Made by a program: the position numbers and the translations under genes | Shown: positions 1 to 64,000 of the stretch, one piece after another | Numbering within the stretch: position 1 is the stretch's first letter | Layout: every line of letters starts with the position of its first letter | Notes under the pieces: generated by a model | Told to the model about the DNA's origin: nothing | Seen by the model: the letters and a program-made list of their open reading frames with translations, nothing else | Database searches by the model: none | NCBI RefSeq assembly: GCF_000243095.1 | Contig: NZ_AHJE01000071.1 | Span: 1-64,000 of the forward strand | From: Cupriavidus basilensis OR16 | GTDB lineage: Bacteria; Pseudomonadota; Gammaproteobacteria; Burkholderiales; Burkholderiaceae | Direction: 5' to 3' | DNA length: 64,000 bases

Positions 1-2205
1 GGCCTCGCTTGCCACGTCAACTGGTAGTTCGCGCTGTCGACCGGCTCGACATGCGCCCGCTCCAGCATCCGCACCAGTCCCCAGCGGCCGCCGAACTCGT
101 AGTGCTTGCTGGTGCCCGCCGTCTCGGTCTGCCACTGCAGCCGGGTACCCGGGTCCTGCAGGTTGCTGGCCGGCCAGGTCATCGCCTGCCAGGTCTCGCG
201 CTGGTTGTAGTAATGCAGCTTTTGCCCGTCCAGCGTTAGCACCGTGTCGGTCAGGCCCGGGGTCGGGATCGGCTTGAACTCGAAGCGGTACCGGGGCTCG
301 CCCTGCGCCAGCAGGTGCGCGGCAATGCGCTGCAAGGCGTTGATCGCATTGAGGAAGGCGGGATCGAAGGCCTGTGCCTGCCCGCCGCTGGCTGCCGGCA
401 GCCACTGATCGCCCTGCAGTTCAAGCACGCCCGCCAGCTGCGTGCCGAGGAACGCGCCGATCAGGCCGCTTTGCGGGCGCAGGAAGCGCGCCAGTTCGGG
501 CAACGACGCATCGTTGGCGCTGTCGGCAAACGGATAGCGTCCGGCGAACGAGCGGCCCCACGTCATCGCGATGCTTTGCCGCCAGGCCTCGTTGAGGCTC
601 GCCTGCGCCGGTTGCAGCACCGTCTGCGTCGCCTGCACGATGGGCCGCACGAACAGCGCCTCGCCCATGCCCGCCCACTGGCTGCCGAGGCTGGCCGCCA
701 TCAGCTGGGCATAGGCCTGGGTGTCGGCGAGTTCCGAGCCCTTGCCCTGGAACAGCGCCTGCGCCATTTGCCGGGCCTGCGCATCGGCATCGGCGCTGTT
801 GCTGACCTGCTGCAGGCGCAAGCGCAGTGCCGTGGCGCGGTCAAGGAACCGCTGCAGGCTCAGATCACCATTGGCGCCCGGGTTGGCACCGGCGGCCTGG
901 CCCTGCGCCACCAGCCGCAGCACCGGGCCAAAGGCCGCACCGAGCGGCCCCGCGGCGTCCGGCTTCGCCACCTCGGGTGCGGTCTCCTTCTTGCCCAGCA
1001 GGTCCTGCGCCTTGGCCACCAGCGTATCGGACAGCGTGTCCTTGCGCGCGCCGGCGCCGCCCTGGTATTCGAGCGACTTCATCAGCGCGATCACCGGCGA
1101 CTGGCGCGCGTCGCGCCATCAGCTTGAGTTGATCGATCGCCGCCGGCAAGGTCGGCGCCGGTTCCCATTGCAGGCTGTTCATGAAGCCCTGCCAGCGCTC
1201 CGCATAGTCGGCGAAGTACTGCTCGGTGAGAGCCGCCTGCAGGGCTTCGGCCGAGCGGCCTGCCGTTTGCTGTGCTTGTTGCGCTTGTTGCGGCTTGCCG
1301 TCGGTCAGCACCCAGTCATTGGCGATTTCCGTGCGCTTGGCCGCCTGCTCGATCGCGGGAGCCACATAGCCCTCATAGGCCTGGCGGGTAAAGATACCGG
1401 GCACGACGGCGGCGGAGCGGAACAGCCCCCGGGTATCGGTGCCGGCGGTCAGCGCCGCCAGGGTCTGGTCCGGATACTTGCTGCCCCCGTTCTCCCCAAA
1501 GGCTTGGATCACGCCCCGGTAGACGGTGTCCTCGGCGTTGCGGGACCAGCGCAGCACCTCGGCGAGGCGCGCCAGGACAATGCTGTAGGGGTGAGTGACA
1601 CGGCGCTGTGACGACAGGTCTGCCGTGCCGTCGGTGGTCAGGACCACAGCGTCCACCGGACGGCGGCGGCGCAGCTTGTAGAGTTGCCTCAGCCAGTCCG
1701 TATCCGGCTGGCCATTCTGCCCGGACTTGTTCCACAGCAGCACCGTATCGGGGGTGATCAGCCAACCTTGTTCGACCAGTTCGGGTAACAGTCGAGCGAT
1801 GGCAGCATCGTCGCCGGTGAGCAGCAGCCAGGGCTGGCGGTAGCGCCAGCCCCAACCATGATGTGCGTGCAGCGCATCGCGTATTGTGGCCAGTTGCTCG
1901 GGACGCACCGCCAACTCGGCGCCGCCCGCCGTCGCAGCCCCGCCCGGCTTGCTGGCATCGTAGTTGGCCACCCACAGCCTGGCGCGCAGCAACTGAATCT
2001 TCAGCGCCAACCATTCGTAGTACCGGGCCAGCAGCAGCGACACAATGCACCCGATCGACAAGGCGATTTCGAAGAGCTTGACCTGCTGGAGCGACAGCCC
2101 CTGGCCCGGCCCCTCGAACCAAACCGCGAGGCCGACTGCGACAAAGAGGATCAGTATCGCGATACAGAGATAGCGTGCCACCGGCTGTGGCTGATATTCA
2201 TTCAT
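1..2205 (-). pseudogene. tssM: TssM/IcmF-like T6SS membrane protein, frameshifted, partial at left edge
   Basis: IcmF/VasK-type inner-membrane protein of the T6SS envelope complex. The start ATG at 2205 overlaps the upstream stop (ATGA). Two membrane segments follow, at about residues 8-28 and 40-58. The segment that normally holds a Walker A P-loop reads PWLLLTGDDAAIARLLPE, so the GxxGxGKT motif is absent. Near 1113 the frame breaks: after the residues LKLMA one extra base shifts reading. The IcmF-like reading (DARQSPVIALMKSLEYQGG, then VAKAQDLLGKKETAPEVAKP) continues in the next frame, open to base 1, while the original frame runs on to a stop at 865. It lies last in the VgrG operon. A sequencing indel or real decay could explain the break. 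The core T6SS at 9366-19007 contains no other full TssM. Confidence 0.75.
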
Positions 2206-3325
2206 GATGATTTGCGGCACACGAGGGCGATGCACTGATCGCCTTCCTGGGTGAGGACGAGTTGCGATTGGGCGGACAGCGCGGCATTCTCGGCAGCGAG
2301 GACAGTCGCGAGCCATGCGCCTGCACTGCCACAGTTACCGATGGTCTTCGCTAGATTCACCCATCTGACGGCATTGCCCAAGGGCGATGATGACTTCAGC
2401 TGCGTGACCACTTCATCGGAAAGGGCGTGTTCCCAAACTGCACCAATGCTCTCGGCGCTGGTTCGCCCCCAACGCATTGCCCATGCCACGGCGTCCGAGG
2501 TGAACGGTGCGCTGTCCTTGGCAGGACGGTGCAAGTGCAGCGCGGCACCAAGACCTCGTTCGCGGGCATGCGATCTGCCCAGGCATCGACATCAAACAGC
2601 GACAGATGATCCATATCGGCTGTAGCGGCGACGGACAGATTCGGGAGGTGCGCCAGAATCTTGGCTTCAAGTCGTGCGCTGATCTCATCCGCTTCCACGG
2701 ATGACGCAGAAACGAGACGTACACGTAGCCGGGTCTGCACCGGCAAGGACGCCAGACTCGCAATGACGGGGCGGAGCAGGCGGTCAAGCAGCCAGTCAGT
2801 GACGACTCTATGCCTGGAGTGTTCCGAGAGTTCATTGCCAGGGTAGAACGGCTTTTCGGGTATCGCGATCCAGCGGGCTATCACGTCCGTTTCCGGGTAT
2901 GCCGCACTTGGCCGGGCAGTCACTTGCACGCGCCCGCTTGCAACGCCGTCAACTCCGTTCTCCGCATCGTCGGCGGAAAAGCACCACGCATGGGCCAGAA
3001 TCGCAAGTGGCTTGCTGGCGTGCACATGGCAGTCCCGTTCCTCGGCGTCGCTCGCCCGGTTGACAGCCATGGCGTCGCTGCGCCGCGCATACGCGCTGGC
3101 CATGGTGACGCTCCACAGAAAGGCCCAGGCAGCGACGGGATAGCCGATGACGCAGAGCCAGAACCAGAAGGTGTTTGTCGGCTTTGTCGCTGGCCAGAGG
3201 TAGAGGACCAACCCGGCGCCCCCACCCACGATGGCGACGAACAGGAACGTCCACCAAGCGACCGACGGGCGCGGCAGGTCTGGCACCGTGGCTCTGGGCG
3301 GTACCCGCTGAAAATCGATGGCCAT
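2202..3325 (-). pseudogene. T6SS-island two-TM protein of unknown function, frameshifted
   Basis: The start ATG at 3325 directly follows the PAAR stop codon. Two predicted membrane helices lie at about residues 22-45 (AWWTFLFVAIVGGGAGLVLY) and 52-76, followed by a soluble domain of about 290 residues I do not recognise. The first frame is good to about VLVPR (near 2545), then turns into Arg/Pro-rich junk ending at 2396. The plausible continuation (LHLHRPAKDSAPFTSDAVAW) is in the adjacent frame and ends at 2202, overlapping the tssM-like start. One missing base in a GC-rich stretch would reconcile them. Its position between PAAR and an IcmF-like gene suggests a role in effector delivery, but no function can be assigned. 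Confidence 0.6.
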
Positions 3326-3583
3326 TTATCGGACCGTCGCGCCGCGCCAGCGAGCAATGAGAAGACTGCCGCACTGGGTGCGGTCCCCGTCGCGCGCAAG
3401 CGGCACGCCTGCGTCCGTCATGCCATGCCCGCCTTCCACGATCTTGTTGTCGCCGTGAATCGGACACGACACGATATCGCCGATCCGCGCGGCACGTTTC
3501 CCCCGGACCCGAATGCGATCCGATCCCGACAGGATCTTGCCGCCGTGACTCGTATCGTCGTCTTCGTAAGCTAATTCTTTCAT
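3326..3583 (-). CDS. PAAR-domain T6SS spike-tip protein
   Basis: An 85-residue protein, the usual size for a single PAAR domain. It shows the PAAR pattern of short Gly-rich beta turns with conserved Cys and His (RIGDIVSCPIHGDNKIVEGG, then DGDRTQCGSLLIA). PAAR proteins fold into a small metal-stabilised cone that caps the VgrG trimer and carries effectors. I chose the start MKELAYEDDD at 3583. An upstream ATG at 3685 would add 34 AT-rich, Lys/Phe-rich residues that do not look like PAAR. It is in the same operon as VgrG, the GH19 effector and the TssM-like gene. No C-terminal toxin domain is fused to it. Confidence 0.85.
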   Translation of the reverse strand: MKELAYEDDDTSHGGKILSGSDRIRVRGKRAARIGDIVSCPIHGDNKIVEGGHGMTDAGVPLARDGDRTQCGSLLIARWRGATVR

Positions 3584-3992
3584 AAGTTTAAAAAATTCCA
3601 AAAAATTAATTAATTTATTCTTATTAAGAACCACCGAAGTCAAACGCTCCTTTTCGCCTAAATCGACGCATTGCGCACCATTCACCTCATCTGCCGAAGG
3701 AAATTCTTGACGTCGCGGGCAGTTTTCAGGCGAAAAGTAGATGGCCGGTGCTCAACATAGCCATCGATCCCTGTCATCTCGCTATTTTCAATGATATTTT
3801 TATTCTCCGCAAAATAACCGTTTGAGCCCCTCTCGTACTATCTTTCGCATTAGAAATAGATAAAAATAGAGAAACTTTCATAATCGCAATATATTTCAAT
3901 GTTATATTGAACTTTATCCATGGAGACTGAGATCCATAAGAATCTGTCCACCGCATCTTTCTCCGTCGTCTTCGCATGTTTGATATCGCAAC
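3584..3992 (-). other. AT-rich gap with no convincing gene
   Basis: A 409-base stretch between the PAAR gene and the small gene at 3993. It is much richer in A and T than the surrounding DNA, with runs such as AAAAAATTAATTAATTTATT near 3600. A 67-residue reading frame at 3774-3977 has basic, low-complexity content and no ribosome binding site, and I do not accept it. The base composition fits horizontally acquired DNA or the remains of an immunity gene. Confidence 0.5.
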
Positions 3993-4346
3993 TCAGTTAT
4001 CTATGCCGTCTATCGGCGCAACTGTTTTGATACCCCTAAGTGCTCGAGGGCTAATCGGCTGATAAGTTACAGGATCGCAGGTTCGGTTCGAAATCAACTT
4101 CCGATCCCGCTTTATATAAAGCCCACTTGGAGAACCTTGATACAATACATAATGATACCGTCCTGAACTAAATTTCAAATGCGTATACACAACATTCCCT
4201 TCCGATATATCGCTTATGGAAAACCATCTCCGAGGCGGATACGGTTTTTTTGGAAATTCAAGCTCAATTTCACCAATTCTGCCAAATCTATATTGAACGT
4301 ATCCATTATCTGGAGATGTGTTTCCCGACGCGCAGATGGAGATCAC
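3993..4346 (-). CDS. Small protein of unknown function next to T6SS effector (candidate immunity protein)
   Basis: A 117-residue product translationally coupled to the effector gene: its GTG start overlaps the upstream TGA (GTGA at 4343-4346). It contains VISICASGNTSPDNGYVQYR near the N-terminus and SGLYIKRDRKLISN near the C-terminus, a pattern I have seen in small secreted hypothetical proteins. No signal peptide is visible from this start. The same frame continues upstream inside the effector gene without an obvious leader, so the N-terminus may have been lost. Base composition is clearly lower in GC than the effector. A gene directly behind a peptidoglycan hydrolase effector is normally its immunity protein. 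That role is inferred from position only. Confidence 0.55.
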   Translation of the reverse strand: MISICASGNTSPDNGYVQYRFGRIGEIELEFPKKPYPPRRWFSISDISEGNVVYTHLKFSSGRYHYVLYQGSPSGLYIKRDRKLISNRTCDPVTYQPISPRALRGIKTVAPIDGIDN

Positions 4347-6781
4347 TTTTCCATCAGTTTCTGTGCAGCAGCTTCTCCTTGATCTGCCTTTTCCGGTAGA
4401 TTTCTGTCGACCCAGAAATAAGCAGCGGATCTTGCAGCGTACTTAGGTTGAACGAGTAGATCTGGATTTGTTTCAAAGTCAATAATCTCATGAGGCCATT
4501 CATTTTGTAGAGCCGCATGCCATCTGGCGAAAGCTCTGTAGTTGGCCCGCCCGGTAAGCTGCTTGAGGCCTCGCCCTCGGTATCGCCAACCATCCCCGCT
4601 AACGTAGGTTCCGTTACCCAATTCAGCACGTCCGCCATATGCGCCGTTAGCGATGGCTTCAAAGTCAGCTTGATTCATACTTGTGCCATCCGCCTTGATT
4701 GGCCTTACGTGATGGTAGCCGTGCGCGTTCGCCTGATCGGGATGATGATGGAAATATGAAAACGTTGCTATTAACGAACTGGCTTTCCAGATAAAGCCCT
4801 CTTCGCGGGTAAGCGAGGAGCCTGTTTCCTGCATCACTTGAGCAAAAAAATGTGTTCGTCTAAGTGGTGTGTCGAGTTTGTAGGCTTGAAGATGAGCATT
4901 GAGTTCATCCGCTACCTCTTGGAGTGCGTCGCGGTTTGCGTGGGGAAACAGCCTCTGCATCATGGGCAGGGTAAACTGAAATCTTCCTTTACCGAAATTG
5001 CCTACCAATCCAATCGGATGAATATGAAAGACCTGCGGAGCCGGAAGGGCGGGGAAATCTTCCTTCACAGCATCCCACCAGGCCAACGCCTGGATACGCT
5101 TGCGCTCAGCCTCACGAGCCTCATCCGGCCCGGCCTTTTTCTCGATCTCCGTAATGAGTTGCGTCCACTTGTCCGGATTCGCCCACTCGCTCTCATGCTT
5201 GACAATGAGCCGCGATGCCCGCATTGCTGCCCACGCGTCCTGGGAGGCGACGCAAAGGTCATTCGCCGCCTGGCTGCCGTCGCCGGTCGCATATAGCTGC
5301 CGACAAACGGCTTGCATCAACGGACTGATTTTGTCGATGGCGCCGGTGTTCGGAACGTCTGCGCCGGTCGAGTAGTCGATGTACGCCTGCGTCGAAGCAA
5401 AGATGGTGTGGGTGGAATCGTGCGGGTCATGCAGGACCTCGAAGTCCACCCACCTCTGCGCGAACTCGCGCGAGATCCGTCCACCCGCGAAATTTTGCTC
5501 GCGCACCCAGCCGGTGATGGCTTGGCGACGTACGTCCGCGCTGTCAACTTTCCACCAGCGCATCTTCTCGCCGTCACTGCCCTCACTGGTCTCGGTGTAA
5601 GGCTTCTCGGTATGCTGGCCGAGTTCCGCCAGGGTGTACGCCTGGACAACATCGGTCAGAGGAGCGTCCTGGCCTTGCTGGTTCGGGTTCTCGTAGAGCG
5701 TCGTCCGCCGGTCGATCCGTAGAATCGTGGGGTCGGCTGGCAGCGCCAATTGCTCCCACGCTTTCGGCTTGGCGCCGTTCTCGGTCACCCATGCGCGGCT
5801 CGTCTCGATGAACGACTGGATGCTGTCGTCGCAGAACATCTCGAGGTGGACCATGCGGGCGGAGACACGTTCGCTGAGCGAATCGAACCGTCCGATGTGG
5901 CCGATGAGATCGCCCGCGTTGATTGGCACCGGCTTGAGTGGTGCGACCACGCGATCCAGCGAGGTATCAGGCATGACAGTCTCGACGACGTAAGCCCCGT
6001 TCTCCTTGCCGAGATAGATCCACCGCTTCTCTGCAGCCTCCGGCGCGACATACCCGCCTACTTTCGGCGGGACCAGCGCCGACACATGCACGGCTTCGAT
6101 CTGGCCCCAGTTGCCCTCCCGCTTCAGAAGACTGAACTGCGCCCCACGAGGCAGAATGCCGAGGATCGTTCCGCCTGGCTTGGAGGTGCGGACGCGCAAT
6201 CCGGTTTGCTCGGCAGGAGCGCCCACCCCACTCGCACTGGCATCGGGCTTGTCGCTGGCGGCTTCCGTGACCCGGAGCCACGTTGTCCAGTACGAAGGCC
6301 GTGGCAATGCCTTGTCCGCTTCGTAACTGGCGAAGTCCTGCAGGTGCATGTACAAGCTGAAGAAGGGCAGCGTGTTGTCCTTCGGAAACTCCATCACGTG
6401 GCGCACCAGCGCGAAGCCCGTGCTGGAGTAGGCGCTGAATGCTGGCTTGTCACCCTGCGCCGGGATTTCGCTGAACAGGTAGGTCCGGTTGACGCGCCAG
6501 GCAACCACCTCTCCGTCGGCCATGCAGCGCACGCCATGCTTGAGGTCGAGTGACTGACCGGCGCCTGCGTCAGTGATGTGGATGCCGCCGTGCCACAGTC
6601 CTTTCCGGCTGACGGCGTATGCGCCACCAGGCTCTTTGCGCAGCAGCCGGTGAAATTCGTGCTGGTCCGCAAAGTCGGCCGACGGTTTGCCGGGGACTTC
6701 GGAAGCCTTGCGGAACGGGTATGCAAAGTTCAGCTTCTTCACCGGCGTCTTGGCCGGCTGCTGCGGTGTCGTCGTTGCCAT
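4343..6781 (-). CDS. T6SS peptidoglycan-hydrolase effector: M23-like, SH3 and GH19 domains
   Basis: An 812-residue multidomain protein starting 8 bp after vgrG. An N-terminal M23/LytM-like region carries GLWHGGIHITDAG (about residues 61-73) and a later HLEMFCDD. A bacterial SH3-like segment with GLRVRTSKPGG lies near residue 195, and a second follows at about 370-450. The last 200 residues are a GH19 chitinase/lysozyme fold: HFFAQVMQETGS with the expected acid Glu at about residue 652, and RYRGRGLKQLTGRANY. GH19 enzymes cleave beta-1,4-linked glycans including peptidoglycan; M23 enzymes cut the peptide stems. It has no signal peptide, as expected for a T6SS cargo carried by the adjacent VgrG/PAAR spike. 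Whether the M23 zinc site is complete is uncertain. Confidence 0.85.
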   Translation of the reverse strand: MATTTPQQPAKTPVKKLNFAYPFRKASEVPGKPSADFADQHEFHRLLRKEPGGAYAVSRKGLWHGGIHITDAGAGQSLDLKHGVRCMADGEVVAWRVNRTYLFSEIPAQGDKPAFSAYSSTGFALVRHVMEFPKDNTLPFFSLYMHLQDFASYEADKALPRPSYWTTWLRVTEAASDKPDASASGVGAPAEQTGLRVRTSKPGGTILGILPRGAQFSLLKREGNWGQIEAVHVSALVPPKVGGYVAPEAAEKRWIYLGKENGAYVVETVMPDTSLDRVVAPLKPVPINAGDLIGHIGRFDSLSERVSARMVHLEMFCDDSIQSFIETSRAWVTENGAKPKAWEQLALPADPTILRIDRRTTLYENPNQQGQDAPLTDVVQAYTLAELGQHTEKPYTETSEGSDGEKMRWWKVDSADVRRQAITGWVREQNFAGGRISREFAQRWVDFEVLHDPHDSTHTIFASTQAYIDYSTGADVPNTGAIDKISPLMQAVCRQLYATGDGSQAANDLCVASQDAWAAMRASRLIVKHESEWANPDKWTQLITEIEKKAGPDEAREAERKRIQALAWWDAVKEDFPALPAPQVFHIHPIGLVGNFGKGRFQFTLPMMQRLFPHANRDALQEVADELNAHLQAYKLDTPLRRTHFFAQVMQETGSSLTREEGFIWKASSLIATFSYFHHHPDQANAHGYHHVRPIKADGTSMNQADFEAIANGAYGGRAELGNGTYVSGDGWRYRGRGLKQLTGRANYRAFARWHAALQNEWPHEIIDFETNPDLLVQPKYAARSAAYFWVDRNLPEKADQGEAAAQKLMEK

Positions 6782-6788
6782 GGCCTAC

Positions 6789-9128
6789 TTATTCAGAGAA
6801 CCCGAACTTCATGTTGTGCTTCACGTCTTGCAGCGGGGCGGTCTCCCAAGCGGGAAAGACAAAGCTGCCGCCAGCAGGGTCATCGGTACGCAAGTTGCCC
6901 CTGACGTTGACGTCCCCGATGGGGCTGGCGAGTTCGATCTTCCCGTTTGCAATCCGGATGTATGCGCCCGCGCCATCGCCGAGCGTGATGCCCTTCGTGG
7001 CGGTGATCATGACCTCGCCAGTCGAGGAGCTGACAACAACATTCTTGAAGGCCATCAGCTCCAGTGCATCGCCTTGGGCTTGTATTTGCACCTTGCCCTT
7101 TGCCGCGAAGATCCGGATACCCAGCTTCGCCGCAAACAAGGAGATGGCCTCGCCGGCTGCGGCGGTGATGCGCTTCATTACCCCGATGTCCAGGCCGCCG
7201 CCAGCTGTCATGAAGATTTGCTTGCCTGCGGCGATCTGCATGTCTCGACCACTGGCAATGCCGATGCCTTTCGGGGCGCTGGCGAGAATCGCAGGCGCCT
7301 TGAGCTGCGTAAGGGTCTGCTCGATCAAGGCGCGCTGCTGGTCGATCTCCGCAAGCCACGCTTTAGCGGCATTTGCGGAATCGTTGAGGCTGCGCATCAT
7401 GTCCATGGCTTGCCGCAGCGTATCTTCGGCATCTGACATGGCAAGCTGCTCTCCGCTTGCCTTCGGCTGGTCATCCGCCGAAATGAACAGCCCCTTGCCG
7501 CCGCGGATCGCTCCCCAACTAGAGGTGCGCAGCTCAAATCCCTCGCCGCGCTTCTTGCGTTCGCCGTTGACCATATGCCCCAGCGTCAACTGGCTTTTGC
7601 CCGAATGCTCGGTGGAAAGCTGTACGTGCTCCTCGTCCTCCCAGTCTTCCAGCTCGAGCGTGTTGCCGCTCTGCGTGTGGATGACATTGCGCGACAGCAA
7701 CCGGTCCTGGCTGGTAATCAGGTCGACGTGCTGGCTGTTGTGGTGCAAGTGCGCGATATAGGGCTTGTTCGGGTTGCCGTCGCGGAATGCGATGGCGGCC
7801 TCGGTGCCGTCGAGCACGGGGAAGTGGAAGCCCGTCTGCAGCGCGCCGGCGAACGCCTTGGCGAGGCGCAACGGCACGCTCTCGCTGCCCTTTGGCCATG
7901 CATCGAAGTCTAGATCGAAGCGGACCGTGTAGTGGCCCACCTGGGTCAGGTAGGCGTACTTGTACTGGCCCGGCGAGGTCACGCGGGCGCTCAGCGTGCC
8001 GTGTATCTTGGGCCATTTGTCTTCGGCGAGCGGCAGCCGGAAGCGCCGGTCGGACGGGATCGCCTTGTAGGTGTTGCGGTAGGCCTGGTCGCGCGCGCCG
8101 CTGTGGCGTACCTCGATGATCACCTGCCCGTTGGGCGCATCCGGCAGGACGCGGTCCATGCGCAGGATGCGCGCCGGGCGTGCGTCCAGCACATTGCTCT
8201 CACCCTCGTAGACCACCTGCCAGGCGATTGCTGCCTCGTGGCGCAACTGGGCCTCCCATTTGGCGCCGTCCTTGTCCAGGTGATGGCTCCCAAAGACGTA
8301 GGACTGGCCGTAGGTCGTCTTGTCCTTGCGGGCGATGTTCGCCTCGGCCTGGATACGCTCCCAGGACTGGTCGGGGTTGTAGTCCGCGACGCGGACCGAT
8401 TCCGGCACCGTCTGCGCATGGGTCTTGATATCGGTCACGGCCTCGGCGCCGGACTCCAGCCCTGCCGTTTCGCGGTAAAGCACCCGCAATTCCGGCAGGT
8501 AAATGTAGTGGTCAATGTCGTCGCCAAACACCACCATCTCGCCGAACTTGCCCGGGATGAAGTAGCTGTAGAGCCCTTCCTGCTCCATCAGCAGCCGGAT
8601 GTAGGCCCAGTCGGACATCTGGTACTGGAGGCGGAACTTGTGCTGCGGATACTCGCGGCGCGTCTTGAAGACAAACTGGTGGCCTTTCAGGTCATGCCGG
8701 CGCAGGATCGCCTCGATGATCTGCGGGCCAGTCTTGTTCTGGTAGACGCGGCTCGCGCGCGTGAGTTGCAGCCGCGCGACGAGCGGCTCGACCACGATCT
8801 CGTAGCTGCTGAAGTCGTGGGTCTGCTTGGTCTGGCTAAAGCGCGTGATGCAGCCTGCAAACTTGCGCGGCTCCGTGCCATCGGCAGGATCGATCAGGAA
8901 CGTCGCATCCTTGCCGAGATAGTCGGCGCGCTCAAGCGGCAAGGGGTGCGTCAGCTGGATGGTGACGGTGTACGGCTCGCCCATCCGCTCCACCGCTTCG
9001 AATGACACCACCGACAGGGCGGCGGCGCTGGCCGCGGCAGGCACCTCGAGGAAGTACGCCTGGCGCCCGGTCAATTCCTTGAGCAGCGCAGTGCCGTATG
9101 CCCGCAGTTGTGCAACCGGATCCGTCAT
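6789..9128 (-). CDS. vgrG: VgrG spike protein (TssI)
   Basis: A 779-residue VgrG. It begins with the gp27-like hub (VVSFEAVERMGEPYTVTIQL), followed by the gp44/gp5-like middle (DWAYIRLLMEQEGLYSYF) and the OB-fold/beta-helix (AIAFRDGNPNKPYIAHLHH). The C-terminal DUF2345-type extension contains KGITLGDGAGAYIRIANG. VgrG trimers form the needle tip on the Hcp tube. I chose the ATG at 9128 because GGAG lies 8 bases upstream; an upstream ATG at 9230 adds an AT-rich, non-homologous 34-residue leader. The effector, candidate immunity, PAAR and TssM-like genes follow on the same strand, and the core cluster is divergent from 9366. Confidence 0.93.
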   Translation of the reverse strand: MTDPVAQLRAYGTALLKELTGRQAYFLEVPAAASAAALSVVSFEAVERMGEPYTVTIQLTHPLPLERADYLGKDATFLIDPADGTEPRKFAGCITRFSQTKQTHDFSSYEIVVEPLVARLQLTRASRVYQNKTGPQIIEAILRRHDLKGHQFVFKTRREYPQHKFRLQYQMSDWAYIRLLMEQEGLYSYFIPGKFGEMVVFGDDIDHYIYLPELRVLYRETAGLESGAEAVTDIKTHAQTVPESVRVADYNPDQSWERIQAEANIARKDKTTYGQSYVFGSHHLDKDGAKWEAQLRHEAAIAWQVVYEGESNVLDARPARILRMDRVLPDAPNGQVIIEVRHSGARDQAYRNTYKAIPSDRRFRLPLAEDKWPKIHGTLSARVTSPGQYKYAYLTQVGHYTVRFDLDFDAWPKGSESVPLRLAKAFAGALQTGFHFPVLDGTEAAIAFRDGNPNKPYIAHLHHNSQHVDLITSQDRLLSRNVIHTQSGNTLELEDWEDEEHVQLSTEHSGKSQLTLGHMVNGERKKRGEGFELRTSSWGAIRGGKGLFISADDQPKASGEQLAMSDAEDTLRQAMDMMRSLNDSANAAKAWLAEIDQQRALIEQTLTQLKAPAILASAPKGIGIASGRDMQIAAGKQIFMTAGGGLDIGVMKRITAAAGEAISLFAAKLGIRIFAAKGKVQIQAQGDALELMAFKNVVVSSSTGEVMITATKGITLGDGAGAYIRIANGKIELASPIGDVNVRGNLRTDDPAGGSFVFPAWETAPLQDVKHNMKFGFSE

Positions 9129-9365
9129 GGTTTTCGCTCCGTTGTCAGCGTGATCGACCTTGACGCAGAACTCTAAACGGCTTTTCAGGTGACAGAAATA
9201 CCTTTTTGACACTTTAAAAATATTTCGCACTTTTTTGGCAAATTCGTACTGGTCCTATATATCTCGCGTAGACCTCCATGCTACTAATTACGGCGGATTG
9301 CCTTACTGATCGTTGTCGCAAGAATTGGAAAACGTTTAAATCAGAGATAAGAAAAGGAACAAGCG
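9129..9365. promoter_or_regulatory. Divergent promoter region between vgrG island and T6SS core
   Basis: A 237-bp AT-rich intergenic region between the vgrG start (minus) and tssB start (plus). It must hold promoters for both operons. On the plus strand a TTGACA-like hexamer at 9206-9211 precedes an A/T-rich stretch, but I could not fix a matching -10 with confidence. The tssB ribosome binding site is the AAAGGAAC just before 9366. Confidence 0.45.
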
Positions 9366-9881
9366 ATGGCTGAGAGTTTCCAGAACGAAGTGCCCAAGGC
9401 ACGGGTCAATATCAAGCTCGATTTGCATACCGGTGGCGCGCAGAAGAAGGTCGAATTGCCGCTCAAGCTGCTGGTGATGGGGGACTACAGCAGCGGTCAG
9501 GACACGCGGGCACTTGCCGAGCGTGAGAAGGTGTCCATCAACAAGAACAACTTCAATTCTGTTCTCGCCGACTTCAACCCGAAGGCAAGGATCGCCGTCG
9601 AGAACACCCTGATCGGCGACGGCACCGAGCTGCCGGTGGATCTGGACTTCCGCTCGATGGACGACTTCAAGCCGGAAGTCGTCGCCGGGAAGGTGCCTGA
9701 ATTGCGCGCGCTGATGGCGGCCCGCAATCTGCTGCGCGACTTGAAGTCGAACCTGCTCGACAACGCGATGTTCCGCCGCGAACTGGAAAAAATCCTCAAG
9801 GACCCGGCCTTGTCCGAGCGCCTGCGTGCCGATCTGCAGAAGATCGGGGAGGCCGCGCCGGCTTCCCCGTCCGTCCAATAA
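9366..9881 (+). CDS. tssB: T6SS contractile sheath small subunit TssB
   Basis: A 171-residue protein of the VipA/ImpB family. It has the typical beginning (VPKARVNIKLDLHTGGAQKK) and the conserved VELPLKLLVMGDYSSGQ and LDFRSMDDFKPE blocks. TssB pairs with TssC to form the cytoplasmic contractile sheath that drives the Hcp tube outward. It is the first gene of the plus-strand T6SS core, preceded by AAAGGAAC as ribosome binding site, with tssC starting 26 bp downstream. Length and motifs are normal for the family. Confidence 0.95.
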   Translation: MAESFQNEVPKARVNIKLDLHTGGAQKKVELPLKLLVMGDYSSGQDTRALAEREKVSINKNNFNSVLADFNPKARIAVENTLIGDGTELPVDLDFRSMDDFKPEVVAGKVPELRALMAARNLLRDLKSNLLDNAMFRRELEKILKDPALSERLRADLQKIGEAAPASPSVQ

Positions 9882-9907
9882 GCGCCGTTCCACGAGGAGT
9901 GAACCCC

Positions 9908-11455
9908 ATGACGAAGCATGAGATCGCCGCACGCGGCAATAGCGAAGCAGATACCGTTGTCCTGGACTCGCCGGGCAAGAGCGTCTACGAATCCCTGTGC
10001 GAGAAGATCAACCTGACGCCGGTCAGGACCACGCGCCCGGTGGAGTCCTTCCAGAGCGCCGATGCGCTCTCCGAATCGTCGCTGGATGAACGCGTCGCCC
10101 AGGCGATGAGCGTGTTCCTGAAGATGATCCAGGACTCGTCGCAGCAGGTGGACCGCCTTGACAAGAGCCTGCTCGATTTCCATATCGAGCACCTCGATCA
10201 GCAAATCAGCCGCCAGCTGGACGCGATCATGCACAACGAGACGTTCCAGCAGATCGAATCGGCCTGGCGCGGCCTCAAGTTCCTCGTCGATCGGACCGAC
10301 TTCCGCAAGAACGTCAAGATCGAAGTGCTGGACGTCTCGAAAGATGCGTTGCGCCAGGATTTCGAGGACACCCCCGAGGTCATCCAGAGCGGCCTGTACC
10401 TGCACACCTACATCCAGGAGTACGACACGCCGGGTGGCGAGCCGATTGGCTCGATCATCTCGAACTACGCGTTCGACCGCGGCCCGCAGGATATCGCGCT
10501 ACTGCGCAATATCTCCAAGGTATCCGCCGCGGCGCACATGCCATTCATCGGTTCCGTCTCGCCGGCTTTCTTCGGCAAGGAATCCATGGAGGAGGTAGCC
10601 AGCATCCGCGATATCGGCAACTACTTCGATCGCGCCGAGTACTTGAAGTGGAAGAGCTTCCGCGAGTCGGACGATGCGCGCTATATCGGCCTGACGCTGC
10701 CGAACTTCCTGGCGCGGCTGCCTTATGGGCCCGAAACCGTGCCGGTGCGCGCCTTCAACTACACCGAGGCGGTCAAGGGCCCGGATCACACCCGCTACCT
10801 GTGGGCCAACGCCTCGTTCGCGTTCGCCACGAACATGGTGCAGAGCTTCATCAAGAACGGCTGGTGCGTGCAGATTCGTGGCCCGCAGGCCGGCGGCCTG
10901 GTCGAGGACCTGCCGATCCACCTGTATGACCTGGGCACGGGCAACCAGGCCAAGATCCCGACCGAGGTGCTGATTCCGGAAACGCGCGAGTTCGAGTTCG
11001 CCAATCTGGGCTTCATCCCGCTGTCCTATTACAAGAACCATGACTTCGCATGCTTCTTCTCCGCCCACTCCGCCCAGAAGCCGACGCTCTACGACACCAA
11101 GGAAGCCACCGCCAACAGCCGCATCAATGCGCGCCTGCCGTATATCTTCCTGCTCTCGCGTATTGCCCACTACCTGAAGCTGATTCAGCGCGAGAACATC
11201 GGTACCACCAAGGACCGCCGCCTGCTGGAACTGGAGCTGAACACCTGGGTCAAGACGCTCGTGACCGAGATGACCGATCCGGGCGATGAGCTGCAGGCCT
11301 CCCATCCGCTGCGGGAGGCCAAGGTGGTCGTCGAGGATATCGAGGACAACCCGGGTTTCTTCCGCATCAAGCTTTTCATCGTGCCCCACTTCCAGATTGA
11401 AGGCATGGACATCAATTTGTCGCTTGTTTCGCAGATGCCGAAAGCGAAGAACTGA
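9908..11455 (+). CDS. tssC: T6SS contractile sheath large subunit TssC
   Basis: A 515-residue VipB/ImpC-family protein. Recognisable blocks are ESAWRGLKFLVDRTDF near residue 115, FIGSVSPAFFGKESMEE in the middle, LPNFLARLPYGPET near 260, and the C-terminal VPHFQIEGMDINLSLVSQMP. It co-polymerises with TssB into the sheath that ClpV recycles. The ATG at 9908 follows a strong GAGGAG; a GTG at 9899 is possible but too close to that site. The first 40 residues are a variable leader. It is the second gene of the core operon and is intact. Confidence 0.95.
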   Translation: MTKHEIAARGNSEADTVVLDSPGKSVYESLCEKINLTPVRTTRPVESFQSADALSESSLDERVAQAMSVFLKMIQDSSQQVDRLDKSLLDFHIEHLDQQISRQLDAIMHNETFQQIESAWRGLKFLVDRTDFRKNVKIEVLDVSKDALRQDFEDTPEVIQSGLYLHTYIQEYDTPGGEPIGSIISNYAFDRGPQDIALLRNISKVSAAAHMPFIGSVSPAFFGKESMEEVASIRDIGNYFDRAEYLKWKSFRESDDARYIGLTLPNFLARLPYGPETVPVRAFNYTEAVKGPDHTRYLWANASFAFATNMVQSFIKNGWCVQIRGPQAGGLVEDLPIHLYDLGTGNQAKIPTEVLIPETREFEFANLGFIPLSYYKNHDFACFFSAHSAQKPTLYDTKEATANSRINARLPYIFLLSRIAHYLKLIQRENIGTTKDRRLLELELNTWVKTLVTEMTDPGDELQASHPLREAKVVVEDIEDNPGFFRIKLFIVPHFQIEGMDINLSLVSQMPKAKN

Positions 11456-11524
11456 CCAGCAACCGTCAGTCTCGACGTGGCGCTCCCATGCGGATAGGGC
11501 CTTTCCACGTACCAGCCGATCACG

Positions 11525-12871
11525 ATGAAGATAACAAGACCGCTGTGGGCGCAGGGAATTTTCATGACCCCGCAGCATTTCCAGCAACAGGCGCAATGGG
11601 ACCGATATGCCGACGAGCACGTCGCGCGCCTTGCCAGTCCCGATCCGTGGGGCACAGTGCGGGTTGCCCTTGACCAGCAGGCCCTGTCCATTCACCGTCT
11701 GGTGGTCAGTACGCTGGCGCTCAGGCTGCCGGACGGAACGGTGATCGATACCGAGACGGCGGACCGCACGCCAGCCGCACGCAATCTGGCCGACGTGCCG
11801 GCGCACATCGACGCGGTGGTCGTGGGGATCGGTCTGCCGCTGATCGATGCGCAAGGCGGCAACTGCATCGAAGCCGGGGAACGGCCCGCCCGGCCGCGCC
11901 GCTTCGTGCGCGAATATCTGGAAGTCGCCGACCTGCATGGGGAAGGCAAGGAAGAGATCAGCGTTGAGCGGCATGCGCTGGCGCTGCTGTTCGATTACGA
12001 ATCGCACGATGACTATGTGAGCTGCGCGGTCGCTCGGCTAGTGCGGACGCCCCAGGGGCGCTTCGAGGCCGATCCGGCCTTTGTGCCGCCTTGCCTTTTC
12101 CTGTCGGCAAGTGAGCGGCTCACCGGCCGCATGATGCGGCTCTCCGAAATACTCAGCGCCAAGAGCGCGAGCCTGTCGGTGCGCCGCCGCGAACGATCCG
12201 ACCAGATCGCCGATTACGCGGTTGCCGATGTGGCGTTGTTCTGGCTGCTGCACAGCGTCAACAGTACGTGGCCGGAACTGGCTCGCCTGTGCGCCGTGCC
12301 GCAGCAGCATCCCGAGCGGCTCTACGGCGTCCTTGCCCGTCTGGCCGGATCACTGCTGACGTTTTCCACCACGGAGACCCTGCAGGCCATCCCGCCTTAC
12401 GACCACCTCGCGCCGGAGCCCGTGTTCGAGGAACTGGAATCGCTGATTCGTACCTTGCTCGACACGGTGATCCCGTCACGGGTGGTACCTGTTGCGCTGG
12501 AGCGCCTGCGGCCCACCGTCTGGGTCGGCAAGATCCTCGACGAGCGCCTGGTCGAAGGCGCCGAATACTACCTGTCCGTCCAGGCGGGACTCCCCGCCCA
12601 CGCGCTGCTCGAACAGTTGCCACGCCTGTGCAAGGCGGGCGCGCCGGACGAGGTGGAGCAGATCGTCAACTCCGCGCTGACCGGCATCCCGCTGCGCGCC
12701 ATGTCGCGCGTGCCTGCAGCCATCCCCGTGCGCATCGAGAACCAGTATTTTGCGCTGGATGGCGCGCACCCGGCGTTCAGGCGCATGCTGGCCGCGCGCG
12801 CCTGCCAGTTCTACGTTCCTGCGTCGCTGCCGGACGTATCACTTGAACTCTACGCAGTTTTGCCGGCATGA
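11525..12871 (+). CDS. tssK: T6SS baseplate protein TssK
   Basis: A 448-residue TssK (ImpJ/VasE family) with the diagnostic N-terminus RPLWAQGIFMTPQHFQQQAQWD. TssK trimers link the cytoplasmic baseplate to the TssL/TssM membrane complex. It has the normal length, about 445 residues. The gene starts 69 bp after tssC and ends in an ATGA overlap with tssL, so the two are probably translationally coupled. No lesion is seen. Confidence 0.93.
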   Translation: MKITRPLWAQGIFMTPQHFQQQAQWDRYADEHVARLASPDPWGTVRVALDQQALSIHRLVVSTLALRLPDGTVIDTETADRTPAARNLADVPAHIDAVVVGIGLPLIDAQGGNCIEAGERPARPRRFVREYLEVADLHGEGKEEISVERHALALLFDYESHDDYVSCAVARLVRTPQGRFEADPAFVPPCLFLSASERLTGRMMRLSEILSAKSASLSVRRRERSDQIADYAVADVALFWLLHSVNSTWPELARLCAVPQQHPERLYGVLARLAGSLLTFSTTETLQAIPPYDHLAPEPVFEELESLIRTLLDTVIPSRVVPVALERLRPTVWVGKILDERLVEGAEYYLSVQAGLPAHALLEQLPRLCKAGAPDEVEQIVNSALTGIPLRAMSRVPAAIPVRIENQYFALDGAHPAFRRMLAARACQFYVPASLPDVSLELYAVLPA

Positions 12872-13518
12872 CGAACTCCATCTTGATTCTGCCGCTCGCC
12901 TTGCGCGACACGGCCTTGACCGTCACCACGCTCGCCGATGACGATCAGCCTACGCGCTTCGAAGCATTCCGCGCGAAATGCGTCGAGCAGGTTTCCCGCT
13001 TGCGCGAGGAATTCCTGGAGGCCGGCCAGCCGGCCGATGTCGTCGAGGACGCCATCTATGCCCAATGCGCTTTGCTGGACGAAGTCGCACTGGGCAGGCT
13101 GCCCGGCGAAGATCGCGGCGCGTGGGAACGCGAGCCCCTGCAGGTTCGGGAGTTCCAGAGTCACGATGCCGGGGAAGCGCTTATCGCTCGCATCGAGCGG
13201 CGCCTGGGTGAGGCGCGGCCAGTGCTGCCGCTGCTCGCTGTTTTCCACGTGGTATTGGGGCTGGGTTTCCAGGGCAGGTTCGCGCTGGACGGCGCCGCCG
13301 CACGTATCGCGCTGATGCACGCTATCGATGAACGCCTGGATCGGGCCGGAGGGCTTAAGTCGGACGGCCCGGTGCTGGTGACAGACGGCAACGCGCGCCG
13401 ATGGCGCGGTCATTTGACGCCGCTCGCCTGGGTGGTGAGCGCCTGTGCCGTCACTGGCCTCGTCTACCTCGCGCTGGACCGGTGGCTGGTCACCGCGATC
13501 GCCCGGCTCGTCGGCTGA
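12868..13518 (+). CDS. tssL: T6SS membrane-complex protein TssL (DotU/IcmH-like)
   Basis: A 216-residue DotU-type protein with the FEAFRAKCVEQVSRLREEF and AIYAQCALLDEVAL signature helices. A single C-terminal membrane anchor lies at about residues 182-205 (LTPLAWVVSACAVTGLVYLA). It carries no peptidoglycan-binding extension. The next gene supplies an OmpA-type domain instead, so anchoring appears split between two proteins. TssL contacts TssK on the cytoplasmic side. The start overlaps the tssK stop as ATGA. Confidence 0.92.
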   Translation: MTNSILILPLALRDTALTVTTLADDDQPTRFEAFRAKCVEQVSRLREEFLEAGQPADVVEDAIYAQCALLDEVALGRLPGEDRGAWEREPLQVREFQSHDAGEALIARIERRLGEARPVLPLLAVFHVVLGLGFQGRFALDGAAARIALMHAIDERLDRAGGLKSDGPVLVTDGNARRWRGHLTPLAWVVSACAVTGLVYLALDRWLVTAIARLVG

Positions 13519-13528
13519 AAGGGTGTTC

Positions 13529-15256
13529 GTGACCGGCTACCCCTACCGCACACTCGTCGGCTGGATCGCGGCGCTCGCGCTGGCCTGGCTGGCGTTCAGT
13601 TCGCCATGGCCGGCGGCATGGAGCCTCCTGCTCGCTGCCTTCACGATCGGGCTGGCGCTTCTGGCGATCATTGCTGCCACGCGCCGGGTGCGCGCGCGGC
13701 AGCGCGCTTCGCAGCCGGTGCTGCAAGCCATCGATGCGTCGCTGGATGGGCTGCCCTGTGATATCCGGCGCAATACACCGCTGGTGATGGCCATTGGGGA
13801 CACGTCGGGTGCTCTGCCGCTAGCATTTGGCGAGGATCTGGTCCGAACCACGGACGCAGCGATCTGGGTGCGCGTCGATGACCCGTCCCGGCTGGCACAT
13901 GTGGCTGACGCCCTCAAGCGCTGGCGCGAAGGGCAGGGTCCGGATGCTGTCGCCTACCTGATCGGCGCCGACCAGGCTCGCGACGCGGCCGCGCTGAATG
14001 CCGGGCTTCGGCGCTGGCGCTCAGCGATCGGCGAGGCCGGCCGTGGGGTTGGCTACGGCCTGCCGGTCTGCATCGCGGTGTATGCGGAAGAAGTCGCCCG
14101 AAGCAACGGTGCCCCGGACGATTGTCCCTGGTTCGGCATCTCCGGTACCGGAGTGCTGCAAGGCGATAGACTGCCCGCCCTGATTGCCGCCCTGATTGCC
14201 GCACGCGTCCTGCAGCACGCACAGGCCGCGCTGCCGGCAGATCGCGAGGCCCGCATGCATCGCGCGGCACGGCTCGATGCCCTGGCGCGCTGGGCCTGCG
14301 GCGCCTTGCTCCCGGCGCTGCTCGATAGCCAGCGCGGCAGCCATCAGGTGCGTGTTGTAGCGTTCGGCGTGACCGCTACCGAGGGCATCCCCGCCGCGGA
14401 TTCGTTGCATGCCCGCTTCATTGAGCAAGCGACCGGGCTTACCCGCATCGCCAGGGACGGCCGCCGTGCACGCTACCCGCTGCCGGATGCCCTGATCCGG
14501 GGCATCGCCCGGCAGCCCGTGCGGCGGGCGCTGCCGAGCGCCATTGCCCACGCCTTTGCCTGGCTCGCGCTGGCCTTCTGCGCCGCAGCCGCGGCCTCCG
14601 CCTGGCAGAACCGTGCCTTGGTGGCGCGCGTGGTGGGCGATATGGCGCGCTATCGCGCCATCGGACCGGAGCACGACGCGGCCCGTGTCGATGCACTGCA
14701 GGCCATCAAGCGCGATCGCGACGAACTTGATCAATACGAACGCGGTGGCATACCGCCGCGCCTTGGCCTGGGTTTCTATCGTGGCGCCGGACTGCTGGCG
14801 CCGCTCAATGCCCTGATCGCCGCGTATCGACCGCCGGCACCGCCGCCATCTACCATCGAGCTGGACAGCCTGTCGCTCTTCAGGAGCGGCAGCGCGGCGC
14901 TCAACCCCGGTTCGAATCGCGTGCTGATCGGCGCGCTGGAGATGATCAAGACGTACCCGGACAAGCGCGTGCTGGTGGCCGGACACACCGACACCGCAGG
15001 CAGCCCCGGCCGCAACCTCAAGCTCTCCGAGGCCCGCGCGGCGTCAGTGCGTGACTGGCTGGCCGATGCGGCCGGCTTGCCGCCGACCCAATTTGCGATT
15101 CAAGGCTATGGCGATACCCGTCCCAAAGCCGCCAACGACACCGAAGCGGGGCGTGCCGCCAACCGACGCGTGGAGATCACGCTCGTCCCCGATTGCCGCG
15201 ACGGCGATCGTGACCATCGGGCAACTTCGGGCCATCCGGCCTGTTCATTCCAGTAG
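13529..15256 (+). CDS. T6SS TssM-like/OmpA-domain membrane protein (peptidoglycan anchor)
   Basis: A 575-residue protein. Two hydrophobic helices near the N-terminus (TLVGWIAALALAWLAFSS and LLLAAFTIGLALLAIIAA) are followed by a long periplasmic or cytoplasmic region. A third helix (AFAWLALAFCAAAAASAW) lies near residue 345, and the C-terminus is an OmpA/MotB peptidoglycan-binding domain with VLVAGHTDTAGSPGRNLKLS and AIQGYGDTRPKAANDT. Families of this layout sit between tssL and hcp in some T6SS clusters and act like TagL anchors. The GTG at 13529 is preceded by AAAGGG; a GTG at 13523 is an alternative. It is probably the envelope anchor for the TssL lacking its own domain. Confidence 0.75.
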   Translation: MTGYPYRTLVGWIAALALAWLAFSSPWPAAWSLLLAAFTIGLALLAIIAATRRVRARQRASQPVLQAIDASLDGLPCDIRRNTPLVMAIGDTSGALPLAFGEDLVRTTDAAIWVRVDDPSRLAHVADALKRWREGQGPDAVAYLIGADQARDAAALNAGLRRWRSAIGEAGRGVGYGLPVCIAVYAEEVARSNGAPDDCPWFGISGTGVLQGDRLPALIAALIAARVLQHAQAALPADREARMHRAARLDALARWACGALLPALLDSQRGSHQVRVVAFGVTATEGIPAADSLHARFIEQATGLTRIARDGRRARYPLPDALIRGIARQPVRRALPSAIAHAFAWLALAFCAAAAASAWQNRALVARVVGDMARYRAIGPEHDAARVDALQAIKRDRDELDQYERGGIPPRLGLGFYRGAGLLAPLNALIAAYRPPAPPPSTIELDSLSLFRSGSAALNPGSNRVLIGALEMIKTYPDKRVLVAGHTDTAGSPGRNLKLSEARAASVRDWLADAAGLPPTQFAIQGYGDTRPKAANDTEAGRAANRRVEITLVPDCRDGDRDHRATSGHPACSFQ

Positions 15257-15272
15257 AAGGAGAAAGAAGAAA

Positions 15273-15758
15273 ATGGCAATTCCCGCATACATGTGGATCA
15301 AGGACGATGGCGGCGCAGATATCAAGGGCTCGGTCACGGTCAGTGGCCGCGAGGGCAGCGTCGAGGTGGTCGCCTTCGATCACGCCGTCAGTATTCCGAC
15401 GGATTCCAACACCGGCAAGCTGACTGGCACGCGCGTGCACAAGCCGGTCGTCTTTACCAAGGAAACCGATGCCTCGACGCCGTACCTGTACAAGGCCGTT
15501 ACCAGCGGCCAGACGCTCAAGTCGGTGGAGATCAAGTGGTACAAGATCGACGACGCCGGCAAGGAGAAGGAGTACTTCAACACCAAGCTCGAAAACGTGA
15601 AGGTGGTCGGCGTCACGCCGAAGATGCTGGACATCAAGAACCCGGCCTTCGAGAAGCACAACCACCTCGAAGACATCGAACTGCGTTACGAAAAAATCAC
15701 CTGGTCGTACAAGGACGGCAACATCATCCACGCCGACAGCTGGAACGAGCGCTCGTAA
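15273..15758 (+). CDS. hcp: Hcp tube protein (TssD)
   Basis: A 161-residue Hcp with the classic start MAIPAYMWIKDDGGADIKGS and C-terminal ELRYEKITWSYKDGNIIHAD. Hexameric Hcp rings stack into the tube that is expelled with the VgrG/PAAR tip. A strong GGAG ribosome binding site sits about 10 bases before the ATG at 15273, fitting a highly translated structural protein. It lies between the OmpA-type anchor and the ClpV ATPase, and is intact. Confidence 0.95.
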   Translation: MAIPAYMWIKDDGGADIKGSVTVSGREGSVEVVAFDHAVSIPTDSNTGKLTGTRVHKPVVFTKETDASTPYLYKAVTSGQTLKSVEIKWYKIDDAGKEKEYFNTKLENVKVVGVTPKMLDIKNPAFEKHNHLEDIELRYEKITWSYKDGNIIHADSWNERS

Positions 15759-15858
15759 TACGCGCGTGGCCGGCGTCCACCGCCGGCCTGCCATCTCGCG
15801 CGGACCCGGTACAGGGGCCGCGCGCTCCCTTCTTCACCCCGCGTCCCACTTCGTTCCC

Positions 15859-18576
15859 ATGACCGCCCGCGACCTCTCCCCGTTTCTGCGTCGTCTCAAC
15901 GACCATTGCGCCCGTGCCCTGACCGGCGCCGCCAGCCTGTGCGAAACACGTGCCCACCGGGACATCGAGGTCGAGCACTGGCTGATCAAGCTGCTGGAGC
16001 TGGGCGACGGCGATCTGCTGGCGATCTTGCGGCGCTATGAACTCGATGTGGACGGCATCTGGAACGGGCTGCTCGCCGCCATCGACCGGCTGCCGCATGA
16101 CCTGCGGGGCAAGCCTGGCCTGTCACAACGCCTCGGCCAGTGGCTGGAGGCCGCATGGATGCGCGCATCGCTCGAAGCCGCGGCGCCCGGAGGATCCACG
16201 TCAATCCGCTCCGCGCACCTGCTGGCCGCGCTGGCCGAAACGCCACACCTGCTGCGGGCGCCCGGCGCCTGGCCGCTGTTGAGCGTATCGGCCATCCAGA
16301 TAGAGCGGCTGATGCATGAACTCGACAACATCTCGACCGAGGCAGCCGCTCCCGACGCTGGCGAGCCGGCCAGACCGGCTCCCGGCCCGCTGTCGCCGGC
16401 GCCGGTCACTTCCACCCCGGCCAGGCCGATGCCCGGTCAGGCCGATACATCGGCGTTGGCCCGCTTCACGACCGACATCACCCGGAAGGCCCGGGACGGC
16501 AAGATCGATCCGGTATTCGGCCGCGACGTCGAGATTCGCCAGATGGTCGACATCCTGGCGCGGCGCCGCAAGAACAACCCGATCCTGGTTGGCGAACCTG
16601 GCGTGGGCAAAACGGCGCTGGTCGAAGGCCTTGCGCTCAAAATCGCGGAAGGGGATGTCCCTGTGGTCATACAGAACGTCAGCGTGCTGACACTGGACCT
16701 GGGCCTTCTGCAGGCCGGGGCCGGCGTCAAGGGGGAGTTCGAGCAACGCCTCAAGAACGTGATCGAGGCCGTGCAGCAATCGCCGACACCCGTGCTGCTT
16801 TTCATCGACGAGGCCCACACGTTGATCGGTGCGGGCAACACCGCAGGCGGTGCCGATGCCGCCAACCTGCTCAAGCCCGCCCTGGCGCGCGGCGAGCTGC
16901 GCACGATCGCGGCGACCACGTGGTCCGAATACAAGCAGTACTTCGAGCGCGACGCCGCGCTGGAGCGGCGCTTCCAGATGGTCAAGGTCGAAGAGCCCGA
17001 CGACGACAGCGCCTGCCTGATGCTGCGCGGCCTGAAGGGGCGGTATGCGCGGCACCATGGCGTACACATCACCGATGCCGCCATCGCCGCCGCCGTGCGG
17101 CTTTCGCGGCGCTACCTGACCGGCCGCCAGTTGCCGGACAAGGCCGTCGACCTGCTCGATACCGCCGCGGCCCGCGTGCGCATGAGCCTGGAGGCCACGC
17201 CGGTCGCCATCTCTGCCGGCGAGGCGGAACGCGCGGCGCTGGAGGTCGAACGGACCGCCCTGCTGCAGGACCAGGGGACCACCGGCGCGGATGTCGGCAA
17301 ACGACTGGCGGCCATCGGTGCCCGGCTGGATGCGCTCGCCATTGAGCTCGAACAGTTTGCGCGCGCCTTCGCTGAACAGAAGGGGGCCGCCGAGACACTG
17401 ATTGCGTTGCGTGCCCAATGGCAAGCCGCCGCCGACGAGTCGGCGCGGCGGGATCTGGCGCCATCGATCCGGGCCGCCCGCGAGATGCTGGCCAGGCACG
17501 GTGGTCAGGCCGCGCTGATCCACGCGGAAGTGGATGAAACCGCCATTGCGCAGGTGATTGCCGACTGGACGGGGGTTCCGGTCAACAACCTGCTGTCCAG
17601 CGAGCTGGCCACGCTGCTGGAACTGGAAAGGCGTTTGGGGCACGTCGTGGTCGGCCAGGACGAGGCGCTCGCCGCGCTCAGCAAGAGCTTGCGGGCGGCC
17701 AAGGCAGGACTCAAATTCGAGGAAGCGCCGCTGGGCGTGTTCCTGCTGGTGGGGCCTTCGGGCGTTGGCAAGACTGAATCGGCACGCGCGTTGGCCGACC
17801 TGATGTTTGGCGGTGAGCGTTCACTGGTCACCATCAACCTGTCCGAATACCAGGAAGCCCACACCGTCTCGCAGCTGAAGGGTTCGCCGCCGGGGTATGT
17901 CGGCTACGGGGCAGGCGGCGTCTTGACCGAGGCGGTCCGTCAGCGGCCCTACAGCGTCATCCTGCTCGACGAGGTCGAGAAGGCGCATCGTGATGTACTG
18001 AATTTGTTCTACCAGGTCTTTGATCGCGGCTTCATGCGCGACGGCGAAGGCCGGGTGATCGACTTTCGCAATACCGTTATCCTGATGACCTCGAATCTGG
18101 GCAGCGAGCAGATTCTGGCGGCAACCGACGCCGCCGTCGCGGCCGGCGCCGAACTCGCCAACGGCATGCTGATGGAGGCGATCCGCCCGACGCTGGTCGA
18201 CCACTTCCAGCCGGCCCTGCTGGCACGCTTCCAGACCATTGTCTATCGACCGTTGTCGGCCGACGCCATGGCATTGATCGTGCGGATGAAGCTCGGCAAG
18301 GTGGCTGACCGCATCGCGCGCCGCTTTGGCGTGCCACTGCGGTGCGACGACACGCTGGTGGCCGAACTGGTGCGGGCCTGCCTGCTGCCCGATTCGGGCG
18401 CCCGCAATATCGACAGCCTGCTCGATCAGCAGATCCTGCCGGTACTGTCGCGCGAGCTGCTGGCGCGCATGGCAGGCCAGCAGACGCTGTCATCGATTCG
18501 CCTGTCGTTCTCCGAGGACGACGGCATCGGCCTGGACTTCGAGGAGTTAGCAATGACAACCGGGGCCCGCGCGTGA
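15859..18576 (+). CDS. tssH: T6SS sheath-disassembly ATPase TssH/ClpV
   Basis: A 905-residue ClpB/Hsp100-class AAA+ protein with two ATPase modules. D1 has Walker A GEPGVGKTAL and Walker B LLFIDEAHTL; D2 has Walker A GPSGVGKTES and Walker B VILLDEVEKAH. The N-terminal 160 residues are the ClpV-type TssB/C-binding domain (DIEVEHWLIKLLELGDGD), followed by a Pro-rich linker. It extracts and refolds contracted sheath. The ATG at 15859 opens the conserved N-domain; an in-frame GTG at 15766 would add an Arg/Pro-rich leader and is less likely. Its stop overlaps the tssE start (GTGA). Confidence 0.93.
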   Translation: MTARDLSPFLRRLNDHCARALTGAASLCETRAHRDIEVEHWLIKLLELGDGDLLAILRRYELDVDGIWNGLLAAIDRLPHDLRGKPGLSQRLGQWLEAAWMRASLEAAAPGGSTSIRSAHLLAALAETPHLLRAPGAWPLLSVSAIQIERLMHELDNISTEAAAPDAGEPARPAPGPLSPAPVTSTPARPMPGQADTSALARFTTDITRKARDGKIDPVFGRDVEIRQMVDILARRRKNNPILVGEPGVGKTALVEGLALKIAEGDVPVVIQNVSVLTLDLGLLQAGAGVKGEFEQRLKNVIEAVQQSPTPVLLFIDEAHTLIGAGNTAGGADAANLLKPALARGELRTIAATTWSEYKQYFERDAALERRFQMVKVEEPDDDSACLMLRGLKGRYARHHGVHITDAAIAAAVRLSRRYLTGRQLPDKAVDLLDTAAARVRMSLEATPVAISAGEAERAALEVERTALLQDQGTTGADVGKRLAAIGARLDALAIELEQFARAFAEQKGAAETLIALRAQWQAAADESARRDLAPSIRAAREMLARHGGQAALIHAEVDETAIAQVIADWTGVPVNNLLSSELATLLELERRLGHVVVGQDEALAALSKSLRAAKAGLKFEEAPLGVFLLVGPSGVGKTESARALADLMFGGERSLVTINLSEYQEAHTVSQLKGSPPGYVGYGAGGVLTEAVRQRPYSVILLDEVEKAHRDVLNLFYQVFDRGFMRDGEGRVIDFRNTVILMTSNLGSEQILAATDAAVAAGAELANGMLMEAIRPTLVDHFQPALLARFQTIVYRPLSADAMALIVRMKLGKVADRIARRFGVPLRCDDTLVAELVRACLLPDSGARNIDSLLDQQILPVLSRELLARMAGQQTLSSIRLSFSEDDGIGLDFEELAMTTGARA

Positions 18577-19007
18577 CACGGAGCGGGCCGGGCCTCTTTG
18601 AAGCGGTGACGGGCTACTTCGCGAACGGCGTGGCCGTCGACGATTTCGATGCGGCGACGCAGACGTTCCTGTCCGTGCGGGACAACATCCAGCGCATCCT
18701 CAATAGTCGGCGCGGCAGCCTGGCGCATCTGCCGGATTATGGGCTTGGCGATCTGTCCAGGATCTACCGGCATCTACCCGCTTCAACGCACACGCTCAAG
18801 CGCGAAATCGAATCGACGCTGCTGCGCTACGAGCCGAGGCTGAAATCCATCGGCATTGCGATCGAAGAGACCGAGCCGGGCATGTTGCTCAGCTTTACCA
18901 TGAGTTGTCAACTGCATCGGGCCGGCCTGGTGCGATTCGGCACCCACTTCATGCCCGATGGACAGACGCGCCTCAAGCTGCTGAAAGCCGAACGTGACCG
19001 TGAGTGA
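18573..19007 (+). CDS. tssE: T6SS baseplate protein TssE (gp25-like)
   Basis: A 144-residue gp25/lysozyme-like baseplate wedge protein. It has the family signature NIQRILNSRRGSLAHLPDYG and GLGDLSRIYRHL, plus the EIESTLLRYEPRL helix. TssE normally sits with TssF and TssG in the wedge complex, but no tssF or tssG follows here: the next gene is on the other strand and unrelated. The GTG start at 18573 overlaps the tssH stop as GTGA, so coupling is likely. It is the last gene of the plus-strand T6SS operon. Confidence 0.9.
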   Translation: MTRSGPGLFEAVTGYFANGVAVDDFDAATQTFLSVRDNIQRILNSRRGSLAHLPDYGLGDLSRIYRHLPASTHTLKREIESTLLRYEPRLKSIGIAIEETEPGMLLSFTMSCQLHRAGLVRFGTHFMPDGQTRLKLLKAERDRE

Positions 19008-19126
19008 CCGGGCAACGACGGCCTGTCATGTGCCTGGATCGCTCGATCTGCTTGATTGCCGGGCGGTGAAGAAAATCCAGATGTCGGCTGGTCGACGAGG
19101 TGATCGGAATCTCGTCAATCATGGAG

Positions 19127-19600
19127 TCACTCTTGACTATCGGCCGAGGCGGGGACCACCGCGCCGCCGCCGCCGGGCAGCCAGGCTGCGGGCCCCCGCA
19201 ATTCGAACGTTAGCCGGTCGTGCACCTCGCAACCACCTGGGGTGTCTTGAATCGTTCGTTCGTGCACCCAGCTGCGCATGCTCAGCATCCGCGACGTTTC
19301 CTTGAAGCGGTAGCCCGGTCCCACCTCCGCCAGCATGATGTCGTCGACCTCCACGGGTAACATGCCGAACGCCAGCAGCCAGCTGCGGCCGAGCCGCTCG
19401 CCAAGCGGCAGCTCGTCGATCGCCTTGCCGCGCATGGCGGGTGGCGCGGTCATGCGCAGCCAGGGAAACAATTCGTCGTTGATGCCCCCCGACGTGGTCG
19501 CGCGCTGCCATGCCTGGCTGGCGGGGATCGGCAGGGAGGAGGCAAGCTCGAACATCAACGGCATGGCGGTTTTCGGCTGGATGGTGAATGTGTTCGCCAT
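19127..19600 (-). CDS. SRPBCC-fold protein of unknown function
   Basis: A polyketide-cyclase/START-like (SRPBCC) protein of 157 residues, judged from LPIPASQAWQRATTSGGIND near the start and GRSWLLAFGMLPVEVDDIML in the middle. These proteins form a helix-grip cavity for hydrophobic ligands; the ligand is unknown here. The C-terminus stops soon after GPAAWLPGGGGAVV and looks short, possibly cut by an indel. An ATG at 19621 would add seven residues. It is followed by a 119-bp gap to tssE on the other strand and is not part of the T6SS. Confidence 0.65.
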   Translation of the reverse strand: MANTFTIQPKTAMPLMFELASSLPIPASQAWQRATTSGGINDELFPWLRMTAPPAMRGKAIDELPLGERLGRSWLLAFGMLPVEVDDIMLAEVGPGYRFKETSRMLSMRSWVHERTIQDTPGGCEVHDRLTFELRGPAAWLPGGGGAVVPASADSQE

Positions 19601-19651
19601 GATAGCGAGCCAACGCCGCATGCGGTCCGATGCCTTCCCCAGCCTTGCCTG

Positions 19652-20185
19652 TCAGGTTGTCGCCGCACCCGCAGCGGATGGCACATGCCGAATCACGTTG
19701 AAGCCCTCGTCCGCTGACGGTGCCACAAAGTAAAGCGTGATGGCATCGAACTGCGCATCGGTGGTCTCGAACGGGTGCGTGCCGCTGGCATTGCGCGCGC
19801 GCAGGCGGGCCTTGCACAGGGCGTCCGGCGCATCGAGGTAGTGGAGTTGATGCGCTGCGCCCGCGTGCGTGAACATGGCCCGGGCCCAGCTTCGGGTGGC
19901 CGGCGTGTTGGCGGGGAAATCCAGCACGACCGACATGCCCGCCAGCAGCAGCGCTTCGATGTGGCTGGCCATGGCGTCGCGCAGTCTTCCGGCGCAGCGG
20001 GCATAGTCGGCCACCTCCCGGATCTCGCCGGGATACAGGCGGGACAGCCAGTTATCCTCGCTGATCAGCACCGTGGCCGGCTGGGCAGCTAGCTGCCTGG
20101 CCAGCGTCGATTTGCCGGAGCCGATCTTGCCGCAGACCATGTGGAGGATGGCTGTGGGGTGTACGGCGGAGCTGGCTGGCTGCAT
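19652..20185 (-). CDS. P-loop NTPase of the zeta-toxin/polynucleotide-kinase type
   Basis: A 177-residue AAA_33-type ATPase with Walker A CGKIGSGKSTLARQLA near residue 17 and a lid-like segment (TPATRSWARAMF). Such small kinases phosphorylate nucleic acids or small metabolites; the substrate cannot be told from sequence. The ATG at 20185 is preceded by AAGGAG. A possible leader peptide and hairpin followed by a T-run lie upstream on the same strand. A second, unrelated small P-loop kinase is at 60345-60821. Confidence 0.75.
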   Translation of the reverse strand: MQPASSAVHPTAILHMVCGKIGSGKSTLARQLAAQPATVLISEDNWLSRLYPGEIREVADYARCAGRLRDAMASHIEALLLAGMSVVLDFPANTPATRSWARAMFTHAGAAHQLHYLDAPDALCKARLRARNASGTHPFETTDAQFDAITLYFVAPSADEGFNVIRHVPSAAGAATT

Positions 20186-20529
20186 CTTTAATCTCCTTGG
20201 CGTTGAAGGCCTCAAGGAGACGGGCACAAAAAACCCGCCTCGTTGGGCGGGTTGCTTTGCGTGTTCAGGCCACGTGCGCTAACCCACCATCCCAGGGATG
20301 GTGCGAATAATCGACGGGGTTTGTACGCGGGTCATGAGGCATGAGATTAACGGATTACATGCTTGCCCGCAATCGCATTCGCGGACCGGCACGGAAACCG
20401 GCGATAATCTCGACCGGGCAATATGGGTGGACCCCGAGACGAACTACCGCACTGCACCGCCATCGCGCGTTTGCCTCGCCTTACCTCGCCACGCGGATCG
20501 GCCACTCCTCCCCAGCTTTCTTCCCGCAC
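20186..20529. other. Intergenic region between divergent kinase and protease genes
   Basis: A 344-base stretch without a supported protein gene. It holds the terminator-like hairpin at 20228-20253, a second perfect palindrome (ACCATCCCAGGGATGGT, near 20287-20303) and, on the minus strand, an 18-codon open frame starting at 20335 that ends at that palindrome. Part of the 5' extension of the protease reading frame also lies here but has no homology-like features. Confidence 0.45.
20228..20253 (-). terminator. Hairpin with T-run in the leader of the P-loop kinase gene
   Basis: On the minus strand the stem AACCCGCC/GGCGGGTT (8 bp, 6-base loop) is followed by six T residues, a textbook intrinsic terminator. 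It stands only about 40 bases upstream of the kinase ATG at 20185. It therefore either ends a transcript coming from the right or works as an attenuator for the kinase gene. No minus-strand gene lies directly to the right. Confidence 0.65.
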
Positions 20530-21804
20530 ATGACAACGTCACCGCCAGCTATGCGCCGCTCCTTCCTGATCGCCGTTCCCGTCTTCCTGGCGCTTGCCGC
20601 CGCTAATGCCAGCGCGCTCGATGCCCCGCAGCTGCTCGCCAAGCTCACGCCAAGCATTTATGCCGTGCGGGCAACGGGCCTCAACAACGCGCCCCTCGCG
20701 TCGGGCTCCGCCGTGGTGATCGGCCCTGGGCAGCTGGTCACCGCTTGCCACGTGCTGGCTGGCGCGCGCGAGATTGCCGTGCGGCGCGACAACGTGAGCT
20801 ATGACGCCACGCTGGAAGCGCCTGACGTGGATCGCGACCTGTGTTTGCTGCGCGTCGCGAACTTCAACGCGCCGGCCGTCAGTGTGTCGGCGGCGGCGGC
20901 GCCGTCGTTTGGGCAGAGGGTGCTTGCGGCAGCCAGCCCGGAGGCCACGGGCGTGGTTGTGGTGGATGGCAGCGTGGCCGGATTGCGCGCGGGCCCGGAC
21001 GGCAAGCTGGACCGCATCGAGGTCACGCTTGATCTCCCGGTGACGGCCAGCGGTGGCGGCCTGTTCGATGAGGCGGGCCGGCTCGTGGGCATCCTGTCGG
21101 CACGGCGCGCGCCCGGCGAAAGGCTCAAGGCGTTGCCCGCCGGCTGGATCGCGTCGATCAAGGAGCGCGGCGTGGCGGCCATGGCCAGCTATCGATCATC
21201 CGCGCCGGCGGCGCCCGCGGAGCCTGTGGTGGACGAGGCCGGCGCTGCCCCGGCTGGCGGCGCGTCGCCCCGCGTTGGCGAGACCTGGCGCTATGAGCTG
21301 GTCGACAAGATGACGCGCACGCGGCGCGATGTGGTCTACCGTGTCGACCGCATCGAGGGTGACCGGGTCACGTTCAACCAAGGCGCCCGCGTGGAGACCC
21401 TCGACGGCCGCGTCAACCGGATCGCCACGCCCAGCGGCGGCGATTTCGATGGCGCGTCGCCGCCGCGCGGCTGGGTGCCGGAAGACATCAAGCCGGGCGC
21501 CCGATGGAAATACAGCTACAAGCAGGCCGGTACCGGCTTGCGCACGGACCTCACCGGCGAGGTGACCGGGGAGTCCACCATCACGGTGCCCGCCGGCAGC
21601 TTCCAGGTCTTGCGGCTGGCTTACAAGGGCTACGTGATGCGCCCGTTCTATGGCGCCACCGGCGCAATTTCCGCGGTGCCTTATACCGCGGTGGCGTGGT
21701 ATGCACCGGAGCTCAAGCGCGTGGTGCGATTCGACGCAAGCTTCGCGTCCAAGTACGAGCGCCTGGACGAGAGCCTGGTGCTCAAGGAGCACCGCTTCGA
21801 CTGA
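20530..21804 (+). CDS. Secreted trypsin-like serine protease with C-terminal beta domain
   Basis: A chymotrypsin-fold protease of about 424 residues. A signal peptide (SFLIAVPVFLALAAANASA) precedes the catalytic domain. The triad is visible: His in GQLVTACHVLAG, Asp in DVDRDLCLLRV, and Ser in LPVTASGGGLFDEAG. After residue 240 a 180-residue domain begins with GETWRYELVDKM, rich in beta-type sequence, function unknown. Start at ATG 20530 or 20551; neither has a clear ribosome binding site. It is periplasmic or secreted. No regulator is nearby, and the next gene on the same strand is the penicillin-binding protein. Confidence 0.75.
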   Translation: MTTSPPAMRRSFLIAVPVFLALAAANASALDAPQLLAKLTPSIYAVRATGLNNAPLASGSAVVIGPGQLVTACHVLAGAREIAVRRDNVSYDATLEAPDVDRDLCLLRVANFNAPAVSVSAAAAPSFGQRVLAAASPEATGVVVVDGSVAGLRAGPDGKLDRIEVTLDLPVTASGGGLFDEAGRLVGILSARRAPGERLKALPAGWIASIKERGVAAMASYRSSAPAAPAEPVVDEAGAAPAGGASPRVGETWRYELVDKMTRTRRDVVYRVDRIEGDRVTFNQGARVETLDGRVNRIATPSGGDFDGASPPRGWVPEDIKPGARWKYSYKQAGTGLRTDLTGEVTGESTITVPAGSFQVLRLAYKGYVMRPFYGATGAISAVPYTAVAWYAPELKRVVRFDASFASKYERLDESLVLKEHRFD

Positions 21805-21929
21805 AATGGCCCCAATGCGGCCTTGATTTGCTGGTGTTGGACAAGATGCCAGGGCGCAGCAAGCGATTTTGGTAGGATGCAGGCCTTTCCTCGCGCCGGA
21901 ATGTGACTCCGACCAATGTTGCTTGCTTC

Positions 21930-24205
21930 ATGAATCTGGCCCAGATCAAATCCCTCGCCGCCGAACGGCTTGCCCGCCTGCGGCGCCCCACGCGCCGCGG
22001 CGTGGCCAAGGCAGTGGCCGCCGTGCCGGTGCTGTTCCTGCTCTATGTACTGGTGCTGATTCCCTTTACCCCGGGCATCAGCGATATCCGCAAGGCCAAG
22101 TCCGACCAGCCCGCGCAGGTACTGTCGGCCGACGGCAAGCCGCTGGCCATGTTCAAGTGGGCCAACCGCGAATGGGTCCGCCTGGCCGATATCTCGCCGA
22201 ATGTGACAACGGCGCTGATCGCCACCGAGGATCACCGCTTCTACCAGCATTTCGGCCTGGACTGGCGCCGCATGGGCTCGGCCGCGCTGCATACCTTCTC
22301 CGGCGACCGCCAAGGTGGTTCCACCATCACGCAGCAGCTGGCCCGCAATCTCTATCCCGACGAGATCGGCCGCGCGCCCACGCTTACGCGCAAGCTCAAG
22401 GAGGCCATCACGGCGCTGAAGATCGAGGCGCTTTACACCAAGGACGAGATCCTCGAGACCTATCTCAATACCGTGCCGTTCCTGTACAACGCGTACGGCA
22501 TCGAGATGGCGGCCCGCACCTACTTCGATAAGTCCGCCGGCCGGCTGGACGTGCTGGAAAGCGCCACCCTGATCGGCATGCTCAAGGGCAACAGCTACTA
22601 CAACCCGGTCATCAACCCCGAGCGTGCCGTGCAGCGGCGCAATATCGTGCTGGCGCAGATGGTCAAGTACCAGAAGCTGGAGCCGGCGAAGTACGAGCTG
22701 CTGAAAAAACGCCCGCTACGCATCGACTTCGAGCGGCAGACCGAGCCGCCCGGCCCGGCGCCGCACTTTGCCCAGCAGCTGCGCAAATGGCTGATCACCT
22801 GGGCGGACCGCAACGACTACAACATCTATACCGATGGGCTGGTCGTGCGCACCACCATCGATTCGCGCCTGCAGGCGCTGGCCAACCAGGCGGTGGCGCG
22901 CCAGGGCAACCAGCTGCAAGCCATCGCCGATGCCGCCTGGGCACCGCGCTCCGGCTGGGCGGCCAACCAGGACCTGGTGCAGGCCTTCGTGCGCGAGACG
23001 CCGGCGTACCGCGCGGCCAGGGAAGCGGGGCAGACGCCCGAGGCGGCCATGAAGCAACTGCTGGCGGATAACGCCTTCATGCAGGCGCTGCGCCAGTCCA
23101 AGACCCGCATCCAGGCCGGCTTCCTCGCGCTGGACCCGCGCACCGGCGAGATCAAGGCGTGGGTAGGCAGCCGCGATTTCACGCTGGATGCCTTCGACCA
23201 TGTGCAGCAGGCACAGCGCCAGCCGGGTTCCACGTTCAAGCCGTTCGTATACGGCGCAGCGTTCGAGCAAGGTGCCAAGCCCGACGACACGTTCGTTGAC
23301 CAGGCCGTGGAAATCCCGCTCGCCGGCGGCGAGGTCTGGCGGCCCTCCGACGATGGCCCCCCGAGCGGCGCCTACGGCACCATCGCCAACCAGGGCGCCT
23401 ACCTGGAGCCGGTGATGGTCACCCGCATCGAAGACCGCAAGGGCGAGGTGCTGGAGACGTTCCGCCCGCGTCGCCCGAGCAGGCGCTGCCTGTCGCCACC
23501 GTGCAGACGCTGCTCGACGTCATGCGCGGCGTGATCGACCGCGGCACCGGCGCGAGCATTCGCACGCGCTTTGGCATTCGCGCGGATGTCGCCGGCAAGA
23601 CCGGCACTACGCAGGACAATGCCGATGGCTGGTTCATCCTGATGCATCCGCAACTGGTGGCCGGCGCGTGGGTCGGGTTCAACGACAGCCGGGTGACGCT
23701 GCGCAGCGACTACTGGGGCCAGGGCGCGCACAGTGCGCTGCCCATGGTGGGCGACTTCTTCCAGCGCTCGCTCCGGTCCCGCATGATCGATGCGAACGTC
23801 CGCTTCGTGGAGCACAAGGAAGTCGGGCTCTTCGAAGCGCTGGGCTGGACGATACGGGGCTGGTACCAGCGGTGGTTCGGGCCGGCGCCCAAGCCGGAAG
23901 CGCCGCCCACACCCAAGCGGGCCGCGCGTCCCGCGCCGGAGCCGGAGCCGGCGGCGGCTGCCGAGCCGGACACCGGCGTGGCGGCATCGGCGGTGTTGCC
24001 CGCGTTGACGGGCGAACGCAACCCGGCCGTCGACCAAGGTGTCTTGGATGCGGGGCCGGCGTCGGCGAGTCCGCCGGCGGTGGCGCCGGCAAGCGTGCCC
24101 CCGGCCATCGCCACGCCATCCTCCACGCAAGATGTCCCAGGGTACGGGCCAGCGAAAGCAGCCAGCCCTGAAGCGGGCCCAGGCCCGGCGCGACCGCAGG
24201 AATGA
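21930..24205 (+). pseudogene. Class A penicillin-binding protein, internally deleted and frameshifted
   Basis: A bifunctional PBP1-type enzyme. An N-terminal membrane anchor (AVAAVPVLFLLYVLVLI) is followed by a GT51 transglycosylase domain with ALIATEDHRFYQHFG and GGSTITQQLARNLY. The transpeptidase domain has the SxxK box PGSTFKPFVYG. Around 23365-23372 the text jumps from WRPSDDGPPSG to AYGTIANQGAY, so about 50 residues carrying the SxN box are missing in frame. Near 23469 a missing base shifts the frame; the KTG box (GKTGTTQDNADGWF) is in the next frame, which ends at 24205 after a Pro/Ala-rich tail. As written, no functional transpeptidase would be made. The transglycosylase part is intact. 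Confidence 0.85.
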
Positions 24206-24535
24206 TAAGGCAGTCCCACGCATGGCGCGCAACGCGACTTGCCGCTGTGTTCGCTGTCCGCCTTTGATCGTCCACGCCTTCTTGCCTTGGCGCCTGCCTG
24301 GAGCGACCAGTTGCGTTCGCCACATCGCTGCCGTGGGTGCTTCGCAATCCTCTTGCTGATGCGCGCCAAGCTCGCAAGCAGACGCGCAACGCATGCTTCA
24401 AGGGGCTAGGCCGGGCAAGAGCGAGTGGGGCGGAAAGTGGCGTCTGGGCGTATTTTCAAGGGCAAGCTTGCCTGCAGGGCTTGAACTGTGTGCATAAGAG
24501 TTGCTCGTTTCTGCGCATTCCTGAATAATTTGTTC
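24206..24535. other. Gap before the IS607 element
   Basis: A 330-base stretch with no supported gene on either strand. It must contain the left end of the IS607 element, which has no terminal inverted repeats and so cannot be placed exactly. The last 50 bases before tnpA are AT-richer (CTGAATAATTTGTTC) and probably hold the tnpA promoter. Confidence 0.4.
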
Positions 24536-25166
24536 ATGTCACGCGAGATGGTCGGCATTCAAGAAGCTGCAGCGTTCTTTGGGGTCGCCCAGCAAACGCA
24601 GCGTCGCTGGGAACGAGAAGGCAAGTTTTTGCCCGACCAGCGCACGCCTGGGGGGGCGCAGGCGCTACGACTTGGCGCGACTATGCCCGCAGCGGCCACG
24701 CGCGCCGGCCGTGGAGCGTCGAACAGTGGCTTACGCTCGCGTGTCGTCGCATGACCAGAAGGCGGATCTGGAACGCCAGAAGCAGGTGCTCGAGTTGTAT
24801 TGCGCCCAGCAGGGCTGGACGTTCGAGGTTGTCGCGGACCTGGGCTCCGGCATGAACTATCAGAAGACGGGACTCAAGCGCTTGCTCAGCGCGGTGATCG
24901 GAGGCCAGGTCGGCCGGCTTGTCGTCACGCATAAGGACCGGCTGTTGCGGTTCGGTGCCGAATTGGTGTTTGCCATATGCGAGGCGAAACAAGTGGATGT
25001 CATCATTCTGAATCAAGGCGAGGACACGACCTTCAAGGAAGACTTAGCCAAGGCCGTCCCGGAGATCATCGCGGTGTTCAGCGCTCGCTTGCATGGCAGC
25101 TGGTCGCGCAAGAATCAAAAGATTCTGGATGACGTGCGCCGCACCGTCGAGGCTGCGCGATGCTGA
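24536..25166 (+). pseudogene. tnpA: IS607 serine recombinase TnpA, frameshifted in a G-run
   Basis: The N-terminus is a MerR-like helix-turn-helix (MVGIQEAAAFFGVAQQTQRR), followed by the serine recombinase catalytic domain with nucleophile Ser in TVAYARVSSHDQKADLERQ. The frame breaks in a run of seven G at 24650-24656: the first frame reads RTPGG then junk, the next frame continues RRRYDLARL. Six G would give a normal protein of about 209 residues. The catalytic frame ends at 25166, overlapping tnpB. A homopolymer sequencing error is the simplest explanation; true inactivation or slippage is possible. Confidence 0.8.
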
Positions 25167-26359
25167 TCGCTCACAAGATCGCCCTCGAGCCGAACGACAT
25201 CCAGGCGACCTACTTCGCCCGGGCGGCTGGTGTGGCGCGTTTCGCCTACAACTGGGCGCTAGCCGAGTGGAAGCGCCAATACGACGCGCACAAGGCCGGT
25301 TCCACTCAGCCGAAACCATCGCAAGCCGCGTTGCGCCGCCAGTTGAACGCGGTGAAGCGCGAGCAGTTCCCCTGGATGCTGGAAGTCACCAAGAACGCGC
25401 CGCAGATGGCGATCATTCAGTTAGGTGACGCCTTCAAGAATTTCTTCGCCGGCCGAGCCCGCTATCCGCAGTTCCGCAGGAAGGGCGTGCATGACCGCTT
25501 CACGCTCACCAACAACCAGTTCAGTGTCGACGGTTCGCGCATCCGCATCCCTAATCTTGGCTGGGTGCGGATGCGCGAGACGTTGCGCTTCGCTGGCAAG
25601 ATCCTATCGGCCACGGTCTCCCGTGTGGCCGACCGCTGGTTTGTCAGTCTCACCGTCGATACCCAGGACGATTCTCATCTGCCCAAAGCCGAAAACCAAG
25701 GCGCGGTCGGTGTGGATCTGGGTGTCTCGGCCCTGGCAACGCTCTCGACGGGAGAACCTCCAATACCGGGCCCGAAGCCTCACAAGGCGCTGCTCGGCCG
25801 CCTCAGGCGCTTATCGCGTAGCTTGAGCCGCAAGCAGAAAGGCTCGACCAACCGCAAGAAGGCCAAAGGCAAGCTTGCCCGGCTGCATGCCCGGATCTCC
25901 TGTCTTCGTTCCGATGCCCTGCACAAGCTCACGAGCGACCTGACGCGCCGGTTCCATACCATCGGCATCGAGGACCTGAATGTGCGCGGGATGACGAAGA
26001 ACCGGCATCTGGCGCGCTCGGTGGCCGACATGGGCTTCTTCGCGTTCCGGCGGCAGTTGGAGTATAAGGCGGCGACGCGGGGTGGTGTGGTGGTGGTGGC
26101 GGACCGTTGGTTCGCCAGCAGCAAGACGTGCTCATGCTGTGGACACAAGTTGGCCGTGCTGCCGCTGTCGGTACGGGAGTGGGCGTGTCCGGCCTGCGGC
26201 GCGCGCCATGATCGCGACGTGAACGCCGCGATCAACTTGAGAAGTTATGCCGTGAGTTCCACGGTACCAGCCTGTGGAGAGGAAGGCTCTGGTCCTGGCG
26301 GTAACGCCGGGACGAAACCAGCCTCGACGAAGCAGGAAGTCAGCTTTGTTCCTGATTGA
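25160..26359 (+). CDS. tnpB: TnpB RNA-guided nuclease of IS607 element
   Basis: A 399-residue TnpB (OrfB). An N-terminal HTH-like and WED region starts IALEPNDIQATYFARAAGVARFAYNWAL. The RuvC-like nuclease acids are all present: Asp in GVDLGVSALATL, Glu in IGIEDLNVRGM, and Asp in ARHDRDVNAAINL. The zinc ribbon has CSCCGHK and CPACGAR. TnpB uses an RNA from the element's right end to cut DNA at sites abutting a short TAM, favouring element retention. The ATG overlaps the tnpA stop. It appears fully intact although tnpA is not. Confidence 0.92.
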   Translation: MLIAHKIALEPNDIQATYFARAAGVARFAYNWALAEWKRQYDAHKAGSTQPKPSQAALRRQLNAVKREQFPWMLEVTKNAPQMAIIQLGDAFKNFFAGRARYPQFRRKGVHDRFTLTNNQFSVDGSRIRIPNLGWVRMRETLRFAGKILSATVSRVADRWFVSLTVDTQDDSHLPKAENQGAVGVDLGVSALATLSTGEPPIPGPKPHKALLGRLRRLSRSLSRKQKGSTNRKKAKGKLARLHARISCLRSDALHKLTSDLTRRFHTIGIEDLNVRGMTKNRHLARSVADMGFFAFRRQLEYKAATRGGVVVVADRWFASSKTCSCCGHKLAVLPLSVREWACPACGARHDRDVNAAINLRSYAVSSTVPACGEEGSGPGGNAGTKPASTKQEVSFVPD

Positions 26360-26368
26360 GCAGGAATG
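26215..26368 (+). ncRNA. Candidate omega RNA (reRNA) at the right end of the IS607 element
   Basis: In IS200/605 and IS607 elements the TnpB guide RNA covers the 3' end of tnpB and the right end. Here the last codons of tnpB encode a Gly/Ser/Pro-rich tail (EEGSGPGGNAG) typical of sequence constrained by RNA structure rather than protein. Bounds are approximate and the assignment is by analogy. Confidence 0.3.
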
Positions 26369-26604
26369 AGCAAGTCTGACGGAACGGTTCCAGTTCGTCA
26401 CATGTATGCCTATGCTAGAGATCAGAGGGCATTGTCGCGGCCAAGGGTGTACGTATGCCCACGAAGATGGTCTGGCGAGCTGGCAAACGCCCAGGGGTCC
26501 AACCTTGCGTTTGAGGCGAATCTTGATGCGAGCGCTCCGCTTCCGGTCATCAAACAGGAGGGCTATGAACAGGCTGTTGGACTAGGCTTGCTCCTCCTTG
26601 CCCT

Positions 26605-27809
26605 ATGACAGACCGTTCCCCTTTCCCGCCGGGGCGGGCAATCCGCCGCCTGGTCACTATCCGCGTAGCGGGCGCCGCCATGGTGTTGGCGCTATTGGCC
26701 TGTGCCACCTGGTATGCGACCCGGGTCGAGCCTGTGGCGGTGCTGACAGCCAGGGCCGACATGGGGCGGGTCGAGGCCACTGTCGCCAATACCCGCGCCG
26801 GTTCGGTGTCCGCCTGCCGGCGGGCAAAGCTGGCGCCTCCGGCGGCGGGTCGCATCGAGTTGCTGAATATCCGCAAGGGCGATCGCGTGAAGACCGGGCA
26901 GGTCCTGTTGGCACTCTGGAACGAGGACCTGCTCGCGCGTGATCGGCTTGCGCAAGAGCAGTTGCTGACAGCCACGGCGCATGCGCGCGAAGTGTGCGAG
27001 CTGGCCAAGGTGGCGGCCAGCGACGCCAGGCGCGCGCTCGGGCTGGTGGCCAGGGGCTTTGTTTCCTCGCAGGCCTTGGAGCGGGCCGACGCCGACGCCA
27101 GTTCCAGGTCCGCGGCGTGCGAATCCGCCAGGGCCCAGGTGAAAGAGGCCAGCGCGCGTATCGCGGGATCCCGCGCCGATATCGCACGTACGGTCCTCAA
27201 GGCGCCGTTCGACGGCGTGGTGGCCGAAGTGAATGGAGAAATAGGCGAATACCTGACGCCGTCGCCGCCAGGCATCCCGACACTGCCGGCGGTGGACCTG
27301 ATCGACGACTCCTGCCTCTACGTGTCGGCCCCGATCGACGAGATCGACGCGGCGCGCCTGCGGGTGGGCATGCCGGCGCGCGTCACCCTGGACGCCTATC
27401 GCGGCAGGCATTTCGCGGGCAAGGTGCGGCGCGTCGCGCCCTACGTGCTGGCGCAGGAGAAGCAGGCCCGCACCGTCGAGGTCGAGGTGCAGCTCGATAG
27501 CCCGGACCCGGCGCACTACCTGCTCGTCGGCTACAGCGCGGATGTGGAGATCGTGACCGACGCGCACGACCCGGTCTTGCGCCTTCCCACCACGGCCCTG
27601 AGATCAGGCAACATGGCGCTAGTGCTGACCGCCGAGGGCAAGCTGGCGGCGCGCAAGCTCGATACCGGGCTATCCAACTGGGAGTTCACCGAGGTAAAGG
27701 CGGGCCTGGCGCGCGGCGAACGGGTGGTCACTTCGCTGGATCGCGGCGGCGTGCGCGCAGGCGCGGCCGCCGTCGAAGAGCCGCAGGCTGGCACGGGAGG
27801 CACGGCGAA

Positions 27810-27813
<4 letters not shown>
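26605..27813 (+). CDS. Periplasmic adaptor (membrane fusion) subunit, MacA-like
   Basis: A 402-residue HlyD/RND-type adaptor. It has an N-terminal signal anchor (VAGAAMVLALLACATWYAT), a split lipoyl domain (APPAAGRIELLNIRKGDRVK and TVLKAPFDGVVAEVNGEIGE), and a helical hairpin between them rich in Ala/Arg. A beta-barrel domain (MPARVTLDAYRGRHFAGKVR) follows. It bridges an ABC exporter to an outer-membrane channel. The next three genes (ATPase and two MacB-like permeases) overlap or nearly overlap it, forming an exporter operon. The ATG at 26605 lies just right of the IS element, which may have displaced the native promoter. No outer-membrane channel gene is nearby. Confidence 0.85.
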
Positions 27814-28464
<651 letters not shown>

Positions 28465-28471
28465 GTCCGCC

Positions 28472-29680
28472 ATGCGCATCGCCGACGTGTTCGACTTCAC
28501 CTGGCAGGTACTGCGCGGCAACCGCGCACGCAGCCTGCTGATGCTGCTGGCGATGAGCATCGGCGTGGCGGCCGTGGTGACGGTGAGCGCGCTCGGCGAG
28601 GGTGCCAGGCTGTACGTGGTGAACCAGTTCGGCGCGCTGGGCACCAACCTGGTCATCGTGTTGCCCGGGCGCAGCGAAACGGCCGGCGCGGCACCCGGGA
28701 TCGTGCTGGGCGCTACCACGCGCGACCTGACGCTGGACGATGCGCTCGCGCTCAAGCGCAGTCCCGCGGTGGCACGCATCGCGCCGCTGATTGTCGGCGA
28801 CGCCGACTTGCGCGTGGGCGCTCGCCGGCGCGAAGCGCCGGTGCTGGGTTCCACCGCGGAACTGCTTGCGGTGCGTCATATGGCATTGGCCCAGGGCAGC
28901 TTCCTGCCCGAAGGGGATCCCCACCATGGCCAGCCCGTCTGCGTGATCGGCACCAGGGTGGCGGCGGAGCTGTTCGGCGCGCGCCCGGCCCTGGGTGAGT
29001 GGCTGCGCATCGGCGACCGGCGCTTCCGCGTGATCGGGCTGCTGGCGGGGCAGGGCGAGTCGCTGGGCTTCAATACCGATGAGATGGTGATCGTGCCGCT
29101 GGCCGCGGCCCAGGCCCTGTTCAATACCGACTCGCTGTTCCGTGTGCTGATCGAAGCCAGGAGCCGCGAGCAGATCCAGCACGCGAGGGCCGACGCCGAG
29201 GAGATCATCCGGCAGCGCCACGAAGGCAAGCGCGACGTGACCGTCATCACCCAGGACGCGGTGCTGGCCACGTTCGACCGCATCCTGCGGGCACTCACCC
29301 TGGCAGTGGGCGGCATTGCCGCCATCAGCCTGGCCGTGGCCGGCATTCTCATCATGAACGTGATGCTGATTGCCGTGACCCAGCGCAGACAGGAGATCGG
29401 GCTGCTCAAGGCACTCGGCGCCACCGCCGGCCATATCCGGCTGCTCTTCCTCACCGAGGCGGTGCTGCTGGCGCTCGGCGGCGCGGCGACGGGCCTGGCG
29501 GTGGGCGAGGCGGGCTGCCGCCTGGCCACCCGGCTTTATCCGGCGATTCCGTTCACCGCGCCCTGGTGGGCCTTGCTGGCCGCACCGGCCACCGCGGTGG
29601 TGGCGGCGGTGGTGTTCACGGTGGCGCCGGCACGGCGCGCGGCCAGCCTGGACCCGGTGCAGGCCTTGTCGCGGAGATGA
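28472..29680 (+). CDS. MacB-like ABC transporter permease 1
   Basis: A 402-residue FtsX/MacB-type permease. It has one N-terminal helix (SLLMLLAMSIGVAAVVTVSA), a large periplasmic domain (GEWLRIGDRRFRVIGLLAGQ) and three C-terminal helices with GGIAAISLAVAGILIMNVML and the conserved RRQEIGLLKALGAT coupling segment. In MacB one chain holds ATPase and permease; here the functions are split. It probably pairs with the second permease (29677-30882) as a heterodimer, since the genes overlap ATGA and share the architecture. The ATG at 28472 lies 7 bp after the ATPase stop. Confidence 0.87.
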   Translation: MRIADVFDFTWQVLRGNRARSLLMLLAMSIGVAAVVTVSALGEGARLYVVNQFGALGTNLVIVLPGRSETAGAAPGIVLGATTRDLTLDDALALKRSPAVARIAPLIVGDADLRVGARRREAPVLGSTAELLAVRHMALAQGSFLPEGDPHHGQPVCVIGTRVAAELFGARPALGEWLRIGDRRFRVIGLLAGQGESLGFNTDEMVIVPLAAAQALFNTDSLFRVLIEARSREQIQHARADAEEIIRQRHEGKRDVTVITQDAVLATFDRILRALTLAVGGIAAISLAVAGILIMNVMLIAVTQRRQEIGLLKALGATAGHIRLLFLTEAVLLALGGAATGLAVGEAGCRLATRLYPAIPFTAPWWALLAAPATAVVAAVVFTVAPARRAASLDPVQALSRR

Positions 29681-30882
29681 GCATGCGCTACGCCGACTTC
29701 ATCCGTTTTACGCTCGCCTCGCTGGCCGCCCACCGGCTGCGCACCTTCCTCACCGCGCTGGGCATTGCCGTTGGCATTGCCGCGGTCATCCTGCTGACCT
29801 CCATCGGCGAAGGACTACATCGCTACGTGATCAAGGAGTTCACCCAGTTCGGCACCAATCTGATCGGCGTGACACCGGGGCGCACCCAGACCCACGGCGC
29901 CTCGCTCGGGTCGATCAACACGGTGCGCCCGCTTTCCATCGAAGACGCCTCCGCCCTGGGCCACGTCCCCCACGTGCGCGTGGCCAATCCCCTGGTCCAG
30001 GGCAATGCCGAAATCGACTACCTCGGCAAGAGCCGGCGCGTTACCTTGTATGGCGTCGGGCACCGCTTTACCGAGGCGCTGAGCATGCGCGTGGCCGCGG
30101 GCCAATTCCTGCCCGACGACGATCCGCGCGCCGCACGTACCCTGGCCGTGCTCGGCGCAACCGTGGCGCGCGAACTCTTCGGCAGCAACAACCCGCTGGG
30201 CGCACGCGTGCGTGTCGGCGGGGAGCGCTATCGCGTCATTGGCGTCATGCAAGCCAAAGGCCAGATGCTAGGCTTCGACCTGGACGATACCGTCTATATT
30301 CCGGCGGGCCGCGCGCTGGACCTGTTCAACCGGGAAAGCCTCGTGGAAATCGAGGTCACCTATGATCCGACGGCCCCGCTCGCCGAGGTCGAGGCAGGCA
30401 TCAAACGTGTGTTGAGCGCGCGCCATGGCGGTGAGGACTTCACCGTCACGCCGCAGCAAAAGATGCTTGATGTGTTTGGCGCAGTGCTCGACGCCATCAC
30501 CTTCGCGGTCGCGGCGATCGGTGCCATCTCGCTGGTGGTCGGCGGGGTGGGGATTCTCACCATGATGACCATCGCGGTGGCCGAGCGCACGTCGGAGATC
30601 GGTCTGCTGCGCGCCGTTGGCGCAACCCGGCGCCGGGTCATGTTGCTCTTTCTTGGCGAGGCGGCGGTGCTGGCAGCCGCCGGCGGCATGGCGGGACTGT
30701 TGCTGGGGTGGAGCCTCGCCCTATTGCTTGAAGCCGCGTTGCCGGCCCTGCCGGTCCATACCCCATGGTCATATGCCGTGCTTGCCGAGCTGGTGGCGGT
30801 CGTGGTCGGCCTGGCTGCGGGCGTCCTGCCGGCGCGCAAGGCAGCGCGGCTTGATCCGCAGGAGGCGCTGCGTTCCGAGTAG
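29677..30882 (+). CDS. MacB-like ABC transporter permease 2
   Basis: A 401-residue FtsX/MacB-type permease with the same plan as its neighbour. It has an N-terminal helix (TFLTALGIAVGIAAVILLTS), a periplasmic MacB_PCD domain (LGARVRVGGERYRVIGVMQA) and C-terminal helices with GAISLVVGGVGILTMMTIAV and RTSEIGLLRAVGATRRRV. Its start overlaps the previous stop (ATGA at 29677-29680), indicating coupled translation. The exporter probably moves a lipid, peptide or siderophore-like molecule from the inner membrane or periplasm; nothing here fixes the substrate. It ends 54 bp before a convergent LysR gene. Confidence 0.87.
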   Translation: MSMRYADFIRFTLASLAAHRLRTFLTALGIAVGIAAVILLTSIGEGLHRYVIKEFTQFGTNLIGVTPGRTQTHGASLGSINTVRPLSIEDASALGHVPHVRVANPLVQGNAEIDYLGKSRRVTLYGVGHRFTEALSMRVAAGQFLPDDDPRAARTLAVLGATVARELFGSNNPLGARVRVGGERYRVIGVMQAKGQMLGFDLDDTVYIPAGRALDLFNRESLVEIEVTYDPTAPLAEVEAGIKRVLSARHGGEDFTVTPQQKMLDVFGAVLDAITFAVAAIGAISLVVGGVGILTMMTIAVAERTSEIGLLRAVGATRRRVMLLFLGEAAVLAAAGGMAGLLLGWSLALLLEAALPALPVHTPWSYAVLAELVAVVVGLAAGVLPARKAARLDPQEALRSE

Positions 30883-30936
30883 GCCGCGCGGGTCGATCCT
30901 GCCCGCCGAGTATCGTGTCCGGGCGGCGCCCGGCGC

Positions 30937-31842
30937 TCAGGCGAGCCGGGCGTCACTCCTGATCGCGCGGCGGAAGAGCTCGGCAAACCGTGTTGCGGCT
31001 AGCGAGAGCGGATTGTCGCGCAAGGTAAGGATGCCGAGCGTGATTGGCGGCAGGGACATGGCCAGCGGGATGCGGCTGACCTGGTCGCCATACGGCGCTG
31101 TCTTCAGCATGCCGGCAGGGCAGGTCAGCAGGGCATCGCTGCGCGTCAGCAGGTTCCAGCCCACGCCAAAGGTATTGACCTTGATGATGCGGCGGGGCCG
31201 GGCGAGTCCCGCTTCGCGGATGTTCTCCAGGAAGTGCGTGTGCTGACTGCCTGGCGACAGGTACATCAGCCACTCGCATTCCAGCAATTCGCTCCATTGC
31301 GTGGCGTTTTCCAGCGGATGCCCGCGCCGGCAGGCCAGCATCGTATCGAGGTCGAGCAGCGGCTCGAAACTGAAGTCGCTCCCGATCGATTCGCGCACTG
31401 GCGCAGCCACGGCAAAGTCCACCGCGCCTTCGCGCAGGGCCGGCAGCACCATGGGCATCAGTCCTTCATCGATCGTGACGTCGGCCAGGGGCATGCTGAG
31501 CCGGAAGGATCGCATCACCTCCGGCAGGACACTGAGGAACGCCATCGGCGTGACCGCCACCGCGACGCGTGCGGAGTTGCCCCCCTGCAGCTCACGGATA
31601 TCCTGGCGCGCCAGCGCAAGCTGCGCCTGTGCCATGCGGGCTCGCGAGGTGAGCTGATGCCCGCACTCGGTGAGGGTCACGCCGCGTGAACTGCGCACGA
31701 CCAGCGGCGCATCGAGGTCCTCTTCCAGTTCTTTTACCGCCTTCGTGATGGCCGCCTGGCTCAGGTGCAGGCTACGCGCGGCGGCGCGAATGCTGCCGGT
31801 TTCGACGAGCCGCAGCCAGGCTTTCAGGTGATGGTCTTTCAT
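30937..31842 (-). CDS. LysR-type transcriptional regulator
   Basis: A 301-residue LTTR. The N-terminal winged HTH reads LKAWLRLVETGSIRAAARSL and LSQAAITKAVKELEEDLDAP; the C-terminal effector domain starts near residue 90 (ARVAVAVTPMAFLSVLPEV). It resembles regulators next to tripartite-receptor and catabolic genes. It points away from the Bug receptor at 31857, as usual for an LTTR and its target. However, only about 14 bases separate its start codon from receptor coding sequence, so the shared promoter is missing from this sequence. Confidence 0.88.
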   Translation of the reverse strand: MKDHHLKAWLRLVETGSIRAAARSLHLSQAAITKAVKELEEDLDAPLVVRSSRGVTLTECGHQLTSRARMAQAQLALARQDIRELQGGNSARVAVAVTPMAFLSVLPEVMRSFRLSMPLADVTIDEGLMPMVLPALREGAVDFAVAAPVRESIGSDFSFEPLLDLDTMLACRRGHPLENATQWSELLECEWLMYLSPGSQHTHFLENIREAGLARPRRIIKVNTFGVGWNLLTRSDALLTCPAGMLKTAPYGDQVSRIPLAMSLPPITLGILTLRDNPLSLAATRFAELFRRAIRSDARLA

Positions 31843-31856
31843 GGCGTTTCCGGTTC

Positions 31857-32744
31857 CGCCCGATCAAGCTGATCGTGCCCTATGCGGCAGGCTCGGGGGT
31901 CGACGTCACCATGCGCCCCATCGCCGAAGTCATGGGACGGGAGCTGGGCCAGCCGGTGGTGCTGGACAACCGCGGCAGCGCGGGCGGCATCGTCGGCACG
32001 CAGGTGCTGGCCGCTGCGGCGCCGGACGGCTACACCATCGGCTATGGCAACCTGGTCACGCTGGCCATCAACCGCGCCTTCTACACCAAGCTGCCCTACG
32101 ACCCGGAGAAGGACATCGAGCCGGTCGGGCTGGCCGTGAGCAACGCCTACGTGCTGATCGCGCGCAAGGACTTCCCGGCCAGCAACCTGGAGGAACTGAT
32201 TGCCTATGCCCGCAAGCATCCCGGCAAGGTGGTCATGGGCTCGCCTGGGGTTGGCTCCGCGGGCCATCTGGCAGGCGAGCTGATCAAGAGCAGCACCGGC
32301 ACCGTCATGCTGCACGCGCCGTACAAAAGCGGTGCCCAGGCGCTCGGCGACATGGTCAACGGGCAGGTCGACATCATGATCGACAACATTTCCGGCGTAC
32401 TGCAGTTCGTGCAGTCCGGCCGCGTCAAGCCGCTCGCGGTCACCAGCTTGCAACGCGCCTCGGTATTGCCCAATGTGCCGACCATCGACGAGAGCGGCAT
32501 CAAGGGATTCAATGTGGTCGCCTGGGGTGGCGTGGTCGCTCCGGCGGGCACGCCCAAGGCGGTGATTCGCAAGCTCAATGCGGCGCTGAACAGCGCCCTC
32601 CGGGATCCCGCGGTGATACGGGCCAACGCTTTGCTGTCGGTGGACGCGATGCCCTCTACGCCCGCCGAATTCTCGACATTGATCCATAGCGAGGTGCCGA
32701 AGTGGGCTGAGAGCGTCAAGCGCGCCGGGGTCAGGGCAGATTGA
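31857..32744 (+). pseudogene. Bug/TctC-family receptor, 5'-truncated (no signal peptide)
   Basis: A tripartite tricarboxylate receptor of the Bug family, recognised by [48 protein letters not shown] and the C-terminal LIHSEVPKWAESVKRAG. Bug proteins are periplasmic and bind carboxylates or aromatic acids. The homologous reading begins at about 31857, mid-domain. The signal peptide and mature N-terminus are missing, and the frame upstream runs straight into the divergent LysR start. The first usable codon is GTG at 31875, giving 289 residues without an export signal. TctA/TctB permease genes are absent, which is common for Bug receptors in these bacteria. Confidence 0.82.
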
Positions 32745-32798
32745 AGCGCACATGCCCGCCGTCGCGGGCAAATGCAGGGACCAAAGGGAGGAAGTCCG

Positions 32799-34212
32799 AT
32801 GAGCAATGAAATCTGGCGCTGGAGCGCTGTTGACCTGGCCAGCCGTATCCGGCTTCGCGAGGTGTCGTGCGAGGAGGCCGTTGCCAGTTGCCTGGATCGG
32901 CTTGACCAGGTGAATCCGCAGATCAACGCCGTGGTGGAAGTGCTGGCCGCGCAGGCGATGGAGGCGGCGGCACTGGCCGACGCCGCGCTGGCAAGGGGCG
33001 AGCCGGCCGGCCCCTTGCATGGTGTCCCGGTCACGGTGAAGGTCAACGTGGACCTGGAAGGCTGCGCCACCACTAACGGGGTGGGCGCCTACCGCGATGT
33101 GCTGGCCCGCGCCGACAGCCCGGTGGTGGCGAACCTGCGCAAGGCGGGTGCCATCGTCATCGGCCGCACCAATACGCCGGCGTTTTCGATGCGCTGGTTC
33201 ACCGATAACGATCTGCATGGCCGCACGGTGAACCCGTGGGACCCGGAGCGCACGCCTGGCGGCTCCAGCGGCGGCGCCGCGGCCGCGGTGGCGGCGGGCA
33301 TCGGGCCGCTTGCCCACGGCAATGATCAGGGCGGATCGATCCGCTATCCCGCCTATGCCTGTGGCGTGCCCGGACTGCGGCCAAGCCTGGGCCGGGTACC
33401 GGCGTTCAATCCGTCGCAAGCGAAGGAGCGCACTCTCGGCATGCAGATCAGCTCGGTGCAGGGACCACTGGCGCGACAGGTCGCGGACCTGAGGCTGGGT
33501 CTTGCCGCCATGGCGGCCGGATCCAAGGGATCCCTGGTGGGTACCGGCGCCGCTCGATGGCCCGGTGCGGTTTCCCGTGCGCGTGGCCGTTTGCGCTGAA
33601 CTGCCGGGTTACGCGGTCTCGCCAGCGGTGGCCGGCGCGGTCAGGCAGGCGGCGCATTGGCTGGAGCAGGCGGGCTGCACGATCGAGGAGGTGGCCCCGC
33701 CGCGGCTGCGCGAGGCGGCGGACTTATGGCTTGCGCTGACCCTGAACGAGGCGGGGGCCGGGGTGCGCCAGGCCGTCGAGCAGGATGGCGACGACCCCAT
33801 GCGCAAAGCGTTCGCAAGCATGAACTGCCACGCGCCACAGCTAGGCTTGACGCAATACATGGCCGCGCTGTCGCAGCGCTCCACCTTGCTGCGCGAATGG
33901 CAGGCGTTCCTTGCGCGCTATCCGCTGCTGCTCTTGCCGGTCTCGTGGCAGCTGCCATTCCCCATCGATGCGGACCAGAAGGGCGACGACGCGATGCGCT
34001 GGATCCTCGACGCGCAAAGCCCGTTGCTGGCCACCGCCATCCTGGGCCTGCCCGGGCTGTCGGTGCCGACCGGGCTGGTGGAAGGCGTGCCGATGGGCGT
34101 GCAACTGGTCGCGGGCCGCTTTCAGGAGGAATTGTGCCTGGCCGGCGGCGAGGCGATCGAGGCGCGCGCCAGCTGCGGGGTGCCGGTGGATCCGCGCCGG
34201 GCGGGACAATGA
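32799..34212 (+). pseudogene. Amidase-signature family hydrolase, frameshifted
   Basis: An amidase (GatA/acetamidase family). The Lys of the Ser-cisSer-Lys triad is in LHGVPVTVKVNVDLEG, the Gly/Ser-rich loop is PGGSSGGAAAAVAAG, and the nucleophile Ser is in NDQGGSIRYPAYACG. Near 33516-33521, right after LGLAAMAA, the frame is lost; the sensible continuation (DPRDPWWVPAPLDGPV) is in the next frame and ends at 34212 with GVPMGVQLVAGRFQEE. The junction carries CGGCCGG. The ATG at 32799 follows GGGAGGAAGTCCG. Amidases commonly sit behind Bug receptors in catabolic loci; the substrate is unknown. Confidence 0.83.
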
Positions 34213-34571
34213 CCGGGTCGTGACCGGGCAAGGGCTACCGGCATGAGCCGGCAGCACGACGCCATAACGAGCGCCCGTCAGTCCCCCCGGCGCTCGTCTG
34301 CGCATGCGCAAGCGGGAGCGAGCCATTGCATGGCATCCCGCACCCACCGTCAGCGCCGCAAAGCAGGCAGGACCCCCCTTGTTTGCCAGCCGCCCGGCAC
34401 CGCGCGCGTGCTGTTGCGGTTCACTTCGCTTACCATAGCGGTTTGACTAGCGGTATCCCTGTATGGCGACCCGGCCGGCTCGGCCGTTGCGTTCCCGCAA
34501 TGCAATGTGCGTGAACCGGCGCTAGTATGCGAGCCGTGCGGCAGTTTCCCTGCCGGTGGACCTTTTCCCAG
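34213..34571 (+). promoter_or_regulatory. Intergenic region upstream of the phosphonate operon
   Basis: A 359-base region with no supported gene. It contains a hairpin at 34268-34296 (CGAGCGCC/GGCGCTCG, 13-base loop) that could end amidase transcripts, though no T-run follows. Further right, around 34400-34520, it should hold the promoter for the phosphonate operon; I could not assign -35 and -10 boxes with confidence. Confidence 0.4.
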
Positions 34572-35252
34572 ATGAACAAAAATCCAAAGAACTCACACGG
34601 CGAGCCTCCCGCCCCGCGTACCTGGGACGCCCGTCTGGCGCGCGCGCTGGTGCGCCCGCTCAAGGACTCCTGGGTCACCCCGAACCACCTGACCACCCTG
34701 CGGCTCGTGATCGGCCTTGCCGGGGTAGCCTGCCTGATGCAGGGCGGTTTCGCGTGGACCAATTACGGTGCGCTCCTCATTGTGGTGTCCAACTTCGTGG
34801 ACCACACTGATGGTGAATTGGCGAGAATTAGCGGAAAATCCAGCAAGATAGGTCATTTTTATGACCTGGCGAGCGATGCGTTGATTACCGTCCTGTTGTT
34901 TGTGGGCATGGGCGTAGCCATCTCGGGGCAGGCCGCGGCAGACACCATGCCGCCCGTCTTGCAAGGCACGCTCGCGGGTGTGGCGGTGGCGCTGATTTTC
35001 TTCCTGCGCATGCGGATCGAGTCGCGCGTGGGGAAAAGCGGGACGAAGCAGGCATCTGCAGGTGGTTTCGAGACGGAAGACGTGCTTTACCTGCTTCCGC
35101 TCGTCACGCTGACCAGCGGCATCGCACCGTTCCTGATGGCGGCGTCGATCGGTGCTCCCCTGTTCGCAGCCTGGGTCATCATCGATTACTGGCGTGTGAT
35201 GCGGCGTCCCCTGCCGGCCACGGCTTCGACGGAGATCCGAGGAACCCGATGA
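34572..35252 (+). CDS. CDP-alcohol phosphatidyltransferase family protein
   Basis: A 226-residue integral membrane enzyme with the complete family signature DG-x2-AR-x8-G-x3-D-x3-D. It is seen as DGELAR, then GHFYDLASD, at about residues 80-103. Membrane segments flank it (RLVIGLAGVACLMQGGF, ALITVLLFVGMGVAIS, GTLAGVAVALIFFL and others). These enzymes transfer a phosphoalcohol from a CDP-activated donor to a hydroxyl acceptor, releasing CMP. As first gene of a phosphonate operon that also encodes nucleotidyltransferases, it most likely joins CMP-aminoethylphosphonate to a lipid. That reaction is inferred. Start ATG at 34572 (MNKNPKNSHG). It overlaps the next gene by ATGA. Confidence 0.87.
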   Translation: MNKNPKNSHGEPPAPRTWDARLARALVRPLKDSWVTPNHLTTLRLVIGLAGVACLMQGGFAWTNYGALLIVVSNFVDHTDGELARISGKSSKIGHFYDLASDALITVLLFVGMGVAISGQAAADTMPPVLQGTLAGVAVALIFFLRMRIESRVGKSGTKQASAGGFETEDVLYLLPLVTLTSGIAPFLMAASIGAPLFAAWVIIDYWRVMRRPLPATASTEIRGTR

Positions 35253-36091
35253 GCGAGCAATCCAACGACATCACGCTGGACGACCCGCGCCCCGTTTCAG
35301 CGAATCCCCGCCAGACGCCCGCCCCGGAACCTGCCGCCGGCACCAGGCTGCCCGATGCCGACGCCTCGGTGGCCGAGCGCACGGCCCGGCTCGACAGCAA
35401 CCAGCTGCGTGCCGATTTCGTGCGCCAGGGCGCCTTCCTTCACCTGGAGGCGTTCCTGGCGCCGGAGGTCACTGCGCAACTGGTGGCCAGCGCCCGCGCG
35501 CTGGTGCCGCAGATCAACCGCAACTACCTGCCCGGCCACAAGCAGGGTGGCAGCGTCAGCCGGCATACCATCGACGAGCTCGCGCCGTTCATCGCCGAGC
35601 TGTACCGGTCGAAGGCGCTGATCGGCTGGCTCGAGCAGATGTGCGGCGAGAAGCTGCAGGTCTCCCCCGACTCCGATCCCCACGCCTACGCGCTGTATTA
35701 CTACACGCGCCAGGGTGACCACATCGGCTGGCACTACGACACCTCCTACTACGACGGCCGCCGCTACACGCTGCTGCTGGGCGTGATCGAGGAATCCTCC
35801 TGCCGCCTCGACTACGAACTGCACACCCGCGACGCGGAAGTGCCCGATGCGCCCGGTTCGGTGCAGACCACCCCCGGCGGGCTGGTGTTCTTCGATGGCG
35901 ACAAGCTGCGCCACCGCATCACGCCGTCCGGCGCCAACGAGATGCGGGTGTCGCTGACCTTCGAGTACGTCACCGATCCGGGCATGCGCCCGTGGCTGCG
36001 CTTCATCTCCAACATGAAGGACGCGGTCGCGTATTTTGGCTTCAGGCAGGTATTCAAGAGACTGGTGTCGGGCCAGAAGCCCCGCCCATGA
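35249..36091 (+). CDS. Fe(II)/2-oxoglutarate-dependent oxygenase in phosphonate operon
   Basis: A 280-residue protein with a variable N-terminus (about 45 residues) and a double-stranded beta-helix core. The iron ligands are visible as HxD in HIGWHYDTSYYDG (about residue 157) and a distal His in FFDGDKLRHRITP; the Arg in EMRVSLTFEY is the likely 2-oxoglutarate contact. The Asp in HxD argues for hydroxylation rather than halogenation. Embedded by 4-base overlaps in a phosphonate operon, it probably oxidises the phosphonate head group or its lipid. 1-Hydroxy-2-aminoethylphosphonate head groups are known in nature, but this activity is only inferred here. Confidence 0.8.
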   Translation: MSEQSNDITLDDPRPVSANPRQTPAPEPAAGTRLPDADASVAERTARLDSNQLRADFVRQGAFLHLEAFLAPEVTAQLVASARALVPQINRNYLPGHKQGGSVSRHTIDELAPFIAELYRSKALIGWLEQMCGEKLQVSPDSDPHAYALYYYTRQGDHIGWHYDTSYYDGRRYTLLLGVIEESSCRLDYELHTRDAEVPDAPGSVQTTPGGLVFFDGDKLRHRITPSGANEMRVSLTFEYVTDPGMRPWLRFISNMKDAVAYFGFRQVFKRLVSGQKPRP

Positions 36092-37095
36092 CCCGTGCCG
36101 CAATGCTTTTCCTGTCGATCGGCGCGGCGCTCTTTGTCGCGCTGCTCGCCTGGCAGGGATTCGGCTCCGTCGCGTCGACGTTCATGTCGGCCGGCTGGGG
36201 CCTGGTGCTGGTCGCCGCGTTCCACCTGCTGCCGCTGGTGCTGGACGCCGGCGCCATCTTCGTTTTGTTCGAGCGCCGGGCCGGCCATGCCACCATGCGC
36301 GACGCGCTGCTGGCGCGCTGGGCCGGCGAGTCCGTCAACAGCCTGCTGCCGGCGGGGCAGATCGGCGGCCCGGTGCTGATGGTGCGCTACCTGGCGCAGC
36401 GCGGCACGCGCATGCGCGACGCCGCCGCGGCCATCACGGTGAGCACCACCATGCAGGCGCTGGCACAGATGGTGTTTGCCTTTATCGGCCTGGCGCTGTT
36501 TGGCCTGTACGGCGGGCACGGCGCGCTGTCGGACCTGCGCACGCCGACCCTGGTTGTCACCGCTGTGCTTGCGCTATGCATCGCGGGTTTCTACGTGGTG
36601 CAGAAGCGCGGCCTGTTTGGCCGGGTGCTGCGCTTGCTGTCGAAGGTATTCGGCAAGCGCGACTGGTCGGGGTTGACCATGCGCGCTGATGCCGTGGACG
36701 CGGCCGTGCAAGGGATGTACCGCGACCGCCGCAAGGTGGCGTCCACCTTCGCGCTGAGCCTGGTCGGCTGGCTGGTCGGCACCGGCGAGGTCTGGCTGGC
36801 CCTGCATTTCCTCGGGCATCCCGTCAGCTGGCTCGACGCCTTGCTGCTGGAGAGCGTCGGCCAGGCGATTCGTGGCGCGGCGTTTGCCATTCCCGGCTCG
36901 CTGGGCGCGCAGGAAGGCGGCTACCTGTTGCTGGCTCCCATCGTCGGCCTTCCGCCCGATGCGGCGCTGGCGCTGTCCTTGGCCAAGCGTGCCCGCGAGA
37001 TCGGGCTCGGCGCGCCCGGGCTGCTGTATTTACATTTGAGTGAACGAAAATTCCAACGGCGGCGTGCAGCAGGTGTGCAGCAGGTCGCCGATTGA
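36088..37095 (+). CDS. Flippase-like (LPG synthase TM / UPF0104) membrane protein
   Basis: A 335-residue protein with about eight hydrophobic helices and the family features ARWAGESVNSLLPAGQIGGP, AFAIPGSLGAQEGGYLLLAP and GLPPDAALALSLAKRAREIG. This AglD/MprF-like transmembrane family is associated with flipping or modifying lipid-linked products. Here it overlaps the oxygenase gene (ATGA) and precedes the nucleotidyltransferase. It could translocate the phosphonolipid, or a lipid precursor, across the inner membrane. This same gene type appears in hopanoid and other lipid clusters, which supports a lipid rather than an exopolysaccharide product. Confidence 0.8.
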   Translation: MTRAAMLFLSIGAALFVALLAWQGFGSVASTFMSAGWGLVLVAAFHLLPLVLDAGAIFVLFERRAGHATMRDALLARWAGESVNSLLPAGQIGGPVLMVRYLAQRGTRMRDAAAAITVSTTMQALAQMVFAFIGLALFGLYGGHGALSDLRTPTLVVTAVLALCIAGFYVVQKRGLFGRVLRLLSKVFGKRDWSGLTMRADAVDAAVQGMYRDRRKVASTFALSLVGWLVGTGEVWLALHFLGHPVSWLDALLLESVGQAIRGAAFAIPGSLGAQEGGYLLLAPIVGLPPDAALALSLAKRAREIGLGAPGLLYLHLSERKFQRRRAAGVQQVAD

Positions 37096-37127
37096 TCGAT
37101 GGCAATTTGCGTGGGTGCGGAGAACGA

Positions 37128-37892
37128 ATGCGAGCAATCATCCTTGCCGCAGGCCTAGGCCTGCGACTTCAGCAACAACCCGGGGAGCAATTCCCCAAGT
37201 GCCTGTTGCGTTTTGAGGGCATCACCTTGCTGGAGCGGCATCTGCGCATGCTCGACGCGGCTGGGGTGGACGAGATCGTGCTGGCGCTTGGCTTCCAGCC
37301 GGAACACGTCGAGGCCGAGCTGGTGCGGCTGGGGCGCGACCCCTATCCGGAAATCGTGCTGAACCCGCGTTACGACCTGGGCAGCGTCCTGACCGTGCAC
37401 ACGGTGGCCGATGCGCTCACGCGCGGCGGCGATGTCCTGCTGATGGATGCGGACGTGCTCTACGACGAGCGCATCCTCAGCGCGCTGGTGGCGGGCGGCA
37501 CGACCAATCGCCTCTTGATCGACCGCGATTTCGAAGCCGGCGACGAACCCGTCAAGCTGTGCCTGAAGGATGGCGTGCCGGTGGAGTTGCGCAAACAGCT
37601 CGCGGTTGGCCTGGCGTACGACACCATTGGCGAGTCGGTCGGTTTCTTCCGCTTCCAGGAGCAAACCGCGCGCCGCCTGGCGCAGATCGTCCAGGGCTAT
37701 GTCGACAGCGGCCGCTCGAACATGCCGCACGAAGAAGCGGTTCGCGACCTGCTGCTCGAAGGCGGCCACGTATTCGATGTCGCCGACGTGAGCGGCGCAC
37801 CGTGGATCGAGATCGATTTCCCGAACGACGTGGCGCGCGCGCGCGACGAAGTCCTGCCCGAACTTCAGCCGATTGTGGGAGTAGCACAGTGA
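37128..37892 (+). CDS. Nucleotidyltransferase (phosphonate or phosphocholine type)
   Basis: A 254-residue NTP-transferase with the sugar/choline-phosphate nucleotidyltransferase fold. The N-terminal nucleotide loop is [12 protein letters not shown], the Lys is in [13 protein letters not shown], and acidic metal ligands are in [13 protein letters not shown] and [12 protein letters not shown]. The family includes LicC-type CTP:phosphocholine and PntC-type CTP:phosphonate cytidylyltransferases. In this operon it most likely makes CMP-aminoethylphosphonate as donor for the CDP-alcohol transferase. The ATG at 37128 follows GGAGAACGA. Its stop overlaps the pepM start (GTGA). A second, fused nucleotidyltransferase domain follows, so the division of labour is open. 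Confidence 0.83.
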
Positions 37893-39463
37893 ACGCGATT
37901 GACCCGATTTTCTCGACTGCCTCGCGCAGCGCCCGCCTGCGCCAGATGATTGTCGGCAACGAGCTGGAATTCATGATGGAAGCCCACAACGGGCTGTCCG
38001 CGCGCATCGTGCGCGAGGCTGGTTTCAAGGCCATCTGGGGTTCGGGCCTGGCAATCTCCGCCCAGTACGGCGTGCGCGACAACAACGAAGCCAGCTGGAC
38101 CCAGGTGGTCGACACGCTCGAGTTCATGGCCGACGCCAGCGACCTGCCGATCCTGCTGGACGGCGACACCGGCTACGGCAACTTCAACAACGTGCGCCGC
38201 CTGGTGCGCAAGCTCGAGCAGCGCGGCATTGCCGGCGTCTGCATCGAGGACAAGCAGTTTCCCAAGACCAACAGCTTTATTGACGGCGAGCGCCAGCCGC
38301 TGGCCGAGATCGATGAGTTCTGCGGCAAGATCAAGGCCGGCAAGGATTCGCAGTCGGACGACAACTTCTCCATCGTCGCCCGCGTGGAAGCCCTGATCGC
38401 TGGCTGGGGCATGGACGAAGCCCTGCGCCGCGCGGAGGCCTATCGCCAGGCCGGCGCGGACGCCATCCTGATCCACAGCAAGCTGTCGCGCCCGGACGAG
38501 ATCCTGCAGTTCGCGCGCTAGTGGGCCGGCCGCGGCCCGCTGGTCATCGTGCCGACGAAGTACTACAGCACGCCGACCGAAGCCTTCCGCAAGGCGGGCA
38601 TCAGCGTGGTGATCTGGGCCAACCACCTGATCCGCGTGGCGGCATCGTCGATGCAGGCCGTGGCCAAGGAAATCCACGACAGCGAAACGCTGGTCAACGT
38701 GGAAGACCGCATCGCCTCGGTCAACGAGATCTTCCGCCTGCAGGACGCCGACGAATACTCGAGCGCCGAAAAGATCTACCTGTCCGGCTCGCAAGCACCG
38801 GGCGCGGCGGTAGTGCTGGCGGCCGGCCGCGGCACCGGGCTCGAGCCCCTCACCGAGGACCGTCCCAAGGTCATGCTGCCCGTGGCCGGCAAGCCGCTGC
38901 TGCGCTGGCTGGTGGATGCATTCAAGAAGCAGTCGATCAACGACATCACCATTGCCTACGGCGACCTGCTGTTCCGCAGCTATATCCTGCGGGATCTGCT
39001 GGAGAGCGACGCGCCGTTCAGCGTGGTGGTGGACTCGTCGCTGACCACGGAGTCGAACCAGAGCGTGCGCGATTTCGCCCATTGCTCCGCGCCCGACGAC
39101 CGCGACCTGTTCGGCCAGAAGATCCTGCTGCGCCGTGTGTCCAGCGAGGGCCAGGAGCCGGGTGCTGGTCAAGCGCAGGCGCCGCATGGCCGCTGGATCG
39201 GCCTGCTGAACGTGCGCGGCGAAGGGCGCGTGCGCCTGCAGAAGCTGGTTGCCGAACTGCGCAAGCGCGACGACTTCAATACGCTGGACATGCCCGCGCT
39301 GCTCAACGCGCTGGTCGAAGCCGGCGAAGAGATCGAGGTGAAATATGTGCACGGCCACTGGCGCGGCGTGAACGACCTGGACGACTTCCGCCGCGCGGGA
39401 GATTTCGCGCATACGCAGACGCCGTTCGCGGTTGGCCCCACGGATGACGAGGAAGCCCGATGA
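37889..39463 (+). pseudogene. pepM: Phosphoenolpyruvate mutase fused to nucleotidyltransferase, interrupted by in-frame TAG
   Basis: PEP mutase converts phosphoenolpyruvate to phosphonopyruvate, the entry step of C-P bond biosynthesis. The signature [10 protein letters not shown] is present near residue 120, plus [17 protein letters not shown]. Codon 211 (38519-38521) is TAG. The same frame then continues without a gap (AGRGPLVIVPTKYYST and so on), so it looks like a single substitution, probably of a GAG codon. From about residue 305 a second domain begins (AVVLAAGRGTGLEPLTEDRP), a nucleotidyltransferase ending at 39463. Its loop reads GRGTGLEP where GxGTRL is usual. The GTG start overlaps the previous stop; the end overlaps the decarboxylase (ATGA). 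Without readthrough only a truncated mutase is made. Confidence 0.87.
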
Positions 39464-40561
39464 TCGAAGCGGCACAATTTGTCGAGGCCGCGCGCGCGCG
39501 GGGCTTCGACTGGTATGCCGGGGTGCCCTGTTCGTATCTCACGCCGTTCATCAACTACGTGATGCAGGACCCGTCGCTGCACTACGTGTCGGCGGCGAAC
39601 GAAGGCGATGCGGTGGCGCTGATCGCCGGCGTGACGCTGGGCGCGCAGGGCGGCCGCCGTGGCGTCACCATGATGCAGAACTCCGGCCTGGGCAATGCGG
39701 TCAGCCCATTGACGTCGCTCACGTGGACGTTCCGCCTGCCGCAGTTGCTGATCGTGACCTGGCGCGGGCAGCAGGGCGTGGCTGACGAACCCCAGCACGC
39801 GCTGATGGGTCCGGTCACGCCGACGATGCTCGACACCATGGAAATCCCGTGGGAGACCTTCCCGACCGACCCGGCCGAGGTTGGCCCGGCGCTGGATCGC
39901 GCGGGAGCGGCCCACGCCGCGCCCGAAGTGCACACCGCAGTCGGAGCCGCAGGGTGCTTCGCCCGATGGCCTGCCTACGCGCCGCGACGCGCTGCAGCGC
40001 GTGATCGCGCATACGCCGATGGACAACACCGTGGTGCTGGCATCGACCGGCTTCTGCGGGCGTGAGCTCTACGCACTCGATGACCGTGCCAACCAGCTCT
40101 ATATGGTGGGTTCGATGGGCTGCCTCACGCCCTTCGCGCTAGGCCTCGCGCTCGCACGTCCGGACCTCAAGGTGGTCGCGGTGGACGGTGATGGCGCAGC
40201 GCTCATGCGCATGGGCGTGTTCGCCACGCTCGGCGCCTATGGCCCGGGCAACCTCACGCATGTGCTGCTCGACAACGGCGCCCACGACTCCACCGGCGGC
40301 CAGGCGACCGTGTCGCACCACGTCTCGTTTGCCGGCGTGGCGTCCGCCTGCGGTTACGCGTCGGCGGCCGAGGGCGACCATCTCGACCTGCTTGACCAGG
40401 CACTGTCCGGCGCCGCGCCCGCGCGTGCCGCCGGCCCGCGTTTTGTCGCGCTGACGATCAGTGCCGGCACGCCGGACGGCCTGCCGCGCCCAACCATCAC
40501 CCCGGTCGATGTGAAGACGCGCCTGGCGCGACACATCGGTGCCGACCAAGGAGGGAAGTAA
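39460..40561 (+). pseudogene. ppd: Phosphonopyruvate decarboxylase, internally deleted/frameshifted
   Basis: A ThDP-dependent enzyme that decarboxylates phosphonopyruvate to phosphonoacetaldehyde, pulling the mutase reaction forward. The N-terminal (PYR) half is intact: GFDWYAGVPCSYLTPFINYV, AANEGDAVALIAGVTLGAQG, MMQNSGLGNAVSPLTSL. The C-terminal ThDP half is in another frame: GSMGCLTPFALGLALA, VDGDGAALMRMG, LTHVLLDNGAHDSTGG. Between about 39903 and 39950 the text is GC-rich junk and a linker of about 20 residues expected before SEPQGASPDGL is missing. A small deletion plus frameshift is therefore likely. The stop is immediately followed by the aminotransferase ATG. Confidence 0.85.
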
Positions 40562-41626
40562 ATGCTGCTACTCAATCCGGGACCCGTTACCCTGTCGGAA
40601 CGTGTCCGCCAAAGCCTGCTGCAGCCCGACCTGTGCCATCGCGAAAGCGAGTTCTTCGACCTGCAGGACGAAGCGCGCGCGCGCCTGCTGGACATCTACG
40701 GACTGGATCCCGCCGAGTGGGCCGCGGTCCTGATGACCGGCTCCGGCACGGCGGCGGTAGAGAGCATGATCGCCGCGCTGGTGCCCGAGCAAGGCAAGCT
40801 GCTGATCGTCCAGAACGGCGTGTACGGCGAGCGCATTACGCAGATCGCCACGCAGTACCGCATCGCCCATGAGGTGGTCGCGCACGACTGGATGCAGGCG
40901 CCTGATCTTGCCCGCATTGCCGCCGCGCTCGACGCGGACCGCGCGATCACGCATGTGGCGGTGATCCATCATGAAACCACCACCGGCCGCCTGAACGACC
41001 TCCAGGCACTCGACGCACTGTGCCGCGCGCGGGATGTGCGCCTGCTGGTGGATGGCGTCAGCAGCTTCGGCGCCGAGGCGATCGACTTCGGCGGCAGCAT
41101 TGCCGCGGTGGCGGCCACGGCCAACAAGTGCCTGCACGGCGTGCCGGGCGCATCGTTCGTCATGGTGCGCCGCAGCGCGCTGGAGCAAGCCGCCAGCCGC
41201 ACGTACTACCTGGATCTGGGCCGGCTTGCGCGCCTGCAGGACCAGCGCAACACGCCGTTTACGCCGTCGGTGCATGCCTATTACGCACTGGTGGAGGCGC
41301 TGCGCGAGCTGGAGGAAGAGGGCGGCTGGCGCGCCCGCCATGCGCGCTATGCGGCCCTTGCGGAACGCGCCCGCGCCGGGCTTGAGGCCCTGGGCATGCC
41401 GGCCCTGTGGCCGTCGGACCAGTCCTCGGTGGTGCTGCGGGCCTACCGCTTGCCGGCCGGCTTGTCGTATCCCCAGCTGCACGACGGGCTGAAGGCGCGC
41501 GGTTTTGTCATCTATGCGGGGCAGGGCGGGCTGTCGGCCGAGTTGTTCCGCATTTCCACGATGGGCAATATCAAGATGGATGACATCGAGCGCCTGCTGC
41601 AGGGCTTCAAGGCGCTGACGCAGTAA
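40562..41626 (+). CDS. phnW: 2-aminoethylphosphonate:pyruvate transaminase
   Basis: A 354-residue class V PLP aminotransferase. The start MLLLNPGPVTLSERVRQSLL, the HRESEFFDL block, TGSGTAAVESMIAAL, IHHETTTGRLNDLQAL and the PLP Lys in ATANKCLHGVPGASF (about residue 188) are typical of AEP transaminases. In a catabolic setting it degrades AEP; next to PEP mutase and phosphonopyruvate decarboxylase it runs in the biosynthetic direction, giving AEP from phosphonoacetaldehyde. A strong AAGGAGG precedes the ATG. It is the last gene of the operon and is intact. Confidence 0.9.
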   Translation: MLLLNPGPVTLSERVRQSLLQPDLCHRESEFFDLQDEARARLLDIYGLDPAEWAAVLMTGSGTAAVESMIAALVPEQGKLLIVQNGVYGERITQIATQYRIAHEVVAHDWMQAPDLARIAAALDADRAITHVAVIHHETTTGRLNDLQALDALCRARDVRLLVDGVSSFGAEAIDFGGSIAAVAATANKCLHGVPGASFVMVRRSALEQAASRTYYLDLGRLARLQDQRNTPFTPSVHAYYALVEALRELEEEGGWRARHARYAALAERARAGLEALGMPALWPSDQSSVVLRAYRLPAGLSYPQLHDGLKARGFVIYAGQGGLSAELFRISTMGNIKMDDIERLLQGFKALTQ

Positions 41627-41634
41627 TTGCCGGT

Positions 41635-41661
41635 TGGCCGGCACGCAACGCGTACCGGCCA
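41635..41661 (+). terminator. Terminator-like hairpin after the phosphonate operon
   Basis: Stem TGGCCGG/CCGGCCA (7 bp, 13-base loop) begins nine bases after the transaminase stop codon and is followed within six bases by GTTTTCGTCATTTTATTTTT. It separates the phosphonate operon from the MlaC-like gene, although readthrough cannot be excluded. Confidence 0.6.
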
Positions 41662-41770
41662 CTGTCGTTTTCGTCATTTTATTTTTGGCGGCAAAGCACT
41701 AGCATTAGGCAAGAGATGCCGGTAACCGGGCTCCCCGGGCAACCGCATACCGCTAGTGGAGGACATCGCG

Positions 41771-42463
41771 ATGCCTCGCCATCTCCGTCTTCGCCTTCGC
41801 CTTGCCATTGCGGGAGGCAAGGCCGTGGCGCTTGCGGTTTGCGCTGGTCTTGTCTTTATCGCGGGTGCATCCTTCCCTATCTCCGCGCCGGCCGCGACGC
41901 CTGGCGAGAGCCCCGCGGCCGCAGGCGTGGACCGCTCCTCGCCGGACCGCATGGTCCGCGCCGCCGTCGAAGGCGTCCTCGCCACCATCCAGGCCAACCC
42001 CGACACCCGTAACGGCGATCTCGACAAGATCACGGCCGTGGTGCGCCAGCAGTTCCTGCCTTATACCGATTTTCAACGCACCACCCGGCTTGCGGTCGGC
42101 AGCGCGTGGCGCAGTGCTACGCCTGAACAGCAGAAGCAGCTTTACGAACAGTTCCAGACGCTGCTGGTGCGCAGCTACGCCTTATCTCTCTCGCAAGTGC
42201 GCGAGCAGGCGCTGAAGTTTCGCTACAAGGCACCGCGCACCAGTGGGAATGATGTGGTGGTGGAAACCAGCGTGCTGAATAAGGGGGATGAGGTGAAGAT
42301 TGATTATCGGCTGCAGCGGGGGGCGGCTGGGTGGTCGATTTACGATATTAATATGAGTGGGGCTTGGTTGATTGAGGTTTATCGCCGGCAGTTTGCCGAT
42401 ATTGTGGCTAAGGGCGGGATTGAGGGGCTGGTTAAGTATCTGGCTCGTCATAATGCGGCGTGA
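41771..42463 (+). CDS. MlaC/Ttg2D-family periplasmic lipid carrier
   Basis: A 230-residue protein with an N-terminal export signal (ALAVCAGLVFIAGASFPISA), preceded by a basic stretch, and the MlaC fold: VRQQFLPYTDFQRTTRLAVG, QLYEQFQTLLVRSYA, SIYDINMSGAWLIEVYRRQF. MlaC-type proteins ferry phospholipids across the periplasm. It stands alone, without MlaFEDB, directly after the phosphonate operon, so it could move the phosphonolipid; this is inferred from position. The ATG at 41771 has GGAGG nine bases upstream. The last 75 codons use unusual T/G-ending codons and are strongly C-depleted, unlike the first half. Confidence 0.87.
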   Translation: MPRHLRLRLRLAIAGGKAVALAVCAGLVFIAGASFPISAPAATPGESPAAAGVDRSSPDRMVRAAVEGVLATIQANPDTRNGDLDKITAVVRQQFLPYTDFQRTTRLAVGSAWRSATPEQQKQLYEQFQTLLVRSYALSLSQVREQALKFRYKAPRTSGNDVVVETSVLNKGDEVKIDYRLQRGAAGWSIYDINMSGAWLIEVYRRQFADIVAKGGIEGLVKYLARHNAA

Positions 42464-42465
42464 GG
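42240..42465 (-). promoter_or_regulatory. C-rich, G-poor strand (candidate Rho-utilisation site) behind the GGDEF-EAL gene
   Basis: The plus strand here has about 89 G and 29 C in 223 bases by hand count. A transcript reading leftward out of the convergent gene at 42502 would thus be about 40 percent C and 13 percent G for over 200 nucleotides and carry many YC steps. That is the classical Rho loading signature. It overlaps the 3' end of mlaC on the opposite strand. Confidence 0.45.
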
Positions 42466-42501
42466 TACCCCGCGTCGTTTAATGGCCGTATGGGGCCTTC
42501 T

Positions 42502-44586
42502 TCATCCAGCATCCGATAGCAGATTGTCCTCGGACAGCGATTCAATCAGGTTCTCCGCGGACATCGGCCGTCCCAGCAGGAATCCTTGCAACGAATCGCA
42601 TCCAAGCCGCGTCAGGAACTCCTGCTGCTTTGCTGTCTCGACCCCTTCCGCAACAATATTCAAATTCAGCGTCCGACCCAGCGCCACAATGGCCGAGACA
42701 ATCGCCGCATCCTCGGTATCGCGTGAAAGATCCCGGATAAACCCGCGGTCGATCTTCAGCTCGCTGGCTGGCAGCCGCTTGAGATACAGCAGGCTCGAGT
42801 AGCCGGTGCCGAAGTCGTCGATCGAGATGCGCACGCCCATGTCGTGGAGTTGCTGCAGGATCTGCAGGCTGGCGTCGGCGTCGCGCATCGCCGTGGATTC
42901 GGTGACCTCCAGCGTCAGGCAGCGTGGCTCCAGCGCATGCCGGGCCAGGGTGTCGCGCACGGTCGTGATCAGGCTGGCGTGCCGGAACTGCAGCGCCGAC
43001 AGGTTGACCGCCATGGTCCATTCCGGGCGGCCTGCGTTGCGCCATGCCCGTATTTGCCGGCAGGCTTCGTCCAGGATCCAGTCCCCGATCGGTACGATCA
43101 GCCCGGTTTTTTCCGCGAGGGGGATGAACTGGTCCGGGGCGATCAGGCCACGCGTGGGATGCATCCAGCGCACCAGGGCTTCCACGCCGACGATCGGACC
43201 GCTGGGGGCGGTGAGCTTGGGCTGGTACTGCAGGATCAGTTCACGGCGTTCCAGCGCCATGCGCATGTCCTGCACCAGCTGAAGCTGCTCGTGCACGTTG
43301 GCGTTCATCGATGCTTCGAAGAAGCAGATGGTGTTGCGGCCCAGCGCTTTGGCGTGATACATCGCCGCGTCGGCGTTGGTCAGCAAGTCGTGCTGGAACT
43401 CGCCATCGCCAGGGTACATGGCGATGCCGATGCTGGTGGAGACGCGCAACTCGCGGCCGGCTACCTGGAAGGGCTCGCGGATGGCGCTCAGCACGTTCTC
43501 GGCAAGGGTGGCGGCATCCGCCGGCTCGCTGACGCTGGCCAGCAGCACGAACTCGTCGCCGCCCAGCCTTGCGATGGTGTCTTGCGAGCGGACCGTGGCG
43601 CCGACGCGCCGCGCGACTTCCACCAGCAACTGGTCGCCAATGGGGTGGCCGTAGGCGTCGTTGACCGCCTTGAAGCCGTCCAGGTCCATGAACATCAGGG
43701 CGAAGCGGCTCTTCTCCCGTGTGGCGCTCTGGATGGCTTGCTCGAGCCGGTCTTCCAGCAGCACGCGGTTGGGGAGCTTGGTGAGGTTGTCGTGCAGCGC
43801 CAGGTAGGTCAGTTCCTGGTTGGCCTCGGCGAGCGAGATGGCCAGCATGGCGGTGCGGGCTTCCAGGCGCATGTCCAGCACGGAGGTGATCAGGGCAATG
43901 GCCAGCACGGCCAGCGTCACGACGATGATCACCACCGCCAGCCATCCGGTGTCCATGCCGTTGCGCGCCGCGCCGCAGACGGCGCCGATCGGGAATTCCG
44001 CGGCCGCCATGCCGGTGTAGTGCATCCCGGCGATGGCAGAGCCCATCACCACCGACGCACCCGCCCGCAAGGGCCGCACCCAGACCGACTGGCGGCGCAG
44101 GTTGAACGCGATCCACAGCGCCGTGCCGGACGCCAGCACCGCAATCACCACGGACAAGACGAACAACGATGGGATGTAGCGGATGCCCGGCACCATGCGC
44201 AGCGCAGCCATGCCGGTGTAGTGCATGCCGGCGACGCCGCCGCCGATCAGCAGGGCGCCGCAGGCCAGGCGCCGCCACGGCAGCGTTTCACGGCCGACCA
44301 GCCAGAGCGCGAGCGCGGATGACGCGATGGCGATCACTAGCGAGGCCAGGGTGATGGGCAGGTCGTAGCCAAGCGGTATTGGCAGGTGGAACGCCAGCAT
44401 GGCGATGAAGTGCATCGACCAGATGCCGATGCCCATGGCGCAGGCGCCGCCGGCCAGCCACCAATGGGCCGCGCGCCCTTGCGCGCTGGCAATGCGCCCC
44501 GCCATGTCCAGGGCAGTATAGGAGGCCAGTATCGCGACAAGCAGTGAGAACAGCACAAGCAAACTGTTGTAGCTACCGGCGAGCAT
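42502..44586 (-). CDS. MHYT-domain membrane protein with GGDEF and EAL domains
   Basis: A 694-residue cyclic-di-GMP enzyme. The N-terminal seven-helix MHYT sensor has three motif copies (MHFIAMLAF, MHYTGMAAL, MHYTGMAAAEF), thought to sense a diatomic gas through bound copper. The GGDEF domain is complete (ARLGGDEFVLLA), with an RxxD inhibitory site five residues upstream (RSQD). The EAL domain keeps GVEALVRWMHP and DDFGTGYSSLLYLKRL. Both synthesis and hydrolysis of c-di-GMP are therefore possible. I chose the ATG at 44586 with AAAGG upstream; an ATG at 44679 would add 31 residues. It is monocistronic and convergent with mlaC. Confidence 0.9.
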   Translation of the reverse strand: MLAGSYNSLLVLFSLLVAILASYTALDMAGRIASAQGRAAHWWLAGGACAMGIGIWSMHFIAMLAFHLPIPLGYDLPITLASLVIAIASSALALWLVGRETLPWRRLACGALLIGGGVAGMHYTGMAALRMVPGIRYIPSLFVLSVVIAVLASGTALWIAFNLRRQSVWVRPLRAGASVVMGSAIAGMHYTGMAAAEFPIGAVCGAARNGMDTGWLAVVIIVVTLAVLAIALITSVLDMRLEARTAMLAISLAEANQELTYLALHDNLTKLPNRVLLEDRLEQAIQSATREKSRFALMFMDLDGFKAVNDAYGHPIGDQLLVEVARRVGATVRSQDTIARLGGDEFVLLASVSEPADAATLAENVLSAIREPFQVAGRELRVSTSIGIAMYPGDGEFQHDLLTNADAAMYHAKALGRNTICFFEASMNANVHEQLQLVQDMRMALERRELILQYQPKLTAPSGPIVGVEALVRWMHPTRGLIAPDQFIPLAEKTGLIVPIGDWILDEACRQIRAWRNAGRPEWTMAVNLSALQFRHASLITTVRDTLARHALEPRCLTLEVTESTAMRDADASLQILQQLHDMGVRISIDDFGTGYSSLLYLKRLPASELKIDRGFIRDLSRDTEDAAIVSAIVALGRTLNLNIVAEGVETAKQQEFLTRLGCDSLQGFLLGRPMSAENLIESLSEDNLLSDAG

Positions 44587-44774
44587 GGAAAACCTTTCTG
44601 GACGTTGACTTTGAACTGCCTGGGTGCCACTCCATGTGACACGCAAGAGAGCGTGCCAAAGAAAGCGCCAGTACGCCACTCATATCGACAGGTTGGCGGG
44701 CAAATTTAGTCAGAACCCCAAAAAGCGCGACGCCCGCGGGCCATCCGGCCCCCGGGCTGATCGCTGGCCAGCGA

Positions 44775-46100
44775 TCAGTGCCGCGGCTCGGCCTTCGGCA
44801 CGCCTGCCCACATGGCGATGCCGCTGGCCAGCAGCAACGCCGCGAGCAGATACAGCGCATTGTCCATGCTGCCGGTGTGCGTCTTGATCTGCCCGATCAC
44901 CCAGGGGCTGACGATGCCGCTGGTAATGCCGATACTGCTGATAAAGGCAATGCCGGCGGCGGCGGTGTGGGCCGGCAGGTGGCTCGGCGGCAAGGACCAG
45001 AAGATCGGCAGTGCGGCAAAGATCAGCACGCACGCGGCGGACAGCAGCGCGAGCATCGCCGCGAAGCTGGGCAGGTGCAGGGTCAGCAGCGCTAGCGCCA
45101 GCGCGCCGCCGGCCGTGCAGGCTACGAAGTGGCGATGCCGCTCGCCGCGCCGGTCCGAATGGCGGGCGATCAGGATCAGGCCCACGGCGCCGATCGCGTT
45201 CGGGATGACGGAGTAGAGGCTGATCGACATCACGTCGGTGATGCCGAAATCGCGGATCATCAGCGGCATCCAGAAGCTCAGGGTCAGCGAGCCGCAGGTC
45301 AGCGCGAAGTAGATGAAGGCAAAGAGGTAGATGCGAGGATTGCGCAGCGCCTCGATGAGCGCGCTCAGCGAGTGCGCGTGCGTGGCCTGCCCGGCCGGCC
45401 CATTGTGCGCGGCGAGCAATGTCTTCTCCTCGTCGCTGAGCCAGCTTGCCTGCCGCGGGCCATCGACCAGGAATACCGCGGCGATGAGCCCGAGCACGAT
45501 GGCGGGCGCGCCTTCGATGGCGAACATCCACTTCCAGCCGTAGAGCCCGAGCACGCCGGCCATGTCGCGCATGATCCAGCCCGACACCAGCCCGCCCAGC
45601 ACGCCAGCCACGGCAACGCCCGCGAAGAAGATGGCCATCACGGCAGCACGGCGCCGCGCCGGGAACCAATAGGTCAGGTACAGCACGATGCCGGGGAAGA
45701 AACCGGCTTCGAACACGCCCAGCAGGAAGCGCAGCGTATAGAAGTGCGTGGGCGTGGACACCCACATCATGCCGACCGATGCCAGGCCCCACAGCAACAT
45801 GATGCGGGTGAAGGTGCGGCGCGCGCCGAAGCGGGCCAGCAGCATGTTGCTAGGCACCTCGCACAGCACGTAGCCCACGTAGAACACCGCGGCGCCCAGC
45901 CCGTACATCGCATCGCTGAAGCCCAGGTCCTGCTTCATCTGCAACTGGGCAAAGCCGATATTGATGCGGTCCAGGAAGGAGATGACGTAGCAGACAAAGA
46001 GGAATGGAATGATGCGCAGCCAGATCTTTCGATAGAGCGCGTCTTCGTCGCGGGCAGCAGAAGCCGGGGGCGCAATGGCCCCTGCAGAGGAATAGGTCAT
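44775..46100 (-). CDS. MFS transporter, anion:cation symporter (ACS) family
   Basis: A 441-residue, 12-helix MFS carrier. ACS/phthalate-permease-type markers are visible: IWLRIIPFLFVCYVISFLDR with INIGFAQLQM, YVGYVLCEVPSNMLLARFGA, and FFPGIVLYLTYWFPARRRA. These take up organic acids such as phthalate, hydroxyphenylacetate or galactonate with protons. It is the last gene of the minus-strand catabolic set MBL, FAD-monooxygenase, DUF2783, MFS, so it probably imports the substrate of that pathway. The ATG at 46100 opens a short polar leader before the first helix. Confidence 0.87.
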   Translation of the reverse strand: MTYSSAGAIAPPASAARDEDALYRKIWLRIIPFLFVCYVISFLDRINIGFAQLQMKQDLGFSDAMYGLGAAVFYVGYVLCEVPSNMLLARFGARRTFTRIMLLWGLASVGMMWVSTPTHFYTLRFLLGVFEAGFFPGIVLYLTYWFPARRRAAVMAIFFAGVAVAGVLGGLVSGWIMRDMAGVLGLYGWKWMFAIEGAPAIVLGLIAAVFLVDGPRQASWLSDEEKTLLAAHNGPAGQATHAHSLSALIEALRNPRIYLFAFIYFALTCGSLTLSFWMPLMIRDFGITDVMSISLYSVIPNAIGAVGLILIARHSDRRGERHRHFVACTAGGALALALLTLHLPSFAAMLALLSAACVLIFAALPIFWSLPPSHLPAHTAAAGIAFISSIGITSGIVSPWVIGQIKTHTGSMDNALYLLAALLLASGIAMWAGVPKAEPRH

Positions 46101-46201
46101 GGATTGTCTCCGGGAACGCGGGCCCGGCCGGGCCCTGGATGCCGACGTCTGGTGCGTATTGGCAATGAGTGGAAGCGGGCAGCGGGCCGTGCCCGCCGCA
46201 A

Positions 46202-46417
46202 TCAGGCTTGCGCGCCGATCTCCTGCGCTGCGCCCTGCCGGGCGAGCTGCAGGGCGGCGGCGAGCGTGTCGTGGTCGCCGATATGATTTGCGAGCAACAG
46301 GATCAGTTGCGCATTGGCTGCCTGGCTCTGGCCGCCGTCGAGATCGCGATGCATGTCGATCAGGGCTTCGTAGAAGTCGTCGGCGCGTGCCAGGTTGGGG
46401 TGGGTGTTGAGTGCCAT
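46202..46417 (-). CDS. DUF2783 family small protein
   Basis: A 71-residue acidic helical protein (NTHPNLARADDFYEALIDMH, AANAQLILLLANHIGDHDTL). This small family is typically encoded right behind FAD-dependent aromatic hydroxylases, as here, 35 bp after the monooxygenase stop. Its function is unknown; an accessory role for the hydroxylase is plausible. No membrane segment or cofactor motif is seen. Confidence 0.75.
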   Translation of the reverse strand: MALNTHPNLARADDFYEALIDMHRDLDGGQSQAANAQLILLLANHIGDHDTLAAALQLARQGAAQEIGAQA

Positions 46418-46452
46418 TGCTGTCTCTCTGATTCAGAATGTCCCGGTGGGAT

Positions 46453-48186
46453 TCATGCCGGCACCGGGGCGGCCGCCTGCGCTGCCGCCGCTCCGCTTGG
46501 CGCGCCCTGCGCGTTACCGGTCGCGCGCGACATGGCCTGCTGGATGGCGGCGATGTCGACCTGCCGCCAGCGCGCGCAGACATGCTGGTCCGGGCGGATC
46601 AGGTACAGCGTGCCGGGCCGCGCGTCGTAGCGCTGCGCAGCAAGTCCCTCGGCGTCGTGCCACACCGGTATGCCGGGCGATGTCGCGGACATGGCATCCG
46701 CGCTGACCACCACCAGCCTGAGCGGCAGCGTGCCTTGCAGCAGCCGTTGCAAGGCAGCCAGGGTGGCAGCGTCGGGGGTGCCGAACAGCAGCGCGGTGAA
46801 TTGCCCGCCTAGTTGCGCCAGCAGCCATCCTTGGCCTTGCTTGCCGGAGACTGGCGCATCCACGCAGGCGGTGCCCGGCACCATGGTGCTGGCGAAGTCG
46901 CCGGAGTCAGGCGTGTTGAGCGTCGAATCGCGCAGCACGCACGGCAATGACAGCCGTCCGCTGTTGACCAGTTGCCGGGCAAACGCATGCTTCTTCGACA
47001 GGGCCAGCACGGCATCGCGGAACACCTTGCTGACGGCACTCTTGGGTGTGATGAAATCCGTCGAACGCGTCGAGTGGCGGATGTTCTCGTCGGCGGCGTA
47101 TTCGCGCTCGCTTGCATAGGTGTCGAGCAGGCTGTCCGGCGCGTGGCCCCGGATCACGTACGCCAGCTTCCAGGCCAGGTTCTCAGCGTCCTGCACGCCG
47201 CTGTTGGCCCCGCGCGCGCCGAACGGCGAGACGCCATGCGCGGAGTCGCCGGCAAACAGCACATTGCCATGGCGGAAGCTGTCCATGCGCAGGCAGGAAA
47301 AGGTATAGACGCTGACCCATTCCAGCTCGAACCTGGCGCCCGGCCCGAGCAGCGCCTGCACACGGGGAATGACACGCTCCGGTGTTTTCTCCAGCACGGG
47401 ATCGGCGTCCCAGCCGAGCTGGAAGTCGATGCGCCAGACATTGTCGGGCTGGCGGTGTAGCAGCACCGACTGGTTCGGATGGAACGGCGGGTCGAACCAG
47501 AACCAGCGCTCCGTGGGGAAATCGGCTTCCATCTTCACGTCGGCGATCAGGAAGCGGTCCTTGAACGTGCGGCCCTTGCTGTCCAGGCCCAGCAGGTTGC
47601 GCAGCGGGCTGCGCGAGCCATCGGCCGCCACCACGTAGCGTCCGGTGAGCGCGTAGGGGCCGTCCGGCGTGTCGATGGTCAGCACCACGTTCGCATCCGG
47701 CGTGCCGGCGTGACGCTGTTCGATGCCCGTCACCTTGTGCTTCCAGCGGATCTCCAGGTTCGGCAACTGGCGCGCGCGGTCGAGCAGGAAGCCCTCGACG
47801 TAATACTGCTGCAGGTTGATGAAGGCCGGCCGTTGATGGCCGGCCTCCGGCAGCAGGTCGAAGGTGTAGACCTGTTCGTCGCGCACGAAGACCTTGCCGA
47901 CGTGCCAGCGCACGCCCTTGTCCACCATGGGTTCGCCGCAGCCGAGCCGGTCGAAGACATCCAGCGTGCGCTTGGCAAAGCAGATCGCGCGGGATCCGCT
48001 CGACAGCGTGCAGTCATCGTCCACCAGCACAACCGGCACGCCGTGTTGGGCCAGGTCGATCGCGGTGGCCAAGCCTACCGGGCCGGCTCCTACGACGATG
48101 ACGGGATACGGGGTGCCAGTGTGTTCCTGCCCCTGCTCGCGGCAAGGCTGGTACGCAAATGACAGGTTCTGGTAGTCGATGCTCAT
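46453..48186 (-). CDS. FAD-dependent aromatic monooxygenase (MhpA/PheA-like)
   Basis: A 577-residue class A flavoprotein hydroxylase. The FAD Rossmann motif is PVIVVGAGPVGLATAIDLAQ near residue 30; the DG motif is YVVAADGSRSPLRNLLG near 180; the GD motif is NVLFAGDSAHGVSPFGARG near 305. A C-terminal thioredoxin-like domain follows. These enzymes hydroxylate phenolic acids with NAD(P)H and O2. The ATG at 48186 has GGAGA upstream. It runs with the MBL hydrolase, DUF2783 and MFS genes. The substrate is unknown, though 3-(3-hydroxyphenyl)propionate-type or resorcinol-type compounds are typical for the family. Confidence 0.85.
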   Translation of the reverse strand: MSIDYQNLSFAYQPCREQGQEHTGTPYPVIVVGAGPVGLATAIDLAQHGVPVVLVDDDCTLSSGSRAICFAKRTLDVFDRLGCGEPMVDKGVRWHVGKVFVRDEQVYTFDLLPEAGHQRPAFINLQQYYVEGFLLDRARQLPNLEIRWKHKVTGIEQRHAGTPDANVVLTIDTPDGPYALTGRYVVAADGSRSPLRNLLGLDSKGRTFKDRFLIADVKMEADFPTERWFWFDPPFHPNQSVLLHRQPDNVWRIDFQLGWDADPVLEKTPERVIPRVQALLGPGARFELEWVSVYTFSCLRMDSFRHGNVLFAGDSAHGVSPFGARGANSGVQDAENLAWKLAYVIRGHAPDSLLDTYASEREYAADENIRHSTRSTDFITPKSAVSKVFRDAVLALSKKHAFARQLVNSGRLSLPCVLRDSTLNTPDSGDFASTMVPGTACVDAPVSGKQGQGWLLAQLGGQFTALLFGTPDAATLAALQRLLQGTLPLRLVVVSADAMSATSPGIPVWHDAEGLAAQRYDARPGTLYLIRPDQHVCARWRQVDIAAIQQAMSRATGNAQGAPSGAAAAQAAAPVPA

Positions 48187-48241
48187 GCCTGTGTCTCCAT
48201 CCACATTCTTGCGGCCATTCCATCTATGCGGCGATTGGCCT

Positions 48242-49201
48242 TCAGTTTTGCAGCGCGGCCCACATTTCCTTGTCGCGCTGCGCGGTCCAGATGCGCGGAT
48301 GCTTGATGCCGCTGGCCTCATCGAAGGCGCGCGACACATCGAACGGCAGGCAGTGCTCGTAGATGAAGACGTGGCCGAACTTCGGGTCCATCGACTTGCG
48401 CGTATGGGCCATCGCGCTCTTCAGGTCCAGGCTATCCACGACGGCCTCCTTGCCGGCCTGGAACAGCGTAGTGACGAAGTCCTTGGTGTACTCGATGCCC
48501 TTCTTGACCTCTTCCGGGTTGGTGAGGGCCGGGCCGCGGCCGGGAACCAGTTTCTCGGCGCCCAGTGCCTGCAAGGCGTCCAGCGTGGCGGGCCACTGCT
48601 CGAGTTGCGCGTCGCCGCAGTAGCAGGCCGCGTCGTATTCCACCAGGTCGCCGGAGAACAGCACCTTTTGCGAAGGCAGCCAGACCACCGTATCGCCCTT
48701 GGTGTGGCCCGAACCCAGGTGCGCGATGCGCACTTCGAGCTTGCCGAGGTACAGCGTGATTTCCTTCTCGAAGACCAGCGTTGGCCAGGTCAGGCCGGGC
48801 ACGGTCTCCACGCCGGCGAACAGGCGCGGGAAGCGTTCGATCTCCGACTTCATGTCGGCCTCGCCGCGCTCCACGATCATCTCGTAGGTGCCGCGGCTGG
48901 CGATGACCTGCTGCGCGCCCTCGGCGAAGTAAGCCGATGCGCCCAGCACGCGCACCGCGTGGTAGTGCGAGAGCACGACGTACTTGATGGGCTTGTCGGT
49001 GACCGAGCGGATCCTGGCGATCAGGTCCTGCGCCATGGCGGGCGTGGCGGTGGTGTCGACGATCAGCACACCGTCGTCGCCAATGATCACGCCGGAGTTG
49101 GGGTCGCCCTCGGCCGTGTACGCGTAGGCGTTCTCGGAGAGCTGGGTAAAGGTGACTTTCTTGGCTTCCAGGTCGGCCTGGGATGCGAATGCCTTGCTCA
49201 T
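48242..49201 (-). CDS. MBL-fold metallo-hydrolase with altered metal motif
   Basis: A 319-residue metallo-beta-lactamase-fold protein: the fold starts GVIIGDDGVLIVDTTATPAM, followed by SHYHAVRVLGAS where HxHxDH is expected. The first two His are kept, but Asp and the last His are replaced by Val and Arg. Later ligands are present in HLGSGHTKGDTVVW and FSGDLVEYDAACYCGD. The change suggests a one-metal site or a different reaction from ordinary hydrolases. It is first in the catabolic minus-strand set, divergent from an iclR gene across a 293-bp region carrying a strong palindrome. Confidence 0.8.
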   Translation of the reverse strand: MSKAFASQADLEAKKVTFTQLSENAYAYTAEGDPNSGVIIGDDGVLIVDTTATPAMAQDLIARIRSVTDKPIKYVVLSHYHAVRVLGASAYFAEGAQQVIASRGTYEMIVERGEADMKSEIERFPRLFAGVETVPGLTWPTLVFEKEITLYLGKLEVRIAHLGSGHTKGDTVVWLPSQKVLFSGDLVEYDAACYCGDAQLEQWPATLDALQALGAEKLVPGRGPALTNPEEVKKGIEYTKDFVTTLFQAGKEAVVDSLDLKSAMAHTRKSMDPKFGHVFIYEHCLPFDVSRAFDEASGIKHPRIWTAQRDKEMWAALQN

Positions 49202-49494
49202 GCTTGCCTCACTTCTCTTCTTTCGGGTGGGGAAAAGACGAGACAGCAGGCGCCGGGGGCGGATGACTGCATGGCGGGGACTGTCTCGCCCCGTATTCAC
49301 TCTATAGCTGCACCGGTATCGGGGTAAGGCCATCTTAGGAATTGCAGTAAAATTAGTCAATAACAAATCGTATTGTTTTTGACTAATAAGACGTGGGGGC
49401 CGAATGCGGCACAGAAAACCAAGGGGAAACCCTCGGTGATGCCGGGGGCAGAGCGTCTGGTCGATTACTATCTGGGTTTTCAGGCGAGAGGCGA
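49202..49494. promoter_or_regulatory. Divergent promoter region between MBL operon and IclR regulator
   Basis: A 293-bp region between start codons on opposite strands. It contains the long palindrome at 49352-49387 and an AT-rich core (49330-49392) in otherwise GC-rich DNA, as expected for overlapping divergent promoters. I could not single out -35 and -10 boxes. Confidence 0.6.
49352..49387. promoter_or_regulatory. Candidate IclR operator palindrome
   Basis: The arms ATTAGTCAATAACAA and TTGTTTTTGACTAAT are inverted repeats matching at 14 of 15 positions around a 6-base spacer (ATCGTA). The site lies 108 bp upstream of the iclR start and 151 bp upstream of the MBL gene. It is ideally placed for autoregulation and control of the divergent operon. 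Confidence 0.65.
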
Positions 49495-50304
49495 ATGGCA
49501 CGATCAACGGACAACACGTCGGATGCCGGCGGCGCGGATAAAGCGCAGCGCGGCATACAGAGCGTCGAAGTCGGCGGCCGCTTCCTGCGGGCGCTGGCCG
49601 ATGTCCGTGCCCCCATGACCCTGGCCGACCTCGCGGCTGCCGTGCAGATCGCACCCGCGCAAGCGCACACTTACCTCGTCAGCCTGGTGCGGCTTGGCCT
49701 GATCAAGCGCGATCACCTGTCCGGGCGCTACGAGCCGGGCCCGCTGGCGCTGCAGCTCGGCATGCTGTACCTGGACCACGATCCAGCCTACCGGGCGGCG
49801 GTGCCGCTGGTGGCCGCGCTGGCCGGCTCGTGCGGGTTCAGCGTGGCGATCTGCGCCGCGGGGCCTCAGGGCCCCACCATCGTCCGCTATGCGCACGCGG
49901 GCTCGCCCTTGCATGTGAACCTGCACGTCGGCACGGTGATGTCGCTGTCGGCAACGGCGACAGGCCGCGTGTTCTGCGCGTTTCTTCCGCCCGCCCAGTG
50001 GCAGGCGATCTGGGAGCAGCAGCACGCAGGCGACACGCCCGCCGTGGACGCCACCGCCTTCGGTGCGGACCTTGCCGCCATCCGCGGGCGCGGCATCGAG
50101 CGCAGCATCGACGCGCCGAGCCCCGCCGTCAGCAGTCTGTGCGTGCCGGTGCTGGACGCCAGCGGGCGGCTGCGCCTGGCGCTGACCGTGGTGGGGTCGA
50201 CCGGCACCATCGATGTGGACTGGCGCGGCCCCGTGGCGGTCGCAATGCTAGACACCGCCGCGGCCATCCGGGCCGCCATCGCCGGCACTACCGAAACCGA
50301 ATGA
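49495..50304 (+). CDS. IclR-family transcriptional regulator
   Basis: A 269-residue IclR regulator. The N-terminal winged HTH reads RGIQSVEVGGRFLRALADVR and MTLADLAAAVQIAPAQAHTY. The C-terminal GAF-like effector domain carries VNLHVGTVMSLSATATGRVF and VSSLCVPVLDASGRLRLALT. It probably regulates the divergent MBL/monooxygenase operon through the palindrome at 49352-49387. The ATG at 49495 follows GAGAGGCGA. It overlaps a second iclR-like gene by ATGA, an unusual tandem. Confidence 0.87.
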   Translation: MARSTDNTSDAGGADKAQRGIQSVEVGGRFLRALADVRAPMTLADLAAAVQIAPAQAHTYLVSLVRLGLIKRDHLSGRYEPGPLALQLGMLYLDHDPAYRAAVPLVAALAGSCGFSVAICAAGPQGPTIVRYAHAGSPLHVNLHVGTVMSLSATATGRVFCAFLPPAQWQAIWEQQHAGDTPAVDATAFGADLAAIRGRGIERSIDAPSPAVSSLCVPVLDASGRLRLALTVVGSTGTIDVDWRGPVAVAMLDTAAAIRAAIAGTTETE

Positions 50305-51081
50305 CACCAGCCCCCATGCCGATCGACGACAGCCAGGGCGAAGCCGCCAAGCCGCAGCGCGGCATCCAGTCGCTGGACAACACCGGCCAGTTGCTCGCCG
50401 CGCTGGTCGCGGCCGGGCGGCCGCTGTCCTTGCGCGACCTCGCGCGCGCGGCCGGCATGCCGCCCGCCAAGGCGTTTCCGCATCTGGTCAGCCTGCAGAA
50501 GATCGGCTTGCTGGCGCGCGACGCGGCGGGCAATTTCCTGTCCGGCGCGCTGGGCCTGGAACTCGGGCTGGTGGCTTTGCAGCGCCTTTCGCCAACGCGC
50601 GAGGCCGAGCCCGAGGTGATCGAGCTGGCCGGCACCACCAGCCTGAGCGTGGCGATGGCGGTCCTCGGCCCGCTCGGGCCGACGGTAGTGCGGCTGGAAG
50701 AAGCCGCGCGGCCGCAGCACGTGAGCCTGCGGGTCGGCACTGTGCTGTCGCTGGTCCATACGGCGATCGGCCGGAGTCGAGGCGCACGGCGGCGCAGGCG
50801 AGGCGCTTGTGCCGGCATATGCCACGCGGCTGGCGCAAATCCGCGCGCGGCGCATCGACAATGCACTGAGCAAGCCGGTGCCCGGCATCGACACGCTCGC
50901 CGCAGCGGTGTTCGACCATACCGGCAGCATCGCGCTCGTGATTGCCCTGATCGGCACGTCGGGCAGCTTCGATAGCGGTACGGACGGCGCGACGGCCGGG
51001 ACGCTGTTGCAGGCGGCGCGGCGGCTATCGTGGCGCTTCGGCGCGATGGAGCCGATAGAGGCGGCCGCGGGGAACGGATAG
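50301..51081 (+). pseudogene. Second IclR-family regulator, internally deleted and frameshifted
   Basis: A paralogue of the previous gene with the same HTH layout (RGIQSLDNTGQLLAALVAAG, LSLRDLARAAGMPPAKAFPH). The effector domain is good to VLSLVHTAIGR, then near 50768-50776 the frame is lost at CGGCCGG. The continuation (VEAHGGAGEALVPAYATRLA, then GSIALVIALIGTSGSF) is in another frame and ends at 51081. Compared with its neighbour, roughly 25-30 residues between the two blocks are missing. The start overlaps the upstream stop as ATGA. It is probably non-functional as written. Confidence 0.8.
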
Positions 51082-51088
51082 CCGCCGC

Positions 51089-52078
51089 CTACCTTCCTTT
51101 TGCCAAGCGCCGGGTTCGCTTGGGTTGCGGTGGCGGTGGCGGTGCCTCATCCTCGCCATCGTCGACGCGTGGATAGTGTTCGAAGGTCCGTTTCACCAGC
51201 TCGCGCAGCCAGATGATGGCCGGGTCATGGTGGAAACGTGGATGCCAATGCTGCTTGATGGCGAATTCCGGCAGCGCCACCGGCGGCTGCATCACGCGTA
51301 CCGTGCCGTACCGGGCAAAGACGTTGGCGAGCTCCAGCGGCACCGTGGCGATCAGGTCCGGCTGCTGCTCCATCAGCAGCGGCACCACCAGGAAGTGCGG
51401 CGTCGACAGGTAGATATTGCGCTGGATGCCGTGGTCGTCAAACGCGCTGTCGTACGCCGCGCTGGCGCGCCCGGACAGCGTGACCACGATCTGCGGCATG
51501 CGCTGGAACTGCTCGAGCGTCAGGGCGTCGCCAACCGCCTGGTTGCGCGCACTCACGATCGTCACGAACGAGTGCATGAACAAGCGCTGCTGGAACAAGC
51601 CTTCCGGCGCGGCGCGAATCGATCCCAGCGCGAGATCGGCCTCGCCCGTGCCGAGCATGCCTTCGATCTGCTGCAGTGGAACCTGCAACGTGCGCAGCTT
51701 GCAGTGCGGTGCCTCGCGGCGCAGCCTGCTGATCAGCGGCGGCAGGAAGACCAGCTCGCCCATGTCGGTCATGCACAGGTTGAACGTGCGCCGCGCCGCC
51801 AGTGGATCGAAGCGCGACTGCGATAGAACCTGCTGCCGCACCGTGGCCATCACGCCCACAATGGCCTCGGTCAGCTCCTGCGCCTTGTGCGTGGGCATCA
51901 TGCCTGCCGGCGTCTTGACGAACAACTGGTCGTCGAAGAAGGCGCGCAGCCGGTTCAGCGCGTGGCTCATCGCGCTTTGCGTCAGGCCCAGCTCTTGGGC
52001 GGCCTTGGTCACGCTGCGCTCCCGCAGCATCGCGTCGAACACCGCAAGGAGGTTGAGGTCCAGCTCATCTGCATGCAT
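51089..52078 (-). CDS. LysR-type transcriptional regulator
   Basis: A 329-residue LTTR. The HTH is LDLNLLAVFDAMLRERSVTK with AAQELGLTQSAMSHALNRLR; the effector domain begins near residue 90 (ARRTFNLCMTDMGELVFLPP). The C-terminus ends in an acidic then basic Pro-rich tail (EDEAPPPPPQPKRTRR). It is NodD/NahR-like in its N-terminus and divergent from the Rieske oxygenase operon, which it probably activates. The ATG at 52078 (MHADELDLN) is preferred; 52087 is possible. Its 3' end lies 7 bp from the broken iclR gene on the other strand. Confidence 0.88.
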   Translation of the reverse strand: MHADELDLNLLAVFDAMLRERSVTKAAQELGLTQSAMSHALNRLRAFFDDQLFVKTPAGMMPTHKAQELTEAIVGVMATVRQQVLSQSRFDPLAARRTFNLCMTDMGELVFLPPLISRLRREAPHCKLRTLQVPLQQIEGMLGTGEADLALGSIRAAPEGLFQQRLFMHSFVTIVSARNQAVGDALTLEQFQRMPQIVVTLSGRASAAYDSAFDDHGIQRNIYLSTPHFLVVPLLMEQQPDLIATVPLELANVFARYGTVRVMQPPVALPEFAIKQHWHPRFHHDPAIIWLRELVKRTFEHYPRVDDGEDEAPPPPPQPKRTRRLAKGR

Positions 52079-52366
52079 GGCGCACATTCTCGCTATTAGG
52101 GGGATGACGTTGACGCATGTTTCCTCCAAATCTATTCTGCAGTCAAGGACCCCGGAGATGGGTCGCCGCACTGGAGACAAGACATGACACCCCGCGCACG
52201 CATACGCTGCCACCCGCGTCCCGGCCTGCAAGGCGCATTGCCGCCACCCTGACGCCTCCCTTTTTTAACGCCCGCAACACGCATTGTTTTCAGGCAAGGC
52301 GTGCATGGCAACGTGCGCCCCGAATTTCCGCGCCGGGCGCAAAGTGACCGTTCCAAGGAACCCCGC

Positions 52367-53404
52367 ATGTTCATCAAAAACACCTGGTATGTCGCCGGCT
52401 GGGATAAGGAAATCCCTGCCGAAGGCATGTTCTCCCGCACCATCATCGGCGTGCCTGTCGTGATGTATCGCAAGGAACACGGCGGCATCGTCGCGCTGGA
52501 GGATCGCTGTTGCCATCGTGGCGCGCCGCTGTCGGTCGGGCGCAGGGAGGGCGATTGCATCCGCTGCATGTATCACGGCCTGAAGTTCGACAGCGCAGGT
52601 AAATGCATCGAGGCGCCCGCGCAGGAACGCATTGCGCCGCAGGCCAAGGTGCGCAAGTTCCCCACCGTCGAGCAACACCGCTGGGTGTGGATCTGGATGG
52701 GCGACCCGGACAAGGCCGATCCGTCGCTGATCCCGGATACGCAGTGGCTGGACCATCCGGAATGGCGCAGCCTGGACGGCTACATCCACTACGACGTGAA
52801 TTACCTGCTGATCTGCGACAACCTGCTGGACTTCTCGCACCTGCCGTTCGTTCACCCCACCACCCTGGGTGGCAGCGAGGACTATGCCGCGGTGCGGCCC
52901 AAGGTGGAGCGTATCGATGGCGGCGTGCGGATCACGCGCTGGGCCATCAATACCGAAGCGCCTGCCTTCGCCAAGGCCGTCAAGGCGTATCCCGGGAAGG
53001 TCGACCGCTGGAATATCTACAACTTCACGATTCCCGCCATCCTGTTAATGGATTCCGGCATGTCTCCCACCGGCACGGGCGCGCCGGCAGGCGTGCGCGT
53101 CGATGCCGCCGAATTCCGTGGCTGCCAGGCCATCACCCCGGAGACGGAAAACTCCACGCATTACTTCTTCGCCCATCCGCACAACTTTGCCATCGACCGG
53201 CCGGAAGTCACCGCGTCGATTCACCAAAGCGTGGTCACCGCGTTCGACGAAGACCGCGAGATCATCTCGGCGCAGCAGCGAAGCCTTGCGCTTGAGCCCG
53301 GTTTCAAGATGATGCCGTTCTCCATCGACGCCGCGCTTTCGCAATTCCGTTGGGCCGTGAACCAGAGGCTCGAAGAAGAAGCGGCGGCGTCCGCGCGGAG
53401 GTAG
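52367..53404 (+). CDS. Rieske non-heme iron oxygenase (vanillate O-demethylase VanA-like)
   Basis: A 345-residue terminal oxygenase. The Rieske [2Fe-2S] ligands are CCHRGAPLSVG and CIRCMYHGLKF (C-x-H, C-x2-H), around residues 47-70. The mononuclear iron site is in NLLDFSHLPFVHPTTLG, near residue 158. VanA-type enzymes demethylate methoxylated aromatics or hydroxylate aromatic acids; the substrate here is not known. AAGGAA precedes the ATG at 52367. The flavodoxin-reductase-type partner follows after 6 bp, and a LysR gene is divergent. Confidence 0.88.
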   Translation: MFIKNTWYVAGWDKEIPAEGMFSRTIIGVPVVMYRKEHGGIVALEDRCCHRGAPLSVGRREGDCIRCMYHGLKFDSAGKCIEAPAQERIAPQAKVRKFPTVEQHRWVWIWMGDPDKADPSLIPDTQWLDHPEWRSLDGYIHYDVNYLLICDNLLDFSHLPFVHPTTLGGSEDYAAVRPKVERIDGGVRITRWAINTEAPAFAKAVKAYPGKVDRWNIYNFTIPAILLMDSGMSPTGTGAPAGVRVDAAEFRGCQAITPETENSTHYFFAHPHNFAIDRPEVTASIHQSVVTAFDEDREIISAQQRSLALEPGFKMMPFSIDAALSQFRWAVNQRLEEEAAASARR

Positions 53405-53410
53405 CACAGC

Positions 53411-54376
53411 ATGCTCGAACTGATCGTATCCAGGGTGACCGCGGAGGCCGAGGGCATTCTCGGCATAGAGCTGCGGCGCGCCTGCGGCGGTGCCTTGCCG
53501 GCGTTCACCGCGGGCGCGCATGTCGATGTGCACCTGCCCGGCAATATCGTCAGGCAATACTCGCTGTGCAACGACTCCGAGGAGACTGACCGCTACTGCC
53601 TTGGCGTGGGGCTTGCGCCGTTGTCGCGCGGTGGGTCGCAGTATGTCCATGAAGGACTGAAGGCGGGCGACACGCTCGCCGTGAGCGCGCCGCGTTCGCT
53701 GTTCGGCATCGATGCGGCTGCCTCGGCGCATATGTTTATCGCCGGCGGCATCGGCATCACGCCGATTCTCAGCATGATCCGCTGGTGCGAGGCCAACGGC
53801 CGGCCGTGGCAACTGCTCTACTGCATGCGCTCGCGCTGTCGCGCGGCTTACCTGGATATGTTGTCGCGCTACGGGGACAGGGTGCAACTGCATGTCGATG
53901 ACGAGAGCCAGGGAGCGCTGGCGGACCTTGCCTCTTTTCTTGGCGGGCTGCATGCGGGCGGTCACGTGTATTGCTGCGGGCCTTCGCCACTGATGGATGC
54001 GGTGGCTGCCACGGCAGAGGCGGCGGGCGTGCCACGCGCAGCCACGCACTTCGAGCGGTTCAGTGTGGATCCGCAGCAGGCCAGCGCCCATGCCGGTTTC
54101 GATGCGGACGAGGCCTTCACGGTTGTCCTGCACCGGCACGGCGGCCGTTTCACCGTGCCCGCCGGTTCCACCATTCTCGAAACACTTGAGCGCAACGGCG
54201 TGCCGTTGCCGTTTTCCTGCCGCGAGGGGCTGTGCCGCAGTTGCGAGGTGCCCCTGCTGTCCGGCAAGGCGGACCACAGGGACTACGTGCTGAGCGACGA
54301 GGAGCGCGAGGCCAACGCCGCCATCATGATTTGCGTTTCCCGGGCGCTGACTCCCGAGCTGGAACTGGACATCTGA
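53411..54376 (+). CDS. Phthalate-dioxygenase-reductase-like (VanB-type) electron transfer protein
   Basis: A 321-residue three-domain reductase. The FMN-binding barrel has RQYSLCNDSEETDRYCLGVG; the NADH domain has FIAGGIGITPILSMIRW and YCCGPSPLMDAV. The C-terminal plant-type [2Fe-2S] ferredoxin has CREGLCRSCEVPLLSG (C-x4-C-x2-C) and the last Cys in IMICVSRAL. It passes electrons from NADH to the Rieske oxygenase encoded 6 bp upstream, forming a two-component (class IA) oxygenase. It is intact and of normal length. Confidence 0.9.
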   Translation: MLELIVSRVTAEAEGILGIELRRACGGALPAFTAGAHVDVHLPGNIVRQYSLCNDSEETDRYCLGVGLAPLSRGGSQYVHEGLKAGDTLAVSAPRSLFGIDAAASAHMFIAGGIGITPILSMIRWCEANGRPWQLLYCMRSRCRAAYLDMLSRYGDRVQLHVDDESQGALADLASFLGGLHAGGHVYCCGPSPLMDAVAATAEAAGVPRAATHFERFSVDPQQASAHAGFDADEAFTVVLHRHGGRFTVPAGSTILETLERNGVPLPFSCREGLCRSCEVPLLSGKADHRDYVLSDEEREANAAIMICVSRALTPELELDI

Positions 54377-54462
54377 GCACGCCGCGCGGCCCCACCGTCC
54401 CGGCAAAAGCACCACAACACGCGCCACCCGGATGGCCGCGTTTCACCCAAGGAGACAAGACG

Positions 54463-55620
54463 ATGTTCCATCCCACTTGCGCAATGCTGGCAGCCGTGCT
54501 CGCCATGGCCGGCCTGGCCGCAACTCCCGCGCACGCCGATATCAACGTCGGCGTCACCTTGGCGCTGACCGGTCCGGCGGCGTCACTCGGCATTCCGGCA
54601 AAGCGTGCGGTTGACCTCCTGCCAAAGGAGATCGCAGGGCAGAAGCTGAACTACATCCTCCTCGATGACACCTCGGATCCGAGCATCAGCGTGCGCAATT
54701 TTCGCCGCCTGGTGGATGAGCACAATGTGGATGTGGTGATGGGCTCCTCGGTCACGCCATCCACCATTGCGCTGGTCGATGTTGCCGCCGAGACCAAGGT
54801 GCCGTTGATGAGCCTGGCCGCCAGCGCCAGGATCGTCGAGCCTCAGGACGAGAAACGACGGTGGGCATTCAAGGCGATCCAGAATGAGAACCTGATGATC
54901 GGCGCCACGCTCGGCCATATGCAAATGGCGGGGACGAAGACGCTGGCATTCATGGGTTTCTCCGATGCCTACGGGGATGCGTGGCTGGCGGCGCTCCAGC
55001 CGCTGGCTGACAAGGCTGGCATCCGGCTCGTGGCAACCGAGCGCTACGTGCGCACCGACACCAGCGTGGTAGCGCAGACCCTGAAGATCATTGCCGCTAA
55101 GCCGGACGCCGTCCTTGTCGCGGCATCCGGCACACCGGGCGCGCTGCCGCAGAAAACGCTCACCGAACGCGGCTACAAGGGCCGCGTCTACCAGACCTAC
55201 GGCATTGCCAACCGTGACTTCCTGCGCGTAGCCGGAAAGGATGCGGAGGGCGCGATCTTCGCGGTCGGACCGGTGCTGGTGGCAGACCAGCTTGATCCGG
55301 GCAGCCCGATGCGGCCGGTTGCGCAGGATTTCATCAAGCGCTACGAGGCCGCGTACGGGCAGAACTCAGCCTCGATCTTCGCGGCCAATGTCTGGGATGC
55401 GGGCCTGGTCCTGCGAGCGGCCATTCCCGCCGCGCTCGGCAAGGGCCGGCCCGGCACCGAGGCATTCCGCATTGCGCTGCGCGACGCACTGGAGAGCACC
55501 AGCGGTGTCGTGACTACCCAAGGCGTGACCACCATGTCCCGCTCCGACCACGTCGGGTACGACGAGCGCGCGGCGGCGCTGGTCCAGATCCAGAATGGCG
55601 GATGGAAGTACCTGAAGTAG
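54463..55620 (+). CDS. Periplasmic branched-chain/aromatic-acid binding protein (LivK-like)
   Basis: A 385-residue ABC substrate-binding protein (peripla_BP_6). The signal peptide MLAAVLAMAGLAATPAHA is followed by INVGVTLALTGPAASLGIPA, VDVVMGSSVTPSTIALVDVA and FMGFSDAYGDAWLAALQPL. Such proteins bind branched-chain amino acids or aromatic acids. It lies 86 bp behind the reductase gene with GGAG before the ATG, so it may be in the oxygenase operon and scavenge the same substrate. No Liv permease or ATPase genes are nearby. Confidence 0.85.
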   Translation: MFHPTCAMLAAVLAMAGLAATPAHADINVGVTLALTGPAASLGIPAKRAVDLLPKEIAGQKLNYILLDDTSDPSISVRNFRRLVDEHNVDVVMGSSVTPSTIALVDVAAETKVPLMSLAASARIVEPQDEKRRWAFKAIQNENLMIGATLGHMQMAGTKTLAFMGFSDAYGDAWLAALQPLADKAGIRLVATERYVRTDTSVVAQTLKIIAAKPDAVLVAASGTPGALPQKTLTERGYKGRVYQTYGIANRDFLRVAGKDAEGAIFAVGPVLVADQLDPGSPMRPVAQDFIKRYEAAYGQNSASIFAANVWDAGLVLRAAIPAALGKGRPGTEAFRIALRDALESTSGVVTTQGVTTMSRSDHVGYDERAAALVQIQNGGWKYLK

Positions 55621-55838
55621 GGCAGCGCAAGGGCGTCGCTTCCCGCTTGCCACCGGCCTGCCCGCGACCGGCCGGCCTTCCCATCGAGGGATGCCGGCTC
55701 GCCGGATCGCTGGCAGGTTTTCCGGATTTGCTACTGCGGTTTTATTCTTGGACCCGCCTGCCGTTGCTTACCTAGACTGGTCCCCTGGCATCTCGCCAGC
55801 TCAAACACGGCCAGCAAAATCTTCGAGGTGAACGGCAT
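55621..55838 (+). promoter_or_regulatory. Leader region of the metQNI operon
   Basis: A 218-bp intergenic region. The proximal half contains a conspicuous AT-richer stretch (TTTGCTACTGCGGTTTTATTC) about 110 bases before metQ and TTACCTAGACTGG at about 55768-55780, likely promoter or activator elements. I saw no SAM- or methionine-riboswitch structure. Confidence 0.35.
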
Positions 55839-56650
55839 ATGAACCTGCGCGCATTTTTTCCACGGTCCTCGCTGCCACGACGGCGCTCGCCATCGGCGCG
55901 GCCCCGGTCCTGGCCGCCGACAAGCCCATCAAGGTAGGCGTGCGCGGCGGCGTGGACGAAGAGATCTGGGAAGTGGTGACCAAGGTGGCCAGGAAGCAAG
56001 GCCTCAACGTGGAGCCGATCGTGATCACCGGCACCGCCAGCCCCAACGAGGCGCTGAACAACGGCGATCTCGACGCCAACGCGTTCCAGCACAAGCCCTT
56101 CCTGCGTGACCAGATCAACCAGCGCGGCTACAAGATCGTGGCGGTGGCGGACACGCTGATCTCGCCGATCGCCTTCTACTCGCGCAAATACAAGTCGCTG
56201 GAGTCGCTGCCGCAGGGGGCGCGGCTGGGCATTCCCAATGATCCGAGCAACCAGACCCGGGCGCTGGTGATCCTGCGCGATCATGGGCTGATCAAGCTGC
56301 GCGAGGGTTTCGACCCGTACACCGGCACGGCCACGCTGGGCGATATCACGGCCAACCCGAAGAAGCTGGACCTGGTGGAAAGCGCCTCGGTGGTGCTGGC
56401 GCGCTCGCTGCCGGATGTGGACGCCGCTGCGGTGGTCAACACCTTCGCCTACCAGGCCGGCCTGATCGCCACGCGCGATGGCATCGCGGTGGAGAAGAAG
56501 GAGCACAACCCGTACGTGAACGTGATCGCCGTGCGCGAGCGCGACAAGGCCGCGCCGTGGGTGGCGCCGCTGATCAAGGCGTACCACTCGGACGAGGTGC
56601 GCAAGTTCATCCTGACCAAGTACCAGGGCTCGGTGATCCCGGCGTTCTGA
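55839..56650 (+). pseudogene. metQ: Methionine ABC transporter substrate-binding lipoprotein/protein MetQ, frameshifted in signal peptide
   Basis: A NlpA/MetQ-type binding protein: PIKVGVRGGVDEEIWEVVTK, GTASPNEALNNGDLDANAFQ, IPNDPSNQTRALVILRDHGL and the C-terminal FILTKYQGSVIPAF. The natural ATG at 55839 (with GAGGTG upstream) runs into a T-run of six at 55854-55859 and leaves frame. Seven T would give an ordinary signal peptide (MNLRAFFSTVLAATTALAIG and on to APVLAADKP). So one base is probably missing from the sequence or gene. The mature part is open from about 55860 to 56650. metN and metI follow. Confidence 0.85.
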
Positions 56651-56692
56651 TGCGGATGTCGTTGTTCATGTTGTTCCCGGAGGATCTTCATC

Positions 56693-57586
56693 GTGTCACA
56701 GGCGCACCCGCTGCAATCAAGTCCGCCGCATATCGTCTTCGATCACCTTGGCAAGCACTACCCGGGCGCGCCCGCGGCCGCCTTGCAGGAAGTATCGTTC
56801 ACGGTGGCGCGCGCAGAGCTCTTCGGCATCATCGGGCGTAGCGGCGCGGGCAAGTCCACGCTGTTGCGCACCATCAACATGCTGGAGCGTCCCAGCGCCG
56901 GGCAGGTGCGCGTGGATGGCGTGGACGTGGGCACGCTGGATGAAGATGGCCTGGTGGCGCTGCGCCGGCGCATCGGCATGATCTTCCAGCATTTCAATTT
57001 GCTGTCGGCCAAGACCGTGTTCGAGAACGTGGCCTTGCCCCTGCGCGTAGCGGGCGTGCCGCGCGCGGAGATTGTGCCGCGGGTGATGGCGCTGCTGGAA
57101 CTGGTGGGCCTGGCCGACAAGGCGCAGGTTTATCCGGCCACGCTGTCCGGCGGGCAGAAGCAGCGTGTGGGCATTGCGCGCGCGCTGGTGCACCGCCCGG
57201 AGATCCTGCTGTGCGACGAGGCCACCTCGGCGTTGGACCCCGAGACCACCGAATCGATCCTGGCCCTGCTGCGCGACATCAACCGCACGCTCGGACTGAC
57301 CGTGGTGCTGATCACGCACGACATGGCGGTGATCCGCCAGGCTTGCGACCGCGTGCTGGTGCTTGACCAAGGCCGCGCGGTGGAGCTGGGCACGGTGTGG
57401 CAGGTGTTTGCCGAGCCGCAGGCCGCCGCCACGCTGGCGCTGCTGCGCCCGCTGCGGCTGGAGCTGCCGGTGCCGGCCGGCGGCGAGTTTTCCAATGCCA
57501 TTCATTGCGCCCATGCGGCCAATGCGTCGTACGCGAGTGCGCGCGCCAATATCGAGATACAGGCTTATGTTCCCGCCAATGGCTGA
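56693..57586 (+). CDS. metN: Methionine ABC transporter ATPase MetN
   Basis: A 297-residue ATPase with Walker [19 protein letters not shown], a Q-loop ([18 protein letters not shown] typical of MetN), signature [15 protein letters not shown], Walker [16 protein letters not shown] and switch His in [11 protein letters not shown]. The usual C-terminal NIL regulatory domain, which binds methionine for trans-inhibition, is absent; the protein ends after a short variable tail. The GTG at 56693 follows GGAGGATCTTCATC. It overlaps metI by 20 bp. Confidence 0.88.
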
Positions 57587-58223
57587 CAAGTACGTGAAGG
57601 CGCTGGGCGAGACCTTGCTGATGGTGAGCGCCGCCTGCCTGGTGGTGTTCGTGTGCGGCATGGCGCTGGCCATCGTGCTCACGCTGAGCGCGCCGGGCGG
57701 CTTGCGTCCGCGGCCGCGGACGCACCGCACGCTGTCGGCGCTGGTCAATACCTTCCGCTCGATCCCGTTCATCATCCTGCTGGTGGCGATGCTGCCCGTG
57801 ACGCGGCTGATCGTCGGCACCACCATGGGCACGTGGGCGGCGGTGGTGCCGCTGAGCGTGCACCTGATCCCCTTCTTTGCGCGGATCGCCCAGGTGAGCC
57901 TCAACGAGATCGATCCGGGCCTGATCGAGGCCGCGCGCGCCATGGGCTGCCGGCGCTGGCACATCGTGCGCCACGTGCTGCTGCCCGAAGCGCTGCCCGG
58001 CATCGTCGGCGGCGCCACGGTCAGCGTGATCGCCATGATCGGCTCGTCGGCCATGGCCGGCGCGGTGGGCGCCGGCGGGCTGGGCGACCTGGCCATCCGC
58101 TACGGCTACGAGCGCTACGAGACCACGGTGATGTTCAACGTGATCGCGATCCTGGTGGCGCTGGTCACGCTGGTGCAGTTCGGCGGCGAGCGGCTGGCGC
58201 GGCGCTTCGACCACAGGCGCTGA
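57567..58223 (+). CDS. metI: Methionine ABC transporter permease MetI
   Basis: A 218-residue, five-helix BPD permease. The start is [20 protein letters not shown], with [20 protein letters not shown] in the middle. The EAA loop is [20 protein letters not shown], and the C-terminal helix region is [20 protein letters not shown]. It forms the membrane channel with MetN and MetQ for methionine or related compounds. The ATG at 57567 lies inside the 3' end of metN, implying coupled translation. It is convergent with the aldolase gene 31 bp away. Confidence 0.9.
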
Positions 58224-58254
58224 GCCGGCCACGGAGCGCGTGCCGCGCCTGCCG

Positions 58255-59076
58255 TTACTGGCGATACGACGGATCGCTGCGATCGAGCTGCCGCAGCAGG
58301 GCAGCCCAGTGCTTGCGCGTGACGGGGCCGCCGGCATTGCTCACCACCAGCTCCGCCACCTTGCGCGCCACGGCATCGGGCGCGATCACCAGCGGCGCGC
58401 CGCCGGATTGCGCGGCCAGCTGCGCCACGCAGGCACGCTCCAGCATATGCAGTTCCTGGAAGGCTTGCGCAATAGTGGGCGCGCAGGTCAGCAGGCCGTG
58501 GTTGCGCAGGATGAAGATGTCGCGCTCGCCCAGGTCCGCCACCAGCCGGGAGCGTTCGTCCAGGTCAATGGCAATGCCCTCGTAGTCGTGATACGCCACC
58601 CGTTCGAAGAAGCGCATGGCGTGCTGCGAGATCATCAGCAGGCCATCGCGCTGCGCCGACACGCCGATGCCGGCGGCGGTGTGAGTATGCAGCACGCAGC
58701 CTACGTCGTGGCGCGCGGCGTGGATGGCGCTGTGGATCACGTAGCCAGCCGGGTTGATGCCGAGGCCAGTGTCGTCGCGCAGGATCTCGCCGTCAATATC
58801 GACCTTGACCAGGTTGGATGCGGTGATCTCTTCGAAGGTCAGGCCATAAGCATTGATCAGGAAATGCTCGTCGGAGCCCGGCACGCGCGCCGAGAAATGC
58901 GTGTAGATGTGATCGGTCCAGCGGAACTGCGCCGCCAGCCGGTAGGCCGCCGCCAGCTCCACGCGCACGGCCCATTCGGTGGGCGATACCTTGGCCTGGA
59001 CGGCGGGGAAATGCAGGGCGGGCAGGGACAGACTGGGATCCGACCAGGCAAGCAGCGGTTCGGTGACGGTGTTCAT
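58255..59076 (-). CDS. Class II aldolase/adducin family protein
   Basis: A 273-residue protein of the fuculose-phosphate-aldolase/adducin fold. Zinc-type ligands appear in [20 protein letters not shown] and [15 protein letters not shown] (HTH), with a further His in [16 protein letters not shown]. Members cleave hydroxy-aldol substrates or decarboxylate; here it is divergent from a Bug receptor across 227 bp. The pair probably takes up and degrades a hydroxy acid or aromatic derivative, but no substrate can be named. Intact, with an ATG at 59076. Confidence 0.85.
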
Positions 59077-59303
59077 GCGGCGCTCCGGAAGAAGGGGGGG
59101 GCCGCAACATCATACGGCTGGCGCGCGGGCCTGCCAACGCCGCAATCGGCATATGGAAATGCGCGGGCTGCACGGGCGACATGCAGCAACGCGGCGGCGA
59201 CGCGCCATCCCGTAGAATTCTCTCCTGCGCGGTCGTGCCCATGCACCGCGCGTCATGCACAGACCCAGCACGGCACATAAAACCAATAAAGCAGGAGAGT
59301 CCC

Positions 59304-60269
59304 TTGAAGAAGCCCTTTGCCCTCATCGCCGCCGCAGCAGCATTGACGACGGCCGCCACCTTTGCCCACGCCGCTTATCCCGACCGGCCCATCAAGCTGA
59401 TCGTGCCCTTCCCGCCCGGACAGGCCACCGACATCTTTGCGCGCGCGCTGGCGGAGCGGCTGGGCAAGCAGCTCGGCCAGCCGGTGGTGGTGGACAACCG
59501 CGCCGGGGCGGGCAGCAACCTCGGCATGGAGATCGCCTCCCATGCCGCGCCCGATGGCTACACCCTGGTGATGGCCGGCAGCGCGATGGCGATCAACGAG
59601 ACGCTGTACAAGAAGCTGAACTACAACCCGCGCCAGGACTTCCAGCCGATCTCCGGCGTGTTCTCGGTGCCGCTGGTGTTCCTCGCCACGCCGGCTTCCG
59701 GCATCGTCTCGCTGCGTGACCTGATCGCCAAGGCCAAGGCCGCGCCCGGCAAATACAGCTACGCTAGCGCGGGCGTGGGGGGTACCCAGCATCTGTCGGC
59801 CGAAATGCTCAAAGCCCAGGCGGGCATCTTCATGGTGCACATCCCCTACAAGGGCAGCGGCCCGGCGCAGTCCGACTTTCTCGGCAACCAGATCCCGCTG
59901 ATGGTGGATTCGGTGACGGCGGCGCTGCCCCTGATCCAGTCGAAGAAGGCCGTGCCGCTGGCGGTCACGGTGGCCAAGCGCACGCCGCAGCTGCCGTCGG
60001 TGCCCACGGTGCGCGAGCAAGGCGTTCCGGGCTTCGAAGCGCTGGGCTGGGCCATCCTGATGGCGCCCAAAGGCCTGCCACCCGCGCTCGTGAGCCAGCT
60101 CAACGCGGAGACGGTGAAGGCGCTGCAGTCGCCCGAGCTGTCGAAGTTCATCACCGACCGCGGCTCGGAGCCAATGCCGATGAGCCCGGAGGAAACCGGC
60201 AAGTTCGTCGACAGCGAGATCCACAAGTGGGGCGCGGTGGTGAAGCGCTCCGGGGCGCAGGCGGACTGA
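59304..60269 (+). CDS. Bug/TctC-family tripartite receptor
   Basis: A 321-residue periplasmic receptor with an intact signal peptide ([21 protein letters not shown]) and the Bug hallmarks [49 protein letters not shown] and [15 protein letters not shown]. The start is a rare TTG at 59304, chosen because GCAGGAGAG stands just upstream and the Lys-Lys signal peptide begins there. It is the complete counterpart of the truncated receptor at 31857. No TctAB genes are near. Likely carboxylate or aromatic acid uptake or sensing. Confidence 0.88.
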
Positions 60270-60288
60270 GCGCGTAGTGTGAAGAAGA

Positions 60289-60316
60289 AAGCCGGGCCCC
60301 ATGGCTGGCCCGGCTT
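60289..60316 (+). terminator. Strong hairpin between the Bug receptor and convergent kinase gene
   Basis: Stem AAGCCGGGCC/GGCCCGGCTT (10 bp, 8-base loop) sits 20 bases after the receptor stop and 30 bases before the convergent kinase stop. A near-perfect GC stem at a convergent junction fits a bidirectional terminator, although T-tracts are weak on both sides. Confidence 0.65.
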
Positions 60317-60344
60317 ACTTGAGGTTCTTCACCGACATCGGAAA

Positions 60345-60821
60345 TCAGGAGCCCGCGACTCTGAGCACCTTGGAAAATCCCTCTTCAATGCAAGGCGGCT
60401 CGAACAAGTTTCCTACACTCTCGATGCTTTCGTCTGGTACGCGTTTGTCCGCTGGCCTGTCGGCGTTGCGCATCTTCGCGACGGCTAGCGGAGTATCAAT
60501 CCATATCGCCAGTGCTTCAGCACTCCGTCGACGGGCGATCTCGATAATCGGGCTCCGATGGCGCGCGCCCGGCAACGCCGCATCGAAGCCAATGCAAGGC
60601 GCGTAGTCGCTCGCGTGATGTGCGAGCCAATGAGATTTTCCTGCGCCTTGCAGTCCGCAGACGATGAGCACTCGCGGCTGAAGGTCACGCATTTCAATCA
60701 GCGCCTGTTCAAGTGCAGCAAAGCTGCTCGACCACGCAAGCTGGCTGCGTTCCGGCGTCCATACCCGTCCTGCCGGCGTTTCTAAATAAGCATCGGGGTT
60801 GATGATGCGAATCCTGTCCAT
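60345..60821 (-). CDS. Small P-loop kinase-like ATPase
   Basis: A 158-residue protein with Walker A VCGLQGAGKSHWLAHHA near residue 54 and an Ala-rich body (RRRSAEALAIWIDTPLAVAK) resembling polynucleotide-kinase/zeta-toxin-type enzymes. The C-terminus carries an EGFSKVLRV motif similar to the EGF..V ending of the kinase at 19652. The N-terminal 45 residues are a distinct region (INPDAYLETPAGRVWTPER). The substrate is unknown. There is no partner antitoxin gene beside it. Confidence 0.7.
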   Translation of the reverse strand: MDRIRIINPDAYLETPAGRVWTPERSQLAWSSSFAALEQALIEMRDLQPRVLIVCGLQGAGKSHWLAHHASDYAPCIGFDAALPGARHRSPIIEIARRRSAEALAIWIDTPLAVAKMRNADRPADKRVPDESIESVGNLFEPPCIEEGFSKVLRVAGS

Positions 60822-61186
60822 CAGGCGCAGCGCTGGGTTCTGGAGCCCGCACTATACCGCGGCCTTCAGCTCGTGTGCGCACAGTGATTCACCGCCTCAG
60901 CCGGCTGCGGTTGCGTGCTATCCGTTGGGAAACGCTGATTGCCGAGGTTTTTGGCCAATGTCCGCACCGGGAAGCGGGCATCCGGGCTCGACCTGCGCAA
61001 GGCCCGGTGAGCGCCCTCGCCCTCGTACCGGCAATTTGCCGTGGGCCCGACTAGGGCTTTTTGCGGAGGGAGGGGGGATGGACTGGCAACCGACCCTTCG
61101 GCATTTGCGGCGGCGCGCAATGGAATAAATCCTGGCCGCCAAGCGTTTACCTAGCCGGACCACAGTTCTTCTGCCGTGGAGGCATC
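60822..61186. other. Intergenic region between kinase and YceI genes
   Basis: A 365-base stretch between divergent genes. I see no supported protein or RNA gene. It should hold promoters for both neighbours. The YceI ribosome binding site (GGAGG) is at its right end. Confidence 0.4.
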
Positions 61187-61822
61187 GTGCTCGATTCGCC
61201 ACTCTGGTTCCGGGCCACCCGCGGGCACGCGATCGCCGAACTTGTGCTCGCCACATTAGCATCGCTGGCGGGCGCCGTCAGCCAGACCCAGCCAACCGAG
61301 GTGGATGGGCGGCCCGATCGGTACATGCTGGCGCCGCAACGCTCGACCGTCACGTTCGAGGTCGACGCCTTCTCGCACTCACAGATCAAGATGCGCTTTC
61401 ACTGCATGAATGCGCAGCTCGAAGGAACGCGGGCCGGTCTTGACTCGGGCCGCGTCATGGTGACGATCGAGGCCGCAAGCGTTGAGGCGCGCCCGCGCTT
61501 CCTGTCGCCGATCATCCGGGGCGGCGGCATGCTCGATGTGGCCCGCTATCCGGAGATCCGCTTTGTCAGTACCCGCTTTGTCCGGACCGCAGAGGGCAGC
61601 GGGTGGCTTCTCGGCAACCTCACGATCCACGGCATCACGCGTCCGGTCAGCCTTCTGGTAACACCAGGCGGCGCCATCGGAGAGCCGCGGCGCGACCGCA
61701 CGATTGCCTTCTCCGCGGCCGGCGAAGTCAGCCGCCGGGAGTTCGGCCTGGCAGCATGGTTCCCCACTGTGGGCGACGCCGTGCACATGAATATCCAGGT
61801 GGAGTTCGTGCTTGGGCCTTGA
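61187..61822 (+). CDS. YceI-family periplasmic protein
   Basis: A 211-residue lipocalin-like YceI protein. It has a hydrophobic N-terminal segment (AIAELVLATLASLAGAVSQ) serving as signal, then the core: YMLAPQRSTVTFEVDAFSHS, MLDVARYPEIRFVSTRFVRT, LTIHGITRPVSLLVTPGG and REFGLAAWFPTVGDAVHMNI. YceI proteins bind isoprenoid-like lipids in a beta-barrel. The GTG at 61187 follows GTGGAGGCATC. It is followed by two small lipoprotein genes on the same strand. Confidence 0.87.
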   Translation: MLDSPLWFRATRGHAIAELVLATLASLAGAVSQTQPTEVDGRPDRYMLAPQRSTVTFEVDAFSHSQIKMRFHCMNAQLEGTRAGLDSGRVMVTIEAASVEARPRFLSPIIRGGGMLDVARYPEIRFVSTRFVRTAEGSGWLLGNLTIHGITRPVSLLVTPGGAIGEPRRDRTIAFSAAGEVSRREFGLAAWFPTVGDAVHMNIQVEFVLGP

Positions 61823-61876
61823 AGCGCTTGGCAGTACCAGGGGGGTGCGTTCACCGATGCGACACAGGAGAACATC

Positions 61877-62095
61877 ATGTCGGCTAGAATTCTCGCGGCG
61901 TTGCTTGCCGCATTCCTTCTTGCGGCTTGCGGCGGAGGCGGGGACGAGCCCGGCACCACGGTCGGATCGGGGGCGGGCATGACGGGCGGCGCCTCGTCAG
62001 GAAGCGCGCCCGGATTCCAGCCGACGCCAGGTACCGGCGGCATCGGTGGTGGCGCCGGCGGGGCTGGCGGCGTAGGGGCAGGGCCCGGAATGTAG
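61877..62095 (+). CDS. Small Gly-rich lipoprotein
   Basis: A 72-residue protein. The signal peptide MSARILAALLAAFLLAAC ends in a lipobox (LLAAC, about residue 18). The mature part is almost entirely Gly, Ala, Ser and Pro, disordered and without known domain. A GGAG motif precedes the ATG. It is 54 bp after yceI and likely co-transcribed. Function unknown; probably an outer-membrane or periplasmic tether-like lipopeptide. Confidence 0.65.
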   Translation: MSARILAALLAAFLLAACGGGGDEPGTTVGSGAGMTGGASSGSAPGFQPTPGTGGIGGGAGGAGGVGAGPGM

Positions 62096-62163
62096 CGGGT
62101 GGACTATGCTTGGATCGAATACTGGCCGAAAGAAACTGCACCTTTCGGCAGTGGAGAATGGTC

Positions 62164-62673
62164 ATGCAATATCGCTTCGCCAAGTGGCTGGCCGGCACCG
62201 CGGTTGCGCTGTCTGCCTGTGCGTCCCTGCAACCCCTCCAGACTGCGCAGAAAATGATAGGCAGCCCGGCAAGCTCCGTGCGCGAGACCTTTGGCGCGCC
62301 CACGGAGACCCATGCGCTCGCCGACGGTACCAGCCGGTGGATCTATTCGCACCAGCCCTTGGGATATGAGGTCTACGCCGCAGATTTCGACGGGAACGGA
62401 AAGCTCGTCAACTTCCGCCAGATGTTGACCGAGAAAGAGATCTACGAGGCAAAGCCGGGGGTCTGGACCAAGCGCGACGTGGCCGAGCGCTTTGGCCTGC
62501 CGCGCGAGCCTGTCCAGTACTACCCGCTCATGAAGCGCGAGGCATGGTCGTACCGGCTCTATGCGAATGGCTATCAGCCGGGCCACTTTAGTGCCTACTT
62601 TGACGACCAGGGCGTACTGGATCGCACGATGATCATCGTTGATTCGCTTGGAGGCGACCGGCGGCGCAAGTGA
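62164..62673 (+). CDS. Lipoprotein of unknown function (SmpA/OmlA-like fold possible)
   Basis: A 169-residue protein with a lipoprotein signal (LAGTAVALSAC, lipobox LSAC). Two copies of a short alpha-beta motif follow: PASSVRETFGAPTETHALAD with WIYSHQPLGYEVYAADFDGN, then KRDVAERFGLPREPVQYYPL with WSYRLYANGYQPGHFSAYFD. The repeated GxP...W.Y layout resembles the SmpA/BamE superfamily, known for protein contacts at the outer membrane. The ATG at 62164 has GGAGA seven bases upstream. Confidence 0.75.
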   Translation: MQYRFAKWLAGTAVALSACASLQPLQTAQKMIGSPASSVRETFGAPTETHALADGTSRWIYSHQPLGYEVYAADFDGNGKLVNFRQMLTEKEIYEAKPGVWTKRDVAERFGLPREPVQYYPLMKREAWSYRLYANGYQPGHFSAYFDDQGVLDRTMIIVDSLGGDRRRK

Positions 62674-63163
62674 TGCTGCGACTGCTGATGCCCCCGGTTT
62701 TCGACGTTGTCCAGCGATGGCCGGAGCGTGCAATCGGCATCGGCTCTGCGATCCGTTGCAGCAGTCGTCGTTGACCGCCTCTCTCACCGCACTCGTCAGA
62801 GAGCAAGGTGCACGGCAGGCAGGAACTGGCCACGCTGTTGCGCGCTCTGGAACAGGATGCCGTCGCCGTCGTCCACGACGATATCCGGTGCCTTGTCGCC
62901 ATTGAGGTCGCCCACGGCCATCGTGTTGGCGCCTTGGAAATTCCCGATCCTGACTGGATTGCCGAACGCCCCGCGTGTTTGGTCCTGGAAGTAGATTTGA
63001 ATGCTCCCATTGAATGCCATCGCCTTCATGGCGGGCCGGGGGCCGCGAGTGGAAGATGAAGAACAAGAAGTACGCGATGATCAACAATCTGTTTCCCCGC
63101 GCATACCCCGAACATCATCGGCACTCCGCGCCGGCGGCTTGACCTTGCGTTGCGCTCGCCGCG
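62674..63163. other. Gap holding an FG-GAP remnant
   Basis: A 490-base region between the lipoprotein and the AraC-type regulator. The only recognisable content is the minus-strand FG-GAP/VCBS fragment at 62796-63029. The rest shows no supported gene on either strand. Confidence 0.5.
62796..63029 (-). pseudogene. FG-GAP/VCBS-repeat protein remnant
   Basis: A 77-residue fragment with one clear FG-GAP/VCBS repeat (TMAVGDLNGDKAPDIVVDDG), the calcium-binding beta-propeller blade of integrin-like secreted proteins. Real members have several blades and a signal peptide. Here there is no signal, only about one and a half blades (before it FGNPVRIGNFQGA) and no good ribosome binding site. It is best read as the relic of a larger gene. 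Confidence 0.55.
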
Positions 63164-64000
63164 CTATAGCGCACGCACGGGAATGCACAACTCGCAGGTC
63201 AGTGAGCCCGTTCGCGCGTCCAGCGCCGACACTGCCGAGAACCGCTCGAAGCATGGGCGTTCGTCGCATTGCAGACCGCTGGACGGCAGCCATTCCCGGG
63301 TCAGCCAGGTCCATGCCTCGGCGATGGTGGCAGGGGCGCCGGTGAATTGCGCCACGGCGTAACGTCCGCCCGGCAGGACGGAGATGCTGGCCCGGCCGCC
63401 GGGCTGGAAGGTTTCAGGTATCTCCACGCAGGCGTCGTAGCGGCACTTGTCCGGCGGCGTGATGCCGGGGGCGTCGTGGCCGATGCCGTAACACGTTTGC
63501 CCGGCCAGGCCGTTGGCATGCATCCATGGCGCGACGGCTTCACGCCAGAAGGTGCCGATCGCCGGACCGTAGGGGCCGATATGGCGTTGATAGGCGACAC
63601 GTGCCTCGGGTAGATCGATGACGCGGACTTCCATATTGCTCTCTCCATCTGTTTGGCAGGAGACGCCATGGTCGATGAAAGCACCGCCATCCACCTGATC
63701 GGCATTGCGCAGGACCTGATCCGGATTGCTATGGCGGTTGGCCAAGCGCGCGCGTGCCGCCGCGACCTGCGTGGCCCGGTGTTCGGCTGCGCCGGCGCGC
63801 CAGGTAGAGGGCGTGCAGCCAAACTTGAGCTTGAAGGCGCGCGCGAATGCCTCGCCGGAGCCGAAACCGGTGGCCAGTGCGATTTCCAGCACCGAGGCGC
63901 CGGGTTTACAAGCCAACTGAAATGCGGCGGACTCGAGCCGGCGCCGGCGTGTGTAGTCGCCCAGCGTCTCGCCCATCCAGGCCGCGAACAAACGATGAAA
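63164..64000 (-). CDS. AraC-family regulator with GyrI-like effector domain, cut by right edge
   Basis: The frame is open to the window end, so the N-terminus lies outside. Visible first is the second half of an AraC HTH (FAAWMGETLGDYTRRRRLES and LEIALATGFGSGEAFARAFK, LKFGCTPSTWR). A linker leads to a GyrI-like domain beginning MEVRVIDLPEARVAYQRHIG and containing CYGIGHDAPGITPPDKCRYD and ISVLPGGRYAVAQFTG. This Rob/GyrI type binds small hydrophobic ligands and often controls efflux or stress genes. Only the C-terminal 279 codons or so are present. Confidence 0.85.
   Translation of the reverse strand, partial: FHRLFAAWMGETLGDYTRRRRLESAAFQLACKPGASVLEIALATGFGSGEAFARAFKLKFGCTPSTWRAGAAEHRATQVAAARARLANRHSNPDQVLRNADQVDGGAFIDHGVSCQTDGESNMEVRVIDLPEARVAYQRHIGPYGPAIGTFWREAVAPWMHANGLAGQTCYGIGHDAPGITPPDKCRYDACVEIPETFQPGGRASISVLPGGRYAVAQFTGAPATIAEAWTWLTREWLPSSGLQCDERPCFERFSAVSALDARTGSLTCELCIPVRAL

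Follow-up and report, generated by a model that had tools for sequence, protein, structure and literature searches.

The operon studied here appears to belong to a family of 'AEP-hopanoid' modules, in which a 2-aminoethylphosphonate (AEP) head group, activated as CMP-AEP, would be moved to a hopanoid, flipped and exported; a probability of about 0.6 is assigned to this reading. It occupies positions 34572-41626 of the window, which is the whole stretch of 64,000 nucleotides analysed from Cupriavidus basilensis OR16. The gene set is real and its conservation is far beyond chance, at least 80% of the interval being held in one place in 14 plasmid or chromid records from other Burkholderiaceae, at about 72-79% DNA identity. 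The new element is the connection between the operon and the hopanoids: the analysis suggests a phosphonate-bearing hopanoid that is still undescribed, and a literature search found no paper linking hopanoids with phosphonate biosynthesis.

The seven genes are co-directional (+ strand), and five of the six junctions abut or overlap by 4 bp. An earlier note on this DNA had described the genes as overlapping; hpnL and ntp are separated by 32 bp unless TTG at 37092 is the ntp start, in which case they overlap by 4 bp. The first gene, cpt (34572..35252; an alternative start is possible at 34527), encodes a class I CDP-alcohol phosphotransferase (PF01066, 51 bits, cut-off 22), proposed to transfer activated AEP onto a lipid. 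The motif of these phosphotransferases, D-x2-D-G-x2-A-R-x8-G-x3-D-x3-D, is invariant in an alignment of eight sequences, and the AlphaFold2 model (mean pLDDT 83.6) matches AF2299, PgsA1 and IPCT-DIPPS. This fold is common to enzymes using CDP-diacylglycerol; the model does not tell the donor or the acceptor. The second gene (35249..36091) encodes an Fe(II)/2-oxoglutarate oxygenase of the HalD/BesD type (PF23169, 41 bits, cut-off 26), with weak sequence matches in the PDB to HalD, BesD and HalB and 27 bits against the BesD equivalog model (cut-off 450). Amino-acid halogenases of the BesD/HalD kind have Gly or Ala where the HxD metal motif has its Asp. Here the triad H162, D164 and H222 is hydroxylase-like (HxD..H), HYD and the distal His being invariant in five sequences; a halogenase role was rejected because HxD is kept, and the enzyme is proposed to be a hydroxylase of AEP or of the final product. 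The third gene (36088..37095) encodes a hopanoid-associated membrane protein of the LPG_synthase_TM/flippase-like kind, which is specifically HpnL (TIGR03476, 352 bits, cut-off 196).

The remaining genes concern the formation and activation of the phosphonate. The product of ntp (37128..37892) is a LicC/PntC-like nucleotidyltransferase of the NTP_transf_3 family (PF12804, 49 bits, cut-off 27), proposed from its homology to be an AEP cytidylyltransferase; its best PDB match is 6pd1, a nucleotidyl transferase/class V aminotransferase protein that we take to be the T. denticola enzyme (E 5e-9), and LicC (1jyk) was matched too. pepM (37889..39463) encodes a PEP mutase fused to a nucleotidyltransferase domain (TIGR02320, 398 bits with one TAG read through, cut-off 319.55), the translation of which carries the EDKxxxxxNS motif of PEP mutase. 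It is followed by ppd (39460..40561), a phosphonopyruvate decarboxylase gene split into two frames (TIGR03297, 181 and 239 bits for the two halves, the cut-off for the whole protein being 312.5), and by aept (40562..41626), coding for 2-aminoethylphosphonate aminotransferase (TIGR03301, 401 bits, cut-off 361). Homology thus bears out the nucleotidyl activation, CDP-alcohol phosphotransferase, oxygenase and flippase-like genes of the earlier note; the route from PEP via phosphonopyruvate and phosphonoacetaldehyde to AEP is recognised in the same way, but with pepM and ppd interrupted in the window genome. That note had missed these lesions as well as an eighth gene (41756..42463, + strand) for a periplasmic lipid-binding protein (PF05494, 159 bits, cut-off 26), which, at 84 bits against the HpnM model TIGR03481 (cut-off 160), is MlaC/HpnM-like only. 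A homologue also lies downstream of the operon in loci L004 and L022, and the gene is a possible associate of the operon.

As assembled, the window genome has the C-P-forming steps interrupted. An in-frame TAG lies inside pepM (38519..38521), and comparison with three relatives (loci L004, L005 and L022) reveals a 132-bp in-frame deletion in its fused nucleotidyltransferase domain (38950/38951) and an 83-bp deletion in ppd (39903/39904), which breaks the frame and leaves ppd as two ORFs in separate frames. A stop inside the PEP mutase match is unique to this genome among the 111 of the family that score above the cut-off. The strain may consequently not make the product, and the window operon could be a dead remnant, with pepM and ppd decayed, the other genes intact and no phosphonate formed, to which somewhat less than an even chance is given. 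All three lesions fall in the two C-P-forming genes, and replacement of the interrupted pepM by a second PEP mutase was rejected, as no other match in the genome reaches the family cut-off. Against the remnant explanation, the dN/dS of the pepM and ppd pieces (0.03-0.12 versus L004/L005, 0.06-0.19 versus L022; for the C-terminal ppd half, the L004-L005 value was left out as a codon-mapping artefact) falls within the range of the uninterrupted operon genes (0.04-0.27 and 0.08-0.40, respectively), and comparable losses occur elsewhere in the same assembly, at 21903-24205 of the window and in a glycosyltransferase gene and HpnM on contig C224. For these two reasons the lesions point to either recent decay or an assembly error; no tandem repeats were found in 34000-42500. 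The dead-remnant explanation is limited to this strain and is compatible with the AEP-hopanoid explanation for the family.

In the proposed pathway, PepM and Ppd would convert PEP into phosphonoacetaldehyde, from which Aept would form AEP, and one or both nucleotidyltransferases would then make CMP-AEP. The CDP-alcohol phosphotransferase would attach the phosphonyl group of AEP to a side-chain hopanoid at one of its hydroxyls, the simplest acceptor site being the terminal hydroxyl of bacteriohopanetetrol. The product would be flipped across the inner membrane by the operon's own HpnL paralogue and taken to the outer membrane by HpnN and HpnM/MlaC-type carriers. In Burkholderiaceae the Fe/2OG enzyme probably hydroxylates the head group. 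The gene families have been observed directly, as have the operon structure, the lesions of the window copy and, as described below, the linkage, the co-occurrence and the HpnL context; the nucleotidyltransferase substrate, the acceptor, the transport steps and the hydroxylation are what we infer from them.

The earlier note had placed AEP or hydroxylated AEP on a flipped membrane lipid. The lipid is retained, but a hopanoid is a more likely acceptor than an ordinary phospholipid, because the flippase is HpnL and because several genera, from two classes, have the operon linked to hopanoid genes. Among the Burkholderiaceae, several genera carry it next to or within a hopanoid cluster, as does the alphaproteobacterium Roseomonas marmotae. 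In Mycetohabitans the operon is contiguous with dxs, genes for an HpnN-type transporter and an MlaC/HpnM-type protein, ispH, hpnH, hpnA, a glycosyltransferase gene, hpnG (over the HpnG model cut-off), shc and hpnD, and homologues of these genes lie beside the operon in identical order in three genomes (G092, G168 and G016). Homologues of hpnN and hpnM adjoin it in three others (G015, G036 and G006), as does an hpnN homologue in a lichen betaproteobacterium (L057). In Roseomonas marmotae the module lies within the hopanoid locus in a different gene order, with PepM, Ppd, AEPT, HpnL, HpnN (TIGR03480), HpnH and HpnG over the model cut-offs; no oxygenase is annotated in that locus, and the oxygenase is therefore not counted in the operon core. 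HpnN (TIGR03480), cpt, HpnL and AEPT are also neighbours in a distant genome (G535). Azospirillum thermophilum was set aside, since its ppd belongs to a different type of cluster, in which no hopanoid genes are annotated. Of the 110 genomes with both cpt and pepM, 23 have hpnH no more than 30 kb from pepM, and the other 87 do not. The linkage is seen in relatives and not in the window genome, where hpnH is unlinked, on contig C224, and only the MlaC/HpnM-like gene adjoins the operon.

The main rival to the hopanoid is a glycerolipid acceptor. AEP or hydroxy-AEP would pass from CMP-AEP to diacylglycerol, giving an analogue of phosphatidylethanolamine, and HpnL and HpnN would be shared through co-travel or co-regulation with hopanoids. 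The transferase does belong to the CDP-alcohol class, its profile search reaches choline/ethanolamine phosphotransferase 1 (E 3e-4), and according to PMC6697681 most phosphonate clusters were predicted to yield cell-wall phosphonoglycans and phosphonolipids. By itself, however, this explanation does not predict the module inside hopanoid clusters in two classes, and it is considered unlikely.

Nor does a glycerolipid acceptor by itself predict that none of the 65 HpnH-negative genomes in the Burkholderiaceae sample (n=200) has cpt. The operon is common in this family: cpt occurs in 112 genomes, pepM over the cut-off in 111 and both in 110, which contradicts the unusual betaproteobacterial trait of the earlier note. 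Two genomes have cpt without pepM (G065 and G173, the latter assembled in 640 contigs), and one (G008) has pepM with neither cpt nor HpnH; the 111 do not include G190, whose PEP-mutase match falls short of the cut-off, and the additional PEP-mutase matches of G083, G161 and G162 add no genomes to the total. Within the family the association with HpnH is confounded with phylogeny and genome size, and a Fisher test on 200 related genomes overstates their independence; weight was therefore put on one genus (g20), on a phylum sample and on the second class. Among the 21 g20 genomes named in the matches (members with no match, if any, falling outside this count), the two halves of the module are both absent in three and never within 10 kb of each other in the 17 that have both, with one exception to joint presence or absence.

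In the phylum sample pepM was found in 19 of 395 genomes, and cpt, with the window protein alone as query, in 7 of 398, each of which is also one of the 19. cpt is present in seven of the eight pepM genomes with HpnH and in none of the 11 without it (Fisher p 1.6e-4); the genome with pepM and HpnH and no cpt match is G398. Outside Burkholderiaceae the cpt-HpnH association (Fisher p 0.033) is supported by only two genomes, which score 132 and 93 bits against the window cpt protein alone; the later cpt profile was built with rows from both, and their high profile scores are therefore partly by construction. Besides, G312, which lacks HpnH, carries a weak cpt-like match (46 bits) some 6 kb away from pepM, so hopanoid-free phosphonate-linked transferases may exist, which favours the glycerolipid.

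The context of HpnL argues again for a hopanoid acceptor. In a non-random set of 40 HpnL loci, hand-picked from the best-scoring matches listed (29 genomes, eight genera; the set excludes 30 short loci, L089-L118, loci selected for holding cpt, and the second HpnL of G535), the neighbour of HpnL is in every case either cpt or hpnI/hpnK, the head-group genes of bacteriohopanetetrol: beside cpt in 14, hpnI without detected hpnK in seven and hpnK in 19 (18 of them with hpnI too). A glycerolipid acceptor does not by itself predict this. The exception, outside the set, is the second HpnL of G535 (L193), with no cpt and no detected hpnI or hpnK in a 20-kb stretch and with pepM about 6.5 kb away. In the HpnL tree (60 of 68 matches, those with stops, shorter than about 230 residues or below 60 bits being excluded; L190 is not a row), a branch with 100/100 support sets the HpnLs of AEP operons (31 rows) apart; G535 and Roseomonas contribute three long branches of unsure placement. 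The idea that the operon simply carries the canonical hopanoid-cluster HpnL was rejected because of this separate group and because identity between the Mycetohabitans operon HpnL and the HpnLs of seven Cupriavidus-like main clusters is 32-36%.

AEP on a polysaccharide, on lipid A or on hopanoid-bearing lipid A, with an undecaprenyl- or sugar-linked acceptor, is very improbable: an AEP-modified capsular polysaccharide is described in Bacteroides fragilis (PMC6697681), whereas no LicD-type or polysaccharide cluster was recognised beside the operon in the loci annotated or read, a weak counter-argument because most operon neighbours are unannotated.

Extending the AEP-hopanoid reading, it seems somewhat more probable than not that many Burkholderiaceae and some Alphaproteobacteria make phosphonohopanoids, AEP-ended bacteriohopanepolyols (hydroxylated in Burkholderiaceae) with a phosphorus-bearing head group and a dedicated HpnL paralogue, and that HpnL paralogues are generally head-group-specific hopanoid flippases.

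Hopanoids are sterol-like lipids of bacteria and geological biomarkers. If the proposal is true, they carry a zwitterionic head group with a C-P bond, which may have escaped lipid surveys, and the purpose of PEP-mutase genes in many Burkholderiaceae would be explained. The C-P bond resists phosphatases, and a phosphonohopanoid could therefore matter under phosphate limitation. PMC12583986 describes the function of hpnL as not established and reports that unknown genes around alphaproteobacterial hopanoid clusters received special attention without yielding an obvious new candidate. The operon-hopanoid linkage provides a testable role for hpnL and a target mass.

Several known systems resemble parts of the module. 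The phosphonyl tailoring (Pnt) pathways described in PMC6697681, those of Treponema denticola, Atopobium rimae and Olsenella uli, likewise use a PEP mutase, form AEP and have a LicC-like cytidylyltransferase, and in them a nucleotidyltransferase fused to PEP mutase stands beside a second one; in the operon, too, a PntC/LicC-like cytidylyltransferase lies near a pepM with a fused nucleotidyltransferase domain. Pnt neighbourhoods contain LicD-like phosphotransferases or glycosyltransferases (same paper), whereas the operon has a CDP-alcohol phosphotransferase and HpnL and, unlike them, is linked to hopanoid genes in relatives. The bacteriohopanetetrol head-group modules hpnI and hpnIJK place an HpnL paralogue directly beside head-group enzymes, as the operon does, in 26 of the 26 loci without cpt in the 40-locus set. 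According to PMC12583986, HpnI attaches N-acetylglucosamine, and the cyclitol ether is reached through HpnK and HpnJ, whereas the operon would add a phosphonate via the CDP-alcohol transferase. Kennedy-pathway choline/ethanolamine phosphotransferases and archaeal IPCT-DIPPS also combine a cytidylyltransferase with a class I CDP-alcohol phosphotransferase, but here the head group would be AEP and the acceptor, as proposed, a hopanoid. Finally, ceramide-AEP is present in invertebrates and hydroxy-AEP sphingolipids in Bdellovibrio stolpii. Such phosphonolipids carry AEP or hydroxy-AEP on a lipid, as is proposed here, but on a sphingolipid or glycerolipid backbone.

A co-directional operon of seven genes occupies 34572-41626 of the window, in the order cpt (CDP-alcohol phosphotransferase), Fe(II)/2OG oxygenase, HpnL, ntp (a stand-alone LicC/PntC-like nucleotidyltransferase), pepM (PEP mutase fused to a second nucleotidyltransferase domain), ppd (phosphonopyruvate decarboxylase) and aept (aminotransferase for 2-aminoethylphosphonate, AEP). 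The gene families confirm that the cluster described in the earlier note is real. The next gene (41756-42463) is MlaC/HpnM-like. It had also been proposed that an AEP or hydroxy-AEP head group is put on a membrane lipid and then flipped; this idea stands in outline, and it is sharpened here to a probable hopanoid acceptor, with the window copy itself interrupted. The window is contig C346 of a draft genome (8.5 Mb, 416 contigs), and the closest matches of the N-terminal part of the PEP mutase are from 'Burkholderiaceae bacterium 16' (98%) and Cupriavidus basilensis (96%). Upstream of the operon, an amidase gene (32772-34212) is divided between two ORFs that overlap in different frames and match one part of PF01425 each, and 25160-26359 encodes an IS605-type OrfB with a Cas12f1-like TNB domain (TnpB-like), located within some 10 kb (23953-34394) that the relative's locus L004 lacks at the same place.

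From these families we infer a pathway in which PEP would be converted to phosphonopyruvate, phosphonoacetaldehyde and AEP, and CMP activation of AEP would fall to the stand-alone nucleotidyltransferase, to the fused domain or to both. The product of cpt would then transfer the activated AEP to a lipid, which HpnL may flip and HpnN may export. The closest PDB entry to the stand-alone nucleotidyltransferase is 6pd1 (E 5e-9). The Fe/2OG enzyme retains the hydroxylase-type HxD..H triad; its PDB matches are few, weak and all halogenases (among them BesD, named a lysine halogenase), and since they include enzymes acting on free amino acids, its substrate could plausibly be AEP or CMP-AEP. The CDP-alcohol phosphotransferase motif of cpt is complete, and its predicted model matches AF2299, PgsA1 and IPCT-DIPPS, a fold that does not reveal the acceptor. 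A glycerolipid is the main rival as acceptor and is considered rather unlikely, whereas a hopanoid, favoured by gene linkage and co-occurrence, is given a probability of about 0.6. For bacteriohopanetetrol carrying AEP as an ester, C37H68NO6P, the computed [M+H]+ is 654.4857, and for the hydroxylated form 670.4806.

In Mycetohabitans rhizoxinica, the genes after the operon are dxs, two hypothetical genes, an MMPL transporter (homologous to the HpnN type), an MlaC/HpnM-type gene, ispH, hpnH, hpnA, a glycosyltransferase, a phosphorylase scoring 193 against the HpnG model cut-off of 187, shc (squalene-hopene cyclase) and hpnD. Hypothetical genes of the Mycetohabitans locus L084 lie at 9164-9752, upstream of the operon, and at 21407-23144, between dxs and the transporter. 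Homologues of these hopanoid genes follow the operon in the same order in G092 and G168 (genus g10) and in G016 (genus g16). In the Burkholderiaceae set of 200 genomes, hpnH lies no more than 30 kb from pepM in 23 of the 110 genomes in which cpt and pepM co-occur, distributed as 18/19 in g10, 2/4 in g7, 3/3 in g16 and 0/84 in other genera. Homologues of hpnN and hpnM flank the operon in G015 and G036 (g15) and in G006 (g6), and an hpnN homologue does so in a lichen betaproteobacterium (L057).

The operon genes also lie among hopanoid genes, in another order, in the alphaproteobacterium Roseomonas marmotae 1318, whose plasmid p1318-3 carries MlaA (VacJ family), HpnN, an unannotated gap, polyprenyl synthetase, ntp, pepM, ppd, HpnL, AEPT and cpt, followed by a hypothetical gene, ispH, hpnH, a hopanoid-associated phosphorylase, shc, hpnE, hpnD, hpnC, a glycosyltransferase and hpnA. 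PepM, Ppd, AEPT, HpnL, HpnN (TIGR03480), HpnH and HpnG score over their model cut-offs, HpnN is just short of the equivalog NF052374 (1090.5 of 1100) and MlaA is below its cut-off. The cpt is 37% identical to that of the window (tblastn E 2e-19), and no 2OG oxygenase is annotated at this locus. In the distant genome G535, one contig has HpnN (over the cut-off for TIGR03480, not for NF052374), cpt, HpnL and AEPT as neighbours, a second contig has pepM and ppd with an MlaA-like gene (below the model cut-off) and a second HpnL, and HpnH is present. In another genome, G485, separate contigs carry cpt, PEP mutase and HpnH. Both genomes contain a second cpt-like gene (L175, 127 bits, in G535; L177, 146 bits, in G485; profile A1), away from pepM and hpn genes within the stretches read.

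The operon family is common among Burkholderiaceae: cpt is found in 112 of the 200 genomes, PEP mutase over the cut-off in 111 and both in 110. All 112 genomes with cpt are among the 135 with HpnH (0/65 in those without). In the phylum sample, cpt was detected in 7/398 genomes with the window protein as query (E 1e-20) and PEP mutase in 19/395, which include all seven. Among these 19, strong matches to the cpt subfamily (>120 bits with profile A1) occur in 7/8 genomes with HpnH and 0/11 without it (Fisher p 1.6e-4; 0.033 for the 14 genomes outside Burkholderiaceae), although A1 includes the G535 and G485 rows, so that their A1 scores are high partly by construction and the independent test for them is the search with the window protein. 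There are exceptions: G398 has PEP mutase and HpnH and no cpt match, G008 has PEP mutase and neither cpt nor HpnH, and in G065 and G173 cpt occurs but PEP mutase does not. In G312, which lacks HpnH, a weak, divergent cpt-like match (46 bits) lies about 6 kb from pepM on contig C177, and this pair possibly represents a phosphonolipid pathway without hopanoids.

In genus g20, apparently Paraburkholderia-like, the operon is split: cpt-oxygenase-hpnL-ntp remain together (L133, L135, L155, L156) with pepM elsewhere. At the Paraburkholderia xenovorans locus L012 pepM-ppd-aept form a three-gene unit. In all 17 g20 genomes that have both cpt and pepM, the distance between the two exceeds 10 kb or they sit on different contigs; of the 21 g20 genomes listed, three lack both and G065 has cpt alone. 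That cpt and pepM are kept together without linkage supports a single pathway. Downstream of the four-gene unit, an MFS transporter-like gene (L133, L155, L156) and a gamma-glutamyltransferase-like gene (L133, L155) were named by eye from translations.

The interruption of the window copy affects two genes. The pepM reading frame (37889-39463) contains a TAG at 38519-38521 and, compared with the relatives' copies L004, L005 and L022, lacks 132 bp at 38950/38951; ppd lacks 83 bp at 39903/39904 against the same copies and is broken into two frames. Among the 111 family genomes over the curated cut-off, only that of the window has a stop inside the PEP mutase match. A pepM ORF was recovered in 77 of 80 loci, the remaining three not being recognised by the motifs used in the ORF script, and in one of the 77 (L057, from a contig of 5.4 kb) it is shorter than 500 aa. 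For what survives of pepM and ppd, dN/dS is 0.03-0.12 against L004/L005 and 0.06-0.19 against L022, values that lie in the range of the operon's other genes. Elsewhere in the window, the gene at 21903-24205 is missing about 190 bp compared with L004 and L022, with a frame change near 23369-23480, which is part of the evidence for several small losses in this assembly. On contig C224 (L162, 1-7000), with the hopanoid cluster of the same genome, a glycosyltransferase is frameshifted, the HpnM match extends over no more than about 93 residues, and just 200 bp or so lie between the matches to hpnH and hpnM, an interval that in Cupriavidus-like relatives measures about 4.6 kb and holds hpnI, hpnK and hpnL; this reflects either real loss or misassembly. 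Because dN/dS is as low as in the other operon genes and comparable losses occur elsewhere in the assembly, the pepM and ppd lesions are either recent decay or assembly errors.

An open-access literature search, with most subscription papers outside its reach, found no paper joining hopanoids with phosphonate biosynthesis and no phosphorus-bearing hopanoids. No such link is made in the accessible portions of PMC5472815, PMC7474880 and PMC10942540. A 2026 preprint on a Burkholderia phosphonate deals with a different cluster (PMC12871164), and its main text has no words beginning with 'hopanoid', 'lipid' or 'aminoethyl'.

The flippase-like protein of the operon is HpnL by curated model (352 bits, cut-off 196). 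HpnL is over the cut-off in 134 of the 200 family genomes, many with multiple matches; the window genome has two besides the operon's own. In 40 loci hand-picked from the best-scoring matches (29 genomes, 8 genera), a head-group gene or cpt adjoins HpnL in every case: cpt in 14, hpnI without detected hpnK in seven and hpnK in 19, with hpnI also detected in 18 of the latter (the L136 locus is truncated where its contig begins). Curated models confirmed HpnI or HpnK in six of the 40. Outside this set, the second HpnL of G535 adjoins neither cpt nor a head-group gene and lies about 6.5 kb from pepM. In a tree of 60 rows, a branch with 100/100 support sets apart the 31 HpnLs of AEP operons, and the remaining family rows group by context, with seven hpnI loci, twelve hpnK loci outside g1 and seven g1 main-cluster loci as separate groups. 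According to PMC12583986, no function has been established for hpnL, and hpnIJKL has been described as a cluster in Burkholderia cenocepacia (PMC5472815). Given this described cluster, the position of HpnL beside head-group genes or cpt and the grouping of the tree by context, the AEP operon appears to be one more head-group module that carries an HpnL of its own.
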